DNA of 64,000 nt from Thermoplasmatota archaeon (GCA_028279595.1 JANQNK010000008.1:1-64000); one strand, 5' to 3'; shown: positions 1 to 64,000, counted from the stretch's first letter. Program-made: numbers and translations. The notes: generated by a model not told the origin, from the letters alone.

Positions 1-320
1 GCCATTGCGAGGTCGATGTCCTTCACCATGAAGCTGTCCATCGCCATCCCGTCAAGGTCGACGATGTCGCCATTGGTGTCGATATCGAACTTGCCCGTGC
101 TGACAGGTGCTCCATCGACTATCAGCCATCCCTCGTAATGGTCATCACCTGGATCGGCCAGACCGTCGAAGTCCAGCATCAGTTCCACGTCCGTCATTTC
201 CATCGAGCTCTGGGCGTCGGAGGTTCCCGCGAAGACGAACAACTGCGCTACCAGCATCACCATGATCGCCGCGGCCGTCGCTCCCTTCACGGGCCTTCCG
301 TTTCCATCGGTCCTTTTCAT
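1..320 (-). CDS. secreted protein, C-terminus beyond window edge
   Basis: Reading down from an ATG at 318-320, the frame stays open to base 1, so only about 106 N-terminal residues are present. The start is preceded by GGAAGTGATGTT, a good archaeal ribosome site. Residues 1-12 are basic, residues 13-33 are a hydrophobic segment rich in Ala, Met and Val, and cleavage near GTSDAQS is plausible, so the protein is probably exported. The mature part contains HYEGWLIVDGAPVSTGKFD, a pattern I associate with extracytoplasmic domains related to the anti-sigma-factor outer domain; that family link is tentative. A TATA-like GTTAATAAAG lies near 398-408 on this strand. Confidence 0.75.
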   Translation of the reverse strand, partial: MKRTDGNGRPVKGATAAAIMVMLVAQLFVFAGTSDAQSSMEMTDVELMLDFDGLADPGDDHYEGWLIVDGAPVSTGKFDIDTNGDIVDLDGMAMDSFMVKDIDLAM

Positions 321-526
321 AACATCACTTCCTTTCAAGTGCGGTCCATTCGATGTCATCCCCGTTGGGATTCCATCACCAATGTTCCGATGAGGGTGAC
401 TTTATTAACCGATTTTTCAATTTCTGTTCCTGTTCTCACCCTAATCTCACCAGAATTCGGATTCAGGTATTTCGAGACAAATGTTATACCATAGGGAGTA
501 CTCCTACGAATGGACCGGAGACAGAT

Positions 527-808
527 ATGAGGCAGCTCCTATGGTACCTTCTCGCCGGGACGCGGGGAGGGTACAACAGGATAAAGATAATCGAGCAGAT
601 ATGCGAGAGGCCCTACAATGCGCATCAGCTCGCGGAGAACCTCGAATTGGACTACCGGACGGTACGCCACCATCTGGACGTACTCACGAAGAACAACGTC
701 CTGGTCCGACCGGAAGGCAAGTCCTACGGTTCCATGTACTTCCTGTCGGGAACGATGGAGCAGAACATGGAGACCTTCGACGATATCAAGAGCAAGGTGA
801 GGACGTGA
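527..808 (+). CDS. small winged-helix transcriptional regulator (ArsR/TrmB-like)
   Basis: This 93-residue protein is one winged-helix domain. Residues about 20-70 show the helix-turn-helix, with RPYNAHQLAENLELDYRTVR reading as turn and recognition helix and HHLDVLTKNNVLV as the following helix and wing. The frame is open further upstream, but that region (353-526) is AT-rich and reads as an intergenic promoter, so I start at the ATG at 527. It probably binds DNA as a dimer; no ligand-binding domain is present. The membrane protein at 876 follows on the same strand, and the two may be functionally linked. The target is unknown. Confidence 0.85.
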   Translation: MRQLLWYLLAGTRGGYNRIKIIEQICERPYNAHQLAENLELDYRTVRHHLDVLTKNNVLVRPEGKSYGSMYFLSGTMEQNMETFDDIKSKVRT

Positions 809-875
809 TTATGAAGAGATTATGGTATACACATAAATACGAATTCCAGCCAGATATTACATGGAGGTATCGCGC

Positions 876-1160
876 ATGGGTCTAGTTACGACCGTCACGA
901 TCGGCCTCGCCGTGATCGGTGCGATCATAGCCACGGGTCTTCTGATGCTCTACTTCCAGAGCTACAAGAGGGTCCGTGCTCCCTTCACCATGTCCCTGAT
1001 CTTCGTCGCCCTGTTCATGATGCTCCAGAACGTCCTGTTCGTCTATACCTTCATTACGAACATGGAGAGCCTCACGGACCTCGTCATGACCTACATGGTC
1101 GTGATAACGGCGTTCGGCGACTTCGCCCTCGCACTCCTGTTCCTGAACTCGAGGAAGTGA
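876..1160 (+). CDS. small three-helix membrane protein, function unknown
   Basis: The protein has 94 residues and three predicted membrane helices, at roughly 4-25, 36-57 and 68-90, with the basic loop SYKRVRAPF between the first two. An ATG at 861 is in frame, but GGAGGTAT (864-871) sits at ideal ribosome-site distance before the ATG at 876, so I use 876. No catalytic motif is visible. It follows the winged-helix gene by 67 bases; a TATA-like ACACATAAATAC near 830-841 may give it its own promoter. It could be a membrane partner or sensor for that regulator, which is inference from adjacency only. Confidence 0.75.
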   Translation: MGLVTTVTIGLAVIGAIIATGLLMLYFQSYKRVRAPFTMSLIFVALFMMLQNVLFVYTFITNMESLTDLVMTYMVVITAFGDFALALLFLNSRK

Positions 1161-1161
1161 A

Positions 1162-1554
1162 TCAGTCCGGTAGTTCGTACAACTCTATCTTCCTGCCCTC
1201 AGGGTCCAGTATCGACGCGAATGTACCCTGCTGGTAGACCTGTGGCTCCATCAGGATGACCACACCCTTCCCCCTCAGTTCCTCGACCAGGTCCTTTACG
1301 CCCTCGACCCGGAAATTGATCATGTAGCTCTCCTTGCTCGGGTCCATGTAATCGGTGTCCTCGGGCATCAGGGAGAATACGGAGTATGCGTCGACGCCCT
1401 TCTTGTCGTCCATGATCACAGTGGCATTGGTCTCGTCGAACTCGAGTCCGAGCATCTCCTCGTACCATTTCCTTGTTGCATCCGGGTCCTTCGACCTTAC
1501 GAAGACGCCGCCGATCCCTTTCACTTGTCCCATGTGGGGGTGGATGGGGTCCAT
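1162..1554 (-). CDS. VOC / glyoxalase-bleomycin-resistance fold protein
   Basis: This is a 130-residue single vicinal-oxygen-chelate protein. It shows the usual order of elements: GGVFVRSKDPDATRKWYEEM at the first strand and helix, then FRVEGVKDLVEELRGKGV, and ILDPEGRKIELYELP at the C-terminus. Family members bind a divalent metal and act on small electrophiles or antibiotics; the substrate here cannot be told. An internal ATG at 1533 gives a start (MGQVKGIGG) that fits the family N-terminus better than the one at 1554; neither has a convincing ribosome site. It converges with the small membrane protein, with one base between the stops. Confidence 0.85.
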   Translation of the reverse strand: MDPIHPHMGQVKGIGGVFVRSKDPDATRKWYEEMLGLEFDETNATVIMDDKKGVDAYSVFSLMPEDTDYMDPSKESYMINFRVEGVKDLVEELRGKGVVILMEPQVYQQGTFASILDPEGRKIELYELPD

Positions 1555-1642
1555 CGATATCTATGCTTCGCCTGAAGCAATGAGGGGGCCGGCCGTCAAA
1601 ATGTGATGACGACTGCGGGTGATGCGGCGGCCGTCCCCCCTC

Positions 1643-4600
1643 TCATTCATCGTGATCGGCTATGGATATCTCCGGCGAGATGTCCTCTGATGAGGTCACA
1701 GCGGCCGGTCCCGTCTCGGGAACTGGAGCCTCGGTGAAAGGGGGTGGCGGCGGCGCCTGGACGGGAAGGTACTCGTTACAGGCGTGGCAGTAGTGCCGTC
1801 CGTACTCGGGATAGTATATCGGCTCCCGTCCGCAGGTCGGGCACGTGATCGCAGGGGGAACGTACTCCGCGACCGGTCCCGGTGGAGAATCGGATGGCGG
1901 ACCCACAGTGCCTGTACCGGCTGCCATTTCCGCGCCCTTACCATTTCTCTTCCTGAGGGCTACCACGGTCAGAACGACCAGTACCAGTGCGAGCACACCG
2001 ATGATGGCCATGAACGATATGCCGGAATCCTTGCTGTCCGATCTCACAGATGGCTCCTCGATGACGGTCACCGTTTCCGACACTTGTTCGGACCAGAGCC
2101 CGTTCTGCGCCTGGACGCGGAAATGGATGATGTGCGTCCCCACGGACAGCCTGTCCGCCTTGCAGTGGACGGTCTCGGCCTCGCCGAGGACCCCGAAGTC
2201 ACCGGAACTCCACTCGTATGCGACTATGACGCCGTTCTCGCCGTCCCCGCGGAACGTGAATGTCCCGAAGTCGATCGTTGTCTCCTCGGGTGAGACGGAC
2301 TCGAGGACGGCGACCGGCACCCTGTTGTCCACATGGACGGTCACAGAGTCTAGTTGCGAGATCAGTCCTTCGTCGTCGATGGCCCTGGCATAGAATGTGT
2401 AATATCCCTTCTCCAGTCCGGCAAGGGCGATGTTGGCGGACCATGTCTCAGTCCCACTGGCGACCGTCGGGAACGCGAAACCGCCCTGCTCCGAGGATAT
2501 CTCGATCCGGTCCAGGGTGTTCTCGGGATCTGATGCCGTTCCGGTCATCTCGATGGCGTTAGCGAACGGACCGTCGCCGCTGTAGGGTAGCGAGATCGAG
2601 ATGGAGGGCCTGCGGAGGTCGGTGTTGTTGATGAACAGGTCGATGTACTCCGTCTCCGTGCCTCCCTCGTCGTCGACCGCCCTGACGGCGATGGTTATCA
2701 CTCCATCGGTATGTGCCGTTGTGTTCCAGAGGTAGCTCCAGTCGGACCAGTCGCCGTAGTCGTCGGTGCATTGCTCCCATGTTTCCCCGCCGATCCGTAT
2801 GGTGACGTCCTCCACGATTCCATCCACGTCCTCCGCGGTCCCGACGATCTCGATCAAGCCCTCGACGTTCTGTCCGTAGATCAGGTTCGTGAACTCGACG
2901 TCGGGCTCCTCGTTCGGGACGATCTGGATCACTTCCAGCCTGTAGTCCGTGTAGTTGACGAACGGGTCGTTGACACCGTCGTCGATGATGGCGTAAAGGT
3001 AGTATTTCCCTTCGGGGACGTCGGTCACGTCCCAGTCATATTCGTCAACGCCGTCCTCGCCGATCCCGGATACGATCTCCGCCTCCTCGGTCTCGTTTCC
3101 GTCACCGTACTCGGTGTTCGTGTCCCTGTAGAATGATATCGTGGCATTGTCGTCAGGGTCGTGGTCGGACCATTCGATCGTGAAGATGTTATCATCCTCG
3201 AGGTCGATCTCGTCCTTCCCGTCCATCAGCACGGTGAATCCGAGGGTGGGTGTTACGTTAACGATCGAGACGTTGAGCTCCCATATCCTGGACGCCTGAC
3301 CCCGTGCGTCGGTCGCCCTGACGTGGACCCGGTGGAATCCGAGACCGTACTGGCGCGTCCTCCAGTGAGCCTCGAAGGACCAGTTGTTCCAGGCAACCTT
3401 GGTCATCTGGAGCTCCAGGACCTCGTCGAGCTCGGGGTCGTCGATGGAACACTCGATGGTGTCGATCTCGTCGTCCTCGTCGATGACGTATCCGGCAATG
3501 GTCACATTGCCGCGCACATCCTCCTTCTCGCCCGGATCCGTGTAGGTCACCAGGGGCCTGAAGTTCTCGTTCTCGATCGTGATGTTGATGTAGGAGGTGT
3601 TGGAGAAATCACCGTTCGAGCTCGCTGACTTGGCGTGGACCGTGTAGTTCCCGTCCTCGTACTCCGAGGAGTTCCACGGGAACTCCCATTCGGCGTATGG
3701 ATCGCCCGAACTGGTATCATCGGCGTCCATCCAGTCGCCGGAGACAGGGTCCTCTCCGACGGGCATTATGGCTATCCTGACACCGTCGATCTCGTCGGTC
3801 CAGTCCTCGTCCTCGGCAGTACCCCTCATGGTATGGTGGCCCGATATCTCGTCACCGTCCTCGGGCCTCTCGACGTCGATCACCGGCAGGTCCTGGTAGA
3901 TGACGATGGCGTCGTGCACGTCGACCTCCGACCATTCATCGCCGTCATTGGCCCGTGCGTGGATCGTGTAGTTGCCCTCCTCCTCCTCGGAGGCGTTCCA
4001 GTCTATCCTCCATTGGTCCCAGTCCCCGTCATCGGATGTGTCCTCGGCCTCGACCCAATCTCCCGGACCGGGGGTCTGGCCCTCCTCCATGATGGCGACC
4101 TCGACGGTCGTGACGTTGTCCCTGGAATCGGGGTCGCTCGCCCGGCCTCGGACCCTTATGTCCTCGTCGACCACTTCACCGTCGTCGGGGTTCGTGATCC
4201 TGACGTCGGGCCTCTCGTTCAGGTAGAGCTCGATGATCTCCGTGAGCGGACCGGCCATGTCGACGCTCACGGTCTCTTCTGTGTCGCCGACAGCGACCGT
4301 GATATCAGTGACGTTCTGGGTCGCGCTGTCGCTTCCGTTGTAGATACGGTCGGTCACGAGTACTGGTTCGATCCATCCGGACGAGTTGGTCCGATCGTCA
4401 CTGCCTCCCCATCTGGTTGTGGAATATACGGCCTGGCCTTCGTCCTCGATGAGGACGTGGGCTCCGTCCACGGGATCGTCATACTGGTCGATCGCACCGA
4501 CGTGAAGGTGGTTCCTTACGATGACACGCGCAGGCGATGTGCAATCGACGTCGCTGGCTCCGAAGGTGGCGTTGATCGTGATGATCGTGCTCGTCGAGGT

Positions 4601-7600
4601 CGCGATCAGGTCGTCCCCGTTGAGGCTGTCGATGACCGTGTCCTCGACGACCATGCGACCGCTGGAAAGAGAGATCCCGTCGTCGTTCCCGTCGAGGCCG
4701 CAATCCAGGATGGATACCTTCCTCGAGTTTCCTCCCGCGGAGATGCCCTCTGCCACGGAGTCATCGATGTCGCACTCCTCGATCTCCACCTGGACGGTGT
4801 CGTAGAGGTAGACGCCGATGTCGTTGAAGGTGATCTCGCTCCGTAGGAACTTCAGGTCCGAGGACCCTATGGCCCGAAGGCCGTGGACGTCGTTGGAACC
4901 GAGCACGCAGTCCTTGATCGTGACCTGCTCGGAGTCGAGGATCGACACGCCGATGTCATTGTCCTCGGTCTGGACACTGGATATTACCACTCCGTCCGAG
5001 ACCTCCACGTGAATGCCTCTGCTGCAGTCGTCCACCTCGACGTCCCTGATCACGGTGTCGGACGTGTCGTTGATCCATATTCCCGAATCCGAGGGGCTGT
5101 GTCCCGAGTCCGTGATCCTGAAACCATCGATGGTGACGAGGGTCGATCTGACAGTGAACACCGTCCCGGAGCCGCCTCCGTCGACGATCGATGCATCCGT
5201 CCCGTTCCCGATGATCCACAGCTGTTCGATGTCCACCACGGGGTTCTCGTGATAGTTCCCATCGAAGACCCGGATGGAGAACTCCTCCGATGAGTTGTCG
5301 ACGGCCCTCTGTATCGTATCGTATGGATTGGTGACGGTCCCGTTCATCAGCGGGTCACCGGCATTGTCGTCGTCGACGTACAGGACCGTGAGGTTCCTGA
5401 CGATCGGCCACCTGTCCTCGGCGTCCTCGTGGCCGTCGATCGGGTACGGAGTGTCCCCGATCCCATCATCGTCGTCGTCGAAGCCCTCGTAATCGGACCA
5501 GATGTTCCCGCTGCTGGAGTTGTCGTCCCAGTAGTTGTTGTCGGCGTTGTCGAAGCCCTGCGATGAGTGGTTCCCGTTCGATGTGAACGTGTTCCCGTAG
5601 ATGTTGTTGTACTCGCTGACAGACCACTGGTTCTCAGTGTGGATGTACAGACCGTAGCCGTCATTGTTCGATATCTGATTGCCGGTGATGTTGTTCCGGC
5701 TGCTCGTGAACAGTGTGATGCCGGTCTGGCCATTGTCCATGACGGTATTCCCGGTGACATTGACGTAGTCGGCGTTCTGGACCATTACTCCGTGCTCGGT
5801 GTTGTTGTGGATCAGGTTGTTCTCGATAACAGCGTTCCCGTCCGACCAGATCGTGATCCCGCTGGACGTCCCGTCGGCGATGACATTGTCCCAGACCCTG
5901 CCCTGGAATATTCCGAGCTTGAGAACGGCGAAGATGTGGTTGCTGCCGCTCAGGTCGCAATCCGATATGAATATCCCGTTCTCCGAAAATAATCCACCGA
6001 GTGCCGATATCGCACCGAAACCGTTGCCGTGGCTCGTGACGTTGTCTATGCGGGCGCCGTCGACGAAGGAGGCGTCGAGGCCGAAGTTCGTGTTCGACCA
6101 GAACTGGCAGTCGGAAACGTCGACGTCGAGGCCCGATGACAGGAGGATGCCGCTCTGGGCCGAATTACTGGCGTTGATACGCTCGAAGGACAGGTGCTCG
6201 TCCATCATCGACTGGATCCCGGACCCACCCAGGGTGTCAGTGACATCGATGTCGACGAAGGTCAGGTTCTCGGAGGCTATGATGTTGATCCCAGTACCCC
6301 ATGGGCCGTTCAGGTCGAGATCGCTCACAGTGATGTTGTCCGACACGGCAATGGTGATGGGCTGGAAGGTGTCCTCGTATGTCATGGAGGATATGTCCCC
6401 CTGCGAGCAGTTGATGAGGATGATCTGGCCATAGCCGGAGGGTACCGTACCCAGACTGGACTCATTCACGAAGAGACCGAGGGGACGGCGGTTCACCGTG
6501 ACGTCGCTGATGTCGTGGGAGGTCCACGATGCAAGGTTCCCGTAGTAGTCACCGACTATCGAGACACCGGCTCCGGTGATCGTGACGTTCTCGATGATCG
6601 AACCCATCGAACCCCCGATGTTCAATCCGCCCTCGTGGAAGTTCCTGTAGATCGGGATGCAGTCCCAGAGCTCGACGTTCCTGACCGTCGAACTTGCTCC
6701 GGCCAGGTCAATGCCCGTGGTGTTCGATATCGTACAGTTCTCGATGGTGACGTTCGTTGGCCTCCAGAGACGTATCCCGGCGATCCGATGCTTCCTGACC
6801 GCGTCGAGCTGACCGGATATCGTACAGTTGTCGATGGTCACGTTGTTTGTGGGATATCCCACGATGATGCCCATCTTGTTGGACTCGAGGGTGCAGTTGG
6901 TGATCCTGACGTTCTCGCCCCAAGCTCCGAGACCGATGCCCACCGAGCTGTTCGATACCAGGGTGTCCTTGATCAGCGCATTGATCGGGGCGGAGACCGA
7001 GAGGCCCTCGCCCGCGTCAAGTTCGCTTCCGCTGATGGTCAGGTTGTCGCCGTAGGAACAATATATCCCGGCTCCTTTCGATCTGAGGCCCGAAACCGTC
7101 GCATTGTCCGTCCACAGGAGCGAGAGACCGGCGCCCTCCTTGAGCGTATAGTCCTTTATTTCGACCCATGAACAGTTGGCGATGATGAGCTGGGCCACGT
7201 CCGAGGGTATCGCAGGATCGGTCTCGTTCTTGATGAATATGATCGGGTCGCCGTCGACCAGGTTGTCGTCGTAGATAGTGTGGCTGATCGTCTCGTTCTT
7301 GATGTAGCTTGAGAGTCCGATACCGCCGGCGACGAAGGTGTTCTCCTTCATGGTCACATTGTATCCCCGACCGATCGATATGTATCCCCTCGGCTCCTTG
7401 AACTCGTTCTTCATTATCCAGGCCCTCTCGATGTTGGTCATACCGACCCCGCCGCCGTTGAACCGGTTCTTCCAGATGGTGAGCCTCCGGCACTCCACAC
7501 CCATCCCGATACTTGAATTGGCATCCTTGAACCGGTTGTATGCTATGAATATCCCGCTGGCCCTGTCATAAGCGATGGTGGACCTATGGAAATTGTTGCT

Positions 7601-8113
7601 GATGACCCTGGCGTCACCGGTCCCGTCACTGTAGAGGCCGGTCCGCCAGAAGGTGTTGTTGTCGAGGTCGTAGCCACCGGCGAAGTGAACGAAGATGGAT
7701 CCCGTGTGGAACGTGCAGTTGTCTATCCTGTTGCTGCCCATCAGCCTCGGCATCATCGGACCGACGTGCCCGTCGATCCTTCCCATCGTCACGTTCATGC
7801 GTGAGAAGCGTCCGTCCGACACGAAGTCTATCGCGAATCCCTCGTAAACACAGTGTATACGGGACTTGTGGGACCCGTTCCCGATAACTGACACGGATTT
7901 CGTGTGGTTCAGGTTCTCGACGTACACGCCGTCGTAGACGCGTATCAGATCGTCCTCCTCGGCATCGTCCATTGCCTCCTGTATGCTGTCATGGGTGGCC
8001 CACCATCCCGAGTCGTCATCGACGACGTGGGTGACGGCGGAGACCGTCTGTCCGATCACAACGATCGCAAGCAATGCCAGGCAGATCGTCATCAACATTA
8101 TGCTAGCCTTCAA
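1643..8113 (-). CDS. giant surface protein: parallel beta-helix, Ig-like repeats, membrane anchor, cytoplasmic zinc ribbon
   Basis: About 2156 residues. The frame is open to 8263, but that would overlap the TetR gene and lack a signal peptide. A TTG at 8113, preceded by AGAGGGGGAATCGA, gives MKASIMLMTICLALLAIVVI, a clear signal sequence, so I start there. Residues about 27-904 and 904-1190 are two right-handed beta-helix (NosD/DUF1565-like) blocks; the first ends in an acidic cap with WSDYEGFDDDDDGIGDTPY. Residues about 1298-2020 hold seven Ig/cadherin-like repeats. A membrane helix follows at 2024-2050, then a Pro-rich tail with the zinc ribbon CPTCG-x10-YCHAC. The same ribbon type begins the proteins at 9566 and 10718. 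The ligand is unknown; an adhesin or surface-binding role is inferred. Confidence 0.85.
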   Translation of the reverse strand: MKASIMLMTICLALLAIVVIGQTVSAVTHVVDDDSGWWATHDSIQEAMDDAEEDDLIRVYDGVYVENLNHTKSVSVIGNGSHKSRIHCVYEGFAIDFVSDGRFSRMNVTMGRIDGHVGPMMPRLMGSNRIDNCTFHTGSIFVHFAGGYDLDNNTFWRTGLYSDGTGDARVISNNFHRSTIAYDRASGIFIAYNRFKDANSSIGMGVECRRLTIWKNRFNGGGVGMTNIERAWIMKNEFKEPRGYISIGRGYNVTMKENTFVAGGIGLSSYIKNETISHTIYDDNLVDGDPIIFIKNETDPAIPSDVAQLIIANCSWVEIKDYTLKEGAGLSLLWTDNATVSGLRSKGAGIYCSYGDNLTISGSELDAGEGLSVSAPINALIKDTLVSNSSVGIGLGAWGENVRITNCTLESNKMGIIVGYPTNNVTIDNCTISGQLDAVRKHRIAGIRLWRPTNVTIENCTISNTTGIDLAGASSTVRNVELWDCIPIYRNFHEGGLNIGGSMGSIIENVTITGAGVSIVGDYYGNLASWTSHDISDVTVNRRPLGLFVNESSLGTVPSGYGQIILINCSQGDISSMTYEDTFQPITIAVSDNITVSDLDLNGPWGTGINIIASENLTFVDIDVTDTLGGSGIQSMMDEHLSFERINASNSAQSGILLSSGLDVDVSDCQFWSNTNFGLDASFVDGARIDNVTSHGNGFGAISALGGLFSENGIFISDCDLSGSNHIFAVLKLGIFQGRVWDNVIADGTSSGITIWSDGNAVIENNLIHNNTEHGVMVQNADYVNVTGNTVMDNGQTGITLFTSSRNNITGNQISNNDGYGLYIHTENQWSVSEYNNIYGNTFTSNGNHSSQGFDNADNNYWDDNSSSGNIWSDYEGFDDDDDGIGDTPYPIDGHEDAEDRWPIVRNLTVLYVDDDNAGDPLMNGTVTNPYDTIQRAVDNSSEEFSIRVFDGNYHENPVVDIEQLWIIGNGTDASIVDGGGSGTVFTVRSTLVTIDGFRITDSGHSPSDSGIWINDTSDTVIRDVEVDDCSRGIHVEVSDGVVISSVQTEDNDIGVSILDSEQVTIKDCVLGSNDVHGLRAIGSSDLKFLRSEITFNDIGVYLYDTVQVEIEECDIDDSVAEGISAGGNSRKVSILDCGLDGNDDGISLSSGRMVVEDTVIDSLNGDDLIATSTSTIITINATFGASDVDCTSPARVIVRNHLHVGAIDQYDDPVDGAHVLIEDEGQAVYSTTRWGGSDDRTNSSGWIEPVLVTDRIYNGSDSATQNVTDITVAVGDTEETVSVDMAGPLTEIIELYLNERPDVRITNPDDGEVVDEDIRVRGRASDPDSRDNVTTVEVAIMEEGQTPGPGDWVEAEDTSDDGDWDQWRIDWNASEEEEGNYTIHARANDGDEWSEVDVHDAIVIYQDLPVIDVERPEDGDEISGHHTMRGTAEDEDWTDEIDGVRIAIMPVGEDPVSGDWMDADDTSSGDPYAEWEFPWNSSEYEDGNYTVHAKSASSNGDFSNTSYINITIENENFRPLVTYTDPGEKEDVRGNVTIAGYVIDEDDEIDTIECSIDDPELDEVLELQMTKVAWNNWSFEAHWRTRQYGLGFHRVHVRATDARGQASRIWELNVSIVNVTPTLGFTVLMDGKDEIDLEDDNIFTIEWSDHDPDDNATISFYRDTNTEYGDGNETEEAEIVSGIGEDGVDEYDWDVTDVPEGKYYLYAIIDDGVNDPFVNYTDYRLEVIQIVPNEEPDVEFTNLIYGQNVEGLIEIVGTAEDVDGIVEDVTIRIGGETWEQCTDDYGDWSDWSYLWNTTAHTDGVITIAVRAVDDEGGTETEYIDLFINNTDLRRPSISISLPYSGDGPFANAIEMTGTASDPENTLDRIEISSEQGGFAFPTVASGTETWSANIALAGLEKGYYTFYARAIDDEGLISQLDSVTVHVDNRVPVAVLESVSPEETTIDFGTFTFRGDGENGVIVAYEWSSGDFGVLGEAETVHCKADRLSVGTHIIHFRVQAQNGLWSEQVSETVTVIEEPSVRSDSKDSGISFMAIIGVLALVLVVLTVVALRKRNGKGAEMAAGTGTVGPPSDSPPGPVAEYVPPAITCPTCGREPIYYPEYGRHYCHACNEYLPVQAPPPPPFTEAPVPETGPAAVTSSEDISPEISIADHDE

Positions 8114-8183
8114 TCTCGATTCCCCCTCTGTTCGATCCACGACATCGGGTTCTCCACAAATGACGCTGAAAACAAGTGCGGAA

Positions 8184-8840
8184 TCAATCCGCATCACCTC
8201 TCCCGTCGTCCTCGAGGACCACTCCCTGGACGAGGCATTCCCGCAGGCCGCCCTCCTCGACACCCAGTATCCTCTCCAGAAGCTGACAGTTCAGCCTGAC
8301 GTAGTCCTTCCCAGGGTCGGAAAGGTCGTAGCCCCTGAGCTTCTCCCGGGGAGTGAAAAAGGTGGTTCCGAGAACGGACAGGGCTGCCGCGAATGTGTCC
8401 GGTACATCGAAAACGCCCTCCGAGACCCCCTGGTCTATGATCGTCATGAAGTTGGGTACGAACATCTGCGCCAGACCGTCGTCGAAGCGGGCGTGCAGTA
8501 GGACGTTGCCGTCGGCGTAGAGGCAGCTCCAGAGCTCCTTCTTCTCGAAGGCGATCTCCCAGAAGTACTGGAATATCCTGTTGAGCTTGACGATAGCGGA
8601 CATGTCCTCGTCCCCGGCGATCCCCTCCACCCTCCGGGATATCTCGTCCAGGTTCGCCGCGACGATCTCGTCGATCAAGTCGTTCTTCGATTCGAAATGG
8701 TAGAAGAACGTACCCTTCGCGACACCCATCTTGTTAGTGATGCTCTCGACGCTCATCCCATCGAAACCCTGTTCGATGAGAAGCTCCTCGGCGGTCGATA
8801 TCAACCTCGACCGTGTCAGTGCTTTCCTGTCGGTCGACAC
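8184..8840 (-). CDS. TetR/AcrR family transcriptional regulator
   Basis: About 218 residues. Residues 5-55 form the TetR HTH: LISTAEELLIEQGFDGMSVE, then ITNKMGVAKGTFFYHFESKN, the family signature with the recognition helix at KGTFFYHF. The rest is a helical ligand-binding and dimerisation domain. An in-frame ATG at 8945 lies upstream of the TATA box and operator, so it cannot be used; the GTG at 8840, preceded by GTAGAGGGGAACGAT, is the likely start. The 17-base palindrome at 8858-8874 covers the expected transcription start, so autorepression is very likely. The giant surface-protein gene begins 70 bases downstream and may be co-transcribed. The inducer is unknown. Confidence 0.9.
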   Translation of the reverse strand: MSTDRKALTRSRLISTAEELLIEQGFDGMSVESITNKMGVAKGTFFYHFESKNDLIDEIVAANLDEISRRVEGIAGDEDMSAIVKLNRIFQYFWEIAFEKKELWSCLYADGNVLLHARFDDGLAQMFVPNFMTIIDQGVSEGVFDVPDTFAAALSVLGTTFFTPREKLRGYDLSDPGKDYVRLNCQLLERILGVEEGGLRECLVQGVVLEDDGRGDAD

Positions 8841-8857
8841 ATCGTTCCCCTCTACCG

Positions 8858-8874
8858 ACTGACCGTCGGTCAGT
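8858..8874. promoter_or_regulatory. TetR operator palindrome
   Basis: ACTGACCGTCGGTCAGT has perfect 8-base arms around one central base. It lies 22-26 bases downstream of the TATA box at 8893-8900, over the expected transcription start, and just ahead of the TetR start codon. Confidence 0.8.
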
Positions 8875-8892
8875 ATTTCCGGCGTTTCAAGA

Positions 8893-8900
8893 TATTTAAG
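8893..8900 (-). promoter_or_regulatory. TATA box of the TetR gene
   Basis: On the minus strand this reads CTTAAATA within AAAATACTTAAATATC, a good archaeal TATA element. The predicted start of transcription, about 25 bases on, falls inside the operator at 8858-8874. Confidence 0.65.
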
Positions 8901-8960
8901 TATTTTGGTAACTACGGTACGGTTTTCGGCAGAATCGGTCTCCACCGATATCTAAGGATC

Positions 8961-9566
8961 CTACCGCTGATACGGCCCTCCGACAGGCCCCTGCTCCTGA
9001 TATCGCATCATGGATTCCCGCTTGATCCGGTTCAATGCCTTGATGTGACCGATCCCGGCCGGTATCATCAGGATCGCTGCGAATATCGGGATCACATTCC
9101 CACCGAAATAGTATGAGTCATCGTCATCGTCACCCCAATCACCTTCGTCCGAGGCCTCGTCGAGCTCCCCGATGTTCACAAAGAACAACCCGGTGATTAT
9201 CAGGATCAATACGGCGATGAGCGGTACCGCCGCACCAGCCCATGCGAACTCCATCCCGAAACCGAGACGGTAGAGTATGATGCCGAAAAGACCGATCACG
9301 GACAGAAGGACGGACAGGAGGAACAGCGTTCCGATCTGCTCCAGATTGTCTGCCATGTCATCGATCTCCTTCGGAGAGAACCCCGAAGCGCTGGCGATGA
9401 TCGTCGCGTCATTGGAATAGTTCGTGTAATCGGGGTCGTAGTCGAAGTACGGGCTCGTCTCCCCATCGACGGTGTAGGCCACCCACGGCAGGAGCGGCAT
9501 CGTGACGCTTCCTATGACGCTGAGTATGACCAGGAGGTACGCATTCCTCGTGAGCGGGTCGCGCAT
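8961..9566 (-). CDS. four-helix membrane protein, homologue of the C-terminal half of the 10718 protein
   Basis: 201 residues with membrane helices near 10-32, 77-100, 106-130 and 152-175. An acidic external loop follows helix 1 (YFDYDPDYTNYSNDATI) and another precedes the last helix (DEGDWGDDDDDSYYFGG). It aligns with residues about 300-503 of the protein at 10718-12229: PLLPWVAYT matches PLVPWLTYE, and FGGNVIPIFA matches FGGNIVPFAV. Its ATG overlaps the stop of the upstream gene (TGATG at 9564-9568), so translation is probably coupled. Function unknown. Confidence 0.85.
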   Translation of the reverse strand: MRDPLTRNAYLLVILSVIGSVTMPLLPWVAYTVDGETSPYFDYDPDYTNYSNDATIIASASGFSPKEIDDMADNLEQIGTLFLLSVLLSVIGLFGIILYRLGFGMEFAWAGAAVPLIAVLILIITGLFFVNIGELDEASDEGDWGDDDDDSYYFGGNVIPIFAAILMIPAGIGHIKALNRIKRESMMRYQEQGPVGGPYQR

Positions 9567-10630
9567 CAGAATCCCCCCTGCCTGTAGTATGGATCATGTA
9601 TCGGGACCTGATGGTCCGTAGGTTGGTCAGGTATGTCGGGATGGCGTCCGTGCTGGTCCTTGAACCTCATCTCGAACTCCCTCGAATGTGTTATGGCTGT
9701 CTTGAATCCACGCAATCCCTGGACGACCATCACCCCGCCAACGACCATTGCGACTGCTCCCGCAGGTGAGAACAGATCGGTCTTCAAGTCGTCATCGGTG
9801 GCCTGGTTCATTTCAGTGGTCAGTGTCCATCCGATGAATGTCGCTCCGGAGAACAGGATCAGGGCCGCGAGCAGGACCACGATAGCGGATGAACCGCCGA
9901 CGAGGGCGATCGCACCTCTCTCCTTCCGCAGGTCCATCATCCGGTCGGAATAGAGTAGCAGTCCACCGATGATGATACCGCCGGTGGAGCCAAGCAGTGA
10001 CATCCATATCCGGTCCTCGTAGGTATTCCAGAACGATCCCTTCAACTTCTCTGCAGAGGTGTTGCCGGCGATAGCCTCCCCATCGTAATTATAGTGTATA
10101 TCGTCCCCCTCATCGGGCATTATCGATATCCAGGGAAGCGCCAGGAACAGGACGAGGCCGATGATCGAAAGGATAAGGAGTACCTTGCCGGTGCGCTGTG
10201 CGTAATGTGAGATATCTGGAAGCCGGAAATCACCCATACCACGATACTGGGCTTGGGTAGGAGGCGGACCCCCGTACGCCGGTGGCCTCCGCTGCTCCGC
10301 GGTCTGGCCCATCGGTCGGCCGTAGGGCCTCTGGGCGGGAGCCGGCTCCTCGCTCAAGGGGGCCTTCGGCACAACCGGAGGTTCCTCCTTTGCCGGAGGA
10401 ACGTACGCAGGCCCGGTAACGGGCGGGGATACGTATGGCTCCTCCTCCCTGTCGGGATATTCATAGGAGGTCGTTGAAGGTTGTTCCTCCCGGTCGGGAT
10501 AGTAGAATTGCGTTGAACTCTCAATTCCCGGGTCGTCCTCATGCTCCTCGAGGTACTGCTTGCAGCTGTAACAGTACCACCTGGAATAGGTCTCGATATA
10601 ATTGGCATCCTGTCCGCACGTTGGGCACAT
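9566..10630 (-). CDS. zinc-ribbon membrane protein, homologue of the N-terminal half of the 10718 protein
   Basis: About 354 residues. It opens with a zinc ribbon, MCPTCG-x10-WYCYSCKQY, followed by a Pro/Glu-rich linker of about 100 residues and four membrane helices (about 147-166, 217-234, 246-270, 292-310). GGAAGTGAT sits seven bases before the ATG at 10630, which I prefer; an ATG at 10639 and a GTG at 10642 are in frame. The membrane part aligns with the first half of the 10718 protein (LPWISI with MPWVTV, FIGWTLTTEM with FFGWSIANEM). It ends in a TGATG overlap with the next gene. The ribbon should face the cytoplasm and might bind protein or nucleic acid; no partner is known. Confidence 0.85.
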   Translation of the reverse strand: MCPTCGQDANYIETYSRWYCYSCKQYLEEHEDDPGIESSTQFYYPDREEQPSTTSYEYPDREEEPYVSPPVTGPAYVPPAKEEPPVVPKAPLSEEPAPAQRPYGRPMGQTAEQRRPPAYGGPPPTQAQYRGMGDFRLPDISHYAQRTGKVLLILSIIGLVLFLALPWISIMPDEGDDIHYNYDGEAIAGNTSAEKLKGSFWNTYEDRIWMSLLGSTGGIIIGGLLLYSDRMMDLRKERGAIALVGGSSAIVVLLAALILFSGATFIGWTLTTEMNQATDDDLKTDLFSPAGAVAMVVGGVMVVQGLRGFKTAITHSREFEMRFKDQHGRHPDIPDQPTDHQVPIHDPYYRQGGF

Positions 10631-10717
10631 CACGTCCATCACTTCCGTTGGGTCCCCTCTGATGAACCTTTCACAGCAAATGCTGGAACGATTGATAAAG
10701 GTATGTGACAGGAGGCA

Positions 10718-12229
10718 CTACCATCTGGGACGGTACCATGGACCCTGGTGTCTCCTCAGGGTCATGATGTTCCGAATGCTCAGGGGCAGGATAACGAAGG
10801 CGACCGCGAACGGGACGATGTTGCCGCCGAATCCGTAGTTGAGCCTGGGCGCGTAGTAATAGTAATAGTACTCGTCCACGTCGCTGTCGAGCTGGCTGAT
10901 ATGTATCGCCAGGACCAGTCCGACCATGAGAATGAGCATCGCGACTACGGGGATCGCTATCCCGGCCCATTCGAGACGGAACCGATAACCAAGCCGATCG
11001 AGGACCACGCCCGCCAGGCACAGCATCGACAGGATCAGACAGAGCCATAACAACGAGGTGATGGCGTTGATGTCGTCGGACACCTCGTCCAGGGAGCCCG
11101 GGAAGGTGCCGAACATCTCACCGTGGATCGTCGGTTCGTCGACGTACTGGACGTAGTGGTCGTCATGTTCGTCCTCCAACTCGTAATAGTACCCGTAGGA
11201 CCCGTCCTCCCTCTCGTTGTACTCGTAGGTCAGCCACGGGACCAGGGGCATGCAGATGATCCCGACCATGCTGAGGACCAACATGGCCTTGATGATCCTT
11301 GCGTCGAAGTGGGTATAGGTCACGGGTTTCCAGAGAGGCTGGCGGGACCGGCTATCCGACTGGGGCGAAGCAATCGTTGATCGGCGGGCGACCGCGATCC
11401 GTCGTGCCTCGAAGGCCTCCGACGACTCCAGGGCCCGGCCGAGACCCTTGAACGCGAATCCAGCGTAGATGACAGCTACCAGTGATGCCACCACCGAGGC
11501 GAAGGAGAAGACGGTATGTTCGACGTCACTGTTGGTCGATTTCGTCATCTCGTTGGCGATGGACCATCCGAAGAAGGAGAAGGCTGTGTACAGTATGAGC
11601 ACGGCCATGAGGATCAGGAGCATGGATGAGATGAGGACGTACAGGTTCGTGTGGCGCCGGTTCCTGAGGTCGACGATCTGTGGGGAGTAGAGCATCAACG
11701 CACCGAGGATCACCCCTCCGAACACCGAACCGACGGCGAGCACGATCCGCTCCTGGTAGATGTCCATCACCGAACCGTTGAGGTCGGCGGTGCCGTTACC
11801 GGCCATCCGATTCAGCCTGAAGTCGTAATGGCCGGTGGAATTGAGCTCATCACCGTCCCTGGACACGGTGACCCAGGGCATGATGATGAGGATCACGAGC
11901 GCAAGTATTGACATGATGAGCAGGGCCCTGCCGGTGTTCACCAGCCATATGGAGTCGGGGCTCCATGATCGGGGAGTGGTTCTCCAGTACCTTTCCGAGG
12001 GAGGGGTCCGGTAGGCCTGCCTCGGCCAACCGCCGGTGGTCCTGCTCGGCGGGACCGGACCGGACCGATGGTACCGAAGGGGCGGCATGTCGTCCCCGAG
12101 CTCGTACGCGGGCGGCATCGGGACGTAACCCGCCTCGACGTACTGCTCGCATGCGTAGCAGTAATAGCTTGAATACTTCTCGATGTAGTCAGCGTACCCG
12201 CCGCAAGTTGGACACATCTGTCTTCTCAT
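10718..12229 (-). CDS. zinc-ribbon eight-helix membrane protein (fused paralogue of 9566 + 8961)
   Basis: 503 residues. Residues 5-35 are a zinc ribbon, MCPTCG-x10-YYCYACEQY. A Pro/Arg-rich linker follows to about residue 105. The first four-helix module spans about 108-275 and the second about 300-495. The two modules are homologous to the separate neighbouring proteins at 9566-10630 and 8961-9566 respectively. Long acidic and Tyr-rich external loops are present, including a run of Tyr before the last helix (EYYYYYYAPRLN). The ATG at 12229 has GGGGGACCGGA ahead of it. A palindrome at 12251-12260 overlies the predicted transcription start. Function unknown. Confidence 0.85.
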   Translation of the reverse strand: MRRQMCPTCGGYADYIEKYSSYYCYACEQYVEAGYVPMPPAYELGDDMPPLRYHRSGPVPPSRTTGGWPRQAYRTPPSERYWRTTPRSWSPDSIWLVNTGRALLIMSILALVILIIMPWVTVSRDGDELNSTGHYDFRLNRMAGNGTADLNGSVMDIYQERIVLAVGSVFGGVILGALMLYSPQIVDLRNRRHTNLYVLISSMLLILMAVLILYTAFSFFGWSIANEMTKSTNSDVEHTVFSFASVVASLVAVIYAGFAFKGLGRALESSEAFEARRIAVARRSTIASPQSDSRSRQPLWKPVTYTHFDARIIKAMLVLSMVGIICMPLVPWLTYEYNEREDGSYGYYYELEDEHDDHYVQYVDEPTIHGEMFGTFPGSLDEVSDDINAITSLLWLCLILSMLCLAGVVLDRLGYRFRLEWAGIAIPVVAMLILMVGLVLAIHISQLDSDVDEYYYYYYAPRLNYGFGGNIVPFAVAFVILPLSIRNIMTLRRHQGPWYRPRW

Positions 12230-12250
12230 TCCGGTCCCCCCGGGGTCTTG

Positions 12251-12260
12251 GTAACGTTAC
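12251..12260. promoter_or_regulatory. palindrome GTAACGTTAC at the promoter of the 10718 gene
   Basis: A perfect 10-base palindrome about 26 bases downstream of a TATA-like GATTTAAGT (minus strand, 12275-12283), so it covers the expected transcription start. Its half-site GTAAC recurs in the palindrome at 62041-62055. Confidence 0.45.
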
Positions 12261-12296
12261 TAGGGACCGCGCCCACTTAAATCTTGTCTTGGACGA

Positions 12297-13763
12297 TCAG
12301 ATGGTCGTCGGGCCGCCGATGGGCAGCTCGGGCAGGGAGTCCAGGTCCCCCCTCAGCGCGGGTCCGTGCGTGTAGGTGCCGACGATACCGGCGCCGTCCC
12401 CGCCCTCGTTCAGGTACATGTTGTTCGCTAGTGCGGCCCACGGGCGGCCGTCGGGGTCGATGCAGATGTCGATGAAGTCGCCGAACCCTCCGCATCTCCG
12501 GTATCCGCAGTCGCTGGTGACGTCCAGCGGGTCGTCCGCGTCGTTGACGGTGACGGTAGTGATGAGGGGAACGTCCACGAAGGCGTCGGTGACGACGCCG
12601 AGGTATCCGGACCATCCGGTGCCCTCGGGGTTGAGACCGATGTAGGCCCATGCGGCCCTTCCGTCGGCGCCGCCGGCTATGGTCGGGAACCCGGTCCCGT
12701 TGACTCCCGGAGGAGCGACCATCATGGGATCGCGCCAGGACTCTCCGAAGTCCTGGGAGTTGCTATAGTAGGGCATGTTGTCCGAGCCGATCCAGAAGGC
12801 ATGGACGTTGTCGCCCTCGTCGGTGCTGATAGCTATCTCGTGAGTTGCCGAACCCGTGTTCGTGGTGATTATGTGCTCGGTCCAGGTGAGTCCCCCGTCG
12901 GTGCTCCGGTACATGGCCGGATCGTAGTTGCCGGCGGGCTGGCCCCGGTAAATGTAGCCGTTCTCGGATCCGACGAGATGGCCCGAGAGTCCGGATGCAG
13001 GGCTCTGGCCGATCTCGTAGTGCGGCTTCTCCGCGTCCCAGGTCTGTCCGCCGTCGAGGCTCGTGCATCCGTAGGACCCGCCGACGCCGCCGCCCTGGAG
13101 ACCGGTGTTGATCGAGAAGACGTAGGTGGTCGGATAGAGGGAGCCCGGGAAATCGTATGGAGTGGATGCGATGGTCTGATGGTCCTGCGGTGTGTAACCC
13201 GAGGCCAGGGACCGCTCGAAGAACTCCCATGTCTCGCCCTCGTCGTCGGATATCTCGACGGTCATGCCTAGAAGGGCGTGCATATCGAACTTGACCAGTC
13301 TGTCGGTCCAAGGGTCGACGTAGAGGTATGGGTCGTTGCTGTTCGGGGCGTTCGGACTCGGTGTGACGTCCTCCCAGCTCTGCCCCTGGTCCTGGGACCG
13401 CCAGATCTTCGTCCCGACGGGTGCGGAGTTGTGGCTGGTCATGAAAAGCGTCCCCGTGGAGGTGACGCCGATGGTAGGCTCGAAGGTATGGACGCCGATA
13501 CCGTAGTAGGTCCCGTTGGCCCAGTAGGGCAGGTTGGCCCCCGTGAGGTTCGCCGAGAGGTTCATCCAGTGTTCGCTGGCGTCGAGTCCCCCGTCGAAGT
13601 GGTAATAGGTCCCGTTCGGGGCCGGCGCGTGGAACTCGAAGGGATCGTAGGGAGCTGGAGGCGGCGCATCCTTCTCGTCCTCGGGCAGGGTGAACATGTA
13701 TATCAGTCCAGTTAGACCGATGACGATGACAAGAGTGACAATGATCACACCTAACTTGCTCAT
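12297..13763 (-). CDS. membrane-anchored Asp-box beta-propeller protein (BNR/sialidase-like fold)
   Basis: 488 residues from the ATG at 13763. Residues 5-24 are one hydrophobic segment acting as anchor or uncleaved signal, followed by a Pro-rich stalk and an outside domain. Five Asp-boxes (S-x-D-x-G-x-[ST]-W) lie near residues 123, 172, 235, 287 and 336, the hallmark of BNR/sialidase-type propellers. I do not see the Arg triad and nucleophile pattern needed to call a true sialidase, so enzymatic activity is uncertain. A GTG at 13775 is in frame, but a TATA box at 13785-13793 puts transcription start at or near the ATG. Confidence 0.85.
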   Translation of the reverse strand: MSKLGVIIVTLVIVIGLTGLIYMFTLPEDEKDAPPPAPYDPFEFHAPAPNGTYYHFDGGLDASEHWMNLSANLTGANLPYWANGTYYGIGVHTFEPTIGVTSTGTLFMTSHNSAPVGTKIWRSQDQGQSWEDVTPSPNAPNSNDPYLYVDPWTDRLVKFDMHALLGMTVEISDDEGETWEFFERSLASGYTPQDHQTIASTPYDFPGSLYPTTYVFSINTGLQGGGVGGSYGCTSLDGGQTWDAEKPHYEIGQSPASGLSGHLVGSENGYIYRGQPAGNYDPAMYRSTDGGLTWTEHIITTNTGSATHEIAISTDEGDNVHAFWIGSDNMPYYSNSQDFGESWRDPMMVAPPGVNGTGFPTIAGGADGRAAWAYIGLNPEGTGWSGYLGVVTDAFVDVPLITTVTVNDADDPLDVTSDCGYRRCGGFGDFIDICIDPDGRPWAALANNMYLNEGGDGAGIVGTYTHGPALRGDLDSLPELPIGGPTTI

Positions 13764-13784
13764 GGACCACTCCACCCCTTGAAA

Positions 13785-13793
13785 GTATATAAG
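13785..13793 (-). promoter_or_regulatory. TATA box of the Asp-box protein gene
   Basis: The minus strand reads CTTATATAC. Its centre is 26 bases before the ATG at 13763, which implies a leaderless or nearly leaderless transcript. Confidence 0.6.
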
Positions 13794-13886
13794 AATTTAG
13801 CCGTGAAGTCCGGACGGTCGAGGTTCGTCAGGGACGGTCGATGGACCTTGGGGCCGATCGGTCTCCCACTATCTTCCCGAACGATC

Positions 13887-14504
13887 CTACTGTCCGGTCC
13901 GCTCCTTGAACTTGGATATCTTGGCGTCGGCGTCCTCGTCATCCATCGAGAACTCGAGCTCCTCCTCATCCGGTGTCATATCGGGTCCAGTCTCCTCGCT
14001 ATCGTCCTTCTTCAGGTCGCGTTTCTCGTCGAGGAGCTGCTTCTCGCAGGCCAATTCCAGCAGATCAAGGACGGAGTTCGCCACGCGGTCCCTGCTTATC
14101 TGGTCGAACCGGTGGGTGGCATAGGTCCTTCCCTGACCGTCGAAACCCGCCCTGTACATCTCTATCGTGGCGGTCCCTGAGCCGGAGGAGAGGGTGTACC
14201 TGAGACCCGGGCGGCGGCTCTCCCCCGGGCCAGCGTCGGCGCCGATTCCCACGGAGAGGTCGATGACCAGCAGGCCCCCCTGGGGATCGATGTCCTCGGA
14301 CACCTCCATGTCATAGGAGTACCGCTTCAATTCCTCGGTTATCTCCTCGAACGCCGGTTTTATCTCGAAGGCGTAGATGTCGCCCATCTCGTGGATGTCG
14401 ATGGACTCCTTGGGCATGCTCCTGTGCTCCGCCCTCTGCCTGAGGGACTTGTTCCGATAACTGGCCAGGATCCCCAGGAGCCTCTCGTGGGTTTCACCCT
14501 TCAT
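13887..14504 (-). CDS. hypothetical protein with acidic C-terminus
   Basis: 205 residues, no signal peptide or membrane helix. The N-terminus is basic (KSLRQRAEHR), the middle looks like a mixed alpha/beta domain, and the last 45 residues are highly charged (KKDDSEETGPDMTPDEEELE) and probably disordered. I do not recognise the family. GGTGCTGAG precedes the ATG, and a TATA-like GATTTATC lies near 14541-14549 on the same strand. It lies between the Asp-box protein and an aminotransferase, both on the minus strand, with gaps of more than 100 bases, so it may be a single-gene transcript. Confidence 0.75.
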   Translation of the reverse strand: MKGETHERLLGILASYRNKSLRQRAEHRSMPKESIDIHEMGDIYAFEIKPAFEEITEELKRYSYDMEVSEDIDPQGGLLVIDLSVGIGADAGPGESRRPGLRYTLSSGSGTATIEMYRAGFDGQGRTYATHRFDQISRDRVANSVLDLLELACEKQLLDEKRDLKKDDSEETGPDMTPDEEELEFSMDDEDADAKISKFKERTGQ

Positions 14505-14624
14505 CTCAGCACCGTCACCTGGATAGCGTTATTGGATAGATAAATCGTTCGATGACGAGGTATGACCGAACCATTCACTGGTGAGACGCGTCGATACCCG
14601 GACGGGGCCGGTATCGAGCGCCTT

Positions 14625-15821
14625 TCACGGACGTTCGCGGAAGTACTCCTCGACCCGATCGAAGGCCTCCTCGATGAGCTCGGGAGGCGGGAGATGGACC
14701 ATCCTGAAGTGACCCTTACCGTACTGGGTGCAGAAGCCGGAGCCGTGGACGAAGAGTACGTGCTTCTTTCTGAGGATGTCAAGGACGAGCGCCTTGTCGT
14801 CCTGAAGATCGGGGTCCTCTATCTTGGGGAACATGTAGAACGCACCACCGGGGACCGCCGATGACAGCTTCTCGATCTCCCCGATCCTCTTGAGCGCGAT
14901 GTCCCTGCGCTGCATGAGGGTCCTGTTCGTCTGCGCGATGTGGTCCTGCGGACCTTCAAGGGCGGCCTGGAAGGCGACCTGCGCGGGGTGCGAAGGGCAC
15001 AGTCTGGCCCTCGCCTGGCGCTGAACGCCGTCCTTGACGTCGTCGAGGGCTCCGGAAGGGTCGCGGAATGCCACGTATCCGATGCGCCATCCTGGAGCGA
15101 TGTAGACCTTTGATATGCCGTTCAGGACCATCAGCGGGACGTCGCTGCCGGTCTGCGCTGTCGGGACGACCTGGTCCTCGTAGGTCATCTTGTCGTAGAT
15201 CTCGTCGCTGATGACCGGGATTCCGTGCTCGCCCGCCAGGTCCATTATCGCCCTGAGCGTCGAGCCCTCGTAGAGGGCGCCCGTCGGATTGTTCGGATTG
15301 ATGACGCAGATGGCCTTCGTACGATCGGTGACCTTGGACCGCATGTCGTCGAGGTCCGGTTGCCAGCCGTTCTCCTCGTCAGTGTGATACGAGACCGGGG
15401 TCCCGTCATAGAACCTGACATAGGAAGTGTAAGGCGGGTACGATGGCCCCGGTATCAACACCTCGTCGCCGGGAGACAGCATCGACGCGAACAGCATCTG
15501 GAGGACCTCGGTGACGCCGGTCCCGACGATGATGTCATCGGTCGTGACGTCGCATCCCTGGGACCTCTCCTTCCCGACGATGGCATCGATGAGCGACGGT
15601 ATTCCATAGGATGGCGAATATCCGTTCTTGCCCTCGCGAAGTGCGCCTATGTAGGCCTCCTTGATGTGCTCCGGGGTGTCGAAGTCGTAGGCGACGGGGT
15701 CGCCTATGTTCAGTTTCAGTATTCGATGTCCCTGGCGCTCGAGCTCAGCGGCAGGGACTGCCACGTCCCTGATGGCGTATTCGATGCCCTTGGCCCTCTC
15801 GGATGCCCGTAACTGCCTCAA
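14625..15821 (-). CDS. class I/II PLP-dependent aminotransferase (alanine/aromatic type)
   Basis: 398 residues, the normal size for archaeal fold-type I aminotransferases. It should move an amino group from an amino acid to a 2-oxo acid with pyridoxal phosphate. Visible motifs are NPNNPTG, SDEIYDKMTYED, and GISKVYIAPGWRIGY with the Schiff-base lysine; HFRMVHLPPPE is the C-terminal substrate-arginine region. The frame stays open to 16046 and has an ATG at 15857, but GGAGGAGTGG stands just ahead of a TTG at 15821 that gives the family-typical N-terminus RQLRASERAKGIEYAIRDV. Substrate preference (alanine, aspartate or aromatic) cannot be fixed. Confidence 0.9.
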   Translation of the reverse strand: MRQLRASERAKGIEYAIRDVAVPAAELERQGHRILKLNIGDPVAYDFDTPEHIKEAYIGALREGKNGYSPSYGIPSLIDAIVGKERSQGCDVTTDDIIVGTGVTEVLQMLFASMLSPGDEVLIPGPSYPPYTSYVRFYDGTPVSYHTDEENGWQPDLDDMRSKVTDRTKAICVINPNNPTGALYEGSTLRAIMDLAGEHGIPVISDEIYDKMTYEDQVVPTAQTGSDVPLMVLNGISKVYIAPGWRIGYVAFRDPSGALDDVKDGVQRQARARLCPSHPAQVAFQAALEGPQDHIAQTNRTLMQRRDIALKRIGEIEKLSSAVPGGAFYMFPKIEDPDLQDDKALVLDILRKKHVLFVHGSGFCTQYGKGHFRMVHLPPPELIEEAFDRVEEYFRERP

Positions 15822-16000
15822 TTGCCACTCCTCCGAAACCTGCGAACAGGTGCCCATTCGCGCTTGATGCGGATGGGTGGATGGGCTTAGCAAGTTATCC
15901 GATTTGAATCTTTCGAGTGGTTCGGGGACATCCGGCCGCCAGATGACCAACAAAAAGGAAAAATAAGACGAAGGCCTTAGCCCCAGCTGGAGAGGACCTG

Positions 16001-19000
16001 ATGAAACTACTGAGGACCATCCAGATGACGCTGATCGTGGCGACATTGTTCATGTCAATCGCAGTGATCGGGACGCATGGGAAAACATGGATCGTGGACG
16101 ATGACCCCGGCTCATGGCGGGACGCTTCCAACATCAACAGCGCCATCTCCAGCTCGACGAACGGTGACACGGTCCTGGTCTACAACGGGACCTATAACGA
16201 GAACGTGGAGGTCACCAGGTCAATAACCATCACCGGGAACGGTTCGAACGTGACCATCGTGGATGCGGAGGGATCGGGAATCGTATTCGAGGTGAGGGCT
16301 AACGATGTCACCATCGAGGGCATCACGCTAACAGGGAGCGGAAGCGGGTCGAACACCGGTGGGATCTTCGCAGACGGCAGGGACGGGCTCAGGATCAGGT
16401 CCTGCGAGGTCCTCGAGAATGCGGACGATGGCATCTACATCAAGAACTCCGATGACGGCGTCATATCGAACTCGACCGTCACCGGGAACGATGCGAACGG
16501 CATCCTCCTCATCGACTGCACCGGGTTCAGGACCGTTTGGACCTCCTATGAAGAGAATGTCCACAACGGCATTGCCATCCACGACACGAAGCTGACGGTG
16601 GACAACTGTTCCATCGGCGGCAACGGGATGCACGGCATCCACATGACAGGTGCCTCTAGGAAGTGCGATATCGGATTCGTGGAGATATTCGGGAATTCGG
16701 GATACGGCATCAACATCACCGTGGGTGCCGATAACAATACGGTACATCACTGCAACATGACCGACAACGGAATGGAGCCCCAGGCATTCGATTCCGGGGA
16801 TTCGAACGTATGGGACGACGGCGAGGTCGGGAACTTCTGGTCCGATTACGGCGGCTCCGACCATAACGGGGACGGGATAGGCGACTCGGATTACGACCTG
16901 GACGGCGAGGCGGACGCAGTGGACCGCTATCCGCTCATAGTTCCATGGAATCTCGCTCCCAAGGCGTGGATCGACTCCATCTCTCCGAACCCGGTCATCA
17001 AGAGGGAGAACGTGACCTTCGCCGGGAACGGCTCGGACTCGGACGGAAGGGTCGTCACCTACATCTGGTCGTCAAATCGGCAGGGTACGTTCTACAACGG
17101 CCCGCCAGCCGTATTCAACTATTCGGGAATGAAGAAAGGTGAACATCAGATCACGTTCAAGGTCATAGACAACGAGGACAAGGCCAGCAAGACGAAACGC
17201 TGGAACCTGACCGTGCTTCCTGTTCCGAACGTCAGACCGAACGCGACCATACTCCTCGTGAATCCCGATCCCGTTGAGGAGGAGCACCGGGTCGACCTAG
17301 AGGGGCTCGGTGAGGACGACGACGGTGCCGTCACACGGTTCGTCTGGTCCTCGTCCATTGACGGGGAGTTCTACAACGGGTCCTCCAACCAGACCTGGAC
17401 AACGGACCTCTCAGTGGGCGACCACATAATATCATTCAAGGTCAAGGACAACGACGACGCCTGGAGCTGGCTCGTCAACACCACATTGACAGTTGAACCG
17501 CATCCATTGACGGCGGACATCGTGAGCGTGGACCCCAGTCCAGCCGTTGTGGGAGACAACATCACGTTCACTGGAGCATCTCGCTGGGGCAGGAACGTAT
17601 CCGACTATTCCTGGAATTCCGATGTAGACGGGCCCCTCTACAACGGTTCCAACGACACTTTCACGACGGACTCGCTCTCGATGGATGATCATGTTATCAA
17701 TTTGAGGATACGGAGCGACGGTTTCGGTTGGAGCGAGGAAACCACGGTTAACCTGTCGGTCAGGGCAGAGCCCAACAAGCCTCCAACCGCTGTGATACAT
17801 TCGATATCGCCGAACCCCGCGTCGAAGACGGACAACGTGACGTTCTGGGGTTCGGGATCGGATGCCGAGGGACCCCTCGCACGTTATCGTTGGAGCTCGT
17901 CCATGGACGGCGAGTTCCTCAACACCACGGATCCGATCTCGCTCTATGACGGCCTTACGATCGGTTACCATGAGATCACCCTGTGGGTCATGGACTCCGA
18001 TGGGGTGTGGAGCGGACCGGTCTCAACTGATCTCGCAATACATGACTCACAGGTCAGAGCGGACCCTCCGGTCTGCAGCATCGAGTCCATCACGCCGAAC
18101 GTTGCCCGATCGGAGGAGGAGGTAACCTTCGACGGCGACGCGTCCGACTGGGACGGTACCGTGGTGAAGTGCGAATGGAGCTCATCCAGGGATGGCATCG
18201 TGTATTCGGGACCCGATCTCGACTTCTCCACCGCCAACCTGACCGTTGGTGTCCACCGGATCACGTACAGGGTCATGGACAACGAGGGCTGGTGGAGCGA
18301 TCCGAAGGAGAGGGTCATGGTCGTGCTGCCTGACGACCATACTGGCGCGCCAGATGACCTCTGGCTCCAGTACGGAATGAACGCCGGGAACACCCGGACC
18401 TTTCCCAATATCACCTGCAGGAGCCTGAAGTTCGTTCAGAGGACGAACCTGAGCGGCCTGTCGGACGGGGTGATCGTGAATGACGGCGATTCGCTCTACC
18501 TGAACATCGACCTTGCCGAGAGCGATTACTGGGATGAGGCCACGATCTCCATCGATCCGGTGACCCTGGAACGGGAGTGGCTCTGGAACACCTCGTGGGC
18601 GAGCATGTGGGGTCCGGCGATCCTGAACGGAACGATAATCACACCGACAGGGGATGCCATCTATGGATTGTCGCCAGGTGGCGAGGAGCAGTGGAACCAT
18701 TCAGTTGGAGGTTTTCTCTCGTTCGTGAACGCCCACCTGAAGGTCTGGAACGGCATCATCTTCGTCGTCATGGGGAACGAGATCGGAGCAATGGACACGT
18801 CCGGAGAGATGCTCTGGCAGAACGAGGTTGGTACGCTCATCGCACCTCCGGCGATAGGAGATGCGGTATACGTTGGCAACATCGAGGGAGGCATCCACGC
18901 GCTGGATCCCTTCGATGGGTCGGTACTGTGGACCTATGCGCTCGAGGGCGGAATCTACGAGTCCCCGGTGGTCACCGAGGACTACGTTGTCTTCGGGTCC

Positions 19001-20029
19001 GGCTATTACTTCTCCAACGGTTCCCTGGTGGTCCTGGACAAGGAGACCGGCAAGAAGGTTTGGAGGCGAAATTTCGACCTTCCGATCTCGTGTTCTCCGG
19101 TCGTTCACAACGGGAACGTCATCTTCGAAACTGGGAACGAACTCAGGTGCCACAGGCTCAAGAATGGTAACGAGGTGTGGGTCGAGGACACCGGCCACGC
19201 CACCGACCTGCTCGTCGCCGGGGACGCGTTGATCGTTACTCAGGAGATCTGGTTAACGGGATTCACTCTCAGCCACCCGACCATCAGCATCATCGATTTG
19301 GATACCGGCGAGAGGCAGTTCAAGTACGAATTCCCGGTCGGCAGGAGCGATTCCTATTTCGAGGGTGGTCCCTTCCATCCGGTCATCTCGAACGGTTCCC
19401 TTTACGTGGTCTACGACCACTACATATACGAGTTCGAGATACGTTCGGATACCGGGCCAGCGGACGACGGAAGCTCCTCCGAGGAGGGTCTGGCCCTTGC
19501 GTTCGAACCGGGGTCATTGCTGTTCATCATCTCGATCGTCGCGATACTCGTCATCGTCCTGATAGCCGTGGTCCTTGGTTCTCGGTCCCGCAGAGGTGGA
19601 GGGACCAAGAGGGCGAGGCCTCACAAGCCGAACGACCGATCGGTCAACAGGACCGGGATCGAGCCGGAACCTCGCAGACCGTCTCCACGAGACCACGGAC
19701 CTGGTGGCAGGTATGATAAGGGTCATTCGAGGCGAGGGTACGATCACGAGGACGGCGTTCCCTTCGTTACGGGTAGACCGATCAGGGATGGACCGGGAAC
19801 GGCTCCTCCCGTCCAACGGCGAAGGATAGCGAGGGATGAGCTGCCAATCAGGGAAAGGGACCCATACCAAGATGAGCCATTCATCGGGGAGGAACCTGAC
19901 GAGTTCGATACGGAATTCGATCAGCAAGACCAAGAATCGGGTTCATCGGAACAGTTCATCTGTCCGGAGTGCAACGCCGAGATTGCGGAAGGAGCGAGGT
20001 TCTGTCCTGAGTGCGGGACTTACTTCTGA
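16001..20029 (+). CDS. surface protein: beta-helix, five PKD repeats, PQQ-type propeller, membrane helix, zinc-ribbon tail
   Basis: 1342 residues. A signal peptide (1-27) leads to a NosD-like right-handed beta-helix (about 30-300) that ends in a cap with WSDYGGSDHNGDGIGDSDY. Five PKD-like repeats of about 90 residues follow (about 320-776), each with an ISPNP-like start and a YxWSS-type motif. Residues about 790-1143 are a PQQ-enzyme-type propeller with repeats such as ALDPFDGSVLWTYALEG. A membrane helix (about 1165-1190), a basic and disordered tail, and a C-terminal ribbon CPEC-x12-CPEC follow. GGAGAGGACCTG precedes the ATG. No PQQ-enzyme active site is evident, so binding or scaffolding is more likely than catalysis. 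Confidence 0.9.
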   Translation: MKLLRTIQMTLIVATLFMSIAVIGTHGKTWIVDDDPGSWRDASNINSAISSSTNGDTVLVYNGTYNENVEVTRSITITGNGSNVTIVDAEGSGIVFEVRANDVTIEGITLTGSGSGSNTGGIFADGRDGLRIRSCEVLENADDGIYIKNSDDGVISNSTVTGNDANGILLIDCTGFRTVWTSYEENVHNGIAIHDTKLTVDNCSIGGNGMHGIHMTGASRKCDIGFVEIFGNSGYGINITVGADNNTVHHCNMTDNGMEPQAFDSGDSNVWDDGEVGNFWSDYGGSDHNGDGIGDSDYDLDGEADAVDRYPLIVPWNLAPKAWIDSISPNPVIKRENVTFAGNGSDSDGRVVTYIWSSNRQGTFYNGPPAVFNYSGMKKGEHQITFKVIDNEDKASKTKRWNLTVLPVPNVRPNATILLVNPDPVEEEHRVDLEGLGEDDDGAVTRFVWSSSIDGEFYNGSSNQTWTTDLSVGDHIISFKVKDNDDAWSWLVNTTLTVEPHPLTADIVSVDPSPAVVGDNITFTGASRWGRNVSDYSWNSDVDGPLYNGSNDTFTTDSLSMDDHVINLRIRSDGFGWSEETTVNLSVRAEPNKPPTAVIHSISPNPASKTDNVTFWGSGSDAEGPLARYRWSSSMDGEFLNTTDPISLYDGLTIGYHEITLWVMDSDGVWSGPVSTDLAIHDSQVRADPPVCSIESITPNVARSEEEVTFDGDASDWDGTVVKCEWSSSRDGIVYSGPDLDFSTANLTVGVHRITYRVMDNEGWWSDPKERVMVVLPDDHTGAPDDLWLQYGMNAGNTRTFPNITCRSLKFVQRTNLSGLSDGVIVNDGDSLYLNIDLAESDYWDEATISIDPVTLEREWLWNTSWASMWGPAILNGTIITPTGDAIYGLSPGGEEQWNHSVGGFLSFVNAHLKVWNGIIFVVMGNEIGAMDTSGEMLWQNEVGTLIAPPAIGDAVYVGNIEGGIHALDPFDGSVLWTYALEGGIYESPVVTEDYVVFGSGYYFSNGSLVVLDKETGKKVWRRNFDLPISCSPVVHNGNVIFETGNELRCHRLKNGNEVWVEDTGHATDLLVAGDALIVTQEIWLTGFTLSHPTISIIDLDTGERQFKYEFPVGRSDSYFEGGPFHPVISNGSLYVVYDHYIYEFEIRSDTGPADDGSSSEEGLALAFEPGSLLFIISIVAILVIVLIAVVLGSRSRRGGGTKRARPHKPNDRSVNRTGIEPEPRRPSPRDHGPGGRYDKGHSRRGYDHEDGVPFVTGRPIRDGPGTAPPVQRRRIARDELPIRERDPYQDEPFIGEEPDEFDTEFDQQDQESGSSEQFICPECNAEIAEGARFCPECGTYF

Positions 20030-20056
20030 GCTTGTAGAGGTCCCTTCAGAACAGTA

Positions 20057-21196
20057 TCATTCTATCTCGGGGATCCTGCAGTCTATCAGGTAGGGAGAGC
20101 CGAAGTCGGTCATTTCGCCAGCGTGCTTGCCGGGTACTGGCAGCAGCCTCGCAGACAACGGCTTGTTCAATTTCACGGCAAGGGATGCCAGGTCGACCAG
20201 GATACCGTAGATCTGGTCCTCCGTGACATCCCCGGGGAGAGGGACGGCGTCGAGCCCTATCCCGCAGACCGTCGAGTACATGAGCAGGTCCTTGATGGAG
20301 AAGTATCCCCTGTTGAACCGCTCGACAAGACCGGCGTCCTCGGTAAGCGGGAGCATCAGGCCCGAGTATCCCGTTGTCCGGACGTCCAGGCCCTTGATGA
20401 CGCTGGTGACGAGGGCGGCGATGGAAACGGTCCCGTATCCGCCGAATTCCCCCATACCCAGCTTCTCGAAGGCGTAAGCGACGCTCTCGTTCTGGGCAAG
20501 GCCAGGCGCTGTCGAGGCGTCGATGCCGTTGAACCGGATGCCCTCGGAGGCTTCGAGTTCGAATCCGATCTCCTCCAGCGGCCTCAGGGACCGCTCGAAC
20601 TCCATACGGAGATGTCCCGCGGCGTCATCCAGGCCGTTGGCCCGGGCGAACGATCTGAAGACAAGGTCGCCGCACTCGAGCCCTATCATGAAGCAGGGCT
20701 CGCCCGAATGATAGCTGGCAGGGAAGAAGGGAATGTCGGGCTGGCAGTTGGCCAGGGCGCCGAACCTGAAGTTCCCGATGCCCTTCCCGGTGGCCTTGGA
20801 GATGTCAATGAACGCCCTCGACGCCCTGACGCAGGCATCGTGGTCGATGCCGTCCGCGTCCGCGATCGCGGCGGCCGCCGAGACCCGTGTGGTCCTCGAG
20901 ACGATGCCGGGTACGGCATCGATGGACTCACCAGACACCGGACCGATGCTGATGAACGGCACGTCCATCTCGGCGCACGAGGACTCGATGGAATCCACCG
21001 CCTGCGTCAACTCCGCTGGGCCCATGTGACCGAGGTAGTCGGTCCAGGGCTGGGTCGATATCCTGGCTGTCTGGACCTCGTAACCAGCAGACGTGTAGGC
21101 CTCGGTCGCCTTCCGGTTGAAGACGGCGGCATCCTCGAGGGTAGGGTAGAAGTCGGACTCGAAGGTCCTACCCGAGGTTATGGTACGGATCCTCAT
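20057..21196 (-). CDS. DUF711 family protein
   Basis: 379 residues from the ATG at 21196. I recognise the DUF711 (PFL-related, UPF0210-like) family from RIRTITSGRTF at the N-terminus, FISIGPVSGES, and the Gly-rich GMGEFGGYGTVSIAALV region. Its biochemical role is not established. The frame extends to 21244, but a TATA-like element at 21219-21227 on this strand lies 27 bases before the ATG at 21196, so the upstream codons would not be transcribed. It converges with the beta-helix/PKD gene, 27 bases away. Confidence 0.85.
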   Translation of the reverse strand: MRIRTITSGRTFESDFYPTLEDAAVFNRKATEAYTSAGYEVQTARISTQPWTDYLGHMGPAELTQAVDSIESSCAEMDVPFISIGPVSGESIDAVPGIVSRTTRVSAAAAIADADGIDHDACVRASRAFIDISKATGKGIGNFRFGALANCQPDIPFFPASYHSGEPCFMIGLECGDLVFRSFARANGLDDAAGHLRMEFERSLRPLEEIGFELEASEGIRFNGIDASTAPGLAQNESVAYAFEKLGMGEFGGYGTVSIAALVTSVIKGLDVRTTGYSGLMLPLTEDAGLVERFNRGYFSIKDLLMYSTVCGIGLDAVPLPGDVTEDQIYGILVDLASLAVKLNKPLSARLLPVPGKHAGEMTDFGSPYLIDCRIPEIE

Positions 21197-21218
21197 CACT
21201 TCGGGATTCCGGAGGCCT

Positions 21219-21227
21219 GATAAATAC
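21219..21227 (-). promoter_or_regulatory. TATA-like element of the DUF711 gene
   Basis: The minus strand reads GTATTTATC, centred 27 bases before the ATG at 21196, consistent with a leaderless transcript. Confidence 0.5.
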
Positions 21228-21240
21228 CCTTCTCCCGGAT

Positions 21241-21786
21241 TCACAGGACGGCGTGCATCACGATTATCGCCATCAGCAGCAGTGCCACCAGCCAGCTGAC
21301 ATGGTACATCCTGTTGGATCGCATGTCGCCGACCCAGGGGGCTCCGCTCCTCATTCCCAATCCTGTGAGCCCGTATCCCAGCAGAACGGCCATCGCAATG
21401 ATGGTCGACCTGCCGCAGTCTCCCTCGATCGCGCCGTGGATGAGAACGGACATGATCCCGACGATCCCGAAGACGGGATGAAAGGGCCGGAGTATGACGT
21501 CGTTCAGGGTTTGGAAGATGCTGGCCGGAGGTCCCTCATCCTCGGAGGTATCGACATCCTCGTTACTCTCCACCGGCGGGAGCCCCCTGTGCTCCCGCGA
21601 CCACGGCCTCGTGTCGAGTCTCAACAGTCTGAGAATGAACGGCAGTAGAGCAAGGAAGAGGAAGAAGGCCGCTCCGAACCGGAACACGTCCTTGTTGACG
21701 CCGTCGGCGCTGGCCGTGGGAAGGAACACCAGTGTGACCAGTAGAACGTAATAGAACAAATGGATCGTCCGGCCGCTCGTTCTCAT
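21241..21786 (-). CDS. integral membrane protein with paired histidines, possible b-type heme protein
   Basis: 181 residues and about five membrane helices. Two helices carry His pairs: HPVFGIVGIMSVLIH has 13 residues between the histidines, and the last helix HVSWLVALLLMAIIVMH has 15. Such spacing across a bilayer is typical of b-heme ligation in cytochrome-b-like and ferric-reductase-like proteins, so heme binding is possible but unproven. A TATA-like ATTTAATAT at 21810-21818 is 28 bases before the ATG at 21786; the frame is open further upstream into the neighbouring gene, which I reject. It follows the FTR-rubredoxin gene, hinting at electron transfer. Confidence 0.7.
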   Translation of the reverse strand: MRTSGRTIHLFYYVLLVTLVFLPTASADGVNKDVFRFGAAFFLFLALLPFILRLLRLDTRPWSREHRGLPPVESNEDVDTSEDEGPPASIFQTLNDVILRPFHPVFGIVGIMSVLIHGAIEGDCGRSTIIAMAVLLGYGLTGLGMRSGAPWVGDMRSNRMYHVSWLVALLLMAIIVMHAVL

Positions 21787-21826
21787 CAAGGCTGCAATAA
21801 TGCGCCTGGATATTAAATCCTGTCGT

Positions 21827-22309
21827 TCACATGAACCGCTCGAACCGGTCACGGTCCGCCTTGCACACCGGACATTTCGCCGGCGGTTTCTCGCGGGCGC
21901 AGAGGTATCCGCAGACCCTGCATCTCCAGACAGGCTGGCTCAGCCCGCTGGAAGATCCAGGAACGGCCTCGGTTGCGGCCTTTCCCGGTCCGCCAACAGG
22001 CCTTCTCTCGGGTATGGGTTCGGGCTCCTTCTCACCTCTGAGTATGTCGTCATCAACATAGAGGGCGCAGTAACAGGCGCCATACTCCTCGAGGTCGGGA
22101 TCGCGATAATCGCACGGACAGATGATGTCGAGGTCCTCCTCTCTTACGCCTGAGAACAGCCTGCAGGGACACGCCATGTAGCCAAGGCGCTCCTCGTTCA
22201 TCAGAAGGCCCTCGACGAGCTCCTTCGTGAACTCGACGTCGGGATTGAGATTGTAGCCCCCGTCCTCGGCCTCCCTCTTCAACCGTTCGTAGGTACCGTC
22301 TATGTCCAT
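21827..22309 (-). CDS. ferredoxin-thioredoxin-reductase catalytic subunit fused to a rubredoxin-like domain
   Basis: 160 residues. Residues about 1-90 match FTR beta: [10 protein letters not shown], then [18 protein letters not shown], giving the paired CPC/CPC/CYC cysteines that hold a [4Fe-4S] cluster and the redox-active disulfide. After a Pro-rich linker, residues about 126-160 carry WRCRVCGYL and CPVCKADRD, a rubredoxin-like Fe(SCys)4 site. The likely role is to pass one-electron equivalents from ferredoxin or rubredoxin to a disulfide. The glutaredoxin gene ends 11 bases upstream, so that protein is the obvious partner. GGTGAG precedes the ATG at 22309. Confidence 0.9.
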
Positions 22310-22320
22310 GCGGCACTCAC

Positions 22321-22611
22321 CTATTCTGGCGGGTAGCCGAGATTCTCCCTGATCTGGTCCGCCTTGAAGCCCACGACACACTGATCGTTATTGATAACGA
22401 GAGTAGGGAACGAGCATGCTGGATTGTATTCCATGACCTTCTCGCGGACGGCCTGCTTCTCGTCGCCCTCAAGGTGGTCGACGTAAATGAAGTCGTAGGC
22501 CACACCGAGGTTGTCCAGCAACCGCTTGGTCTTTTTGCACCAGACGCATGTGCTCAGTGCATAGAGCATGACATTGCCCCTGTCCTCTCCATCGATATGT
22601 TCTATGTTCAT
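22321..22611 (-). CDS. glutaredoxin-like thiol-disulfide protein
   Basis: 96 residues, single thioredoxin-fold domain. The active site is CVWC within [18 protein letters not shown], followed by DFIYVDHL, the cis-Pro segment SFPTLVINN and [10 protein letters not shown]. The ATG has a strong site, GGAGGAATCACG. It is the first gene of a pair with the FTR-rubredoxin fusion, 11 bases apart. Together they make a likely ferredoxin-to-thiol reduction route that would not need NADPH. The N-terminal extension of about 10 acidic residues is short and unremarkable. Confidence 0.9.
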
Positions 22612-22712
22612 CGTGATTCCTCCTTCGTTCGAGCGTCAGCGGGTAGTGTCCCCCACACTCCGTAAGGGTCATTCATAGACCCCCATTTTAGGATTGCCCT
22701 TAAAAGGCAACC

Positions 22713-22720
22713 TTTTTATC
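22713..22720 (+). promoter_or_regulatory. TATA-like element of the ABC transporter operon
   Basis: TTTTTATC is centred 28 bases before the ATG at 22744, between two divergent operons (glutaredoxin on the minus strand, ABC transporter on the plus strand). Confidence 0.5.
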
Positions 22721-22743
22721 CTAATAACGCGAGGGAAAGTTCG

Positions 22744-23658
22744 ATGGGGACCGCGAACATATACGTAGACCGCGTCACCAAGTACTACGGAAGGGTCCGT
22801 GCCCTGGATAACGTGTCGCTCTCGATAGAGGAGGGCCAGATCTTTGGGATCTTCGGCCCCAACGGAGCGGGCAAGTCCACACTCTTCAGGACCATTTCGG
22901 GACTCACCAGACCGAACTACGGCGAGGTGTTCGTACGCGGGGCCCCGGTCTCCCTCAACTACACCCGCGTCAGACGCCACGTGAGCCAGCTTCTCGAGCT
23001 TCCGGAGGTCTACGACTACATGACGCTCTGGGAGTACCTGAGGTTCTTCGCCAGGATGGGCAAGGTGGAGCCGCGCCTGATCGACGGGCTCGTCTGGGAC
23101 TGGATCATGAACATCGGCATGATCGACCAGGCCCACCAGCCGATCAGGGGGTTCTCCATCGGCCAGAGGCAGAGGATGGAGATCGCCAGGGCGTTCCTGA
23201 CCAATGCCAAGATAGTCCTACTCGACGAACCGTTCATAGCCCTCGACATCGCCATTACGGAGAGGCTTCACCGCTACTTCGACGACTGGGTGCGGGAGGG
23301 TCGCCTGATAGTCATCACATCCCACAATCTCGATGCAGCACTGAAGTTCGTGGACGAGTTCGCGATCCTCAGCAGGGGGAGGGTGGTAGACCGTGTCTCC
23401 ATGACGGACCAGCACGAGGTCCTGATAACCGTGAGGACGGACGACGCCGCCGGCACCGCCGTGACCCTGGAAGGGATCGAGAACGTGGTCATCCAGTCCG
23501 TCGGGGCTACGGACGTCAAGGTCCAGTGCGGCCAGGAGACCGTCCCGGAGATGGTCAAGAGGCTCGTCGAGGACGGGGCGGTGATCTACGAGGTCAGGGA
23601 GGAGAACCTGATCGAAGCACTTTACAGGAGGGCTCTTAAGAATGCTAGACGTAGATAG
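22744..23658 (+). CDS. ABC transporter ATP-binding protein
   Basis: 304 residues. Walker A is GPNGAGKST (about 40-48), the signature is FSIGQRQRMEIA, Walker B is IVLLDEPF, and the switch histidine is in VITSHNLD. The signature has IGQ in place of the usual SGGQ, a conservative change seen in some exporters. The C-terminal 85 residues form an extra alpha/beta domain typical of DrrA/CcmA-type subunits. It overlaps the permease gene by 17 bases, so the two form one exporter. The substrate is unknown. Confidence 0.92.
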   Translation: MGTANIYVDRVTKYYGRVRALDNVSLSIEEGQIFGIFGPNGAGKSTLFRTISGLTRPNYGEVFVRGAPVSLNYTRVRRHVSQLLELPEVYDYMTLWEYLRFFARMGKVEPRLIDGLVWDWIMNIGMIDQAHQPIRGFSIGQRQRMEIARAFLTNAKIVLLDEPFIALDIAITERLHRYFDDWVREGRLIVITSHNLDAALKFVDEFAILSRGRVVDRVSMTDQHEVLITVRTDDAAGTAVTLEGIENVVIQSVGATDVKVQCGQETVPEMVKRLVEDGAVIYEVREENLIEALYRRALKNARRR

Positions 23659-24460
23659 GGTCGTCCTGAACTTCCAGAAGGACCTGACGGCGGCGAAGAA
23701 CTGGTTCATCCTGCTGATCGTGTTCGGGTTCATGCTGATGATGGTCTCCTGGATCGCCATGGCGGGAAGCTCGGAGCCTCTTGTCAGGCAGAGTGACATC
23801 CCATGGATGATCGTGGGAGCCCACGCCTACATTGCTATCATATGCTCGGTCTCTTTCCTCGCCGGAGCGAACATCGCGTACTACTCGGAGATCCAGGGCA
23901 AGACGTTGAAGACGATGTCCCTCTACGACCTCTCCCTCAACGATATATCGATAATGAAGATATTCAGCGCCAGCGGACTCGGGGTGATGTTCGCGTACAT
24001 CTTCGTGAACATTACGTTCCTTCCGTTCATGTGGCTCGGGGGTTTCCATGCATTCAGGATGGTGCAGGCGGTCCTGTTCGCGACCTGCTTCTGCTTCATC
24101 CTCTTGACGGTGGCCGCGGTCTATCTGATGCACCTGATCGTCGCCTTCGCACCATTAGTGAACTTCAGGCCGGCGGCGCTCCACGCGTTCCTGATGTACC
24201 TGTCGTTCTTCATGACCGAGACCTTCTTCAGGATGGTCGCCGGCTGGAGCGACCTGCATTTCAGCTCGACCAGCCCGCCGCTATGGGCGTTCGGGATGTA
24301 TCTGTCGCCGGTACACCTAAGCGGAAGGATGGCCGGTGCGATGCTAGGCATAACTTCGATGGACGCCACTGCAGCGGTGATCCCGCTGGTATTGATTGCG
24401 ATATTCGTGTTCGGCTTCTTCGGGACCGAGGAGAAGAGGCTTGAGATCTTCCTGAGATGA
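23642..24460 (+). CDS. ABC transporter permease
   Basis: 272 residues with six predicted membrane helices (about 19-39, 56-78, 106-129, 137-160, 175-195 and 240-262). It fits an ABC-2-like permease partner for the ATPase encoded just upstream, with which it overlaps by 17 bases. The cytoplasmic segment GKTLKTMSLYDLSLNDISIM lies between helices 2 and 3 and may be the coupling helix. Its stop codon is immediately next to that of the convergent nitroreductase gene. Confidence 0.88.
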   Translation: MLDVDRVVLNFQKDLTAAKNWFILLIVFGFMLMMVSWIAMAGSSEPLVRQSDIPWMIVGAHAYIAIICSVSFLAGANIAYYSEIQGKTLKTMSLYDLSLNDISIMKIFSASGLGVMFAYIFVNITFLPFMWLGGFHAFRMVQAVLFATCFCFILLTVAAVYLMHLIVAFAPLVNFRPAALHAFLMYLSFFMTETFFRMVAGWSDLHFSSTSPPLWAFGMYLSPVHLSGRMAGAMLGITSMDATAAVIPLVLIAIFVFGFFGTEEKRLEIFLR

Positions 24461-25018
24461 TCAGCCGTCGTATCTGTCGTGGAACGTGAACTCCTCAACG
24501 TCAAGTCTACGCGGCCGCTCCTTCTCGTTCTGGACCTGTTTCTCGGATAGCAAGGGACTGAGCTCTGGAGCCTTCTTCCCGACGATGACAAGGGTGATCA
24601 CCTTGGCGCCATCTGGGATGGCAAGTATCTCCCTGACCCGGCTCTGGCTGAACCCCGCGATCGGATGGGCGACGAACCCGAGCTCCGTGAACCGTAGAAT
24701 CATGAAGGCGGTGGCCATCCCGGTGTCGAACAGATAGTACTCCCTGTCCTTGATCACGCAGTCGTCGTCCTTCTCGGAGAACACGGCCACGATCATCGAA
24801 GCGGCCGTGGCCCATTCGTTCCCGCGGCCCAGAGCGGTGAACATCTCCTCCAATACGGCAGGGTCGCGAACGAAGACATATCGCCATGGCTGCTGATTGA
24901 AACACGAGGGGGTGATCCGGACGCTCTCGATGACCTCCGAGAGGACCTCGTCCGTTATCGGAACGGGATCCAGGGACCTGAAGGCTCGCCTGGAATCGAT
25001 GGCCTCCTTTACGTCCAT
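24461..25018 (-). CDS. nitroreductase family flavoprotein
   Basis: 185 residues. VKEAIDSRRAFRSLDPVPIT is the FMN-phosphate-binding start, then TPSCFNQQPWRYVFV, and FTELGFVAHPIAGF near the C-terminal half. The family uses FMN and NAD(P)H to reduce nitro groups, quinones or similar compounds. GAGAGGATGAC precedes the ATG at 25018, and the Bcp stop lies one base upstream, so the two are co-transcribed. It is the last gene of the oxidative-stress cluster that begins at 33069. Confidence 0.9.
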   Translation of the reverse strand: MDVKEAIDSRRAFRSLDPVPITDEVLSEVIESVRITPSCFNQQPWRYVFVRDPAVLEEMFTALGRGNEWATAASMIVAVFSEKDDDCVIKDREYYLFDTGMATAFMILRFTELGFVAHPIAGFSQSRVREILAIPDGAKVITLVIVGKKAPELSPLLSEKQVQNEKERPRRLDVEEFTFHDRYDG

Positions 25019-25019
25019 G

Positions 25020-25496
25020 TCATCCTCTCTTCTCGGCAAGGACCGTCTTGACCGCATCGACATGGCCCTTCACCTTCACATTGGGCCACACGTGGGCGAT
25101 CTTCCCGTCGGGATCGATCAGGAAGGTCGACCTGACGACGCCCAGGGAGGTCTTGCCGTACAACTTCTTCTCTCGCCATGCGCCGTACTTCTGGAGGATC
25201 TCCCGCTTCGTGTCGCTTAGCAGCTGTATCTTGAGGGCATGCTTCACGATGAAGCGCTCATGGCTGCCGATGGAGTCAGGACTTACGCCTATCACTTCGG
25301 CGTTCATTCCCCTGAACTCGGCGAGTTCCTCGGAGAACTGGCATGCCTCCTTCGTACAGCCGGGGGTGTCGTCCTTGGGATAGAAGTAGAGAACGACCCA
25401 CTTTCCGCTGTAATCGGTCAAACAGATGTCCTTCGCGTCCTGGTCGTGGACGCAGAAGTCCGGCGCTGCAGCTCCCACCTCGGGTATACCTGTCAT
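25020..25496 (-). CDS. bcp: peroxiredoxin of the Bcp/PrxQ group
   Basis: 158 residues. The peroxidatic Cys is in YFYPKDDTPGCTKEACQF and the resolving Cys lies five residues later, the arrangement of alpha-helical PrxQ enzymes. It reduces H2O2 and organic hydroperoxides using a thiol donor such as thioredoxin or glutaredoxin. FLIDPDGKIAHVW matches the C-terminal half. It lies 48 bases downstream of rubrerythrin and one base upstream of the nitroreductase, within the antioxidant cluster. Confidence 0.93.
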   Translation of the reverse strand: MTGIPEVGAAAPDFCVHDQDAKDICLTDYSGKWVVLYFYPKDDTPGCTKEACQFSEELAEFRGMNAEVIGVSPDSIGSHERFIVKHALKIQLLSDTKREILQKYGAWREKKLYGKTSLGVVRSTFLIDPDGKIAHVWPNVKVKGHVDAVKTVLAEKRG

Positions 25497-25544
25497 TGCA
25501 TCACCTGGTACCGCATCGGTCTGCGGTCCTTATAGGGTTGTCGC

Positions 25545-26117
25545 TCACCAGTTGGTGGAACGGACCTCGAAGTAGGCCTGGGGATGCTGGCACGCGGGGC
25601 AGATCTCGGGCGCTGTGGGTCCCTCGTGGATGTAACCGCAGTTTCGGCACTTCCAGGCGACCGGCTGTCCCTTCGAGAACACCGCTTCGGTCTCGATGTT
25701 GGCCGCGAGCGCCAGATAACGCTCCTCGTGGGCAGCCTCGACACTGGCGATGTTCCTGTAGGCCGCCGCGACCTCCGGGAATCCCTCCTCATCCGCGATG
25801 TCCGCGAACTGCGGGTAGAGCAGGGTGTGCTCCTCGTTCTCACCGGCCGCTGCGGCCTTGAGGTTCTCCACTGTCGTGCCGATGACTCCGGCCGGATACT
25901 CGGCCGTGATCTCGACCATGCCGCCCTCGAGGAATCGGAAGAAGCGCTTGGCGTGCTGCTCCTCGTTCATTGCGGTCTCCTGGAAGACCTCCATTATCTG
26001 CTCGAATCCCTCCTTCTTCGCCTGTTTTGCGAAAAAGGTGTACCTGTTCCTGGCCTGCGACTCGCCGGCGAAGGACGCCAGCAGGTTCTTCTCGGTCCTA
26101 GTTCCCTTGATGCTCAA
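25545..26117 (-). CDS. rbr: rubrerythrin
   Basis: 190 residues, full length. Residues 1-140 are a four-helix diiron domain with the paired motifs ESQARNRYTFFAKQA, NEEQHAKRFF, and SVEAAHEERYLAL. Residues about 153-185 are the rubredoxin domain, CRNCGYIHEG then CPACQHPQ. The enzyme is an NADH/rubredoxin-linked peroxidase in anaerobes, acting in the cytoplasm. It lies 12 bases after the small HTH gene, which may control it. Confidence 0.95.
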   Translation of the reverse strand: MSIKGTRTEKNLLASFAGESQARNRYTFFAKQAKKEGFEQIMEVFQETAMNEEQHAKRFFRFLEGGMVEITAEYPAGVIGTTVENLKAAAAGENEEHTLLYPQFADIADEEGFPEVAAAYRNIASVEAAHEERYLALAANIETEAVFSKGQPVAWKCRNCGYIHEGPTAPEICPACQHPQAYFEVRSTNW

Positions 26118-26129
26118 ATCGAATCACCT

Positions 26130-26306
26130 CTATTTCGGCTCCCAGAAGCAGCGCTTCGGAGAGACCACCTTGTCCTCTTTCTTGAGTGTCTGTATCAGCT
26201 TCGAGACCTCGGCCTTCTCTATGCCCGTGGCGTCGGCCACCTCTCCCGGTCTCACCGGCTTGCCGATATCCCGCATCGCTTCCAGAACCTTCTCCTTGTC
26301 TTCCAT
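26130..26306 (-). CDS. small winged-helix DNA-binding protein
   Basis: 58 residues, one HTH domain: GKPVRPGEVADATGIEKAEV, then SKLIQTLKKEDKVVSPKRC. The frame starts further up with a TTG (26324), but GAGGTGA is seven bases before the ATG at 26306, which I choose. Short proteins of this type often sit with redox genes in anaerobic archaea; here it lies between iorB and rubrerythrin. It is likely a local regulator of the cluster. A single Cys (KRCFWEPK) near the C-terminus could give redox sensing, but that is speculation. Confidence 0.8.
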   Translation of the reverse strand: MEDKEKVLEAMRDIGKPVRPGEVADATGIEKAEVSKLIQTLKKEDKVVSPKRCFWEPK

Positions 26307-26320
26307 TTCCATTTCACCTC

Positions 26321-26932
26321 TCAACTCTTTGACTTGAATGCCTCGCTTCCCAGTTCGAACGCCTTAAGATTGACGTCTACAGCCTTCGGCGGGACGGTCG
26401 AGGTCATGGCCTCCACCACCGCGTCCCTGTCGAGCGGGAATCCCTCCGAGGCTGCGAGGGCGCCCACCATCACGACGTTCACTGTGAGCGGATTGCCCGC
26501 TTCGTTCGCGATCTCGAGTGCGTCGATCTCCACGACCTCCGCCTCCTCCTTGATCGTTCCGATGACCTCCTCGTACGAGATGTACCTCTCGATCCTCCCG
26601 TTCACGAGGTCCTCGCTCTCACCCGGCGGGTGGGTCAACTCGGTGTTCGTGATGACCAGGCCCCCTGGCTTGAGGAAGTACAGGTAACGCAGTGCCTCCA
26701 TGGGCTCGAGTGCGACGATGACGTCGGCCTCCCCGAACGGGATGAGCGGTGAGACAGCACCATCGCCGATCCTCTGGTGGATGACGATGGAGCCGCTCCT
26801 CTGGGAAAGACCGTGAAGTTCGCCGGACCGGACCTCCTTGCCCGTAAGGGCGCAGGCCTCGCCGAGGATGTTGCTCATCCTCACGACGCCCTGGCCTCCG
26901 ACACCGGCGTTGATGATGCTGAACGGTTTCAT
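26321..26932 (-). CDS. iorB: indolepyruvate:ferredoxin oxidoreductase, beta subunit
   Basis: 203 residues. It has the gamma-type 2-oxoacid:ferredoxin oxidoreductase fold: INAGVGGQGVVRMSNILGEA at the N-terminus, SGELHGLSQRSGS, and VNVVMVGALAAS. With IorA it oxidatively decarboxylates aryl pyruvates from aromatic amino acids to aryl acetyl-CoA, reducing ferredoxin. The ATG at 26932 overlaps the iorA stop by four bases. The frame is open far upstream to 27751, but that part lies antisense in frame terms to iorA and is spurious. Confidence 0.93.
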   Translation of the reverse strand: MKPFSIINAGVGGQGVVRMSNILGEACALTGKEVRSGELHGLSQRSGSIVIHQRIGDGAVSPLIPFGEADVIVALEPMEALRYLYFLKPGGLVITNTELTHPPGESEDLVNGRIERYISYEEVIGTIKEEAEVVEIDALEIANEAGNPLTVNVVMVGALAASEGFPLDRDAVVEAMTSTVPPKAVDVNLKAFELGSEAFKSKS

Positions 26933-28932
26933 TCGTCCACCTCCGTGGCCCGTACGAGCTCCTCGTAGTCGGACACCTCGATGTAGGCCCTGTTCTCGCC
27001 TCCCTTGAGTGTCGCCGTCGAGATTATCGCCTGCTTTCCGCAGAGCTTGGAACAGACGCCGCATCCGACGCATATCTCGGGAGCGATCCGTGCCTTGCCG
27101 TCCTCGGGGTCGATGGAGATGGCTGGACACATGAAGTCCTTGACGCAGTTGTACATCCTGTCGCACTTCTCCTTGTCGACGAAGAACGGCACGTGCTTGC
27201 CGCCCGCCCTCCTGTAGTTCCTGAAGTGGTACAGCGCACATTCCTGGCGCGATATGATGGCCGAGACACCCTCGTGGTCCACGGCCTCCCTGATGAGCTT
27301 GATGTTCTTTCCTATGTCGTAGGAGTCGATATTGACTATCTTCTCGACGCCCAGGCCCCTGAGCATCCCTTCGATGTCGATACCCTTCCCGGGCGTATGG
27401 CCGGCGACCTCCGGTGCGGCGGGATTGGACTGCTGTCCCGTCATTGCGGTCACCGAGTTGTCCATGATGAAGAGCGTGATGTCGTCGTCGTTGTGGACCG
27501 CGTTGGCGATCCCGGTCAGACCTGCGTGGAACGTCGTGGAGTCGCCCATCATCGCGATGACCTTCTCCTTGGCGACGTACTGGACCCCGGCCGCGATACC
27601 CATGGAGGCGCCCATGGCTATCATTGAGTCGCTCCAGTTCACGGGTTCGAGGCAGGCCATGGAGTAGCATCCGATATCGTTGGCGTAGAAGACCTCGTCC
27701 TGTCCGCCAACTGCCCTCCTGAACGATGTGAAAGTAGCCCTGTGGGGACATCCCGCGCAGAACACGGGAAGTCTGGGCGGAAGGATGGACGCCTTTTCGG
27801 TCATCCTCTCGAAATGGGCCATGTGGTCGAAGGGCGGTTCCTTGCCGACGGCGTCCGCTATGACCTTGATGACTATGGGGACGTTGTACTCGAGCATCTC
27901 GCTGAAATGGCCGGACCTCTTCCCTACGATCTCGATCGACGGATTGGTGTCCTTCGCGATCATCGTGACGGTGTTCTCGATGTACGGGAACAGCTCCTCG
28001 ACGACGATGACCTTGTCGAGCCCCGATATGAACTCCGCGATGAGTTCCTCTGGCAGGGGGTTGAGCACTCCAAGCTTCAGCACAGCGGCCTCCTGCTCAA
28101 GGTCCATGAGGCTCTCGAGCGCGTACCTGTAGCAGACGCCCGATGAGATCACCCCGACCTTCGGGAGACCATCGGTGCCATCGACCTGCGTGAGTTCCTT
28201 CCCGTTGAAATGTTCGGTCCTGTTCAGGTCGGATCTGCCCAGCTCCGCCTTCAATCGGTCCATCTTCTCAAGCAGTTCCGCCTTTGCCGCCCGGGCCGCG
28301 GAGCCAACGGTCCTGAACGAGTGCCTGTTCTCCTTCCAGGATATCCTCTCGAACGGCGTCCTCTCCATCGGACCGAGCCTGACGATCCCGCTCTGGTGGT
28401 TGACCCTTGTCGTCGTCCGGATCAGGACCATCGTCCTGTACTTCTCCGAAAGTTCGAAGGAGAGGCGGACCATGTCGGCCATCTCCTGAGGGTCGGAGGG
28501 TTCGAGCATCGGAAGGTAGGCAGTGTAGCCGAACCAGCGTCCGTCCTGTTCCGATTGGGAGGAATGACAGTACGGATCGTCCGCTATCAGCACGACGCAG
28601 CCGCCCTTGACGCCCGTGTAGGCGAGGGAATAAAGCGAGTCGGAAGCGACGTTGGTCCCGACGCTCTTCATGGACGTCAACGACCGCATCCCGACAAAGG
28701 ATGCGCCGGCGACCGTCTCCAGCGCGACCTTCTCGTTCGTGGCGATCTCCATCCGGAGGTCGTCGAACTGAGGAAGGACCTTCTCGAACGTGTCCAGTAC
28801 CTCCGTCTGGGGGGAGCCTGGATAGAACGACACCACCTTGACGTCCGACTCGAGCGCCGCCCTGACGACGGCTTCGTTCGTAAGCAGATAGGCGTCCTTC
28901 TCCTCCTTCTCGATCACGTCCTTGAAGGCCAT
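26929..28932 (-). CDS. iorA: indolepyruvate:ferredoxin oxidoreductase, alpha subunit
   Basis: 667 residues. The N-terminal domain (about 15-200) has YPGSPQTEVLD. The thiamine-diphosphate domain (about 390-560) has CAGCPHRATF and a GDSTTFHAG...NDDDITLFIMDN metal/ThDP motif. The C-terminus carries two iron-sulfur motifs: a normal CVGCGVCSKLC and an odd one, CDRMYNCVKDFMCP, in which Met stands where the second Cys is expected. GAGGTGGAACA precedes the ATG. It sits within an oxidative-stress cluster, 9 bases after a rubrerythrin-like gene, which is an unexpected place for an amino-acid fermentation enzyme. Confidence 0.93.
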   Translation of the reverse strand: MAFKDVIEKEEKDAYLLTNEAVVRAALESDVKVVSFYPGSPQTEVLDTFEKVLPQFDDLRMEIATNEKVALETVAGASFVGMRSLTSMKSVGTNVASDSLYSLAYTGVKGGCVVLIADDPYCHSSQSEQDGRWFGYTAYLPMLEPSDPQEMADMVRLSFELSEKYRTMVLIRTTTRVNHQSGIVRLGPMERTPFERISWKENRHSFRTVGSAARAAKAELLEKMDRLKAELGRSDLNRTEHFNGKELTQVDGTDGLPKVGVISSGVCYRYALESLMDLEQEAAVLKLGVLNPLPEELIAEFISGLDKVIVVEELFPYIENTVTMIAKDTNPSIEIVGKRSGHFSEMLEYNVPIVIKVIADAVGKEPPFDHMAHFERMTEKASILPPRLPVFCAGCPHRATFTSFRRAVGGQDEVFYANDIGCYSMACLEPVNWSDSMIAMGASMGIAAGVQYVAKEKVIAMMGDSTTFHAGLTGIANAVHNDDDITLFIMDNSVTAMTGQQSNPAAPEVAGHTPGKGIDIEGMLRGLGVEKIVNIDSYDIGKNIKLIREAVDHEGVSAIISRQECALYHFRNYRRAGGKHVPFFVDKEKCDRMYNCVKDFMCPAISIDPEDGKARIAPEICVGCGVCSKLCGKQAIISTATLKGGENRAYIEVSDYEELVRATEVDE

Positions 28933-28941
28933 TGTTCCACC

Positions 28942-29436
28942 TCACGGTCCAACGTGCATCATGCCCCACTCGACGTCGAAGTCCTCGAAGCGCTCGGCGT
29001 TCTCGCGCTCGCGCTTGAGGATGTCGTAGTGGAGCTTCTCCATCTCTGCGAAGTACTCCAGCATCTCACGGTGCTCGGACCCCGCATCGAACTTGAGGGC
29101 GAAGCTTGAGTAGAAATCGGCCGCAGCGGTCTCGGCCGCCATGGCGTCCGACAGCACCTCGCTGATCGCCACGCTCTCGTCAGGTATCCTGACCGTGGGC
29201 ATCGGGACCGGGGTCACGTCGGGGAGATGGAGGTCGCCGTCCGGAACGAGGTCCAGGTAGAGCGATTCAAGATAGGCCTGGTGCTTCCTCTCCTCACCGG
29301 CCAGGAACCTGAGCCTGTCCTTCAGCACGGCGTTCCTGACCCTCTGGGCCAACAGGTCGTAGACGTCCCTCGCGTCGACCTCGGCCTTGACGGCCGAGAC
29401 GACTATCTCCTCGATGGAGTACTTTGATAGTTCCAT
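28942..29436 (-). CDS. rubrerythrin-like diiron protein without rubredoxin domain
   Basis: 164 residues, ferritin-like four-helix domain only. Helices show VSAVKAEVDARDVYDLLAQR, LAGEERKHQAYLE, DAMAAETAAADFYSSFA and FAEMEKLHYDIL, giving the Glu and ExxH ligands of a diiron site. No rubredoxin cysteines are present. It is a paralogue of the first gene of the cluster (32539-33069). It lies between the peroxiredoxin and iorA with gaps of about 10 bases. A role in peroxide reduction or iron handling is inferred. Confidence 0.88.
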   Translation of the reverse strand: MELSKYSIEEIVVSAVKAEVDARDVYDLLAQRVRNAVLKDRLRFLAGEERKHQAYLESLYLDLVPDGDLHLPDVTPVPMPTVRIPDESVAISEVLSDAMAAETAAADFYSSFALKFDAGSEHREMLEYFAEMEKLHYDILKRERENAERFEDFDVEWGMMHVGP

Positions 29437-29447
29437 TCGTTCACCCT

Positions 29448-30011
29448 CTACATCTTCCCGACGAGGTCGTCGGCGGGTCTGACGGTCTCAGCTCCGGGCC
29501 TCCAGCCGGCCGGGCATTGGATCCCGGGATTCTCCCTCACGTGTTTTGCGGCCTGTACCTGGCGTAGTATCTCCAGGGCGCTCCGTCCGATGTCGTTGTC
29601 GTGCATCGACATGGCCTTGAGCTTTCCGTCCGGATCTATAATGAAGGTCGCCCTCCACGATAGGCCCTTGTCCTCTATGTAAGTGCCGAAAGCCTTGCAT
29701 ATCTTGCCTGTCGGGTCTGCCAGCATGGGGAACTGGACGAGCCCGACCGCCGGGGATGAATCGTGCCATGCGAGGTGGGAGAACGCGGTGTCGGTGCTGA
29801 TCGCAACGACCTCCGCATCGCTCTCCTGGAACTGGTCGTACGTCTGGGCCAGCTCCTGTAGTTCGGTCGGACACACGAACGTGAAGTCCGCCGGGTAGAA
29901 CGCCATCACAAGCCACTTTCCCCTGAAGTCTGACAGTTTAATGTCCACTATCGCGTTCCCGTGGAACGCCTTCGTCTCGAAGTCAGGGATCTCCTCGTTC
30001 ATCGCTACCAT
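29448..30011 (-). CDS. 2-Cys peroxiredoxin (AhpC/TSA family)
   Basis: 187 residues. The peroxidatic Cys is in FYPADFTFVCPTELQELA and the resolving Cys in the C-terminal IQCPAGWRPG, so it is a typical 2-Cys enzyme. ATFIIDPDGKLKAMS and LRQVQAAKHV also match AhpC. The frame is open to 30065, but GGAGGAGAGAGAT stands before the ATG at 30011. It should be reduced by a thiol system; a local glutaredoxin/FTR pair lies at 21827-22611. Part of the antioxidant cluster, between ferritin and the diiron protein. Confidence 0.93.
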   Translation of the reverse strand: MVAMNEEIPDFETKAFHGNAIVDIKLSDFRGKWLVMAFYPADFTFVCPTELQELAQTYDQFQESDAEVVAISTDTAFSHLAWHDSSPAVGLVQFPMLADPTGKICKAFGTYIEDKGLSWRATFIIDPDGKLKAMSMHDNDIGRSALEILRQVQAAKHVRENPGIQCPAGWRPGAETVRPADDLVGKM

Positions 30012-30071
30012 ATCTCTCTCCTCCTTCGGAATATCCTCATCTGGGTCTGCGTCTGCCCCCTGCACTCGTGC

Positions 30072-30584
30072 CTACTCGCCCTTCGCGGGAGGGGTGAAGA
30101 CCCTCGTGCCGAGCTCCTTGTCGAGCATGAGTATGCCCTGTCCGGAGTCCCCGATCCACTTGAGCTGCTGGACGACGCCGGTCGCCGACGCCTCCTCCTC
30201 GACCTGTTCCTCGACGAACCACTGCAGCATCTGCGCTGTCCCGTGGTCCTTCTCCTCGAGGGCGATGTCCATCAGACCGTTGATCAGTCCGGTCACCTTC
30301 TGCTCGTGAGCGTATGCGCCCTCGAACACAGCCAGTGGGGAGTCCCACTCGGTCTCCGGACCCTCTATGGTCGTCAACGTCACGCGCCCTCCGCGCTCGT
30401 TGACGTAGTCGAAGAGCTTCATTGCATGGAAGTGCTCCTCCTGTGCCTGGCAGTCCATCCATTTGGCCATGCCCGGCAGTCCCGCCGAGTCGAAGTAGGC
30501 CGACATCGAGTAGTACAGGTACTCGGAGTACACTTCCGCGTTTATCTGAGCGTTTATCGCGCTCTGCATCCTGTCGCTGAGCAT
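30072..30584 (-). CDS. ferritin (non-heme)
   Basis: 170 residues, the usual length. It shows the ferroxidase-site pattern of bacterial/archaeal ferritins: AQINAEVYSEYLYYSMSAYF, DCQAQEEHFHAMKLFDYV, FEGAYAHEQKVTGLI, and WFVEEQVEEEA. It oxidises and stores iron in a 24-subunit shell and so limits Fenton chemistry. It lies between desulfoferrodoxin (36 bases upstream) and the 2-Cys peroxiredoxin (60 bases downstream), consistent with co-regulation of iron storage and peroxide defence. Confidence 0.94.
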   Translation of the reverse strand: MLSDRMQSAINAQINAEVYSEYLYYSMSAYFDSAGLPGMAKWMDCQAQEEHFHAMKLFDYVNERGGRVTLTTIEGPETEWDSPLAVFEGAYAHEQKVTGLINGLMDIALEEKDHGTAQMLQWFVEEQVEEEASATGVVQQLKWIGDSGQGILMLDKELGTRVFTPPAKGE

Positions 30585-30620
30585 ATGCTTCGCCTCCTCA
30601 GTTCCTCATCGATCGTCATT

Positions 30621-31001
30621 TCAGAGCTTGGTGCTCCAGAGGCCGTGCAGATTGCAGTAGGAACGGACCTCGCGGACCTTGCAGGTGGTCTCGAACTCGG
30701 CCATGGCCGGGGCTCCCGGCTCTAGGAACTTCTTGTAGGTCCTCGAGTTCGTTATAACCTCGATCCACGTGATGAAGTGCTCCTCCTCCATGGGGTGGGG
30801 TATCGAACCGACCTTCACGGTAACGCCGGTGTCGGTGACCTCCACGACTGGGAGATGCTTCTCCATGCCCGCGTCCTCGGTCTTCGGCGCCATGAGTATC
30901 ATCGGCTGGCCGCAGCATTCAAGAGCGCCCATTCCACCTTTTAGCACCTCGACCTCGTTCCCGCACATCTCGCACTTGTAGACCTCTAACTTCTCCGCCA
31001 T
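30621..31001 (-). CDS. dfx: desulfoferrodoxin (superoxide reductase, two-domain)
   Basis: 126 residues. The N-terminal desulforedoxin domain has YKCEMCGNE and ECCGQPM, the Fe(SCys)4 centre I. The catalytic domain has KHLPVVEV, IPHPMEEEHFITWIEV and SYCNLHGLW, supplying the His4Cys ligands of centre II. It reduces superoxide to H2O2 without making oxygen, with electrons normally from rubredoxin, which is encoded nearby at 32355. The peroxide formed would be taken by rubrerythrin and the peroxiredoxins of the same cluster. Confidence 0.95.
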   Translation of the reverse strand: MAEKLEVYKCEMCGNEVEVLKGGMGALECCGQPMILMAPKTEDAGMEKHLPVVEVTDTGVTVKVGSIPHPMEEEHFITWIEVITNSRTYKKFLEPGAPAMAEFETTCKVREVRSYCNLHGLWSTKL

Positions 31002-31010
31002 TCTTTCACC

Positions 31011-31160
31011 TCATTTCACTCTCTTCATCGGGGATCCGCAGCAGTACGGGACCGCCGACGGAACCTCGTCGAACTCGATCGTGCTGCAATCTTCACAATC
31101 GCAGGTATACTGTACCGGCTTTCCCGCCGGCTCGCATGTCGTACAGACTCCTTCGTGCAT
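31011..31160 (-). CDS. 49-residue cysteine-rich desulforedoxin-like miniprotein
   Basis: This short gene lies between FprA and desulfoferrodoxin. The ATG at 31160 has GGAGGA six bases ahead; a second in-frame ATG at 31164-31166 overlaps the FprA stop. The sequence has seven cysteines: VCTTC near residues 5-9, CDCEDC at 20-25 and YCCGSPMKRV at 39-48. The end resembles the CCGQPM motif of desulforedoxin. It probably binds iron or zinc. An electron carrier or metal-delivery role beside FprA and superoxide reductase is inferred from position. Confidence 0.8.
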   Translation of the reverse strand: MHEGVCTTCEPAGKPVQYTCDCEDCSTIEFDEVPSAVPYCCGSPMKRVK

Positions 31161-31162
31161 AT

Positions 31163-32353
31163 TCATTCCTCCAGTATTCCAATCTCCCTATGCCGCTGGG
31201 CGATGGCGTCAGCCAGGTCGTCCAGCGCTTTGTAATCCTCATCCCTAGGCAGGCCCTTCACTAGGACCGGCTCTAGCATTTCTGCCTTCATGTTGCCGAG
31301 CAGCGACGTCATCTGGTCCACGACCTTGCTCCCCCATCCGAAGGAGCCGATCAGTCCCATGTACCTCGTCTTCGGTTTCAGCGCATTGATGAGGTACGCC
31401 GTGTAGACGGCAGTTGGATGTGCCCCGGTCAGGACAGTCGGGGTGGCCAGCACGATGGTCGCGGCGTCCACTGTCTCCATTGCAAGGTCTCCGATGTCGG
31501 TGACCGTCAGATTGTACATCTTCGCCTTGACGCCCCGGTCGGTAAGTGCCTCTGTGAGGTGTTCCGCCATCCTGCGGGTCGAGTCGTGCATCGACACGTA
31601 CGCGACGATGGCCTCGTTCGTTACGTCCGGGGATGTCCAATCCTTGTAGGCGTCGAGTATCCGCGACGGCTCGTTGTGAACGGGTCCGTGGCTGGGACCG
31701 ATGTAGTTGACGTCGAGCCCGTCGATCCTCTCGAGGTACTTCGGGATCAGATGCTTGAAGGGCATCATGATCTCGGCGTAGTAGCGCTTCGCTGCCGGAT
31801 AGACGGCGTTCCAGTCGTTGGAGAACAGGTCGCTCGTCGCAAGGTGCGAACCGAGGAAGTCGCAGGAGAAGAGTATCCCGTCCTCCTGGATGTAGGTCAT
31901 CTGTGTCTCCGGCCAGTGGACCCATGGAGAGATCATGAACTCGAGCGTCCTGTCGCCCAGCGAGAGCGTGTCCCCGTCCTGGATGACCTTGAACCTCTCT
32001 CCGGGGATATGCAGATGGTCCACGCTGAGGCCCATGCACTTGGCGTTCGTGACGACGACGGCGTCGGGATACCTTCCGAGGATGTCCATGATCCCGCCGG
32101 AGTGGTCCTGCTCGGTGTGATTGGTCACGATGTAGTCGATCCTCTCGACGCCCACCTCGTCCAGGTGCGCCATCAGTTCATCCATTTTCTCCGGATCGAC
32201 CGTGTCGATAAGGGCCGTCGCCTCGGACCCCACCACCAGGTAGGAGTTGTAGCTCGTCCCGTCCGGTAATGGTATCAGTTCGTCGAAGAGGCGCCTGTCC
32301 CAGTCGATTGCTCCGACTGCATATACGCCCTCGACGATCCGGCGTGCACCCAT
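31163..32353 (-). CDS. FprA-type diiron flavoprotein (oxygen/NO reductase)
   Basis: 396 residues. The metallo-beta-lactamase-like domain (1-250) has the diiron ligands in NHTEQDHSGG, FSCDFLGSH and YIGPSHGPVH. Residues about 253-390 are a flavodoxin domain (AYVSMHDSTRRMAEHL, LATPTVLTGAHP, FGWGSK). These enzymes reduce O2 to water or NO to N2O with electrons from rubredoxin or F420H2. The rubredoxin stop is one base before the ATG at 32353, and GGTGGCATGAG is its ribosome site, so the two are translationally coupled. The frame is open upstream to 32491, overlapping rubredoxin, and is rejected. Confidence 0.94.
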   Translation of the reverse strand: MGARRIVEGVYAVGAIDWDRRLFDELIPLPDGTSYNSYLVVGSEATALIDTVDPEKMDELMAHLDEVGVERIDYIVTNHTEQDHSGGIMDILGRYPDAVVVTNAKCMGLSVDHLHIPGERFKVIQDGDTLSLGDRTLEFMISPWVHWPETQMTYIQEDGILFSCDFLGSHLATSDLFSNDWNAVYPAAKRYYAEIMMPFKHLIPKYLERIDGLDVNYIGPSHGPVHNEPSRILDAYKDWTSPDVTNEAIVAYVSMHDSTRRMAEHLTEALTDRGVKAKMYNLTVTDIGDLAMETVDAATIVLATPTVLTGAHPTAVYTAYLINALKPKTRYMGLIGSFGWGSKVVDQMTSLLGNMKAEMLEPVLVKGLPRDEDYKALDDLADAIAQRHREIGILEE

Positions 32354-32354
32354 C

Positions 32355-32516
32355 TCATGCCACCTTTTCGAAGTCCTCTTTGCCCGCACCGCATATGGGG
32401 CAGAACCATCCCTCGGGGACGTCCTCCCATGCGGTTCCGGGATCGACGCCCTGGTCCGGGTCGCCGGCAGCTGGATCGTATATGTAGCCACACACCTTGC
32501 ATTCGTACTTGTCCAT
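32355..32516 (-). CDS. rubredoxin
   Basis: 53 residues, the standard size. The Fe(SCys)4 ligands are in [12 protein letters not shown] and [14 protein letters not shown]; the conserved [13 protein letters not shown] lies between them. It is the electron donor for FprA, superoxide reductase and rubrerythrin, all encoded in the same cluster. It is directly upstream of FprA (one base between) and 22 bases downstream of the first gene. Confidence 0.95.
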
Positions 32517-32538
32517 CACATCATTCCTCCGTTCTCCA

Positions 32539-33069
32539 TCACAGTGCGCTGTCGAACTCCTCGTCGTCGAAGCCCTCGAAGGACTCGTAGATCTCCCAGT
32601 AGCCCTCCGCGGTGTCGACGCTCCGGAGATTGTCGAGCTCGAGCCTGATCAGTTCGAAGTGCGAACGCTCCATGTTCGCAAGGACGTTGAGCTGCCTCGC
32701 CCTGTCGAGGTCTCCGTCCGATTCGAACCTCTTTGCCATGGATCTGTAGAACTCCTCGGCAGCCGTCTCGGCCTCGAGGGCACCCTCGAGGACCTCTATA
32801 GGGGTCATCTGGGTGTCGTACCTGAGCGAGGGGAGGGGGACCTCCGTCGTCTCCGGGACCACTATCTCCTCGTCGGGGCGTATCGCCTTTAGGTTGCGCC
32901 TGAGGAAGCGCTCGTGACGCTCCTCCTCCCTCGCCAGGAAGGTGAACCTGTCCTTCACCATGTTGCTCTGGGCGCGGTCGGACATCGATCCGTAGATGTC
33001 CTGGCTCTCCATCTCTGCCTTGATGGCTGCAAGGAAAAGGTCCTTTATCTCATACTCATCGGTCTTCAT
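32539..33069 (-). CDS. rubrerythrin-like diiron protein, first gene of the antioxidant cluster
   Basis: 176 residues. It is a ferritin-like four-helix protein with [54 protein letters not shown] and [13 protein letters not shown] as metal-ligand helices. No rubredoxin domain is present; the C-terminus is acidic and aromatic ([15 protein letters not shown]). It is a paralogue of the 28942-29436 protein. The promoter lies at about 33128-33140 in the region shared with the divergent Lrp gene. Confidence 0.88.
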
Positions 33070-33125
33070 CTTTCATCACCTCGCGGACGCCCCATGTCAC
33101 ACGACGGGGCCGGACATTGCCGAAG

Positions 33126-33155
33126 TGTCATTTTTAACTTTCGCCATTCATGACA
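33126..33155. promoter_or_regulatory. promoter of the antioxidant cluster with flanking inverted repeat
   Basis: On the minus strand AAGTTAAAAATGA (33128-33140) is TATA-like and would start transcription about 40 bases before the ATG at 33069. TGTCAT (33126-33131) and ATGACA (33150-33155) are perfect inverted arms around it, a possible operator. Confidence 0.45.
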
Positions 33156-33217
33156 TCAGCGATCGTCTTGACACGTCCGGGCGTATCCGGCGCCTTTCGG
33201 CACAAATCCTAAATACG

Positions 33218-33226
33218 GAAGGGTAT
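33218..33226 (+). promoter_or_regulatory. TATA box of the Lrp/AsnC gene
   Basis: GTATATATG lies 70-79 bases before the ATG at 33297; the expected transcription start near 33248 is just ahead of the inverted repeat at 33251-33280. Confidence 0.55.
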
Positions 33227-33250
33227 ATATGAATAACGCCTAATAGGTGA

Positions 33251-33280
33251 CGAAATCCGTAAAAAAAGCGACGGATTACG
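33251..33280. promoter_or_regulatory. inverted repeat, candidate Lrp-type operator
   Basis: CGAAATCCGT and ACGGATTACG form arms of ten bases with one mismatch and a ten-base spacer, so arm centres are about two helical turns apart. It lies in the leader of the Lrp/AsnC gene, where binding would block transcription; autoregulation is inferred. Confidence 0.6.
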
Positions 33281-33296
33281 TTCAGAAGGTGTTCAC

Positions 33297-33719
33297 ATGG
33301 ACGACACCGACATGAAGATAATCGACGCGCTCGAGAACAATGCCAGGGCCACTTTCACGGAGATAGCGAAGGGGCTCGGGGTCTCAGAATCCACTGTGAG
33401 GAAGAGGGTGGACAACCTCGAGGAGACCGGGGTGATCAAGGGTTACGCCGTCATCCTCGATCCGATAATGATGGGGAAGCGTGCTGTAACATATCTCGGC
33501 CTCGACGCCGAGCCGGAGGACTTCCTCGACATCGTCGAGGCCCTTTCAACGATGGAAGAGGTGAGATGGCTGGCCACGGCCACCGGGGACCACATGATAA
33601 TGGCCGAGATCTGGGCCGAGGACGACGCCACACTGTCGAGGTTCCTGGAGGAGAGGGTGAAGACCATACCCGGCGTCATGCGGGTCTGCCCGACCATAGT
33701 CCAGGAGCGTGTGAGGTAG
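33297..33719 (+). CDS. Lrp/AsnC family transcriptional regulator
   Basis: 140 residues, normal length. The N-terminal HTH reads DMKIIDALENNARATFTEIA, GLGVSESTVRKRVDNLEETG, VIKGYAVILD. The RAM ligand-binding domain follows (about 65-138), with GDHMIMAEIWAEDDATL and IPGVMRVCPTIV. It may sense an amino acid or other small molecule. It is divergent from the antioxidant cluster and three bases upstream of sfsA. A palindrome in its leader suggests autoregulation, and the shared intergenic region suggests it could also act on the antioxidant cluster, which contains iorAB, an amino-acid catabolic enzyme. Confidence 0.92.
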   Translation: MDDTDMKIIDALENNARATFTEIAKGLGVSESTVRKRVDNLEETGVIKGYAVILDPIMMGKRAVTYLGLDAEPEDFLDIVEALSTMEEVRWLATATGDHMIMAEIWAEDDATLSRFLEERVKTIPGVMRVCPTIVQERVR

Positions 33720-33721
33720 GC

Positions 33722-34441
33722 ATGGACGAAGTCGCCGCGACGGTCCACTGCGACGCAGAGGGAATCCTCGTCGAGAGGAGCAACAGGTTCCTGGCCATCG
33801 TTGACATCGATATCGAAGGAGATGTCTCGAGGGAGAAGGCCCACGTACATGACCCGGGAAGATTGCTGGAACTGCTATATCCCGGGAACAGACTGTTGTT
33901 GAGGAAGGCGGACAACCCGGACAGGAAGACCGGATGGGACGTCATTGCCGCGCGTTACGAGGATGAATGGATACTGATCAATTCCGTTTTCCATAGAGGG
34001 ATCGCCGACTGGCTTCTATCGAAGGACGACAACCCGTTCGGGCGATTGGAGGGTCTGACCCCCGAGGTGACCGTGGGCCACAGCAGGCTCGATTTCATGG
34101 CCGAGGATAGTGAAGGGACTCCGCTTGGTATCGAGGTCAAGGGATGCACCCTGGCCGTCGACGGGACGGCCCTTTTCCCCGACGCACCGACCGAACGCGG
34201 GAGGAAGCACGTGGAGACCCTCATCGGCCTCGTTCGGGGCGGGAAACGGGCGGGTTTGCTGATACTGGTATTCAGACCGGACCCAATGGAGTTCGCTCCC
34301 AAGGACGATACCGATCCCAGGTTCGCGGAAGCGTTCTGGAGGGCCGTCGATCTAGGTGTCGAGGTCCACCCCGTCAAGTTCGGATTCGATGGAGGGAGGG
34401 TCCGGTATCTGGGCGAGATCCCGGTTGCCGACCACCCGTGA
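33722..34441 (+). CDS. sfsA: SfsA family nucleic-acid-binding protein / DNase fold
   Basis: 239 residues. The N-terminal OB-like part has VERSNRFLAIVDIDIEGDVS and AHVHDPGRLLELLYPGN. The C-terminal nuclease-like domain has GHSRLDFMAED, IEVKGCTLA and FPDAPTERGRKHVETL, conserved in SfsA. The D-ExK pattern fits a PD-(D/E)xK nuclease fold. Its role is not settled; the Escherichia coli protein was named for sugar fermentation stimulation. The ATG has GAGGTAGGC ahead and follows the Lrp stop by two bases, so the two genes form one operon. Confidence 0.92.
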   Translation: MDEVAATVHCDAEGILVERSNRFLAIVDIDIEGDVSREKAHVHDPGRLLELLYPGNRLLLRKADNPDRKTGWDVIAARYEDEWILINSVFHRGIADWLLSKDDNPFGRLEGLTPEVTVGHSRLDFMAEDSEGTPLGIEVKGCTLAVDGTALFPDAPTERGRKHVETLIGLVRGGKRAGLLILVFRPDPMEFAPKDDTDPRFAEAFWRAVDLGVEVHPVKFGFDGGRVRYLGEIPVADHP

Positions 34442-34517
34442 TAAAACTGGTGACACGCGTCGATGATGCCCAGGCACACCAACGAGCACCGTCTTCGATT
34501 TACCTGAGTGACAATTC

Positions 34518-34559
34518 GGCGCCACGCCGGCCATGAGGTGGTACGCCGGCGTGTGCGCC
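34518..34559. other. long GC-rich hairpin between convergent genes
   Basis: GGCGC-CACGCCGGC (34518-34531) pairs with GCCGGCGTG-t-GCGCC (34545-34559), about 14 pairs with one bulge and a 13-base loop. It lies between the stops of sfsA (34441) and the surface regulator gene (34606). A bidirectional transcription end or a structured small RNA are both possible. The rest of 34442-34605 shows nothing else I can name; tRNA features are absent. Confidence 0.55.
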
Positions 34560-34605
34560 TTCCCGCTGCAAGCCCCCGTGAAAGCGAGGCGAGATCTGGG
34601 GGGGT

Positions 34606-37600
34606 CTATCTCTTTGAGCGAGCGGGTGCCCTTCCGGGCTTTCCGACCTGAGGTGTCTCGGTAACGCGGTCGGAGTTCATGATGCCTAGGTAATCGTTCG
34701 TCAGCCTTGTACCGCCACCCCTCACCGTGACGACGACACCCTTCTCCCGCAGCGCCCTGAGGTGGTAGGCGACGGCGGGCTGCGTTACTTTCATCTTCTT
34801 CGCGAGCTTTGCCTGGGTTATCCCGGGGTTGGAACCGACGATCTCGACAATCCTGACCTCCGCTCCCCTGAGCTGGAACTCGGGGACCTTGTATCCGAAC
34901 GGATAGAAGCGCTTGCGGAAGCCGTCGTTCCTGCTCTTGATGAAGCCGGCCGTCTCCAGCACCCGGAGGTGATAGCCGGCGGAACCGTTCGGCAGTGCCA
35001 GCTGCTTCTTGATGAGGCTGAAGTGCGCTCCGGGATTCTCGAGGATGTACTCGACGAGCTTCCCGCGGGTCTTCTGGTCCGTGATCTTCTTTGTCCTGAG
35101 CTTGGAGTAGAGCGGGAAGAGCATGGAGAGGAAGAGGTAGAACCCGACTCCGGTGAACGCGAAGGCCGTCAGGACCCCCGCAGCGGCGACGCCGGCTATC
35201 AATCCCTGTTCGTCCGAGTTCGGGGGCCGGAAGAAGGGCTTCGCGCCGTCGTCCTCGCCGTCATCATTGTCCACGTAGAGGACGACGCTGTCCTCGTCGG
35301 AGTGGTGGTATCCGTCGTACGATATCACAACGATGGTGTGGTTCCCGTCATCCAGGTCGGCGGTCTTGATCCTGTAGGTCCAGCTCGTCTTCCCATCGGC
35401 GTACTTCCAGGAACCGTTGTCGATCTTGACCTTGACCCACTGGATGATGCCGTTCGAGTCCCAGGCCGTTCCCGAGAGCTCGACCGTCCCGTTGACCTCG
35501 TCGCCTGTCTCGTGGGATGTTATCTCCACTGTGGGCTTCCTGTTGACAATGACCTTGCCCTTGACGGGGTCGCTCTTCACGTCCTCGTCATCGACGGTCC
35601 ACAGGTAGATGTCATGGGTACCCAGTGAGAGTCCGTCGGTCGTGAAGGTCGAGTTGGTGCCCTCGTAGAGCTCCTCGTCGATGCTCGAGGCCCACAGGTA
35701 CTTCGCGATTGAACCGTCGTCGACGCCGCCCGCCTTGAAGGTGACCTCGGCGCCGTAGAGGGCCGGGCTCGGGGATATCGACAGGATGACCGCGGATGGT
35801 TCACCGTTTATCGTCACGGTCCCTTCGACCTCGTCGCTCCAGGTCCCATCGGAGTCCTTGACCTTGAAGTAGATGGTGTGGGTGCCGTTCGACAGCTTCT
35901 TCGTCGAGAACACGAAGTGGGGTCCGTAGTAGAGGAGGCCGTCGATGCTCGAGCGCCAATGGTACTTGATCGTTCCCTCGGAACCGGTCCCGTTGAAGGT
36001 CACGTATTCGCCCTGGTCGGCCGACTCGGGCGAAATGCCCACGATCTCCGCCTCCGGCCTCTCGGTCTCGTTCTCGTCCTCGCTGCCGTTGACGTTGAGA
36101 TAGGTGTAGTAGTAGTCGCTCAGGGCGCCGTCGTCGTCCCTGACCTTGACCTTTATCGTGTGGTTCCCGTCAGAGAGCCCGGTCTCCTGGAAATGGTCGG
36201 ACTCGCCCTCGTAGAGCTCGCCATCCTTGAACGAGTACCAGAAGTACCAGACCACCTCGCCGTCCGGATCGGTGGCGTTCACGTGGAAGTACACCGTATC
36301 GTTCTCTTCCGCCGGGTCCGGTGTGATATACACATCGGTGATACTGGGTCCGACGTTCTTCGTACCGTTTATCGTGACATGGTCGTAGGCGTAGTCGCTT
36401 GCCAGCTCCTCATCATCGTAGACCTTGAGCTTGATGGAGTGGTTGCCGACGGACAGATCATCGGTGGTGAAATGGCTCTTGTTGCCTGCATACAGCTGGC
36501 CGTCCTTTGAAGAATACCAAACGTACCATATGATATCGCCGTCGGGATCGGACCCGCTTCCGTAGAAGGTCACTGCCTCACCTTCCTCCGCGTGGTCTGG
36601 ATCGATCTCGAGGATGGTCGCGTTCGGCTTCTGGTTCTCCGAGCCGTTCACGACCAGATGGGAGTATGCATAATCACTGTGTGCGTCGTCGTTGTCGTAG
36701 ACCTTCAGCTTGATCGTGTGGTTGCCGACGGACAGTTCACTGCATGTGAACGAGGTCTCGTTTCCCTCGTAGAGCTCTCCGTCCTTGGATGAATACCAGA
36801 CGAACCAGTCCACGTAGCCGTCGGGGTCCTGACCGCCTCCCTTGAAAGTGACGTTCTCGCCCTCCTCGGCCGGGTTTGGCGTGATGTCGAATATGGTGGC
36901 ATTGGGCCTCTGGTTCTCGTCGCCCTCGATGACGACATAGGATTGAGCGTAATCGCTGTGGGCATCGTCATCATCCCACACCTTGAGCTTGATGGTATGA
37001 TTTCCGATGGACAGGTCGTTCGTAGTGAACGAGCTCGAGTTTCCCTCGTGGATCCAGCCGTCGAAGGAGGAGTACCAGTCGTACCACACGACCTCACCGT
37101 CAGGATCGGTACCTTTGCCGTAGAAGGTGACGTTCTCGCCCTTCTCGGCGGGATTCGGATCGATCTCCAGGATCTCGGCCGTAGGGCTCTGGTTCTCAGT
37201 ACCGTTGATGACGAGGTGATCGTAGACGTAATCGCTCGTCGCGTTATCATCGTCCCTGACCTTGTGTTTGATCGTGTGATTCCCCGAGGACAGGTTGGTT
37301 GTCGAGAAATGGCTCTCGTTACCTTCGTAGAGCTCGCCATCGATGGACGAATGCCAGTAGTACCAGACGACCTCGCCGTCGGGATCGCTGGCATTGCTCG
37401 TGAATGTTATGGAATGGCTGTTGTTGGCCGGGTTCGGCGATATCCCGCCGATGTCGGCGATCGGTGCGTGGTTGCTGTCCTTTACCTTGAGTGTCTCGTG
37501 ATCGTACTCGCTCCAGGTGTGATTGTTGTCCATCACCCAGAACTTGATCTTGTGCTCCCCTATCGAAAGGTTCGAGTACGTTGTCGAGTTGGAGGATCCG

Positions 37601-38808
37601 TTGTAGAACACTCCGTCGATATCGGAGGCCCACCGGTACTTGATGATGGTGCCGTCCTCGTCCTCGCCGTAGCCTGTGAACGTCACATCATCGTCATCGA
37701 AGGCTGGTGCTGGTGATATCGATGAGATGTGGGCCGAAGGTGCCTTGTTTCCGGTGGATCCACCATCGGGTTCCATGAGTGGATACCGGTCCTCGTTGTT
37801 CCCTTCACCATCGATCTGGTACGCGGTATCGCCGATCCCGTCCTCGTCGGCGTCCGTACCTTCGTAATCGTCCCAGTAGTTGCCTTCCTCGCCGTCGTCC
37901 CAATCTAAGTTGTCATCGGAATTGGACACGCAGAGGGTCTGGGTCGAATTCGTATGATTGGTATCATTGCTTCCATAGAATTGGTTGTGATGGATGGTGA
38001 TGTTGTTGAAGCCGCCGCTCCCGATCTGGATGCACCATCCCCAGTGATCCGTGATGTTATTCCCGGTGATCAGCACGTGGTTCACTCCACCTGGCCAGCC
38101 GTAGAAGATTATTCCGAGATGGCTATCGGCGATGTAATTGTCGGTGATCTCGACGTCCCGGCAGTCGACCAACCTGATGCAGTTCTCTGGAGCACCTGTT
38201 ATCTCATTGCCATCTATCGTCAGGTTATGGGAATTCTTCCACTGGATCCCTGCTCCGAAGCTCGCAGTCCTGATGATGCATTCGCGCACTTCGGACCAGT
38301 TGGCGCACTGTGCCTTGATGGCATGGGAATTGATCCCCTCTATCAGGCAGTCCTGGATGAGGATCTCCTCAACATACCGCATACCGATGACCCCGTAGGA
38401 CCAGTGATGGTCGGAACCTGTGATGTTCATCTCCTTGATGACGACGTTGTAGCCATTGATCTCGATGGTGTCGACCCTGTACTCCTGGGAGTGGAGCCAG
38501 GTCTCACCCGTCCCATTCCCGATCAGGGATACCGAGTTGTTGACGTAGATGTTGCCGGAGTACTGTCCAGCGTATATCCGAATGGTATCCCAGTCACTGG
38601 ATGCGTTAAGGGCGTCCTGGATGTTGTCGTGATCTGCCCATGCCCCACCGTCGTCGTCCACGACGATCTCGTTGCCGGCGGAGGCCCCGGATGAGACCAG
38701 GTACAATGACGCCAAGAGGAGCGATACTATCGCCAGCATCCGGAGTCCTGCCGCCAGATTGATTTCCATTCTCGAACAATCGGGGATATTCCTACTTATC
38801 GAGCTCAT
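34606..38808 (-). CDS. membrane-tethered regulator: beta-helix, eight PKD repeats, Ig-like domain, membrane helix, two winged-helix domains
   Basis: 1400 residues. A signal anchor (about 20-44) leads to a NosD-like beta-helix (about 45-330) ending in an acidic cap (GNYWDDYEGTDADEDGIGD). Eight PKD repeats of about 88-93 residues follow (about 353-1090), then an Ig-like domain. One or two membrane helices lie at about 1198-1232. The cytoplasmic end has two winged-helix domains: LIKKQLALPNGSAGYHLRVL and AKLAKKMKVTQPAVAYHLRAL. So a large external sensor is joined directly to a DNA-binding module. The ATG at 38808 has GAGGGATCATC; the promoter shares an element with the 38926-45060 gene, its paralogue. 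Confidence 0.9.
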   Translation of the reverse strand: MSSISRNIPDCSRMEINLAAGLRMLAIVSLLLASLYLVSSGASAGNEIVVDDDGGAWADHDNIQDALNASSDWDTIRIYAGQYSGNIYVNNSVSLIGNGTGETWLHSQEYRVDTIEINGYNVVIKEMNITGSDHHWSYGVIGMRYVEEILIQDCLIEGINSHAIKAQCANWSEVRECIIRTASFGAGIQWKNSHNLTIDGNEITGAPENCIRLVDCRDVEITDNYIADSHLGIIFYGWPGGVNHVLITGNNITDHWGWCIQIGSGGFNNITIHHNQFYGSNDTNHTNSTQTLCVSNSDDNLDWDDGEEGNYWDDYEGTDADEDGIGDTAYQIDGEGNNEDRYPLMEPDGGSTGNKAPSAHISSISPAPAFDDDDVTFTGYGEDEDGTIIKYRWASDIDGVFYNGSSNSTTYSNLSIGEHKIKFWVMDNNHTWSEYDHETLKVKDSNHAPIADIGGISPNPANNSHSITFTSNASDPDGEVVWYYWHSSIDGELYEGNESHFSTTNLSSGNHTIKHKVRDDDNATSDYVYDHLVINGTENQSPTAEILEIDPNPAEKGENVTFYGKGTDPDGEVVWYDWYSSFDGWIHEGNSSSFTTNDLSIGNHTIKLKVWDDDDAHSDYAQSYVVIEGDENQRPNATIFDITPNPAEEGENVTFKGGGQDPDGYVDWFVWYSSKDGELYEGNETSFTCSELSVGNHTIKLKVYDNDDAHSDYAYSHLVVNGSENQKPNATILEIDPDHAEEGEAVTFYGSGSDPDGDIIWYVWYSSKDGQLYAGNKSHFTTDDLSVGNHSIKLKVYDDEELASDYAYDHVTINGTKNVGPSITDVYITPDPAEENDTVYFHVNATDPDGEVVWYFWYSFKDGELYEGESDHFQETGLSDGNHTIKVKVRDDDGALSDYYYTYLNVNGSEDENETERPEAEIVGISPESADQGEYVTFNGTGSEGTIKYHWRSSIDGLLYYGPHFVFSTKKLSNGTHTIYFKVKDSDGTWSDEVEGTVTINGEPSAVILSISPSPALYGAEVTFKAGGVDDGSIAKYLWASSIDEELYEGTNSTFTTDGLSLGTHDIYLWTVDDEDVKSDPVKGKVIVNRKPTVEITSHETGDEVNGTVELSGTAWDSNGIIQWVKVKIDNGSWKYADGKTSWTYRIKTADLDDGNHTIVVISYDGYHHSDEDSVVLYVDNDDGEDDGAKPFFRPPNSDEQGLIAGVAAAGVLTAFAFTGVGFYLFLSMLFPLYSKLRTKKITDQKTRGKLVEYILENPGAHFSLIKKQLALPNGSAGYHLRVLETAGFIKSRNDGFRKRFYPFGYKVPEFQLRGAEVRIVEIVGSNPGITQAKLAKKMKVTQPAVAYHLRALREKGVVVTVRGGGTRLTNDYLGIMNSDRVTETPQVGKPGRAPARSKR
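35535..37750 (-). repeat. eight tandem PKD-coding repeats of about 265-280 bases
   Basis: The middle of the 1400-residue regulator gene is built of eight similar units, each starting near a PNAxI-type segment, then D/EPxPAEExxxVTF, VVWYxWYSSxDGELYEGN and LSxGNHTIKLKVxDDD. The central five units are the most alike, indicating recent internal duplication. Confidence 0.8.
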
Positions 38809-38848
38809 GATGATCCCTCGTTCCTTTCGTGGTTTTCATCCGGGAGGA

Positions 38849-38879
38849 GCATATAAGTAAAGATTGGAACGAGTCTTTA
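38849..38879 (-). promoter_or_regulatory. promoter of the 1400-residue regulator with shared upstream element
   Basis: On the plus strand, GCATATAAGTAA (TATA, 38849-38860) is followed by AGATTGGAAC-gag-TCTTTA (38861-38879). Read on the minus strand the element is immediately upstream of the TATA box. The same element stands before the 38926-45060 gene. Confidence 0.7.
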
Positions 38880-38925
38880 TAACGTCGACCGAACGTGGAT
38901 CCATTGACTGGCTATTCCATCCAGA

Positions 38926-41900
38926 TCACTTACGGACCCGTGCGCGGAAGTCCTTTGTCACGAGGCATCCGTCCTTCCTTGACGTTCGGACTACACCCTT
39001 GGATTTCAATGATTTCAGGTGGTAGGAGACTGCTGGAGGTGTCACCTTCATCTTCTCCGCGAGCTTCCTCTGTGAAATCCCAGGATTCGATGCGATGACC
39101 CTGAGTATCTGCTTCTCCTTCCTCGTGAACTCCACCTCAGGCACGTCGTATCCATGTGGGTAGAACCTGCGATAGAAACCGTCAGTCTGGCTCTTGAGGT
39201 AGCCATTCCTCTCGAGTATGCGAAGGTGATGGCCGAGCGAACCGTTCGGAAGGGCCAGGTCCTTCTTGATCAACTGGTAGTGGGCCCCTGGATTGTCGGC
39301 GAGGTAATCGACGATCTCGCCCCTTGTCTCATTCTTCATGACATCCTTGCCCTTGACCCTCGAATAGAGAGGAAGGAACGCGAACAACGCGTATCTACCC
39401 CGGTCCGACGATGCGACCGCACCGAAGGCCAGGACAGCTATCAGTGCCATGGCGCCTATTGCCGGGGTGGACGTAAGAGGGATGTTCAGACCGGTGTCCT
39501 CGTCCCGGTCCGTCGGTTCGACCTCATCCGGATCCTCATCCTCCGCCTCGACCGTGAGGTATAGCTTCCCGAGATCGGAGTAATGGTTCCCGTCATAGCT
39601 CCTGATATTGATCTGGTAGGTCTCGTTCGAGAGTCCCGATGTGTTCCATTTGAACGACCACATTGTCGTACCCGTAGCGGTCTTCCATGACCCGTCGCCT
39701 ATCTGGTACTCGATCCTCTGGATCGACCCATCCTCGTCAGATGATGTCCCGGATACGGTGACGGTTCCATTAACGGTCGACCAGGACGATGGTGAATTGA
39801 TAGTGACCGAGGGTCGTACGTTTACAGTCACCGTCGTCGTCACAGTATCGCTCCATACTCCATTCCCATCCTGGACCTTCAGGGATATCGTGTGTGTCCC
39901 ATTCGACAGGTCGTCAGTATAAAGCGTGCCGTCGGTTCCGTTGTACAGCTCGCCATCGATGCTCGATGTCCAGACATACCTGGTGATCTCGACGTCGTCC
40001 ACGCAGTTCGGTGTGAAAGTAACATTGTTACCCTCTGCAATGATCGACTTGGAGACGGTCCAGATCCGTGCAACAGGTATGCCGTTCACAGTGACATTGG
40101 CGGTCTGCCGTTCACCCCATAATCCTTCATTGTCGATGGAATGGAGCGTGATCTCATGTGTCCCGTTCGATAGGGACGATGTTGACCAGACCTGCGAGGT
40201 TCCGTTGAATAATTCCCCATCGATTGATGATGTCCACACAAGAAGAGCCACCGAGCCATCGAAATCGAATCCGGTGCCGTTGAATGTGATCTCGTCACCC
40301 TCGTCGACGCTTGAGGGGTGGACGCTCTTGATCGTGGCGACCGGTGCGATGTTCTCTCCGGATGAGGACTCCTCGTTCCATGGTTCCATCAGAGGATACG
40401 GGTCCTTGACCTGGCCAGAAGAACCGTTTCCGGTACCGTTGTCGCCTCCCGAGGAATCGGATGCTATGTAATATGGAGTATCCCCGATCCCGTCATCATC
40501 ATCGTCCTCTCCATCATAGTCGGACCAGTAGTTGCCAGCGGACCCATTATGCCAAATTGCAGAACCATACTCATCATATACTTGCGTATTGACCCGATTG
40601 TCGATGAAATCATTGTGGTGGATGGTTATGGTTCCCCCGAGCTTTCGTTCTATGTAGATGCCGCCATGGTTCTCGACGAACCTGTTGAACTTGATCGTGT
40701 GGTTGAACGCATCATCGATCTCGATGCCATATTGGCCAGAGCCATTGACAACACCACATTTCTTGATTGTATTGTTGCGTATGACAATATTATCGGAGCT
40801 TCTTGAAAAAATACCAATTCGGTCGGTCCTCGTTATTAGATTTCCAACGATATGGATATTATCTGCTTCCCTGAGGTAAACGCTGTTCTGGTTCGTTCTT
40901 ATCTCGTTGCCCCAAATTTTAATTGAATATCCTTCGTGGACCTCGATAGGTACGTCAGAATTCACCAGATAGCAATCATGGATCTGACTGTTCCCTGACC
41001 TATCGAAATAGATACCAACGTCGTCTTTTGATGTGATATCGCATGAGGTGATATTTATCTCCATTGAGTTCCTTATCATGAGTCCAGTCGAGTTCGAATT
41101 GAGATCACAATCCTCAACAACCACATCGTTCGACATGACCATATGGATGGAATAATCGCACTTCGTTGTCGTAACGTTCTTTATTATACTATCATTGGTG
41201 AATCCGATAAGTATTGGATACGTCGTATCGCGGAGTGTCTGATCTCTGATCGTGGCTTTGGTACAATTGGCGATGATGATCTGGCCTCCTCCAATTGGAA
41301 CCGTGACATTCTCCTGGTTCTTGATGTAGAGGATGGGGTTCCCGTCGATCGTGTTCGATTGATCGATGTAATGGGATGACCACTCGTCCGCTTCCGACCA
41401 AGAAGGATAATAGGAGGGGTATGTCCGAATGAAAAGGCATCCGTTGTAGAGGGTATTGTTCCGGAACGTCAGGTCGACTGTATCCTGGATGAATATGCTA
41501 AGACCTGGCGATGTGATCGTGTTTCCATGGTAGGACGAATGGTCCGAGCTTGCGATATCAATGCCGAAAACGCTTGCCCATATCGTATTGTTGATGATGA
41601 GGTTGTTGATATTACTGTGGTGATAAATACCGACACGATTCGATTTAATCTCATTTCTAATGATACTCGTTTCAATGTTCCTGTAGGACCAGATCCCGTT
41701 GCTGCTGGCATCGAGAAGTGAGTTGGATATCGTAATATTGTCATTCCATCGTAAATAGATACCAGTAGAAACAGTATCCATTGAATCAGACCCGTTCGGG
41801 CCTCCACCACCTATGACCTTTCCAACACATTGAACATTGTCTACAGTACTGTTGTCGCAGTTCTGTAACCTTATTCCAGTACGAACCTCATGATCGCAAG

Positions 41901-44900
41901 TGATGTTCGTGATGGATACGTAACTGGACCATTCGACAGATATTCCTTCGTCCTTGTGAGACGACAGGTGGATCCCGTCGAGGAATGAGTTGTCACAACT
42001 TTCCAAACGTAGGCCAGTAGAGTCGCCGTTGCTGCCTGTTACGGAAATGTCACTGAGGTTGATCTGGACTCCGATGACCTGGACGATGGGACCCCGGTCA
42101 CCATAGATTTCAGAGGTCGTTCCATTCCCGACTATTGTCACTGCGATTGTGATGTTGATGTATTCGTGATATTCACCGTCGTATATACGGATCTCATCAC
42201 CATCCTGAGCTGCGTCCAGTGCGTCTCCGATCGATGAGAAATCCGCACCAGCCCAATCATCATCGACTATCAAGGTCACGGGGTCGCGGGTCCCATTCCT
42301 TCTCATAAGAGGACGAAGGTCCACAGACCCGGATGAGCCATTGAATGTATATGGGGTGTCACCTATTCCATTGCCATCGCTGTCCACTCCAGAATAATCA
42401 CCCCAATAGTTGCCGTAGAAACCGTCGTCCCAGTAATTGTCATCACTTTCGACGAGTCCCTGCTCGACGCCATCATCGGTGTTGTCGATCGCGTTGTTGT
42501 GGTGTAGAATGTTATCTATTGAGTCCTGATCGATCGTGATCGCGAATTCGTCATTATCCATAATGTAATTGTATACCACTGTGATCCCAGATGTCTCTTC
42601 GAGCACGATTCCGCCACCTGAATTTCCGATTATTCTGCATCTCTCGATAGTTCCATTCGTGACTCCTTCGCAGACCAATCCATCGCCCGAGTTCCTTCTG
42701 ATGGTAGAGTCCCTGAATTTTGCCCGTTGAGAGTTCGATACGATGATCGCATCGGAACCGCTATCCCTGATCGTGGAATTCGCGAACCTGAACGCTATGC
42801 AATCGACTATGGAGAGACCGACTCCCAGGTTGTTTTCGATCACACATTCATCGATGCGCAATCGTGCTACATCTTCCGCATAGAGACCCGACCCGTTCGA
42901 GGAAGAGCCGCCGCCCTGGATCGATAGACCACTGATGATCGTATCATCGGACATCACTGATAATGTAATCCCGGACCCACCTGCATCGACGGTAGTTCCA
43001 CTCGAACCATTTCCTACGATCGTCAATGGCAGGTTCACAACTATCTTCTCGTTGTAGGTCCCCGAATAAACCAGGATCATGTCATTCGATGTCGCGTTTT
43101 GAAGTGCTGATGAGATCGTGGTATGGGATGCCCAGGATCCTGGGTCATCATCGACAATCAGTAGGGACCTGTCGGTCAGAGGGTACCTGTCCCAGATGGT
43201 GATGTTCTCATCGTTATAAATGTAATACGGGGACTCGCCAACTCCATCGTCATCCGTGTCATAACCTTGATAATCGGACCACCAGTTCCCCTCGGACCCA
43301 TCATCGTATTGGTTGTTCAATGTTCCATTCGGATTGCGCCCTTGGTCGGAGATCTGGGGAGAAAGGCCGTTTTCGAGGAAGGTGTTGTGATGGATCAGAT
43401 TGCTATCGCCATCGACGTCAATGCCATATCCTGTATTGTCCTGGAACAGGCACCAGGATATGATGTTGTCGTCACCATTGACAAAGACCGGAGTACCATC
43501 ATTTCCAATGAACCTCGAATTGCGGATCGAGCTGTTCGATTTCAATTTGATACCGACACGTGAATTGTTACTGAAGGTCGAATTCAAGATCTCCAAAAAG
43601 TCGTTGTTTCCCATTTCATTGCCCCACCCTTCAGAATTATTGTGTATATGAACATCATGCAGTACGACCGAATCGAGATTGCGGATAAAGAGCGGATCCT
43701 CTTTGCAATATGAGATGGTCATGTTTTCCATCGTGAGATTTCCTCCTCCGTATTCCCAAGCGAATCCTGGACCCTCTGCCGAGGTCAATATGGTATCCCG
43801 AATGGTGAAATCATCGCAACGATCAACCTGGATCGCTCCGCGCCAATCTCCAGATTCGTTGCAAATGAATCTGCTGTTCGCTACAGTGATTCGACCACAA
43901 CCATCGAATTCTATCCCGTAAAAGATGTCGTACGTCCACCCATCCAGGAGGAGGTCCTCACAGTAGCTGAAGCGAATGGTATCTGAATAATTGAACAACG
44001 AGATATTGGACATCTGAAGACCTTCGACCTTATAGAAATCCAACCACCTAGTATCTGTGAAGGTGAGGTTTTCGACGACCACGTTCACCGAATCATCGAT
44101 GCTCAGTGAATCGCCAGGTCCACTGATCCTGCAGTTCGAAACGGAAGCGTCGTACAGATCGCTAAGTTTCAGTCCAAAATAGTCCATACGATAGATTTCA
44201 CAATTCTCGATCGTCACGTTGTCACAGTATTCTATCCATGCACCGGTCATCTGATCTGAGAAGGAACCGTTAGATAGGGTAACATCTGAACTGAAGTATG
44301 CCTGCAATCCGGATTTCGCATCATTAGTGGTCAGACCATCGACCATCACGCTAGTACAATTGATAATAATGACTTGACCAGCATTGGAAGGTACGATGAT
44401 ATCGCTCTGGTCCGTATACCTGTGGATGTCCTTCCCGTTCGTGGTGCAATCGACCACGGTGGTAGTGCCCGCGTTCGTGGCGTTCGAAACGCGTTCGTAG
44501 AAACCACAATCGAGGAAAGAACAATTTGAGACGTATACGTTCGTGGACGATGAGCTGAGATAGATCCCGCCCCCATTGAATTCGTCGAATATACAGTCCT
44601 CTATCGATACGTTGTCCGACCATAGAATGCTGATACCTCGAGCATTACTGCCCGATCCGTTCAAGCGCAGTCCTTCGACACGAACATCGTCACCCTCGAC
44701 AGCGATCAGAGGGGAACTGCCATCGAGTTCGAGGAATGATGAGGAACCATTGCCGATGATCGTCAACTCTTGATCGACCACGACGGCACCGCCATAGACT
44801 GAGTCCATTGAGTACGTTCCAGAATATACAAGGATCGTATCACCGGCGGAACTGTCATCTACAGCGTCGGCCAGATTGTCGTGATCCGCCCAATCCCCGT

Positions 44901-45060
44901 CGTCATCATCGACGACCCACGTCTTCGCTCCGACCTCCGGCACCAGGAGTAGGGAGACTACCAACACGAGGCCGAGGATGAATAACACAATAGGACGATG
45001 AAACATCCTCGACCCCAGGAACATTCGGGAAACCATATCGCTCTTCCCTTTCCATATCAT
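38926..45060 (-). CDS. giant membrane-tethered regulator: three beta-helix modules, two PKD repeats, Ig-like domain, membrane helix, two winged-helix domains
   Basis: 2044 residues. A signal anchor (about 20-45) precedes three NosD-like beta-helix modules; each opens with a DDDxGxWAxH-type segment and ends in a cap such as GNYWSDYDGEDDDDDGIGD. Two PKD repeats and one Ig-like domain follow (about 1565-1830), then hydrophobic segments (about 1860-1895). The cytoplasmic end has two winged-helix domains, LIKKDLALPNGSLGHHLRIL and RKLAEKMKVTPPAVSYHLKSL, closely matching the 34606-38808 protein. GAGGGGATCAA precedes the ATG. The beta-helix part is visibly more AT-rich than the C-terminal part and the flanking genes. 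Confidence 0.9.
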   Translation of the reverse strand: MIWKGKSDMVSRMFLGSRMFHRPIVLFILGLVLVVSLLLVPEVGAKTWVVDDDDGDWADHDNLADAVDDSSAGDTILVYSGTYSMDSVYGGAVVVDQELTIIGNGSSSFLELDGSSPLIAVEGDDVRVEGLRLNGSGSNARGISILWSDNVSIEDCIFDEFNGGGIYLSSSSTNVYVSNCSFLDCGFYERVSNATNAGTTTVVDCTTNGKDIHRYTDQSDIIVPSNAGQVIIINCTSVMVDGLTTNDAKSGLQAYFSSDVTLSNGSFSDQMTGAWIEYCDNVTIENCEIYRMDYFGLKLSDLYDASVSNCRISGPGDSLSIDDSVNVVVENLTFTDTRWLDFYKVEGLQMSNISLFNYSDTIRFSYCEDLLLDGWTYDIFYGIEFDGCGRITVANSRFICNESGDWRGAIQVDRCDDFTIRDTILTSAEGPGFAWEYGGGNLTMENMTISYCKEDPLFIRNLDSVVLHDVHIHNNSEGWGNEMGNNDFLEILNSTFSNNSRVGIKLKSNSSIRNSRFIGNDGTPVFVNGDDNIISWCLFQDNTGYGIDVDGDSNLIHHNTFLENGLSPQISDQGRNPNGTLNNQYDDGSEGNWWSDYQGYDTDDDGVGESPYYIYNDENITIWDRYPLTDRSLLIVDDDPGSWASHTTISSALQNATSNDMILVYSGTYNEKIVVNLPLTIVGNGSSGTTVDAGGSGITLSVMSDDTIISGLSIQGGGSSSNGSGLYAEDVARLRIDECVIENNLGVGLSIVDCIAFRFANSTIRDSGSDAIIVSNSQRAKFRDSTIRRNSGDGLVCEGVTNGTIERCRIIGNSGGGIVLEETSGITVVYNYIMDNDEFAITIDQDSIDNILHHNNAIDNTDDGVEQGLVESDDNYWDDGFYGNYWGDYSGVDSDGNGIGDTPYTFNGSSGSVDLRPLMRRNGTRDPVTLIVDDDWAGADFSSIGDALDAAQDGDEIRIYDGEYHEYINITIAVTIVGNGTTSEIYGDRGPIVQVIGVQINLSDISVTGSNGDSTGLRLESCDNSFLDGIHLSSHKDEGISVEWSSYVSITNITCDHEVRTGIRLQNCDNSTVDNVQCVGKVIGGGGPNGSDSMDTVSTGIYLRWNDNITISNSLLDASSNGIWSYRNIETSIIRNEIKSNRVGIYHHSNINNLIINNTIWASVFGIDIASSDHSSYHGNTITSPGLSIFIQDTVDLTFRNNTLYNGCLFIRTYPSYYPSWSEADEWSSHYIDQSNTIDGNPILYIKNQENVTVPIGGGQIIIANCTKATIRDQTLRDTTYPILIGFTNDSIIKNVTTTKCDYSIHMVMSNDVVVEDCDLNSNSTGLMIRNSMEINITSCDITSKDDVGIYFDRSGNSQIHDCYLVNSDVPIEVHEGYSIKIWGNEIRTNQNSVYLREADNIHIVGNLITRTDRIGIFSRSSDNIVIRNNTIKKCGVVNGSGQYGIEIDDAFNHTIKFNRFVENHGGIYIERKLGGTITIHHNDFIDNRVNTQVYDEYGSAIWHNGSAGNYWSDYDGEDDDDDGIGDTPYYIASDSSGGDNGTGNGSSGQVKDPYPLMEPWNEESSSGENIAPVATIKSVHPSSVDEGDEITFNGTGFDFDGSVALLVWTSSIDGELFNGTSQVWSTSSLSNGTHEITLHSIDNEGLWGERQTANVTVNGIPVARIWTVSKSIIAEGNNVTFTPNCVDDVEITRYVWTSSIDGELYNGTDGTLYTDDLSNGTHTISLKVQDGNGVWSDTVTTTVTVNVRPSVTINSPSSWSTVNGTVTVSGTSSDEDGSIQRIEYQIGDGSWKTATGTTMWSFKWNTSGLSNETYQINIRSYDGNHYSDLGKLYLTVEAEDEDPDEVEPTDRDEDTGLNIPLTSTPAIGAMALIAVLAFGAVASSDRGRYALFAFLPLYSRVKGKDVMKNETRGEIVDYLADNPGAHYQLIKKDLALPNGSLGHHLRILERNGYLKSQTDGFYRRFYPHGYDVPEVEFTRKEKQILRVIASNPGISQRKLAEKMKVTPPAVSYHLKSLKSKGVVRTSRKDGCLVTKDFRARVRK

Positions 45061-45101
45061 TTGATCCCCTCATCGTCTTCTTCGTGTTATTACCCTTTTG
45101 A

Positions 45102-45132
45102 GGTTATATATGCAGATTGGAACACTTCTTTA
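45102..45132 (-). promoter_or_regulatory. promoter of the 2044-residue regulator with shared upstream element
   Basis: On the plus strand, GGTTATATATGC (TATA, 45102-45113) is followed by AGATTGGAAC-act-TCTTTA (45114-45132), at the same spacing as in the promoter at 38849-38879; 16 of 19 bases are identical. The rest of the gap to 45262 contains only short palindromes such as CGATCG. Confidence 0.7.
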
Positions 45133-45262
45133 ATTATCGATCGTCCTGCCTGGATTGGGATTTGGAAAGACGGCCTCCAGATTACCGATCGTTCGATCAC
45201 TCGTTCGGACATACGGGCCGATCCGCATGACTGGCTCTTGCGCTGTCAGGTCGATCTCACGT

Positions 45263-46852
45263 TCAATTCCGGCGTTTTCTCACCAGTACCACGACGGCGA
45301 TGGCCGCGACGACGAACACCATCTCCATCCCGGGGCTGGACCCGCCGCCATCTCCGCCGGCCTTCGGTTCCGTGGTCACATCGATGTATCCTTCATCGTA
45401 CGAGCTGAACCAGGGATCGTAGTTGATCATCCTCAAACCGGCAGCGTTCATCTCGTAGTTGGTGGTGTCGCCGATAGACGACAGCGGGACCACGATGACG
45501 ACCTCATCGTCTTCAGGGATAGCGTAGGAGATCGTGTCTATATCATCGGCGACCTGGTCCATGATCATCGCGGTATCCATCATCGCTGTTGCCACGTAGA
45601 CAGCGTTGTCGAAGTCCGTCAGGTCCTTGGTCCCGGACGGGAACATGTAGACCATGAAGGCATTGAGGTCGTCGCCGGAGCTGACGTTCATGGTCCCGTC
45701 GATCTCGATCTCCAGGAACAGATGCTCGCCGGACGTCAGAGCGGTGAACTGGACGATATCGATCTCCGGATAGCCTCCGACGACCTTGTCATCCTCGTCC
45801 ATCACATCGTCGAGGTCGTCGTCCTCCGCGTATATCTCTTCGGCGATATGGACCATGATATCATCGGATGTCACGAGATCGTCCTCATCCGTCGTTGTCA
45901 ATGTTATGACGAAGGACCCGATGTCATGACTGAGCCAAACTGGATTCTCCGATGTCGACTCCTCCGTGATCCCGTCCGATGCGTTGTAGTCCCATGACCA
46001 GGTGAGCTCCTTCTTCGAATAGATCGTGCAATAGTCCCGCAGCCTCAGATTCTCACCCGGTTCGCCCAGGACGTCCCCGGCTATCGGACCGATCAGCGCG
46101 ACACTCGAGTTGATGAAGACGTTGTCGTCGCAGTATTGGTCCATCTCAAGGGGTCCATCGACGTTGCCGGCGACCTCGTTGAGGATGAACATGTTGTCAT
46201 CGGACAGCGCCATGGATATGCCGTAGGCGCCGTTCGACGAGATGTTGTTTCCGCTTATGTTGTTGTTGTCAGAGAGCGAGATGTACAACCCATCGTCGGA
46301 GTGGTTGATGCACACGTTGTCGACCACAGTGTTGTCGTCGGAGTCGAAGATGTAGATCGCAGTATAGTCGCCCTCCATGATCGTATTCCCGGTGACGACA
46401 CAGTTGAACACGTTGTCCAGCCTGATGCCGTAATCGTTGTCGACGAGGAGGTTGTCCGTGATCGTGGTGTCGTTGGCCTCGCAGTCGATTCCCTTTCCGA
46501 GATAGGGAGCACCCGTCACCATGAAGTCGCTGAACGTGCAGCCCGGAGCCGTTATCGTCACCACGTTACCGAAGCCGGTCCCGATGTCAAGGATTGTCTG
46601 GTCCGAACCGTTCCCCATCAGGTACAGCTGTTTATCGATCTCGACCTCTTCGGAATATGAACCGTTGAAGACGAGGATGGTATCTCCGGCAGTGGCGTTC
46701 TCGATCGCACTCTGTATGGTATTGTAGTCTGCCCATGGTCCGTCATCGTCGTCGACGAAGATCGTCTCTCCAGTCGATGATCCCGATACCAGGACGATCG
46801 CCAGAACGGTCAACAGCACGGCTGGTATCAACTTCGAATATCCCCTCTTCAT
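45263..46852 (-). CDS. secreted beta-helix protein with PGF-CTERM-like sorting tail
   Basis: 529 residues. The signal peptide begins MKRGYSKLIPAVLLTVLAIV. A NosD-like beta-helix occupies about 28-240, then an Ig-like part with WSWDYNASDGI, then an acidic beta-rich domain (about 320-490) with HLFLEIEIDGTM and VVIVVPLSSIGD. The last 25 residues, GGGSSPGMEMVFVVAAIAV and a basic end, resemble a PGF-CTERM tail (Met replacing Phe), which would direct archaeosortase processing and lipid attachment. A TATA-like TTTAATATC near 46884-46893 puts transcription after the TTG at 46873, so I use the ATG at 46852. Confidence 0.82.
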   Translation of the reverse strand: MKRGYSKLIPAVLLTVLAIVLVSGSSTGETIFVDDDDGPWADYNTIQSAIENATAGDTILVFNGSYSEEVEIDKQLYLMGNGSDQTILDIGTGFGNVVTITAPGCTFSDFMVTGAPYLGKGIDCEANDTTITDNLLVDNDYGIRLDNVFNCVVTGNTIMEGDYTAIYIFDSDDNTVVDNVCINHSDDGLYISLSDNNNISGNNISSNGAYGISMALSDDNMFILNEVAGNVDGPLEMDQYCDDNVFINSSVALIGPIAGDVLGEPGENLRLRDYCTIYSKKELTWSWDYNASDGITEESTSENPVWLSHDIGSFVITLTTTDEDDLVTSDDIMVHIAEEIYAEDDDLDDVMDEDDKVVGGYPEIDIVQFTALTSGEHLFLEIEIDGTMNVSSGDDLNAFMVYMFPSGTKDLTDFDNAVYVATAMMDTAMIMDQVADDIDTISYAIPEDDEVVIVVPLSSIGDTTNYEMNAAGLRMINYDPWFSSYDEGYIDVTTEPKAGGDGGGSSPGMEMVFVVAAIAVVVLVRKRRN

Positions 46853-46886
46853 AGTGGTCACCGGTTTGACCAACGAGGTAGGGATA

Positions 46887-47969
46887 TTAAAACCTGGCCC
46901 CCCGCTTCCCGAGCGCCTTCAGTGCAATGGCCTTGTCCGGGCAGACCTCGTGACAGCAGAAGCACCGAATGCACTTCTCGTATTCGATCACTGCCCTGTC
47001 TTCGGGGATCGTGATCGCGTCCTTCGGACAGATCTCCTCACACCTGCCGCAGGCTGTGCATCTCTCGGTGATCACCGGACTACGCTTTGGCGTTCGTTTA
47101 CCGGTGGCGATGTGGCCAGCTCCCGAGGGCAGTTTGAACCCCATCACCATTACATCTTCAGGTGTCAGGACCGGGTAGTCGATGCTGTCGGGCCACAGGT
47201 CCCTGAACTTCGCCCTCTTCAGCGTCGGGACGCCGACGGGTTCGATGTTGAGCATCCTGCAGACCGCGATGTCCATTGCCACGGCGTCGGTCGACGCCAT
47301 CAGGACGCCGGTGTCGACAGGGTCCCCGCCCATGGGACCATTGCCCACCATCCCCATGATCCCGTCCAAGATGAACAGGTCAGGAGGTGTGACGGAAAGG
47401 ACGTCCAGGAGCATGTCGGCGAATGCTTGCTTCCTTGGATACACCGCATGGTACCTGGCCTTCTCGGCCCCCGGGACGATGCCGTACATTATCTTCGTGG
47501 CCAGGGTCATGACCTGGTAGACGTGCGTCTTGAGCTTCGGGAGGGCGATGATCCTGTCAGCACCCAGTGCGAAATCGCAGACCTTCAGACGCCGTATGCG
47601 TTTTCCGCCCTTGACATCGACCTTCGTCCAGCCGGTGTCGTAGTTCAGTTCGATCCCGAGGTCATCGGCGATCGCGGTCATCCCGGTGAAGTCGTATGCG
47701 TCCTTCAATCCTTTTTTCGAGAAGCGTCCGGCGGGGGAGTCGCCGATGAACGGCTCCCCGCCCGCGTCGATGACGGATTTGGCGACAGCTGAGATAACAT
47801 CAGGGTGGGTCGTGACGGCGGTCGAAGGGTCGCTGGCCTGGAGCAGGTTCACCTTCAAACAGACCCGGTCACCCTTCGAAACGTACCTGGCCATCCCGCC
47901 AATGGGTTCGACAAGGGACCCGATGTCAACGGCCCGATATTCCTGTTTCGAGATGGCGACCTGGCTCAC
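46887..47969 (-). CDS. DUF362 family protein with two [4Fe-4S] motifs
   Basis: 360 residues. Residues about 30-290 are the DUF362 domain: GDRVCLKVNLLQASDP, VCDFALGADRIIALPKLKTH, VPGAEKARYHAVYP and LFILDGIMGMVGNGP. The C-terminus is a bacterial-type ferredoxin with CTACGRCEEICP (about 304-315) and CIRCFCCHEVCP (about 333-344). The second motif has an extra Cys. DUF362 ferredoxins are common in anaerobes; the reaction is not known. Its start has no close same-strand neighbour upstream (a divergent gene begins at 48053), so it likely has its own promoter. Confidence 0.88.
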   Translation of the reverse strand: MSQVAISKQEYRAVDIGSLVEPIGGMARYVSKGDRVCLKVNLLQASDPSTAVTTHPDVISAVAKSVIDAGGEPFIGDSPAGRFSKKGLKDAYDFTGMTAIADDLGIELNYDTGWTKVDVKGGKRIRRLKVCDFALGADRIIALPKLKTHVYQVMTLATKIMYGIVPGAEKARYHAVYPRKQAFADMLLDVLSVTPPDLFILDGIMGMVGNGPMGGDPVDTGVLMASTDAVAMDIAVCRMLNIEPVGVPTLKRAKFRDLWPDSIDYPVLTPEDVMVMGFKLPSGAGHIATGKRTPKRSPVITERCTACGRCEEICPKDAITIPEDRAVIEYEKCIRCFCCHEVCPDKAIALKALGKRGARF

Positions 47970-48052
47970 GGGGGGGAGTCACATCATGGATACTTAATCC
48001 TGACCGCTGAAACCGTGGCAACCCTTTTCTAATCCGGAACGGTTCCCGGACC

Positions 48053-48895
48053 ATGTCTGGCATCGTTTTCCTGGGCACGAGGGACCTGGAGGCCGTCAGG
48101 CGCTTCTACGTCGAAGAGGTCGGGTGCACGATATGGCTCGAACAGGCCGACTGCATCGTCCTGAAGCACGGCAACATGCTCCTCGGGTTCTGCAGCAGGG
48201 ACATACTCGAGATGGGCGGGATCATAACGTTCTTCCTCGACTGCAAGTGCGACGTCGACGTCATGTACAAGCAGATGGGCGAACGCGCGGTCACCCCGCC
48301 GAAGGAGAACTCGAAGTACGGGATCTACCACTTCTTCGCCGCGGACCCGGAGGACAGGCCGGTCGAGTTCCAGTGCTTCCTCCATCCGGTGGCGCCGCAC
48401 CTTCCCGGGGACGACCTGCTGAGGACCAGGAGGAGCGTCAGGAAGTTCGAGGACAGACCGATACCCGAGGACGTCATCGTCCAGGTCTTCGAGCTTTGCA
48501 GATGGGCCCCTACCTCGATGAACAGGCAGCCCTACTATTACATGATAATAGATGACAGACCGACGATGGACTTCCTGGCCTCGGTCCGGGGTTCCAGTTC
48601 GGCCCCGATAGCGGCTGGTCCGCTGGCCATCGCTATCGGTTCGGACCCGGAGCTCTCGAAGAGGCACATCGAGGACGGGGACATAGCCGCCTACCACCTC
48701 CTCCTGGCCGCCTGGGTCCATGGTCTGGGCACCTGCTGGATCGCTGACATGGACCGGTCCGAGGTCAAGGAGCGATTGAACATCCCGCAGGACCACTACG
48801 TCGCGACGGTGACGCCTCTCGGTTATCCCTCGACCGTTCCGCAGCCGCCCGGACGGAAGGACGTCGCGGAGTTCCTCAGGTTTCCCGAGGACTAG
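48053..48895 (+). CDS. glyoxalase-fold (VOC) domain fused to nitroreductase
   Basis: 280 residues. Residues 1-120 are a VOC-like half, FLGTRDLEAVRRFYVEEVG to FFAADPEDRPVEFQCF. Residues about 125-280 are a nitroreductase: LLRTRRSVRKFEDRPIPED, CRWAPTSMNRQPYYYMII, AAYHLLLAAWVHGLGTCW and PLGYPSTVPQPPGRKD. Each part is complete, so this is a true fusion. It could bind a substrate or metal with the VOC part and reduce it with FMN in the other. It is convergent with the flavin reductase gene, overlapping by four bases at the stops. Confidence 0.88.
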   Translation: MSGIVFLGTRDLEAVRRFYVEEVGCTIWLEQADCIVLKHGNMLLGFCSRDILEMGGIITFFLDCKCDVDVMYKQMGERAVTPPKENSKYGIYHFFAADPEDRPVEFQCFLHPVAPHLPGDDLLRTRRSVRKFEDRPIPEDVIVQVFELCRWAPTSMNRQPYYYMIIDDRPTMDFLASVRGSSSAPIAAGPLAIAIGSDPELSKRHIEDGDIAAYHLLLAAWVHGLGTCWIADMDRSEVKERLNIPQDHYVATVTPLGYPSTVPQPPGRKDVAEFLRFPED

Positions 48896-49422
48896 AACTT
48901 GTAGGGTCTCATTACTGTAGTATAGTAGCCACTGCCCGTGTATAGCGCAGGCCGTACGTCCACGATGTCGATGCCCTTCTTCCTGTGGGTGTAGACCGCT
49001 TCCGCTATGATCAACTGGTGATCTCCCGCCTCGACCTCGTTGACGACCTTGCACTCGTAGATGACTATGGCCTGCTCGATCAGGACAGAGGAGGTCTTCA
49101 CGGGTTCCCTGCGGGTAAGTCCGGTCTCGGCGAACTTGTCCACCTTCTTGCCGGACCGGGTTCCGCAGTAATGGACCTTGTCAGCATGCTCTATCGGCAT
49201 CAGGTTGATCGCGATCTCCCCGGTCTCCTGGACCTTGTCATAGGTGTGCCGGGATTTCCGGAGCGATATCATGAACAGCGGTGGGCTGGCCGATACCTGC
49301 GACAGCCAGGCTGCTGCCATCATGTTGTCGCCGCTGCTCACCAACGCAGCCGGCATGAACTGCATCTCCATGGCAATGGCTTTTGCGTCTCCCGTCTCCC
49401 ATATCTCGTCCTCGGCGTTCAT
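48892..49422 (-). CDS. flavin reductase / flavoredoxin-like protein
   Basis: 176 residues, FMN-binding split-barrel domain. MPAALVSSGDNMMAAAWLSQ, SASPPLFMISLRKSRHTYDK, ETGEIAINLMP, DKVHYCGTRSGKKVDKF and ECKVVNEVEAGDHQLIIAEA are characteristic. It likely reduces or carries FMN for a partner such as a nitroreductase or monooxygenase. GGAGTGGATCGA precedes the ATG at 49422; a further ATG at 49440 overlaps the upstream gene and is less likely. Confidence 0.88.
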   Translation of the reverse strand: MNAEDEIWETGDAKAIAMEMQFMPAALVSSGDNMMAAAWLSQVSASPPLFMISLRKSRHTYDKVQETGEIAINLMPIEHADKVHYCGTRSGKKVDKFAETGLTRREPVKTSSVLIEQAIVIYECKVVNEVEAGDHQLIIAEAVYTHRKKGIDIVDVRPALYTGSGYYTTVMRPYKF

Positions 49423-49436
49423 TCGATCCACTCCTT

Positions 49437-49916
49437 TCATTCCGTGAACAGTGAAGAGATGATCCGGCAGGCATCCTCCAGGAGCCTGCGGTGGTGAGGG
49501 GGGAAGGCGTCCGGCCTGTGCGAGTCGATGTCCAGTTCACCCACGATCATGCCGTCCACGAATATCGGTAAGACGATCTCGGACCTCACGCTGGGACTGC
49601 ACGAGAGGTAGTTCGTCTCCTCGAGGACGTCCGGTACCACGAAGGTCTCAAGCGTCTCGGCGGCCTGTCCGCAGATGCCCCTGCCGAACGGTATCCTCGT
49701 GTGGTCTGTCGGATCGCCCACGTATGGCCCGAGGACGAGCATCCTCTCCTCGACCGGATCTACCAGGTAGAATCCTGTCCAATCGTAGTCCTCGAACCTG
49801 TCGTCCAGCAGTTCGCATATAGTCATAAGTTTCTGGTCCCTTTCACCTGGCCCGTCGACTATGGCACGGATCCCATCGATGACGGCGGATGCGGTCAAAG
49901 AGAAGTCGTCGCCCAT
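49437..49916 (-). CDS. GAF-domain protein, free methionine-(R)-sulfoxide reductase-like
   Basis: 159 residues, a single GAF domain. WTGFYLVDPVEERMLVLGPY, TRIPFGRGICGQAAE, VVPDVLEETNYLSCSPSVRS and EIVLPIFVDGMIVGELDIDS closely follow the fRMsr pattern. Of the three family cysteines, those in GRGICG and YLSC are present, while the one expected just before RIPFG is replaced (HTRIPFG). Activity on free methionine sulfoxide is therefore likely but not certain. The ATG at 49916 has GAGTGATGTT ahead and overlaps closely with the arsC end. Confidence 0.85.
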   Translation of the reverse strand: MGDDFSLTASAVIDGIRAIVDGPGERDQKLMTICELLDDRFEDYDWTGFYLVDPVEERMLVLGPYVGDPTDHTRIPFGRGICGQAAETLETFVVPDVLEETNYLSCSPSVRSEIVLPIFVDGMIVGELDIDSHRPDAFPPHHRRLLEDACRIISSLFTE

Positions 49917-49920
49917 AACA

Positions 49921-50352
49921 TCACTCGCCGAAAGCGCCGATGAGGAAGGACCTGATGTCCTCCCGCAGCTTCCTGAAGGCTTCGAGCCTGTCCTTGGCAT
50001 AGTAGGGATCGGGGAATCCGTGGTGCATGACGAACCTCGCGTTCGAGAACGTCGGACAGATCTCCTGGGCATTGTCGCACAGGGTCATCACGTAGTCGAA
50101 TGTCCGGTCCTCGAAATCACGGATGTGCTTCGACTTCTGCGCGGAGATGTCTATCCCGACCTCCTCGAGTACCTTGATCGCCCAGGGGCTGACTGGCGAC
50201 GGCGCGACGCCGGCGCTGGTCACCTCGTACCTGTCGCCGTACATCTCCCGCAGGAGTCCCTCGGCCATCTGCGACCTAGCAGAGTTCGCGGTGCAAACGA
50301 ACATGACTGTCTTCTTTTCCTTCCCGCCGGTTCCCTTCTTCGCCTTGGCCAT
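49921..50352 (-). CDS. arsC: arsenate reductase, low-molecular-weight phosphatase fold
   Basis: 143 residues. The P-loop is FVCTANSARSQMAEG, and the further cysteines are in TLCDNAQEICP, the set used by thioredoxin-linked ArsC. HHGFPDPYYA holds the conserved DP. It reduces arsenate to arsenite, with a disulfide relay; a tyrosine phosphatase role is the alternative. The ATG at 50352 has GGGAGTGG ahead; a GTG at 50361 is in frame. No arsenite pump is seen nearby, although CopA is in the same neighbourhood. Confidence 0.88.
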   Translation of the reverse strand: MAKAKKGTGGKEKKTVMFVCTANSARSQMAEGLLREMYGDRYEVTSAGVAPSPVSPWAIKVLEEVGIDISAQKSKHIRDFEDRTFDYVMTLCDNAQEICPTFSNARFVMHHGFPDPYYAKDRLEAFRKLREDIRSFLIGAFGE

Positions 50353-50426
50353 GATAACCACTCCCTGGAACGGTATCGAGACTTATTAGTTTTACCTGAA
50401 ACGGGGGCCCTTCATAAAATTCGCCA

Positions 50427-51062
50427 TCACTTGAAGACCTCGCCGGCCTCCAGGTACCATAGGACGAGGTCCAGTTCGTCCATCGGGATCCCGATGCCGT
50501 CCGAGAACCCCGCCATCGCCTGTTCTATCTCGATATATCGTTTCGGGGTCGTCGACGATGGGACCTCATCCAACACACCGAGCTCGACGAGGTTCCCGAG
50601 GATGTGCCTGTCGAGGATCGCGAGGCGCTGACCGCGGCCGACGTTCCTCAGGAAGTGGCTCGCCTCCTTGTATCCGAGACCGTTGACGTTATCGACCAGC
50701 CATTCCCTTGCAGCGGCGGGAGGTCCATCGATATGCTTCCGAACCGCAAGGACGCCGTCCTCAGTGAACAGCTCGCGGGCTGTGACCACGCGCTTCGCCT
50801 TCGTGAACCTGAAACGCACCCGCCGTAATGGTTCGTGCAGCTCTTCCTCGGTGCACTGCTCGAGTAGGCCCAGGGATTCGATGTCGAGGAGAGCGTTCCA
50901 GCAGCTTCTCGCCTTCGACTGGGGCGTGAGCAGACAGAAGACGAGTTCCCTGAACAGGACCTCATCCGTGCCGTCGCGCCAGATGGCGTCGAACTCGGCC
51001 AGACGGTCCCGTACGTCGTGGATGATGGATTCATGGACCTTCTTCAATTCATTGACCGTCAA
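50427..51062 (-). CDS. 8-oxoguanine DNA glycosylase/lyase, Ogg2 type
   Basis: 211 residues, HhH-GPD superfamily. ELVFCLLTPQSKARSCWNAL, DNVNGLGYKEASHFLRNVG (hairpin with the catalytic Lys) and LAILDRHIL (catalytic Asp) match archaeal Ogg2. It removes 8-oxoguanine and cuts the strand, a fit with the surrounding stress genes. The start is a TTG at 51062, since no in-frame ATG is near; GGGGAGATGG lies further upstream than usual. It follows the AhpD-like gene by 24 bases. Confidence 0.88.
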   Translation of the reverse strand: MTVNELKKVHESIIHDVRDRLAEFDAIWRDGTDEVLFRELVFCLLTPQSKARSCWNALLDIESLGLLEQCTEEELHEPLRRVRFRFTKAKRVVTARELFTEDGVLAVRKHIDGPPAAAREWLVDNVNGLGYKEASHFLRNVGRGQRLAILDRHILGNLVELGVLDEVPSSTTPKRYIEIEQAMAGFSDGIGIPMDELDLVLWYLEAGEVFK

Positions 51063-51086
51063 TCCGTCCGTGGGACCATCTCCCCT

Positions 51087-51434
51087 TCAATCGTCCTTCA
51101 GGCCGTCCCATGCCTCGAATGCCCGTCTGAGATGCGGGATCGTAATCGAGCCTCCGACGACGAGGCCGATGGACATGGCCTCCTCGACCTCCGCGTCGGA
51201 GACGCCCTCCTCGTGACATCGGATCAGGTGGTATTCGATGCAGTCGTCGCAGCGTAGCACGAGGGACGCCACGAGCCCGAGCATCTCCTTCGTCGAGGCG
51301 GGAAGCGCGCCCTCACGATAGACCTGGCTGTCGAGTCCGTAGAAGCGTTTGATCCCCTGTCCCGCGTATTGCATCACAAGGTCGTTCAGCCTCTCCCTCT
51401 CGGCCTCGAAATCCCTGTCGTGATCGTGTGACAT
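51087..51434 (-). CDS. carboxymuconolactone decarboxylase / AhpD-like protein
   Basis: 115 residues. LPASTKEMLGLVASLVLRC, DDCIEYHLIRCHEEG and EVEEAMSIGLVVGGSITIPH are typical. The CDDC pair with the following EYH is the AhpD-type active site, used to shuttle electrons to peroxiredoxin, so an antioxidant role is likely. GGGGGAGATGTGA precedes the ATG and a TATA-like GTTTTATGC lies near 51469-51477. Confidence 0.9.
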   Translation of the reverse strand: MSHDHDRDFEAERERLNDLVMQYAGQGIKRFYGLDSQVYREGALPASTKEMLGLVASLVLRCDDCIEYHLIRCHEEGVSDAEVEEAMSIGLVVGGSITIPHLRRAFEAWDGLKDD

Positions 51435-51490
51435 TCACATCTCCCCCGTCGGTGAAATGAATCGCCGCATAAAACATCTCGCCCGGGCCG

Positions 51491-53902
51491 TCACTTGGCC
51501 GGCTCCCATTTCCGAAGCAGGAGCGAGAGAGATATAACGCTGAACGAGCTGAGCGCCATGGCCATGGCCCCGAGCTCCGGTCTGAACGTCCATCCCGTGA
51601 CCGGGAACAGCATGCCGGCGGCCAGCGGTATCAGGGCGGTGTTGTAGGCGAAGGCCCAGAAGAGGTTCCCGCGTATACGCGACATGACCTTGCGTCCTAG
51701 CTGGACCGCTGCCGCGGTGTCGAGAGGATCATCGCCGACCAGGACGACCTCGCCGGCCTCGACTGCCACGTCGGTGCCGCTTCCGATGGCGATCCCCACA
51801 TCGGCCTGGGCCAGTGCGGGCGCATCGTTGATCCCGTCGCCGACGAACGCCACGACCTCTCCGCTCTCCTGCATCCTCCTGACGACGTCGGCCTTCCCTC
51901 CGGGGAGCACCCCCGCGTGGACGTTCTGGATACCTATCCGACGGGCGACCGCTCCGGCAGTATCGGGGTTGTCGCCGGTGACCATCGCAACATCGATGCC
52001 CATCCCCTTGAGAACCTTCACGGCCTTCCGCGACGTTCCCTTGACGGGGTCCGAGACCGCGATCAGTCCGACCACCTCGCTTCCGGAGGCGACCGCTATG
52101 ACCGTCTTCCCCGCCATCTCCATCTTCGCCATCCGGGCGGAGACCTTGCCGTCGATCGACACGGACCGCTCCTCCATCATCGACCTGTTGCCAACGGAGA
52201 CCACGTTCACGCCGACCGCGGCAGAGATGCCCTTGCCCTCGACCGTTTCGAATCCCGTGGCCTCCATGGCACTTGCGGCCTCTTCCTTGGCGGCATTGAC
52301 GACAGCCTCCGCGAGAGGGTGCTGGGACCCAGCCTCGACCGCTGCCGCCATCCCGAGGAGTTCCGGACGTTCGACGCCGTACGTAACGACGTCGGTAACC
52401 CTCGGTTCTCCCTCCGTAAGGGTGCCTGTCTTGTCGAAGAGGACGACGGAAATGTCATCGGCCCTCTCGAGGGCCTCCCCCTCCTTGATCAGGATCCCGA
52501 GCTCTGCTCCACGGCCGACCCCGACCGTTACGGCCGTCGGTGTCGCAAGTCCGAGAGCGCAGGGACAGGCGATGACGAGAACCGCTATTGCCGTCGTGAG
52601 TGCGAAGAGGAGGGTCGAGCCCCCAACGAGATACCATCCGAGGAATGCCACGATCGCTATGGTCAAGACCGCTGGTATGAAGACCGTCACGGCCCTGTCG
52701 GCCAGACGCTGTACTGGAGGCCTCGATCCCTGGGCCCTCTCGACCATCTCGATGATCCTGAACAGGGCGGTATCGCGTCCGACGGCGGTGGCCTCGAACC
52801 TGATCAGGCCGTTCCTCACGAGGGTTCCGCCGGTAACATCAGCGCCGACGTCCTTGACCACCGGCATCGGCTCTCCCGTCATCATGGACTCGTCGATCGT
52901 GCCGGAACCATCGATGACCTTGCCGTCCACCGGCACGCGGGATCCGGGCTTGACAACGACCGTATCCCCCTTCCTGACCTCGTCTACCGGCACCTCGACC
53001 TCCTGGCCGTCACGAAGGACGATGGCCACGTCGGGACGCAGGTCCATCAGCTTCCTGATCGCGTCGGAGGTCCGGCCCTTTGCCCGGGCCTCGAGGTACC
53101 GTCCGAGGGTGAGGAACGACGCCAGCATGAGTGCCGTGTCGTAGAACATGAAATGTGGTGTCAGGACGATGCGGAACGTACCCAGGACGGAGGAGCCGTA
53201 GGCCACTCCGATGCCCATGGCGTACATCACGTCCATGTCCAGATGTCGATTGCTGAGCGAACTGAAGGCGGCGGAGAAAATGGGATAGGCTAGATAGACG
53301 AAGAACGGGAGGGAGATGGCGAACATGAGGATGCCCATGGGGAGCGGGAGTTCCGGACGGAGGTGCATGACGGCCATCATAGGGATCGATACCGCGAAAC
53401 CCATGACTATCCGCCTGAACTTCGAGCGGAGGTCAGCACGGTGCTCCTCCTCGGCAGCGTCCCTGGCCTCACCCGCGAGGCCGAGGTACTTGAAGCCGAG
53501 GTCCTCGATGGCGGTCTTCATGTCGCCGAGGCTCGCGGACCTTGGATCGTACTCGATGGTGGCGGTCTCGGTCGCGAGGTTGACGTTCGCCTCGCTGATC
53601 CCGTCCACCTTGTGGAGCGCCTTCGTGACATTGGCCACGCAGGAGGCGCAGTGCATTCCTCCGATACGGATGTCAACGTGGTCGGAGACCACTCCGAAGC
53701 CGGCTTCCTCGACGGCCGTCTTCAGGTCGTCCGGGGAGACGTCGAGATGGCTAACGGTAGCGATCTCGGTCGCAAGGTTGACGTCTGCGGCCTCCACACC
53801 CTCTACGTTCCGCAACGCTTTCGCTACGTTCGAGGAACATGCGGCGCAGTGCATTCCCGATATGCGGAGCTCGGTGATGCTGGTCCCTTCGTCGTCCGCC
53901 AT
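51491..53902 (-). CDS. copA: copper-transporting P1B-type ATPase
   Basis: 803 residues. Two heavy-metal-associated domains carry GMHCAAC (about 17-22) and GMHCASC (about 83-88). The membrane CPC motif is in IACPCALGLATPT, the phosphorylation site DKTGTLTEGE, the HP motif SQHPLAEAV and the hinge GDGINDAPALAQADVG. The CPC and the N-terminal CxxC pairs favour Cu+ export over Zn2+ or Cd2+. A TATA-like element at 53927-53934 lies 28 bases before the ATG, so the transcript is likely leaderless. Confidence 0.95.
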   Translation of the reverse strand: MADDEGTSITELRISGMHCAACSSNVAKALRNVEGVEAADVNLATEIATVSHLDVSPDDLKTAVEEAGFGVVSDHVDIRIGGMHCASCVANVTKALHKVDGISEANVNLATETATIEYDPRSASLGDMKTAIEDLGFKYLGLAGEARDAAEEEHRADLRSKFRRIVMGFAVSIPMMAVMHLRPELPLPMGILMFAISLPFFVYLAYPIFSAAFSSLSNRHLDMDVMYAMGIGVAYGSSVLGTFRIVLTPHFMFYDTALMLASFLTLGRYLEARAKGRTSDAIRKLMDLRPDVAIVLRDGQEVEVPVDEVRKGDTVVVKPGSRVPVDGKVIDGSGTIDESMMTGEPMPVVKDVGADVTGGTLVRNGLIRFEATAVGRDTALFRIIEMVERAQGSRPPVQRLADRAVTVFIPAVLTIAIVAFLGWYLVGGSTLLFALTTAIAVLVIACPCALGLATPTAVTVGVGRGAELGILIKEGEALERADDISVVLFDKTGTLTEGEPRVTDVVTYGVERPELLGMAAAVEAGSQHPLAEAVVNAAKEEAASAMEATGFETVEGKGISAAVGVNVVSVGNRSMMEERSVSIDGKVSARMAKMEMAGKTVIAVASGSEVVGLIAVSDPVKGTSRKAVKVLKGMGIDVAMVTGDNPDTAGAVARRIGIQNVHAGVLPGGKADVVRRMQESGEVVAFVGDGINDAPALAQADVGIAIGSGTDVAVEAGEVVLVGDDPLDTAAAVQLGRKVMSRIRGNLFWAFAYNTALIPLAAGMLFPVTGWTFRPELGAMAMALSSFSVISLSLLLRKWEPAK

Positions 53903-53926
53903 CGCTACCGATTATGCCTTGACACC

Positions 53927-53934
53927 CTTATAAT
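53927..53934 (-). promoter_or_regulatory. TATA box of copA
   Basis: The minus strand reads ATTATAAG (plus CTTATAAT), centred about 28 bases before the ATG at 53902. No copper-regulator palindrome is obvious. Confidence 0.55.
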
Positions 53935-53986
53935 GGCCTTTCCCTAAATTAGAGGTCAAGCGTTGGAGCGTCATTTCGAAGCGGGC

Positions 53987-55201
53987 TCAGAGCAGTCTCT
54001 TCTCGCCCTCGAGCTTCTGCAGCCTGGCGATGTCCTGTGAGGCCTCGAGGACGCCCAGGTACTTTCCGTCCTGGTCGTGGACTGCGAAGTACTGGATGAG
54101 GACCTTGCTGTCACCAAGGTCGATCCAGAACTCGGCCTCGGTCCTCGTGCCGTCACGCATCTCGTCCAGGATCTTCTGGACCATGTGCATGCTCTTCTGC
54201 GGATGGCAGCCCTGCACCGTCCGCCCGATGACCGACTTGGACCTCGGGAAGATCCTGTCCGGGGCGTCGTTGAAGTAGCGGACGTGGTCCTCGGCCCCGA
54301 CGAACGAGATATCGATGGGCAGCCTGTTCAGGATGGCCTCGAGTTCCACGAGTGTCAGTGTCCCCGTATCGAAGGCAACCTCGCCCTCGCCCATCTCCAC
54401 GCGGGCGGCCTCCTCGCCCTCGACGGGGTCCGGCGTGAATCCGCAGTAACCGAAGTCGTCGAACTCGCTCCTTATCTGCTTCCATTCGTCCCCCTCGATG
54501 ACCGTCAGGGCGGTCGGGAAGAGGATGTTGTTCTCCTTGTAGAAGTGGTTGACCATGAGCTCGTTGAGTTCCGAGCATACCCTCTCGAGCGACTCGGAGA
54601 AGTCGCGATGGCCCATCTTCTCCCTGTCCTCGAAGAGCGTGAAGAGGGCCTTCTTCCCCTCGCGTATCTGATCGTGGTCCATCCACATGATGGCGGGCGG
54701 ACCGGTGATCCCCTTCTTCTCCAGGGTGGGGAATAGGACGTTCTCCTCGCGGACGTAGTGGACCTCTGCGTCCCTGAGGTGCTGGACGATGTGCTCGGCC
54801 TTCTCGAGCGCCTCGGCGTCGGGTTCCGTCCCGCTGTTGCGAAGGACGTCGGCAGCGTCCTGGAGGGAGCACATGAACTCCTTGAACATGTCATGCTCGC
54901 GCATGAGGATCCCGATGGGATGGTCTAGGGGCGCCAGTGGTTCGCCCTTCTCGAGCTGCTCCTTGAACACCTCGATGTGGACGTCGCAGAGCCGGTGCAT
55001 CTCCTTCTTCTGCATGCCCTCCTGGAGAAGCTCCTCCTCGATCTTCGATATCTGATCGGGACCGACCTCGTCGAGGATGCCCTTGAACTCGGCCTTCAAC
55101 TCCTCCGGGTCGGCTCCCTCGTGCAGGCGTCTGATCATGTCCTTGAGTGCTTCCTTCCGATCGTCGTCCATCTCATCATCTCCATTATCAGTGATAGTCA
55201 T
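53987..55201 (-). CDS. DUF438 / hemerythrin-like / PAS protein
   Basis: 404 residues. Residues 1-85 match DUF438 (LKDMIRRLHEGADPEELKAE). Residues about 88-240 form a hemerythrin-like domain with His and Glu ligands in HPIGILMREHDMFKEF, HYVREENVLFPTLEKKG, MDHDQIREGKKALF and HFYKENNILFP. Residues about 285-400 are a PAS domain (LPIDISFVGAEDHVRYFNDA). The protein is probably an oxygen, NO or redox sensor without an output domain of its own. GGTGATGGG precedes the ATG at 55201; the ATG at 55171, with GGAGATGATGAG, is also good. Confidence 0.88.
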   Translation of the reverse strand: MTITDNGDDEMDDDRKEALKDMIRRLHEGADPEELKAEFKGILDEVGPDQISKIEEELLQEGMQKKEMHRLCDVHIEVFKEQLEKGEPLAPLDHPIGILMREHDMFKEFMCSLQDAADVLRNSGTEPDAEALEKAEHIVQHLRDAEVHYVREENVLFPTLEKKGITGPPAIMWMDHDQIREGKKALFTLFEDREKMGHRDFSESLERVCSELNELMVNHFYKENNILFPTALTVIEGDEWKQIRSEFDDFGYCGFTPDPVEGEEAARVEMGEGEVAFDTGTLTLVELEAILNRLPIDISFVGAEDHVRYFNDAPDRIFPRSKSVIGRTVQGCHPQKSMHMVQKILDEMRDGTRTEAEFWIDLGDSKVLIQYFAVHDQDGKYLGVLEASQDIARLQKLEGEKRLL

Positions 55202-55214
55202 CTACTAGGTCCCA

Positions 55215-55565
55215 TCACCGTGATCTTATCATCACGAGGAGCATCTTGAAGGGTTCGGGCGCGTGCAGCGAGTGCGGCACGTTCGCGGGCATTATGATGA
55301 ACTCGCCCGCCTTGACGTGGTGCGCCTCGCCGTCGATCATGACGTGGGCCAGGCCATCGAGGATCTGCACGTAGGCGTCGAACGGCGCAGTATGCTCGCT
55401 CAGTCCCTGGCCGGCTCCGAAGGCGAAGACGGTGATCGTCCCTACGTCCCTGTCGACGAGCGTCCGGCTGACCACGGACCCCTCCTGGACAGCTATCATT
55501 CCGGCGAGGTCGAGCGCCACGGCGGCGTCGACCTTCCTGCCCTCGTCACCAGACGAACCTTCCAT
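55215..55565 (-). CDS. small cupin-domain protein
   Basis: 116 residues, one cupin-2 domain. GAGQGLSEHTAPFDAYVQIL and HHVKAGEFIIMPANVPHSLH hold the two cupin motifs with the metal-binding His and Glu. The function cannot be assigned. A GTG at 55571 is in frame; the ATG at 55565 with GGAGCTGTGACA ahead is favoured. It ends 14 bases upstream of the DUF438/hemerythrin gene and they are probably co-transcribed. A TATA-like GGATATAAC lies near 55597-55605. Confidence 0.87.
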   Translation of the reverse strand: MEGSSGDEGRKVDAAVALDLAGMIAVQEGSVVSRTLVDRDVGTITVFAFGAGQGLSEHTAPFDAYVQILDGLAHVMIDGEAHHVKAGEFIIMPANVPHSLHAPEPFKMLLVMIRSR

Positions 55566-55756
55566 TGTCACAGCTCCGGCTGAAGATTCGACCTTGGGGT
55601 TATATCCTTTTCCCTAACTGATTCCCTGATAGAGTGTACTGGTGATGCGCGTTGATGTCCTACCGGATCGACATCGAGCGCGTCCTTCCATGAATTATCG
55701 TGAAGGGATCAGGTGAAGGACCAAGGCTCGTCACTTCCGCACCGGTCCCCGGGAAA

Positions 55757-55765
55757 GATATATTA
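55757..55765 (+). promoter_or_regulatory. TATA box of the OB-fold gene
   Basis: GATATATTA centred 27 bases before the ATG at 55788, implying a leaderless transcript. The gap 55606-55750 holds no other feature I can support. Confidence 0.6.
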
Positions 55766-55787
55766 CCACTCGCGCCGGTCAGGGAGC

Positions 55788-56531
55788 ATGACCGGTCTCA
55801 GGGACGTCCTTCTCAAGAGGATGACTCCAGAGGAGTTGGACCAGAGGGTCGAAGGCGTCCGTAACGAGTTCGCGGGCCTCATCGACGAGGAGGCGGCGAC
55901 CTACATCATCGCCGGGGACAGGGGAGACCTGAAGGGCGCCCTGGTGCCGATATCCCAACTCGAGGATGGGATGTGGGCCAGCATATCCGGGAACGTCCTC
56001 TCGACCGGTTCCTCGAGTGGCGGCAAGGACGTCGCATGGGCCGTCGTCGGGGACGGGTCCGCGAGGATAAGATGCGTGTTCTGGAGGCGGGAGCACATCG
56101 AGATGGTCCGATCCAAGACCCTGGTCGAGGGTGCCACCGTCCGGCTCATCAACGGCCGGGTCAGACCGGGGCAGGACCTGGAGTTCCACATCGATTCGAA
56201 GGGCGTCATCGAGATACTTGGGGACGACCTCGTGGAGATATCTTCCATTTCCGTCGGCGACGTCGTGAGCATCAAGGGGGTCGTCAGCGACGCCGCGCCG
56301 ACAAGGGAGTTCAACCGCCGGGACGGTAGCGTCGGGAGGGTCGCCTCCATGACGCTGTTCGACGGGTCCGGGGATGTAAGGGCCGTTTTCTGGGACGACG
56401 ACGCTTCCCGCTGCTCCGATGTCCTCGTTGGCGACGAGGTCTCGCTCCGCGGCGGACTGGTCAAGGAGCGCAACGGCCTCCTCGAGGTCCACGCCTCCCG
56501 GGGGACCCGGATCGAGGTCAAGAGGGGCTGA
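55788..56531 (+). CDS. tandem OB-fold nucleic-acid-binding protein (RPA-like)
   Basis: 247 residues. After an N-terminal helical region (1-45), two OB-folds are seen: about 60-145 (MWASISGNVL, ARIRCVFWRREHIEMV, VRLINGRVRPG) and about 155-245 (VVSIKGVVSDA, MTLFDGSGDVRAVFWDDDA, VSLRGGLVKERNG). The repeated RxVFW segments are typical of archaeal RPA-related proteins. It probably binds single-stranded DNA. No zinc finger is present, unlike the larger archaeal RPA. The ATG at 55788 is set by the TATA box; an ATG at 55713 would precede transcription. Confidence 0.87.
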   Translation: MTGLRDVLLKRMTPEELDQRVEGVRNEFAGLIDEEAATYIIAGDRGDLKGALVPISQLEDGMWASISGNVLSTGSSSGGKDVAWAVVGDGSARIRCVFWRREHIEMVRSKTLVEGATVRLINGRVRPGQDLEFHIDSKGVIEILGDDLVEISSISVGDVVSIKGVVSDAAPTREFNRRDGSVGRVASMTLFDGSGDVRAVFWDDDASRCSDVLVGDEVSLRGGLVKERNGLLEVHASRGTRIEVKRG

Positions 56532-56580
56532 CCGGAAGCGATAAATGGTGCCCGGCGATTCCAACCGTTGAGGGGAGCCG

Positions 56581-57174
56581 ATGGATACCAGGATGACCAT
56601 GCAGACCGGGACGATGGTACTGATCTTCGCGTTGATGGCGATCATAGCATCCGGAATACTGGCGGTAGCAGCCCACCAGAGGGCGGCCGACCACTACGTG
56701 GATGGCGAGGAGATGATGGAGGGCTTCCCATCCAGTGCGGAGGTCAAGGCCTGGAACGAGGAGATGGACGGGATCTACGACGCCATCGCCCTCGCCGGTC
56801 TTCTCCTGATGACGGGAATTGCCCTCGGATTCCTCGGGAGCGTGCTCGTGATACTTTCCGCAGCAATGATGTCCGGGACCGAGGATTCGGCATCCATCAT
56901 GAAGGGCATCACTGGCACGCTGATGATGTTCGTGGTAATAGGCACTGTACTTACGATTGCGGGCCAGGGGATGATCTACGGCGCCGCCGTCGATGACGTC
57001 GATGGTTTCGACGGTGAGGAGCTCGCCGCCCGCGAGAGGACCTTCGGACAGGGAAGCATCATGACGGCCCTCGGACTGACGCTGCTGCTCTTCACGATGC
57101 TGTCCCTGGGTTTCACACTTGACCGTTGGATGGACCATAATGATGGGGAATGGCCGAGATCGCCCTATCCCTGA
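56581..57174 (+). CDS. four-helix membrane protein, function unknown
   Basis: 197 residues. Membrane helices are near 11-31, 68-94, 109-132 and 159-177. The outside loops are acidic. No motif is recognised. GAGGGGAGCCG precedes the ATG, and it lies 49 bases after the OB-fold gene on the same strand, so it may be read from the same promoter. It converges with the next gene with no gap. Confidence 0.75.
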   Translation: MDTRMTMQTGTMVLIFALMAIIASGILAVAAHQRAADHYVDGEEMMEGFPSSAEVKAWNEEMDGIYDAIALAGLLLMTGIALGFLGSVLVILSAAMMSGTEDSASIMKGITGTLMMFVVIGTVLTIAGQGMIYGAAVDDVDGFDGEELAARERTFGQGSIMTALGLTLLLFTMLSLGFTLDRWMDHNDGEWPRSPYP

Positions 57175-57558
57175 TCAAAGGTCGTCGGGGCGAAGGACCG
57201 AGGACCTCTTCGATGCCCAGATCCCAACGAGGAACACGACCAGAATTATCTGCACGGCGGCAACGATTATGCTCGGTATCATACCGGGATGGTCCTCGGC
57301 CAGTTCTACGAATCCAGGTCCCACCAGTCCGAGGAACAGGAGGAAGTACAGCAGGAACCCGATGGAGCCGGTCTGAAGGGACTTCAGGGCTGCACGTTCA
57401 CGGTCGTCGGGGTATTTCGAACCGACATAGTATCCTGCCATTATGATGCACAGAAGGGCGATGATCGGATGGATCAGGGAACCTAGGAGTATCAGCAGCG
57501 AGCCCTTCCACCATGCCGGCATCGCCTCGATGGCCCTCAAGGTCCACAGTCTCCTCAA
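57175..57558 (-). CDS. three-helix membrane protein, function unknown
   Basis: 127 residues. Membrane helices are near 19-45, 67-82 and 92-113, with a basic C-terminus. The start is a TTG at 57558 with GGAAGTGATAGA just before it, a strong site; no better in-frame start is near. TTATTATAC is a TATA-like element further upstream (about 57590). The family is not recognised. It is convergent with the four-helix protein gene and directly abuts it. Confidence 0.7.
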   Translation of the reverse strand: MRRLWTLRAIEAMPAWWKGSLLILLGSLIHPIIALLCIIMAGYYVGSKYPDDRERAALKSLQTGSIGFLLYFLLFLGLVGPGFVELAEDHPGMIPSIIVAAVQIILVVFLVGIWASKRSSVLRPDDL

Positions 57559-57627
57559 TCTATCACTTCCGTGGTATCCCGGTAACCTGTATAATAATGT
57601 TCAGTAACTGGGGGAGTCTCAGCCTGA

Positions 57628-58137
57628 TCATCGACGTCTCCGGAACGACAAGGCAGTGACAGCTAAAAGCGCAGCGACAACGAGGCCCGCTCCGAACCCC
57701 GGGGTCTCGTTCCCGTCGTCCTTCTTCGGCGGCGGCGCTGCGCCCTCGAGGACTGTGAGGTCCAGCTCCCTGCTCACCTTCATGTGGGTGGCGTTCTCAG
57801 TGTAGTCGACCGTGATGTTGAAGCCGACGTATCCCGGCGGGAACTTGTGCGCCATGAAGGTGTACGTGAATGTCCCCGAATGATTGACCATCGAGATCGG
57901 GATCGAACAGACCGTGTCGGTGCAGTAGGTTATCTTGACCCCAGTGACGTTCTCGAGGTTCTGCACGGTCGCGTTTATCGTGATGTCCTGGTCGGACCTC
58001 GGCTCCGCCGGAAGCGCCGAGATCGACACTATCTCCGGAGCGGCCTCAACGCTGGTCGGAACGAGCGCAAGGACCACTGTTAGGACCATCAGGAAGCCGA
58101 CGATGCGGCCGTGGGTGGATGCCATCATCTCATTCAT
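57628..58137 (-). CDS. secreted Ig-like protein with PGF-CTERM sorting tail
   Basis: 169 residues. The signal peptide covers about 1-32 (VGFLMVLTVVLALVPTSVEA). One Ig-like beta-sandwich with several Asn glycosylation sequons follows (about 35-130), including a Cys pair in TYCTDTVC. A stalk rich in Pro, Lys and Asp leads to NETPGFGAGLVVAALL and a basic RRRR end, a textbook PGF-CTERM tail for archaeosortase. It would be anchored to the cell surface by lipid. The upstream gene overlaps it by four bases. Confidence 0.87.
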   Translation of the reverse strand: MNEMMASTHGRIVGFLMVLTVVLALVPTSVEAAPEIVSISALPAEPRSDQDITINATVQNLENVTGVKITYCTDTVCSIPISMVNHSGTFTYTFMAHKFPPGYVGFNITVDYTENATHMKVSRELDLTVLEGAAPPPKKDDGNETPGFGAGLVVAALLAVTALSFRRRR

Positions 58138-59153
58138 TGAAGAAGCTCCTTGTTAAATCCCTCGCCGAAAATCGAGTAACCTGCGTCCAACGCGGCACGC
58201 CTGACCTCGGGATCGGGGAATGAGGAGGCCTCCGAGATGGCCCATCTGGAGAACTCGTTGGTCAGGTCGTCGCCGAACCCCTGGACAAGGGTCATGGCGG
58301 CCGTCATCTTCGACGGTGCGCCGAGATGCGACGGGTCGGCCCCGAGGTAATCACGTATCATCCTCTCCTTGTCCGGGGTGTTCTCCCTCAGCCATGGAAG
58401 CACGACCGCGCTTATGTCACCGTGGATCTCCGAGGGGACGTCGATGGTCCGGGAATCGATGAGGTCGACCTCGCGCAGCCTGTCGGCCCAGAACCTCTGG
58501 GTGTAGGAGCCGTCGATGACCGACGCCGAGAACCGCCTCTTCTCCTTGGTCGGAACGGTCCTGGAGCGGAGGTAGGAACCGACCAGCTGCCCGGAGATCC
58601 CCCACGATGGCTCTGCCGTGCTGAGCATAACGCCGAGCATCACGCTGGCCCCCGGACCCTTGGCCGCCCTCGATGCCACGACCGAGTCGAACAGGGAGAC
58701 GAAATGATTGGGGTCCGATGCGACGAGGACCTCGGGATGGAGGTCGTAGGCGATGAGGACCATCTCGAGAAGCTCCCTGTCAGGGCCCCTGAGTCTCACG
58801 ACATGGTGGAAAAGGGTAATCATGAACGCGGGGAATGCGTCCTCGGCGTACTCCTCCAGGTCGATGTTCCCGAAGGCGTCGAGGATTATCCTGTCGACGA
58901 CCACCTGGTCGAGCCCGGGATCGTTCAGTGCCTCCCTGACCAGATAGCCCGTGATGAAGGGCCTCTCCAGCCGGAGCTTGACATCCAGATCGTCTATGTC
59001 CATGTCCCCGAGGTTGGGGTCCGTGTCCGTAAGGTATGCCCTGACCGCTGCATAGGCCAGTGGTTCGAGCTCGTCGGCCTGCTCCGGGGACAGTCCGAGC
59101 CTCCTCCTCAGGTAGTTCACGACCATTACGATGTCTCCGCGTTCGTTGGACAT
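58134..59153 (-). CDS. hypothetical protein, probably all-helical
   Basis: 339 residues, no signal peptide or membrane helix. It looks alpha-helical throughout, with segments such as FMITLFHHVVRLRGPDREL and LVQGFGDDLTNEFSRWAISE, possibly HEAT-like repeats, but I do not recognise a family. Its stop overlaps the start of the PGF-CTERM gene (ATGA), so the two are translationally coupled; a cytoplasmic partner for a surface protein would be unusual. A TATA-like CTATTATA lies near 59171-59178 close to the ATG. Confidence 0.75.
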   Translation of the reverse strand: MSNERGDIVMVVNYLRRRLGLSPEQADELEPLAYAAVRAYLTDTDPNLGDMDIDDLDVKLRLERPFITGYLVREALNDPGLDQVVVDRIILDAFGNIDLEEYAEDAFPAFMITLFHHVVRLRGPDRELLEMVLIAYDLHPEVLVASDPNHFVSLFDSVVASRAAKGPGASVMLGVMLSTAEPSWGISGQLVGSYLRSRTVPTKEKRRFSASVIDGSYTQRFWADRLREVDLIDSRTIDVPSEIHGDISAVVLPWLRENTPDKERMIRDYLGADPSHLGAPSKMTAAMTLVQGFGDDLTNEFSRWAISEASSFPDPEVRRAALDAGYSIFGEGFNKELLQ

Positions 59154-59242
59154 TCGTACGTTCCAGTTCTATAATAGTGTTTCTGGAGCACGAAGTGGAG
59201 TAATGTGAAATGGGCTGGTCGTCGGACCCTTCCCTGATCCGT

Positions 59243-60565
59243 TCAGAGGCCCTTCTCTGCCAGGAACCCGCCGATGACCTCGTCGAGCTTCGGCCTGCCG
59301 ATCTCCTCGAGGTCGTACCTGACCCTGAGCATCACCTTGTCCGGCTTGATTATCCTGTTGAGGTCTATCGGGGTCCCACTGACCACGACCTCCGCGTCAG
59401 AGCGGTTGATGGTCTCCTGGAGGTCGGCCACCTGCTGCGGGCTGTAGCCCATGGCCGGCAATGTGTACTCGAGGTGGGGGAACTTCTCGTACGTCTCCAG
59501 GATCGTTCCGACGGCGAACTCCTTCGGCCTCACGAACTCGCTCGCCCCGAACCTGTCACCGGCAATGAATGCAGCTCCGTACGGCATGCCGCCGTGGGTG
59601 GTCGTCGGGCCGTCCTCGATCAGCAAAGCCCGCTTCCCGCGGATCATCTCCGGGTTGTCGACAGTTATTGGTGACGCCGCCTCGACGATGATGGCGTCGG
59701 GATTGACGGCCCTGACGTTCTGCCTCAGGACCCTGACGTCGTCGAGGTCGGCCGTGTCGACCTTGTTGATGAGGATGACGTCCGCGAGAAGGACGTTCTC
59801 GTGGCTGGGATAGTATATCGTCTCGTCGCCCGACCTGTGGGGGTCGGTCACCGTGATGTACAGATCGGCCTTGTAGAACGAGGCGTCGTTGTTTCCGCCG
59901 TCCCAGATCACCACGTCGGCCTCCGCCTCGGCCTGTCTGAGGATGGCCTCGTAGTCTACGCCGGCGAAGACTATCGACCCCGCGTCGATGTGGGGTTCGT
60001 ACTCCTCGCGCTCCTCGATGGTGCACTTGTGAGTATCGAGGTCATCGTACGTGGCGAACCTCTGGACGGCCTGTGCCTCGAGGTCCCCGTAGGGCATCGG
60101 ATGCCTGATGACGGCGACCTTCTTGCCGTTCGCTGCGAGTATCTGCGCGACCCGTCTCGTGGTCTGGCTCTTTCCGCAGCCCGTCCTCGTCGCGCATATT
60201 GCGATGAGCGGCCTGGACGAGGAGATCATCGTCCCCGACCTGATGAGCTCGAAGTCGGCACCGGCAGCGTTCACGAGGGCGGCCTTCTCCATCACGTACT
60301 GGTTGGTGACATCGCTGTAGGAGAAGACGACCTTCGTCACCCCGTGCTTTCCGATGAGCTCCACGAGGTTGTCCTCGGGATATATCGGGATGCCGTCTGG
60401 GTAATTGGGCCCCGACAGGGCCGGCGGATATTTCCTTCCGGCGATGTCCGGGATCTGGGTCGCAGTGAATGCGACCACATTGACGGTCTGATCGTTCCTG
60501 AACCTGGTGTTGAAGTTGTGGAAATCGCGGCCTGCCGCGCCCATTATTATGACGTTCTCTACCAT
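59243..60565 (-). CDS. cyclic 2,3-diphosphoglycerate synthetase-like P-loop GTPase
   Basis: 440 residues. VIIMGAAGRDFHNFNTRFRN at the N-terminus, the P-loop CATRTGCGKSQTTRR (about 124-138), VVIWDGGNND, ITVTDPHRSGDE, ILINKVDTADLDDV and TTTHGGMPYGAAF match the cDPGS family. True cDPG synthetases make a thermo- and osmoprotectant in some methanogens; many homologues are uncharacterised. GGTGAGAGC precedes the ATG at 60565, and a TATA-like TTTATTTA lies at about 60597-60605. Upstream is a palindrome-rich region and a membrane-bound regulator gene. Confidence 0.88.
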   Translation of the reverse strand: MVENVIIMGAAGRDFHNFNTRFRNDQTVNVVAFTATQIPDIAGRKYPPALSGPNYPDGIPIYPEDNLVELIGKHGVTKVVFSYSDVTNQYVMEKAALVNAAGADFELIRSGTMISSSRPLIAICATRTGCGKSQTTRRVAQILAANGKKVAVIRHPMPYGDLEAQAVQRFATYDDLDTHKCTIEEREEYEPHIDAGSIVFAGVDYEAILRQAEAEADVVIWDGGNNDASFYKADLYITVTDPHRSGDETIYYPSHENVLLADVILINKVDTADLDDVRVLRQNVRAVNPDAIIVEAASPITVDNPEMIRGKRALLIEDGPTTTHGGMPYGAAFIAGDRFGASEFVRPKEFAVGTILETYEKFPHLEYTLPAMGYSPQQVADLQETINRSDAEVVVSGTPIDLNRIIKPDKVMLRVRYDLEEIGRPKLDEVIGGFLAEKGL

Positions 60566-60605
60566 GCTCTCACCGGCCCTCGTTATGGACGATACCTAAA
60601 TAAAC

Positions 60606-60740
60606 ATTTCTCAGAGGCAATGTTCCAAGGGAATGGCAAAGGTCCAATCCCCAAGGGGTCCTTGTCAATGACAATACTCACCGCCATTGGACCAATGGGC
60701 AGTATGACAATAGGTCGCTGATTTCGCAGGTCATTGGGAA
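60606..60740. promoter_or_regulatory. palindrome-rich region upstream of the GTPase promoter
   Basis: Contains TTGTCA-A-TGACAA (60662-60674), CCATTGG-A-CCAATGG (60684-60698) framed by ATACT (60674-60678) and AGTAT (60701-60705), a second TGACAAT at 60705-60711, CCCCAAGGGG (60649-60658), and further CCAAT or ATTGG units at 60644 and 60733. It lies upstream of the TATA box near 60600, where activators would bind. Confidence 0.6.
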
Positions 60741-60749
60741 AGCGCCCCC

Positions 60750-60768
60750 CACAACACGGGATGTTGTG
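60750..60768. terminator. hairpin after the 60805-62037 gene
   Basis: CACAACA and TGTTGTG form seven perfect pairs with a five-base loop, 36 bases past the stop of the membrane regulator gene (minus strand). It has no strong U-run, so terminator function is only possible. Confidence 0.4.
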
Positions 60769-60804
60769 CGCGCCCTCCCTCCCTTCTGTCCGATGGATGG
60801 AGCG

Positions 60805-62037
60805 TCAGATGTCCTCGTCGTCCGACTCGTCCGGAGCGATGAGGTAGCAGTGGGTCTGCCGGCCCTCCTTGATCACGTCGATGAGACCCTCGTGGTACAT
60901 TGCCCGCACGTTGAGGTTCACCAGCTGCTTGCGCGCGCCAAGGGCCACGCAGATCTCCTTCTGGGATATGCCGGGATTATCTGCGATCAGATTGAGGATC
61001 CTGAGCTGGAACGTGTCCATCTCGATGGACTCCTCGACCTTCATGCCTATCGGGTAGAACCGGCGGAACCGGCCGTCCATCACGGACTTGACCAGCTTCT
61101 CCCGTTCGAGTACCTTGACGTGATAGGCGAAAAGGCCGTTCTTCAGACCCAGCTTCCGCATGATGCCGGAGTAGTGATCGCCGGGATTCGCGATGATGTA
61201 ACCGTGGATCTTACCTCGGATGTAATTGTTCAGGACCGTTCGGCCGGTGACCTTCGCGTATAGCAGGCCGAAGGCCGAGAAGACCAGATAGATGCCGGAC
61301 TGGGAAAGGGCCAGCACGACGAGGAACGAGATGAGGCCAGCAAGCCAGTAGTAGTACGACGGCACGGATGTCACGGTCTCCCTGCCCGGTTTCGACGATG
61401 CTACCCTGATGTTCACCTGCTGGGTGGTGACACCGTCAGTGGCTAGGATGGTCACATTGCTGCCTCCGAGCTCCGTCGTGTCCACGAAGAATGCGAACTT
61501 CGACGTCCCGGCGGCCTCGGTCCATTCGCCGTCCTCGACCCTGAAACTGACCGAAACGACACCTCGGTCGTCGGTGGCCTCGCCCTCGACCATCACAACG
61601 CTGTCGGCCGGGATGACCTCGGACGTGACGGTGATCTCGGGGGGTGTGGCCGGCGTCTCGGCCGAGACGACGTTCGAGTACGAGAATGCGTGGGAATAGC
61701 CCTCGGCCGATATCATGAAGTGGTAGGTCGCGCCCTCGTCGAGTCCTGAGATGGTCTTGGAGGTCAGTCCGGTGCCTACCACACCGCTCACATACGTGCT
61801 CCAGACCCTTGTAGGGACCATGAGCTCGGAGACGTCCGAATAGTGTATGATGGTCTGGTTCAGCTCGGGGGACGCCTCCTGTGTCCACGTTATGCGCACG
61901 CTCTCGCTCCCGAGGACCTCGATGCCCGTGATCTCGGGGGCGGGCGGTGCGGGTCCCTCCTGGCCGGTAGCGTCACCGGTGAGGTAGAAAGAGGCGATGA
62001 TCACGACCAATATTGCCAGGATACCGACGGCTCGCAC
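60805..62037 (-). CDS. membrane-tethered regulator: fibronectin III and Ig-like ectodomain, membrane helix, two winged-helix domains
   Basis: 410 residues from a GTG at 62037. A signal anchor (about 4-22) is followed by an FN3 domain (about 33-130, with VRITWTQEASPELNQT) and an Ig-like domain (about 131-215). Hydrophobic segments lie at about 225-258. The cytoplasmic part has two winged-helix domains: MRKLGLKNGLFAYHVKVLER and KEICVALGARKQLVNLNVRA. This plan matches the two giant regulators (34606 and 38926), and the linker motif FRRFYPIGMKV matches RKRFYPFGYKV. The TATA box and palindrome at 62041-62066 predict a leaderless, autorepressed transcript. Confidence 0.9.
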   Translation of the reverse strand: MRAVGILAILVVIIASFYLTGDATGQEGPAPPAPEITGIEVLGSESVRITWTQEASPELNQTIIHYSDVSELMVPTRVWSTYVSGVVGTGLTSKTISGLDEGATYHFMISAEGYSHAFSYSNVVSAETPATPPEITVTSEVIPADSVVMVEGEATDDRGVVSVSFRVEDGEWTEAAGTSKFAFFVDTTELGGSNVTILATDGVTTQQVNIRVASSKPGRETVTSVPSYYYWLAGLISFLVVLALSQSGIYLVFSAFGLLYAKVTGRTVLNNYIRGKIHGYIIANPGDHYSGIMRKLGLKNGLFAYHVKVLEREKLVKSVMDGRFRRFYPIGMKVEESIEMDTFQLRILNLIADNPGISQKEICVALGARKQLVNLNVRAMYHEGLIDVIKEGRQTHCYLIAPDESDDEDI

Positions 62038-62040
62038 GTT

Positions 62041-62055
62041 CGTAACTAGGTTACG
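62041..62055. promoter_or_regulatory. operator-like palindrome before the third membrane regulator
   Basis: CGTAAC-TAG-GTTACG has perfect six-base arms and lies between the TATA box and the GTG start, where a bound protein would block transcription. The half-site GTAAC also forms the palindrome at 12251-12260. Confidence 0.6.
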
Positions 62056-62066
62056 TTTATATATAT
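62056..62066 (-). promoter_or_regulatory. TATA box of the third membrane regulator
   Basis: The minus strand reads ATATATATAAA, centred 24 bases before the GTG at 62037, implying a leaderless transcript. Confidence 0.6.
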
Positions 62067-62144
62067 CTAGTTTGGTGCGCCCCGTTACCGATATTTAAAG
62101 GTATTCGATGGATTTATGAGAGGGACCTGTGCCGATGCACCGGT

Positions 62145-63161
62145 TCAGGGCCTCACACCGATGGCGTCGAGTGCATCGGCCAGCGCTCCGTAGGCCTCGG
62201 CATCATGGTAGCCTGTCGATATCCGGAATGCCATCGTGTCGCCGAAGTGTTCCGCTGCGAACAGAAGGATCCCGTATTCGTCCAGGAGACGGTCCGCCAC
62301 GTCGATGGACGGTGGCCCTTCCCCGTAGCGCAGGTATGAGAATGGCATGCCGGTCCTCGCGATGTCGAACGAGGGAAGCATATCTACCAGCAGGGATTCG
62401 CCCTCTGCTACTATCCTCTTCGCCTTCTCGATGAAGCGATCGTGGTCGGCCAGGAACGCCATCGCCGCCGCCTCGCCGAAGGAGTTGTTCGTGGGGCTGA
62501 TGTTCTCCTTGGTCCGTCTCAGCCCCGGGGCGAGGTCCGGCGTGGAGACGAGCCAGCCTATCCTTGCACCACCCATTCCCCCGATCTTCGAGAGCGAACA
62601 TGTCACTATCGTCCGCTCGCCGACTGCATTCACGTTGGTGGGAAGCCCGGCGAAGGGTCGGTAGATCTCGTCGATCAGCATCACGGCGCCCGATCCGACG
62701 GCCGCCCGGTGGATATCGGAAATATCGGTAGTGTCTCCCGAGGGATTGTTGGGATGGCATACGACCACCATCTCGAATTCGTCGTTCTCGATGGCGTCTA
62801 CCATGTCGGACCTCGGGACCTGGACCACCTCGCCCCCGAACGCCTCCGGGATGTTCCTGAGGGGTTCGAATATCGGTGTCTCGACGAGGACCCTCCCACC
62901 GTTGACGCATTCGAGGAAGGAGACGTTGTTGGCCTCGTGAGCGCCCTCGGTGATGATGACCTGGTCCGGATCGACGCCGAACCTGGACGCGAACTCTCCT
63001 CTGAGATCCGATCTTCCGTGGACGGCCCCGTAGTCGGTGCTGATATCGGATAGCCGAAGCCCTAGCTCCTCGATCGAGAGCGGTGGCACAAGGCTGCCTC
63101 CGAGATTGTACCTTGCACCCTCCCCCCGGACCAGGTGCTCGATGAGGGAGTAGCGCTCCAT
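62145..63161 (-). CDS. class I/II PLP-dependent aminotransferase
   Basis: 338 residues, shorter than usual. Motifs are CHPNNPSGDTTD, MLIDEIYRPFAG, CSLSKIGGMGGARIGW (Schiff-base Lys) and MAFRISTGY (C-terminal Arg). The N-terminal arm is abbreviated (RGEGARYNLGGSLVPPLS). The substrate is not predictable. It begins four bases after the aspartyl-tRNA synthetase stop and so is in the same operon. Confidence 0.88.
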   Translation of the reverse strand: MERYSLIEHLVRGEGARYNLGGSLVPPLSIEELGLRLSDISTDYGAVHGRSDLRGEFASRFGVDPDQVIITEGAHEANNVSFLECVNGGRVLVETPIFEPLRNIPEAFGGEVVQVPRSDMVDAIENDEFEMVVVCHPNNPSGDTTDISDIHRAAVGSGAVMLIDEIYRPFAGLPTNVNAVGERTIVTCSLSKIGGMGGARIGWLVSTPDLAPGLRRTKENISPTNNSFGEAAAMAFLADHDRFIEKAKRIVAEGESLLVDMLPSFDIARTGMPFSYLRYGEGPPSIDVADRLLDEYGILLFAAEHFGDTMAFRISTGYHDAEAYGALADALDAIGVRP

Positions 63162-63165
63162 CCTG

Positions 63166-64000
63166 TCACGGCTCCAGGCGCTTCATGTCCCTCGGGAAGA
63201 GTATGCTCTCCCTGACGTTCTCCGCGCCGATCAGTACCTGTACGACGCGCTCGAGGCCGAGGCCCCATCCGGCGTGCGGTGGCATGCCGTACCTGAACGC
63301 CTTGAGGTAGAAGCCGAAGCCCTCCGGGTCGAGGTCGAGCGCCTTCAGCCTTTCGACCAGCAGGTCGTGGTCATGGACCCTCTGCGCGCCAGAGGCGAGC
63401 TCGATGTGACCCTTCATCAGATCGAATCCGAGCCCGTACTTCCCGTCGGGCTGAACGTAGAACGGCTTGGCCTCCAGCGGCCACCGGTCTATGAAGTAGT
63501 ATCCGGGATATCGTTCCGCCAGTATCCTCAGGGCGTCGGAACCCAGGTCCTCGCCCCACGGGACCTCCATCCCGCCCTCGGCGATAACCTCCAGGGCGTG
63601 GTCGTAGGTGATCCTCTCGAATGTACCAGGGACCTCGATCTGGCGCTCGGGGTCCACGGTATTGGCGCTCTCTATCGCCCTCACGAGGGCCGCCTCGACG
63701 ACGTCCATGGCGTCCGAATCAGTGGCGAACGCCAGCTCGACGTCCACCGAAAGGAACTCGTTGATGTGCCTTGTGGTGTCGTGGGACTCGGCCCTGAAGG
63801 CCGGTCCGAACTCGAAGACCCTGTCGAGGCCCGAGGCCATGAGTATCTGCTTGTAGAGCTGAGGGCTCTGATTGAGGAACGCGTCCCTGCCGAAGTAGTC
63901 GACGTGGAAGAGCTCGGTCCCTCCCTCGGTGGCCGTTGCGACTATCTTCGGGGTCGTGATCTCGACGAACCCGTCGTCGATCAGGCTCTGCCGCATGCCC
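63166..64000 (-). CDS. aspS: aspartyl-tRNA synthetase (archaeal type), 5' part beyond window edge
   Basis: About 278 C-terminal residues of a class IIb synthetase are present; the anticodon-binding N-terminus lies beyond base 64000. Visible are ATEGGTELFHVDYFGRDA, LNQSPQLYKQILMASGLD, motif 2 FRAESHDTTRHINEF, DLMKGHIELASGAQRVHD, and motif 3 GWGLGLERVV. It charges tRNA with aspartate; archaeal enzymes may be non-discriminating and also charge tRNA-Asn, which cannot be judged here. The frame runs off the window edge and continues upstream of the Met at 63996. Confidence 0.94.
   Translation of the reverse strand, partial: GMRQSLIDDGFVEITTPKIVATATEGGTELFHVDYFGRDAFLNQSPQLYKQILMASGLDRVFEFGPAFRAESHDTTRHINEFLSVDVELAFATDSDAMDVVEAALVRAIESANTVDPERQIEVPGTFERITYDHALEVIAEGGMEVPWGEDLGSDALRILAERYPGYYFIDRWPLEAKPFYVQPDGKYGLGFDLMKGHIELASGAQRVHDHDLLVERLKALDLDPEGFGFYLKAFRYGMPPHAGWGLGLERVVQVLIGAENVRESILFPRDMKRLEP

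Follow-up and report, generated by a model that had tools for sequence, protein, structure and literature searches.

Outside a few model species, it is poorly known how archaea sense their surroundings and by which path the signal reaches their promoters. In the bacterial regulators ToxR and CadC, sensing outside the cell and a winged helix inside it are joined in a single chain. Transmembrane transcription regulators (TTRs) have been catalogued as a class in both bacteria and archaea (Demey et al., 2023; PMC10269533). As described there, they are one-component, mostly single-pass proteins that combine a DNA-binding domain with at least one membrane helix, show lineage-specific expansions and number 4 per archaeal genome on average. 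ArnR and ArnR1 of Sulfolobus are archaeal membrane-bound one-component HTH regulators that control surface structures; they consist of an N-terminal HTH, HAMP and sensing domains and two C-terminal membrane helices (PMC6396743). HVO_0163 was described as ArsR-type (PMC10294847). At the promoter, the archaeal activators TFB-RF1 and EarA have sites at a fixed distance upstream of BRE/TATA, and TFB-RF1 acts on its own operon (PMC5937170, PMC10665913).

Two adjacent genes, W1 and W2, were studied in a stretch of 64,000 nucleotides from a Thermoplasmatota archaeon (the window). An earlier, sequence-only reading had placed two ORFs at 34606-45060, and both were found there. Their features are as follows, with the basis of each assignment in brackets.

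34606..38808, minus strand: W1, putative transmembrane transcription regulator gene, 1400 aa (ORF and Pfam domains)
38677..38751, minus strand: W1 predicted signal peptide, hydrophobic core (hydropathy)
37774..38673, minus strand: W1 right-handed beta-helix, NosD-type (PF13229/PF05048)
35554..37761, minus strand: W1 PKD repeats (PF00801, 117 bits, 6 stretches)
35326..35535, minus strand: W1 Ig-like domain Big_7 (PF17957)
35125..35208, minus strand: W1 membrane helix (hydropathy and family alignment)
34888..35073, minus strand: W1 winged helix 1, HTH_HVO_0163_N (PF24266)
34714..34872, minus strand: W1 winged helix 2, HTH_24/MarR-like (PF13412)
38861..38870, minus strand: W1 promoter box GTTCCAATCT (4 nt upstream of the TATA-like element 38852-38856)
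38926..45060, minus strand: W2, putative transmembrane transcription regulator gene, 2044 aa (ORF and Pfam domains)
44926..45003, minus strand: W2 predicted signal peptide, hydrophobic core (hydropathy)
40396..44925, minus strand: W2 beta-helix blocks, NosD-type (PF13229, 290 bits, 10 stretches)
39823..40350, minus strand: W2 PKD domains, two (PF18911; Ig-like folds in the AlphaFold2 model)
39607..39813, minus strand: W2 Ig-like domain Big_7 (PF17957 and structure model)
39403..39471, minus strand: W2 membrane helix (hydropathy and structure models)
39139..39333, minus strand: W2 winged helix 1, HTH_HVO_0163_N (PF24266 and model)
38968..39126, minus strand: W2 winged helix 2, HTH_24/MarR-like (PF13412 and model)
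45114..45123, minus strand: W2 promoter box GTTCCAATCT (4 nt upstream of the TATA-like element 45105-45109)

Pfam and hydropathy agreed with the domain order that had been read from the sequence, i.e. beta-helix, PKD, Ig-like domain, membrane helix and two winged helices. In W1, Pfam recognized Beta_helix/NosD, at least six PKD stretches, Big_7, PF24266 (62.3 bits, cut-off 31) and HTH_24 (49.1 bits, cut-off 21.9); in W2, Beta_helix (290 bits, 10 stretches)/NosD, two PKD domains, Big_7, PF24266 (66.8 bits, same cut-off) and HTH_24 (59.4 bits). Set against the description of TTRs, both chains carry PF24266 and PF13412 over the cut-off together with a membrane helix detected by hydropathy, and a kinase, receiver or other catalytic domain was found in neither of them by Pfam and NCBIfam scans, as had been supposed for the kinase. 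The winged-helix modules of W1 and W2 share 57% identity and their C-terminal 494 residues 44%, whereas the ectodomain of W1 consists of a single short beta-helix with many PKD repeats and that of W2 of long beta-helix blocks with two PKD domains. The proposed contrast between similar ends and differing ectodomains was thus confirmed. The NCBIfam NosD model TIGR04247 (cut-off 300) scored 310.5 for W2, summed over 9 repeat stretches, and 87.1 for W1. The score of W2 reflects beta-helix resemblance and does not speak for a role in nitrous oxide reductase maturation; automatic annotation would nevertheless name W2 (38926-45060) as a maturation protein of this enzyme, probably wrongly. Directly upstream of W2 lies a gene for a secreted NosD/beta-helix protein of 536 aa with a C-terminal membrane anchor (45263-46873, minus strand), for which none of the CCAATCT boxes described below was seen. 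Besides, the window encodes a 2206-aa NosD-type surface protein (1643-8263, minus strand) with a membrane helix followed by a cytoplasmic zinc-ribbon-like tail (CPTC...CHAC), and a 1342-aa NosD/PKD/PQQ-propeller surface protein (16001-20029, plus strand) whose cytoplasmic end is a zinc-ribbon-like tail (CPEC...CPEC). A zinc-ribbon-like tail also follows the winged helices of the family regulator L105.

Each chain has two hydrophobic segments and no others by hydropathy, an N-terminal one and a second at residues 1201-1234 of W1 or ~1860-1886 of W2. The net charge of the ectodomain and of the cytoplasmic end amounted to -149 and +21 in W1 and to -175 and +18 in W2. N-glycosylation sequons numbered 46 versus 1 in W1 and 58 versus 2 in W2; in the ectodomains this is ~3.5 times (W1) and ~2 times (W2) the expectation from composition, although repeats may inflate these values. 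Among 57 anchored relatives the mean charge per 100 aa was -8.5 in the ectodomain and +5.2 in the C-terminal end, and in 56 of them the ectodomain was the more acidic part. The bias in charge and sequons predicts that the ectodomain lies outside and the winged helices inside, which agrees with the opposite-side topology assumed before. The N-terminal segment had been read as a signal anchor, but cleavage as a signal peptide is the more likely case (ASA/G, VGA/K); with either, the C-terminus is predicted to be cytoplasmic.

Structure prediction of the C-termini, which had been proposed as a check, returned a high-confidence tandem winged helix: AlphaFold2 (28-member alignment) gave a mean pLDDT of 86.7, with most residues above 90. 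Compared with solved structures by Foldseek, the model resembled MarR, ArsR and Pol III winged helices, and a sequence match to 5duk was obtained. The C-terminal 480 residues of W2 were modelled as three Ig-like beta sandwiches, an acidic disordered linker, the membrane helix and the winged helices; a pTM of 0.43 leaves the placing of these parts relative to each other uncertain. A juxtamembrane stretch PLYxKxK is conserved in the family alignment. GxxxG dimerization motifs were rejected as a feature of the family membrane helices, where motifs of this type showed no excess over composition.

The sequence-only reading had counted just two such genes. A third regulator of the family, W3, is present in the window.

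60805..62037, minus strand: W3, third putative family regulator, 410 aa (orthologue of ~940-aa proteins, without their distal ectodomain)
62069..62075, minus strand: W3 promoter box CCAAACT (4 nt upstream of ATATATA; common to W3 and its orthologue L104)

In the whole genome, PF24266 gave 13 matches over its cut-off, and protein-by-protein reading yielded 12 anchored members, W1, W2 and W3 included. The suggested family search in other archaeal genomes was productive: a profile spanning the membrane helix and both winged helices matched 97 of 147 Thermoplasmatota genomes (E<=1e-20), with up to 23 matches per genome, counts that take in some soluble members. A collection scan, for which alignment A2 was used because the full alignment A1 was too diverse, found relatives only in Thermoplasmata and in unclassified euryarchaeotal MAGs; beyond the phylum the coverage consisted of the Pfam control genomes. 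In a tree of the winged-helix module the anchored members stand apart from most soluble ones (support 95/96), and the shortness of the module leaves many of the deep forks unresolved. The clade of W1 and W2 consists of beta-helix members and has expanded within this family of organisms, but remote branches have beta-helix ectodomains as well (L061, L070). The ectodomains of the family include NosD, PKD, Big_7, WD40-type propeller, FG-GAP, fn3, CARDB, NPCBM, GLUG, He_PIG and carboxypeptidase-regulatory domains, so that unrelated ectodomains are found on the same tandem winged helix, as the idea of a single output module paired with different sensors had implied. W3 has as orthologues L104, with 75% identity in the winged-helix module, and L069; its ectodomain measures ~200 residues versus ~740-760 in these two. 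By this sequence comparison, W3 has kept the output module and lost most of the distal ectodomain. Together with the variety among paralogues, this indicates that the output is conserved and the sensor changed among paralogues and orthologues alike. The idea that family genes tend to adjoin secreted-protein genes which they might control was rejected, since their neighbours were not enriched for such genes (3/19 versus 16/107).

Upstream of both W1 and W2, GTTCCAATCT occurs at equal distance from a TATA-like element, and CCAATCT exactly 4 nt upstream of such an element is common to W1, W2 and three paralogues. The pattern CCAATCTNNNNWTAWA has seven matches in the 2.29-Mb genome, located at W1, W2, L058 and both L059 genes and, twice, inside coding frames. 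As this pattern was defined after these promoters had been seen, the sharing of 7-mers provides the fair test. One exact 7-mer at gap 4 is shared by 5 of the 12 family promoters, whereas in 5000 random sets of 12 TATA-bearing promoters any 7-mer at that gap was shared by at most 2, and by at most 3 when any gap of 0-12 was allowed (500 sets). CCAANCT was found at none of 125 other genes, and on these two results a general promoter element of the genome was rejected. Promoters of this genome that have the exact box belong exclusively to family genes from a single winged-helix clade. W3 and L104 have CCAAACT with the same spacing to the TATA-like element, and the FG-GAP clade possesses a box of its own, ACAGATAAAAANNTATA, which is found once in each of three genomes and always at the family gene of that clade. 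Because W1 and W2 each have their own box and TATA, they are probably transcribed separately. Inverted repeats of at least 7 bp were looked for at the W1 and W2 promoters and not found. The box sits just upstream of the BRE or overlaps it. For the ORFs at L059:10834-16074, L060:5270, L064:5078 and L088:3852, the first start codon is placed within the promoter element or ahead of it; translation probably begins further downstream, and the automatic gene calls are likely mis-annotated.

In 24 distinct genomes CCAATCTNNNNWTAWA gave 69 matches versus 18 for the reversed control. Genes right behind the box began with a signal-peptide-like sequence in 16 of 23 cases, compared with 52 of 241 other genes (p=4.6e-6). 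A stricter criterion, used first, gave a weaker enrichment (10/23 versus 47/241, p=0.014); it excluded giants with several hydrophobic stretches and was therefore relaxed for both groups. Four of the box genes in other genomes are family members (L203, L215, L231 and L244), and others encode NosD, PKD, fn3 or VWA surface proteins, some with a PGF-type sorting tail. An extended form, GTWCCAATCT-N4-TATA, had 12 matches in 9 of 147 genomes of an even phylum sample and was no commoner than its reversed control (14 matches, 13 of them in two genomes). A phylum-wide element is consequently not supported, and the rarity of the extended form indicates that the box is lineage-restricted rather than universal. 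At L224 (~250-300), the GTTCCAAT box lies opposite its own reverse complement, with a TATA-like centre between the two, an arrangement like that of a divergent promoter. At L167, 1900-3000 (G000:C14, ~113.4-114.5 kb), an AT-rich stretch with a 260-aa ORF in a GC-richer genome is possibly a mobile or viral insertion.

The domain order, the topology bias, the family expansion, the exchange and loss of ectodomains and the shared promoter box were computed directly. W1 and W2 are probably one-component transmembrane transcription regulators with CCAATCT-N4-TATA promoters among their candidate targets. In the mechanism that we infer, the signal peptide would export the giant beta-helix/PKD/Ig ectodomain, which the single membrane helix would anchor to the membrane. 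Sensing would fall to this ectodomain, which shares its domain families with surface proteins of the organism; what it reports is probably contact with the cell surface or with a polymer on it, or the state of either. The signal would then cross the membrane along the helix and reach the winged helices, perhaps by dimerization, and the cytoplasmic tandem winged helix (HVO_0163-type plus MarR/ArsR-like) would bind DNA. Its direct targets probably include the CCAATCT-N4-TATA promoters of the regulators' own genes and of paralogues, to which further NosD/PKD surface-protein genes would be added in some relatives. The occurrence of the box at family and surface-protein genes suggests auto- or co-regulation of surface proteins. 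By analogy, its position near the BRE would allow activation, as it is close to sites of the TFB-RF1/EarA type, and repression by blocking TFB would be equally possible.

The identity of the box-binding protein is where another explanation competes best. With a chance somewhat short of even, the box is read by another factor, such as a winged-helix regulator of the soluble kind or an alternative TFB with an unusual BRE, that co-regulates surface proteins, these ones included, while the regulators do not control themselves. The overlap with the expected edge of the BRE is consistent with this, and such a shared, perhaps soluble factor is favoured by the finding of CCAATCT at distant clades of the family and, in several genomes, at surface genes that encode no regulator. 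However, clade-specific boxes favour autoregulation, as is seen in the restriction of the exact own-genome boxes to a single clade's family genes and in the unique box of another clade.

It is unlikely, though conceivable, that an intramembrane protease cuts the membrane helix of W1 and W2 once the ectodomain is engaged or shed, freeing the winged helices as a soluble factor. Single-pass proteins with a cytoplasmic transcription factor are typical of activation by regulated proteolysis; W1 and W2 have this layout, and their cytoplasmic end is basic, but the conserved juxtamembrane PLYxKxK suggests a function at the membrane. Less probable still is a role as surface adhesins or cell-wall proteins, in which the winged helices would tie the cell surface to a partner in the cytoplasm or to the chromosome without control of transcription. 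The very large repeat ectodomains do look like structural surface proteins, and winged helices are able to bind protein or nucleic acid without regulating. Nevertheless, the tandem winged helix is nearest to MarR/ArsR regulators, many members keep the same output module with unrelated ectodomains, W3 retains it despite an ectodomain of 200 aa, and the dedicated promoter boxes suggest regulatory wiring. That the five shared boxes are functionless leftovers of promoter duplication is very improbable: the five genes do belong to one clade, yet their winged-helix ends have diverged to ~45-57% identity while 7 bases and the spacing remained exact, the flanking promoter DNA is visibly dissimilar and the same box is present at distant members in other genomes.

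With W1 and W2 as transmembrane regulators, the family would offer up to ~20 candidates per genome for a single-chain link from surface to DNA. Its exchangeable ectodomains and its conserved candidate operator make it a concrete, testable system, and the candidate box lets targets be predicted in organisms that resist culture. A wider proposal is put forward only tentatively and is rather doubtful: Thermoplasmatota might possess a large set of surface-embedded transcription factors with ectodomains made of the modules that also make up their surface proteins, each clade being wired through a dedicated pre-TATA box to its own and other surface-protein genes. If so, the cell surface would directly report on and rewrite its own composition by means of these factors.

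The description of W1 and W2 as a little-described signalling system holds in part. The general kind has been catalogued (PMC10269533) and ArnR/ArnR1 have been studied (PMC6396743), but the present architecture, with its opposite order, was not found described on this scale. In the available part of PMC10269533 no description was found of a giant ectodomain led by a signal peptide and ending in a C-terminal tandem winged helix, and its text does not contain the word Thermoplasm-; nor was a description of the W1/W2 architecture in Thermoplasmatota found in the literature covered, to which most subscription journals and all preprints are external. Like the TTRs, W1 and W2 unite a DNA-binding domain and a membrane helix in one component; at least 12 such proteins occur in the present genome versus the archaeal mean of 4 reported there. 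ArnR and ArnR1 have the opposite domain order and are without a giant ectodomain, whereas in W1 and W2 the winged helices are C-terminal, preceded by one membrane helix and no HAMP. The order is also opposite in ToxR and CadC, which have an N-terminal OmpR-type winged helix and a small periplasmic domain; W1 and W2, with DNA-binding domains at the C-terminus, gave no Pfam match to Trans_reg_C (OmpR-type winged helix). Their first winged helix belongs, over the curated cut-off, to the HVO_0163 family PF24266, of which the anchored members here form a branch apart from most soluble ones. Like the sites of TFB-RF1 and EarA, the box at W1 and W2 is near BRE/TATA; regulators and sites differ, and in the available parts of those papers the two activators are not reported to span the membrane. 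While the TTR class itself is known, what is new here is the CCAATCT box 4 nt before TATA that W1 and W2 have in common with three paralogues.
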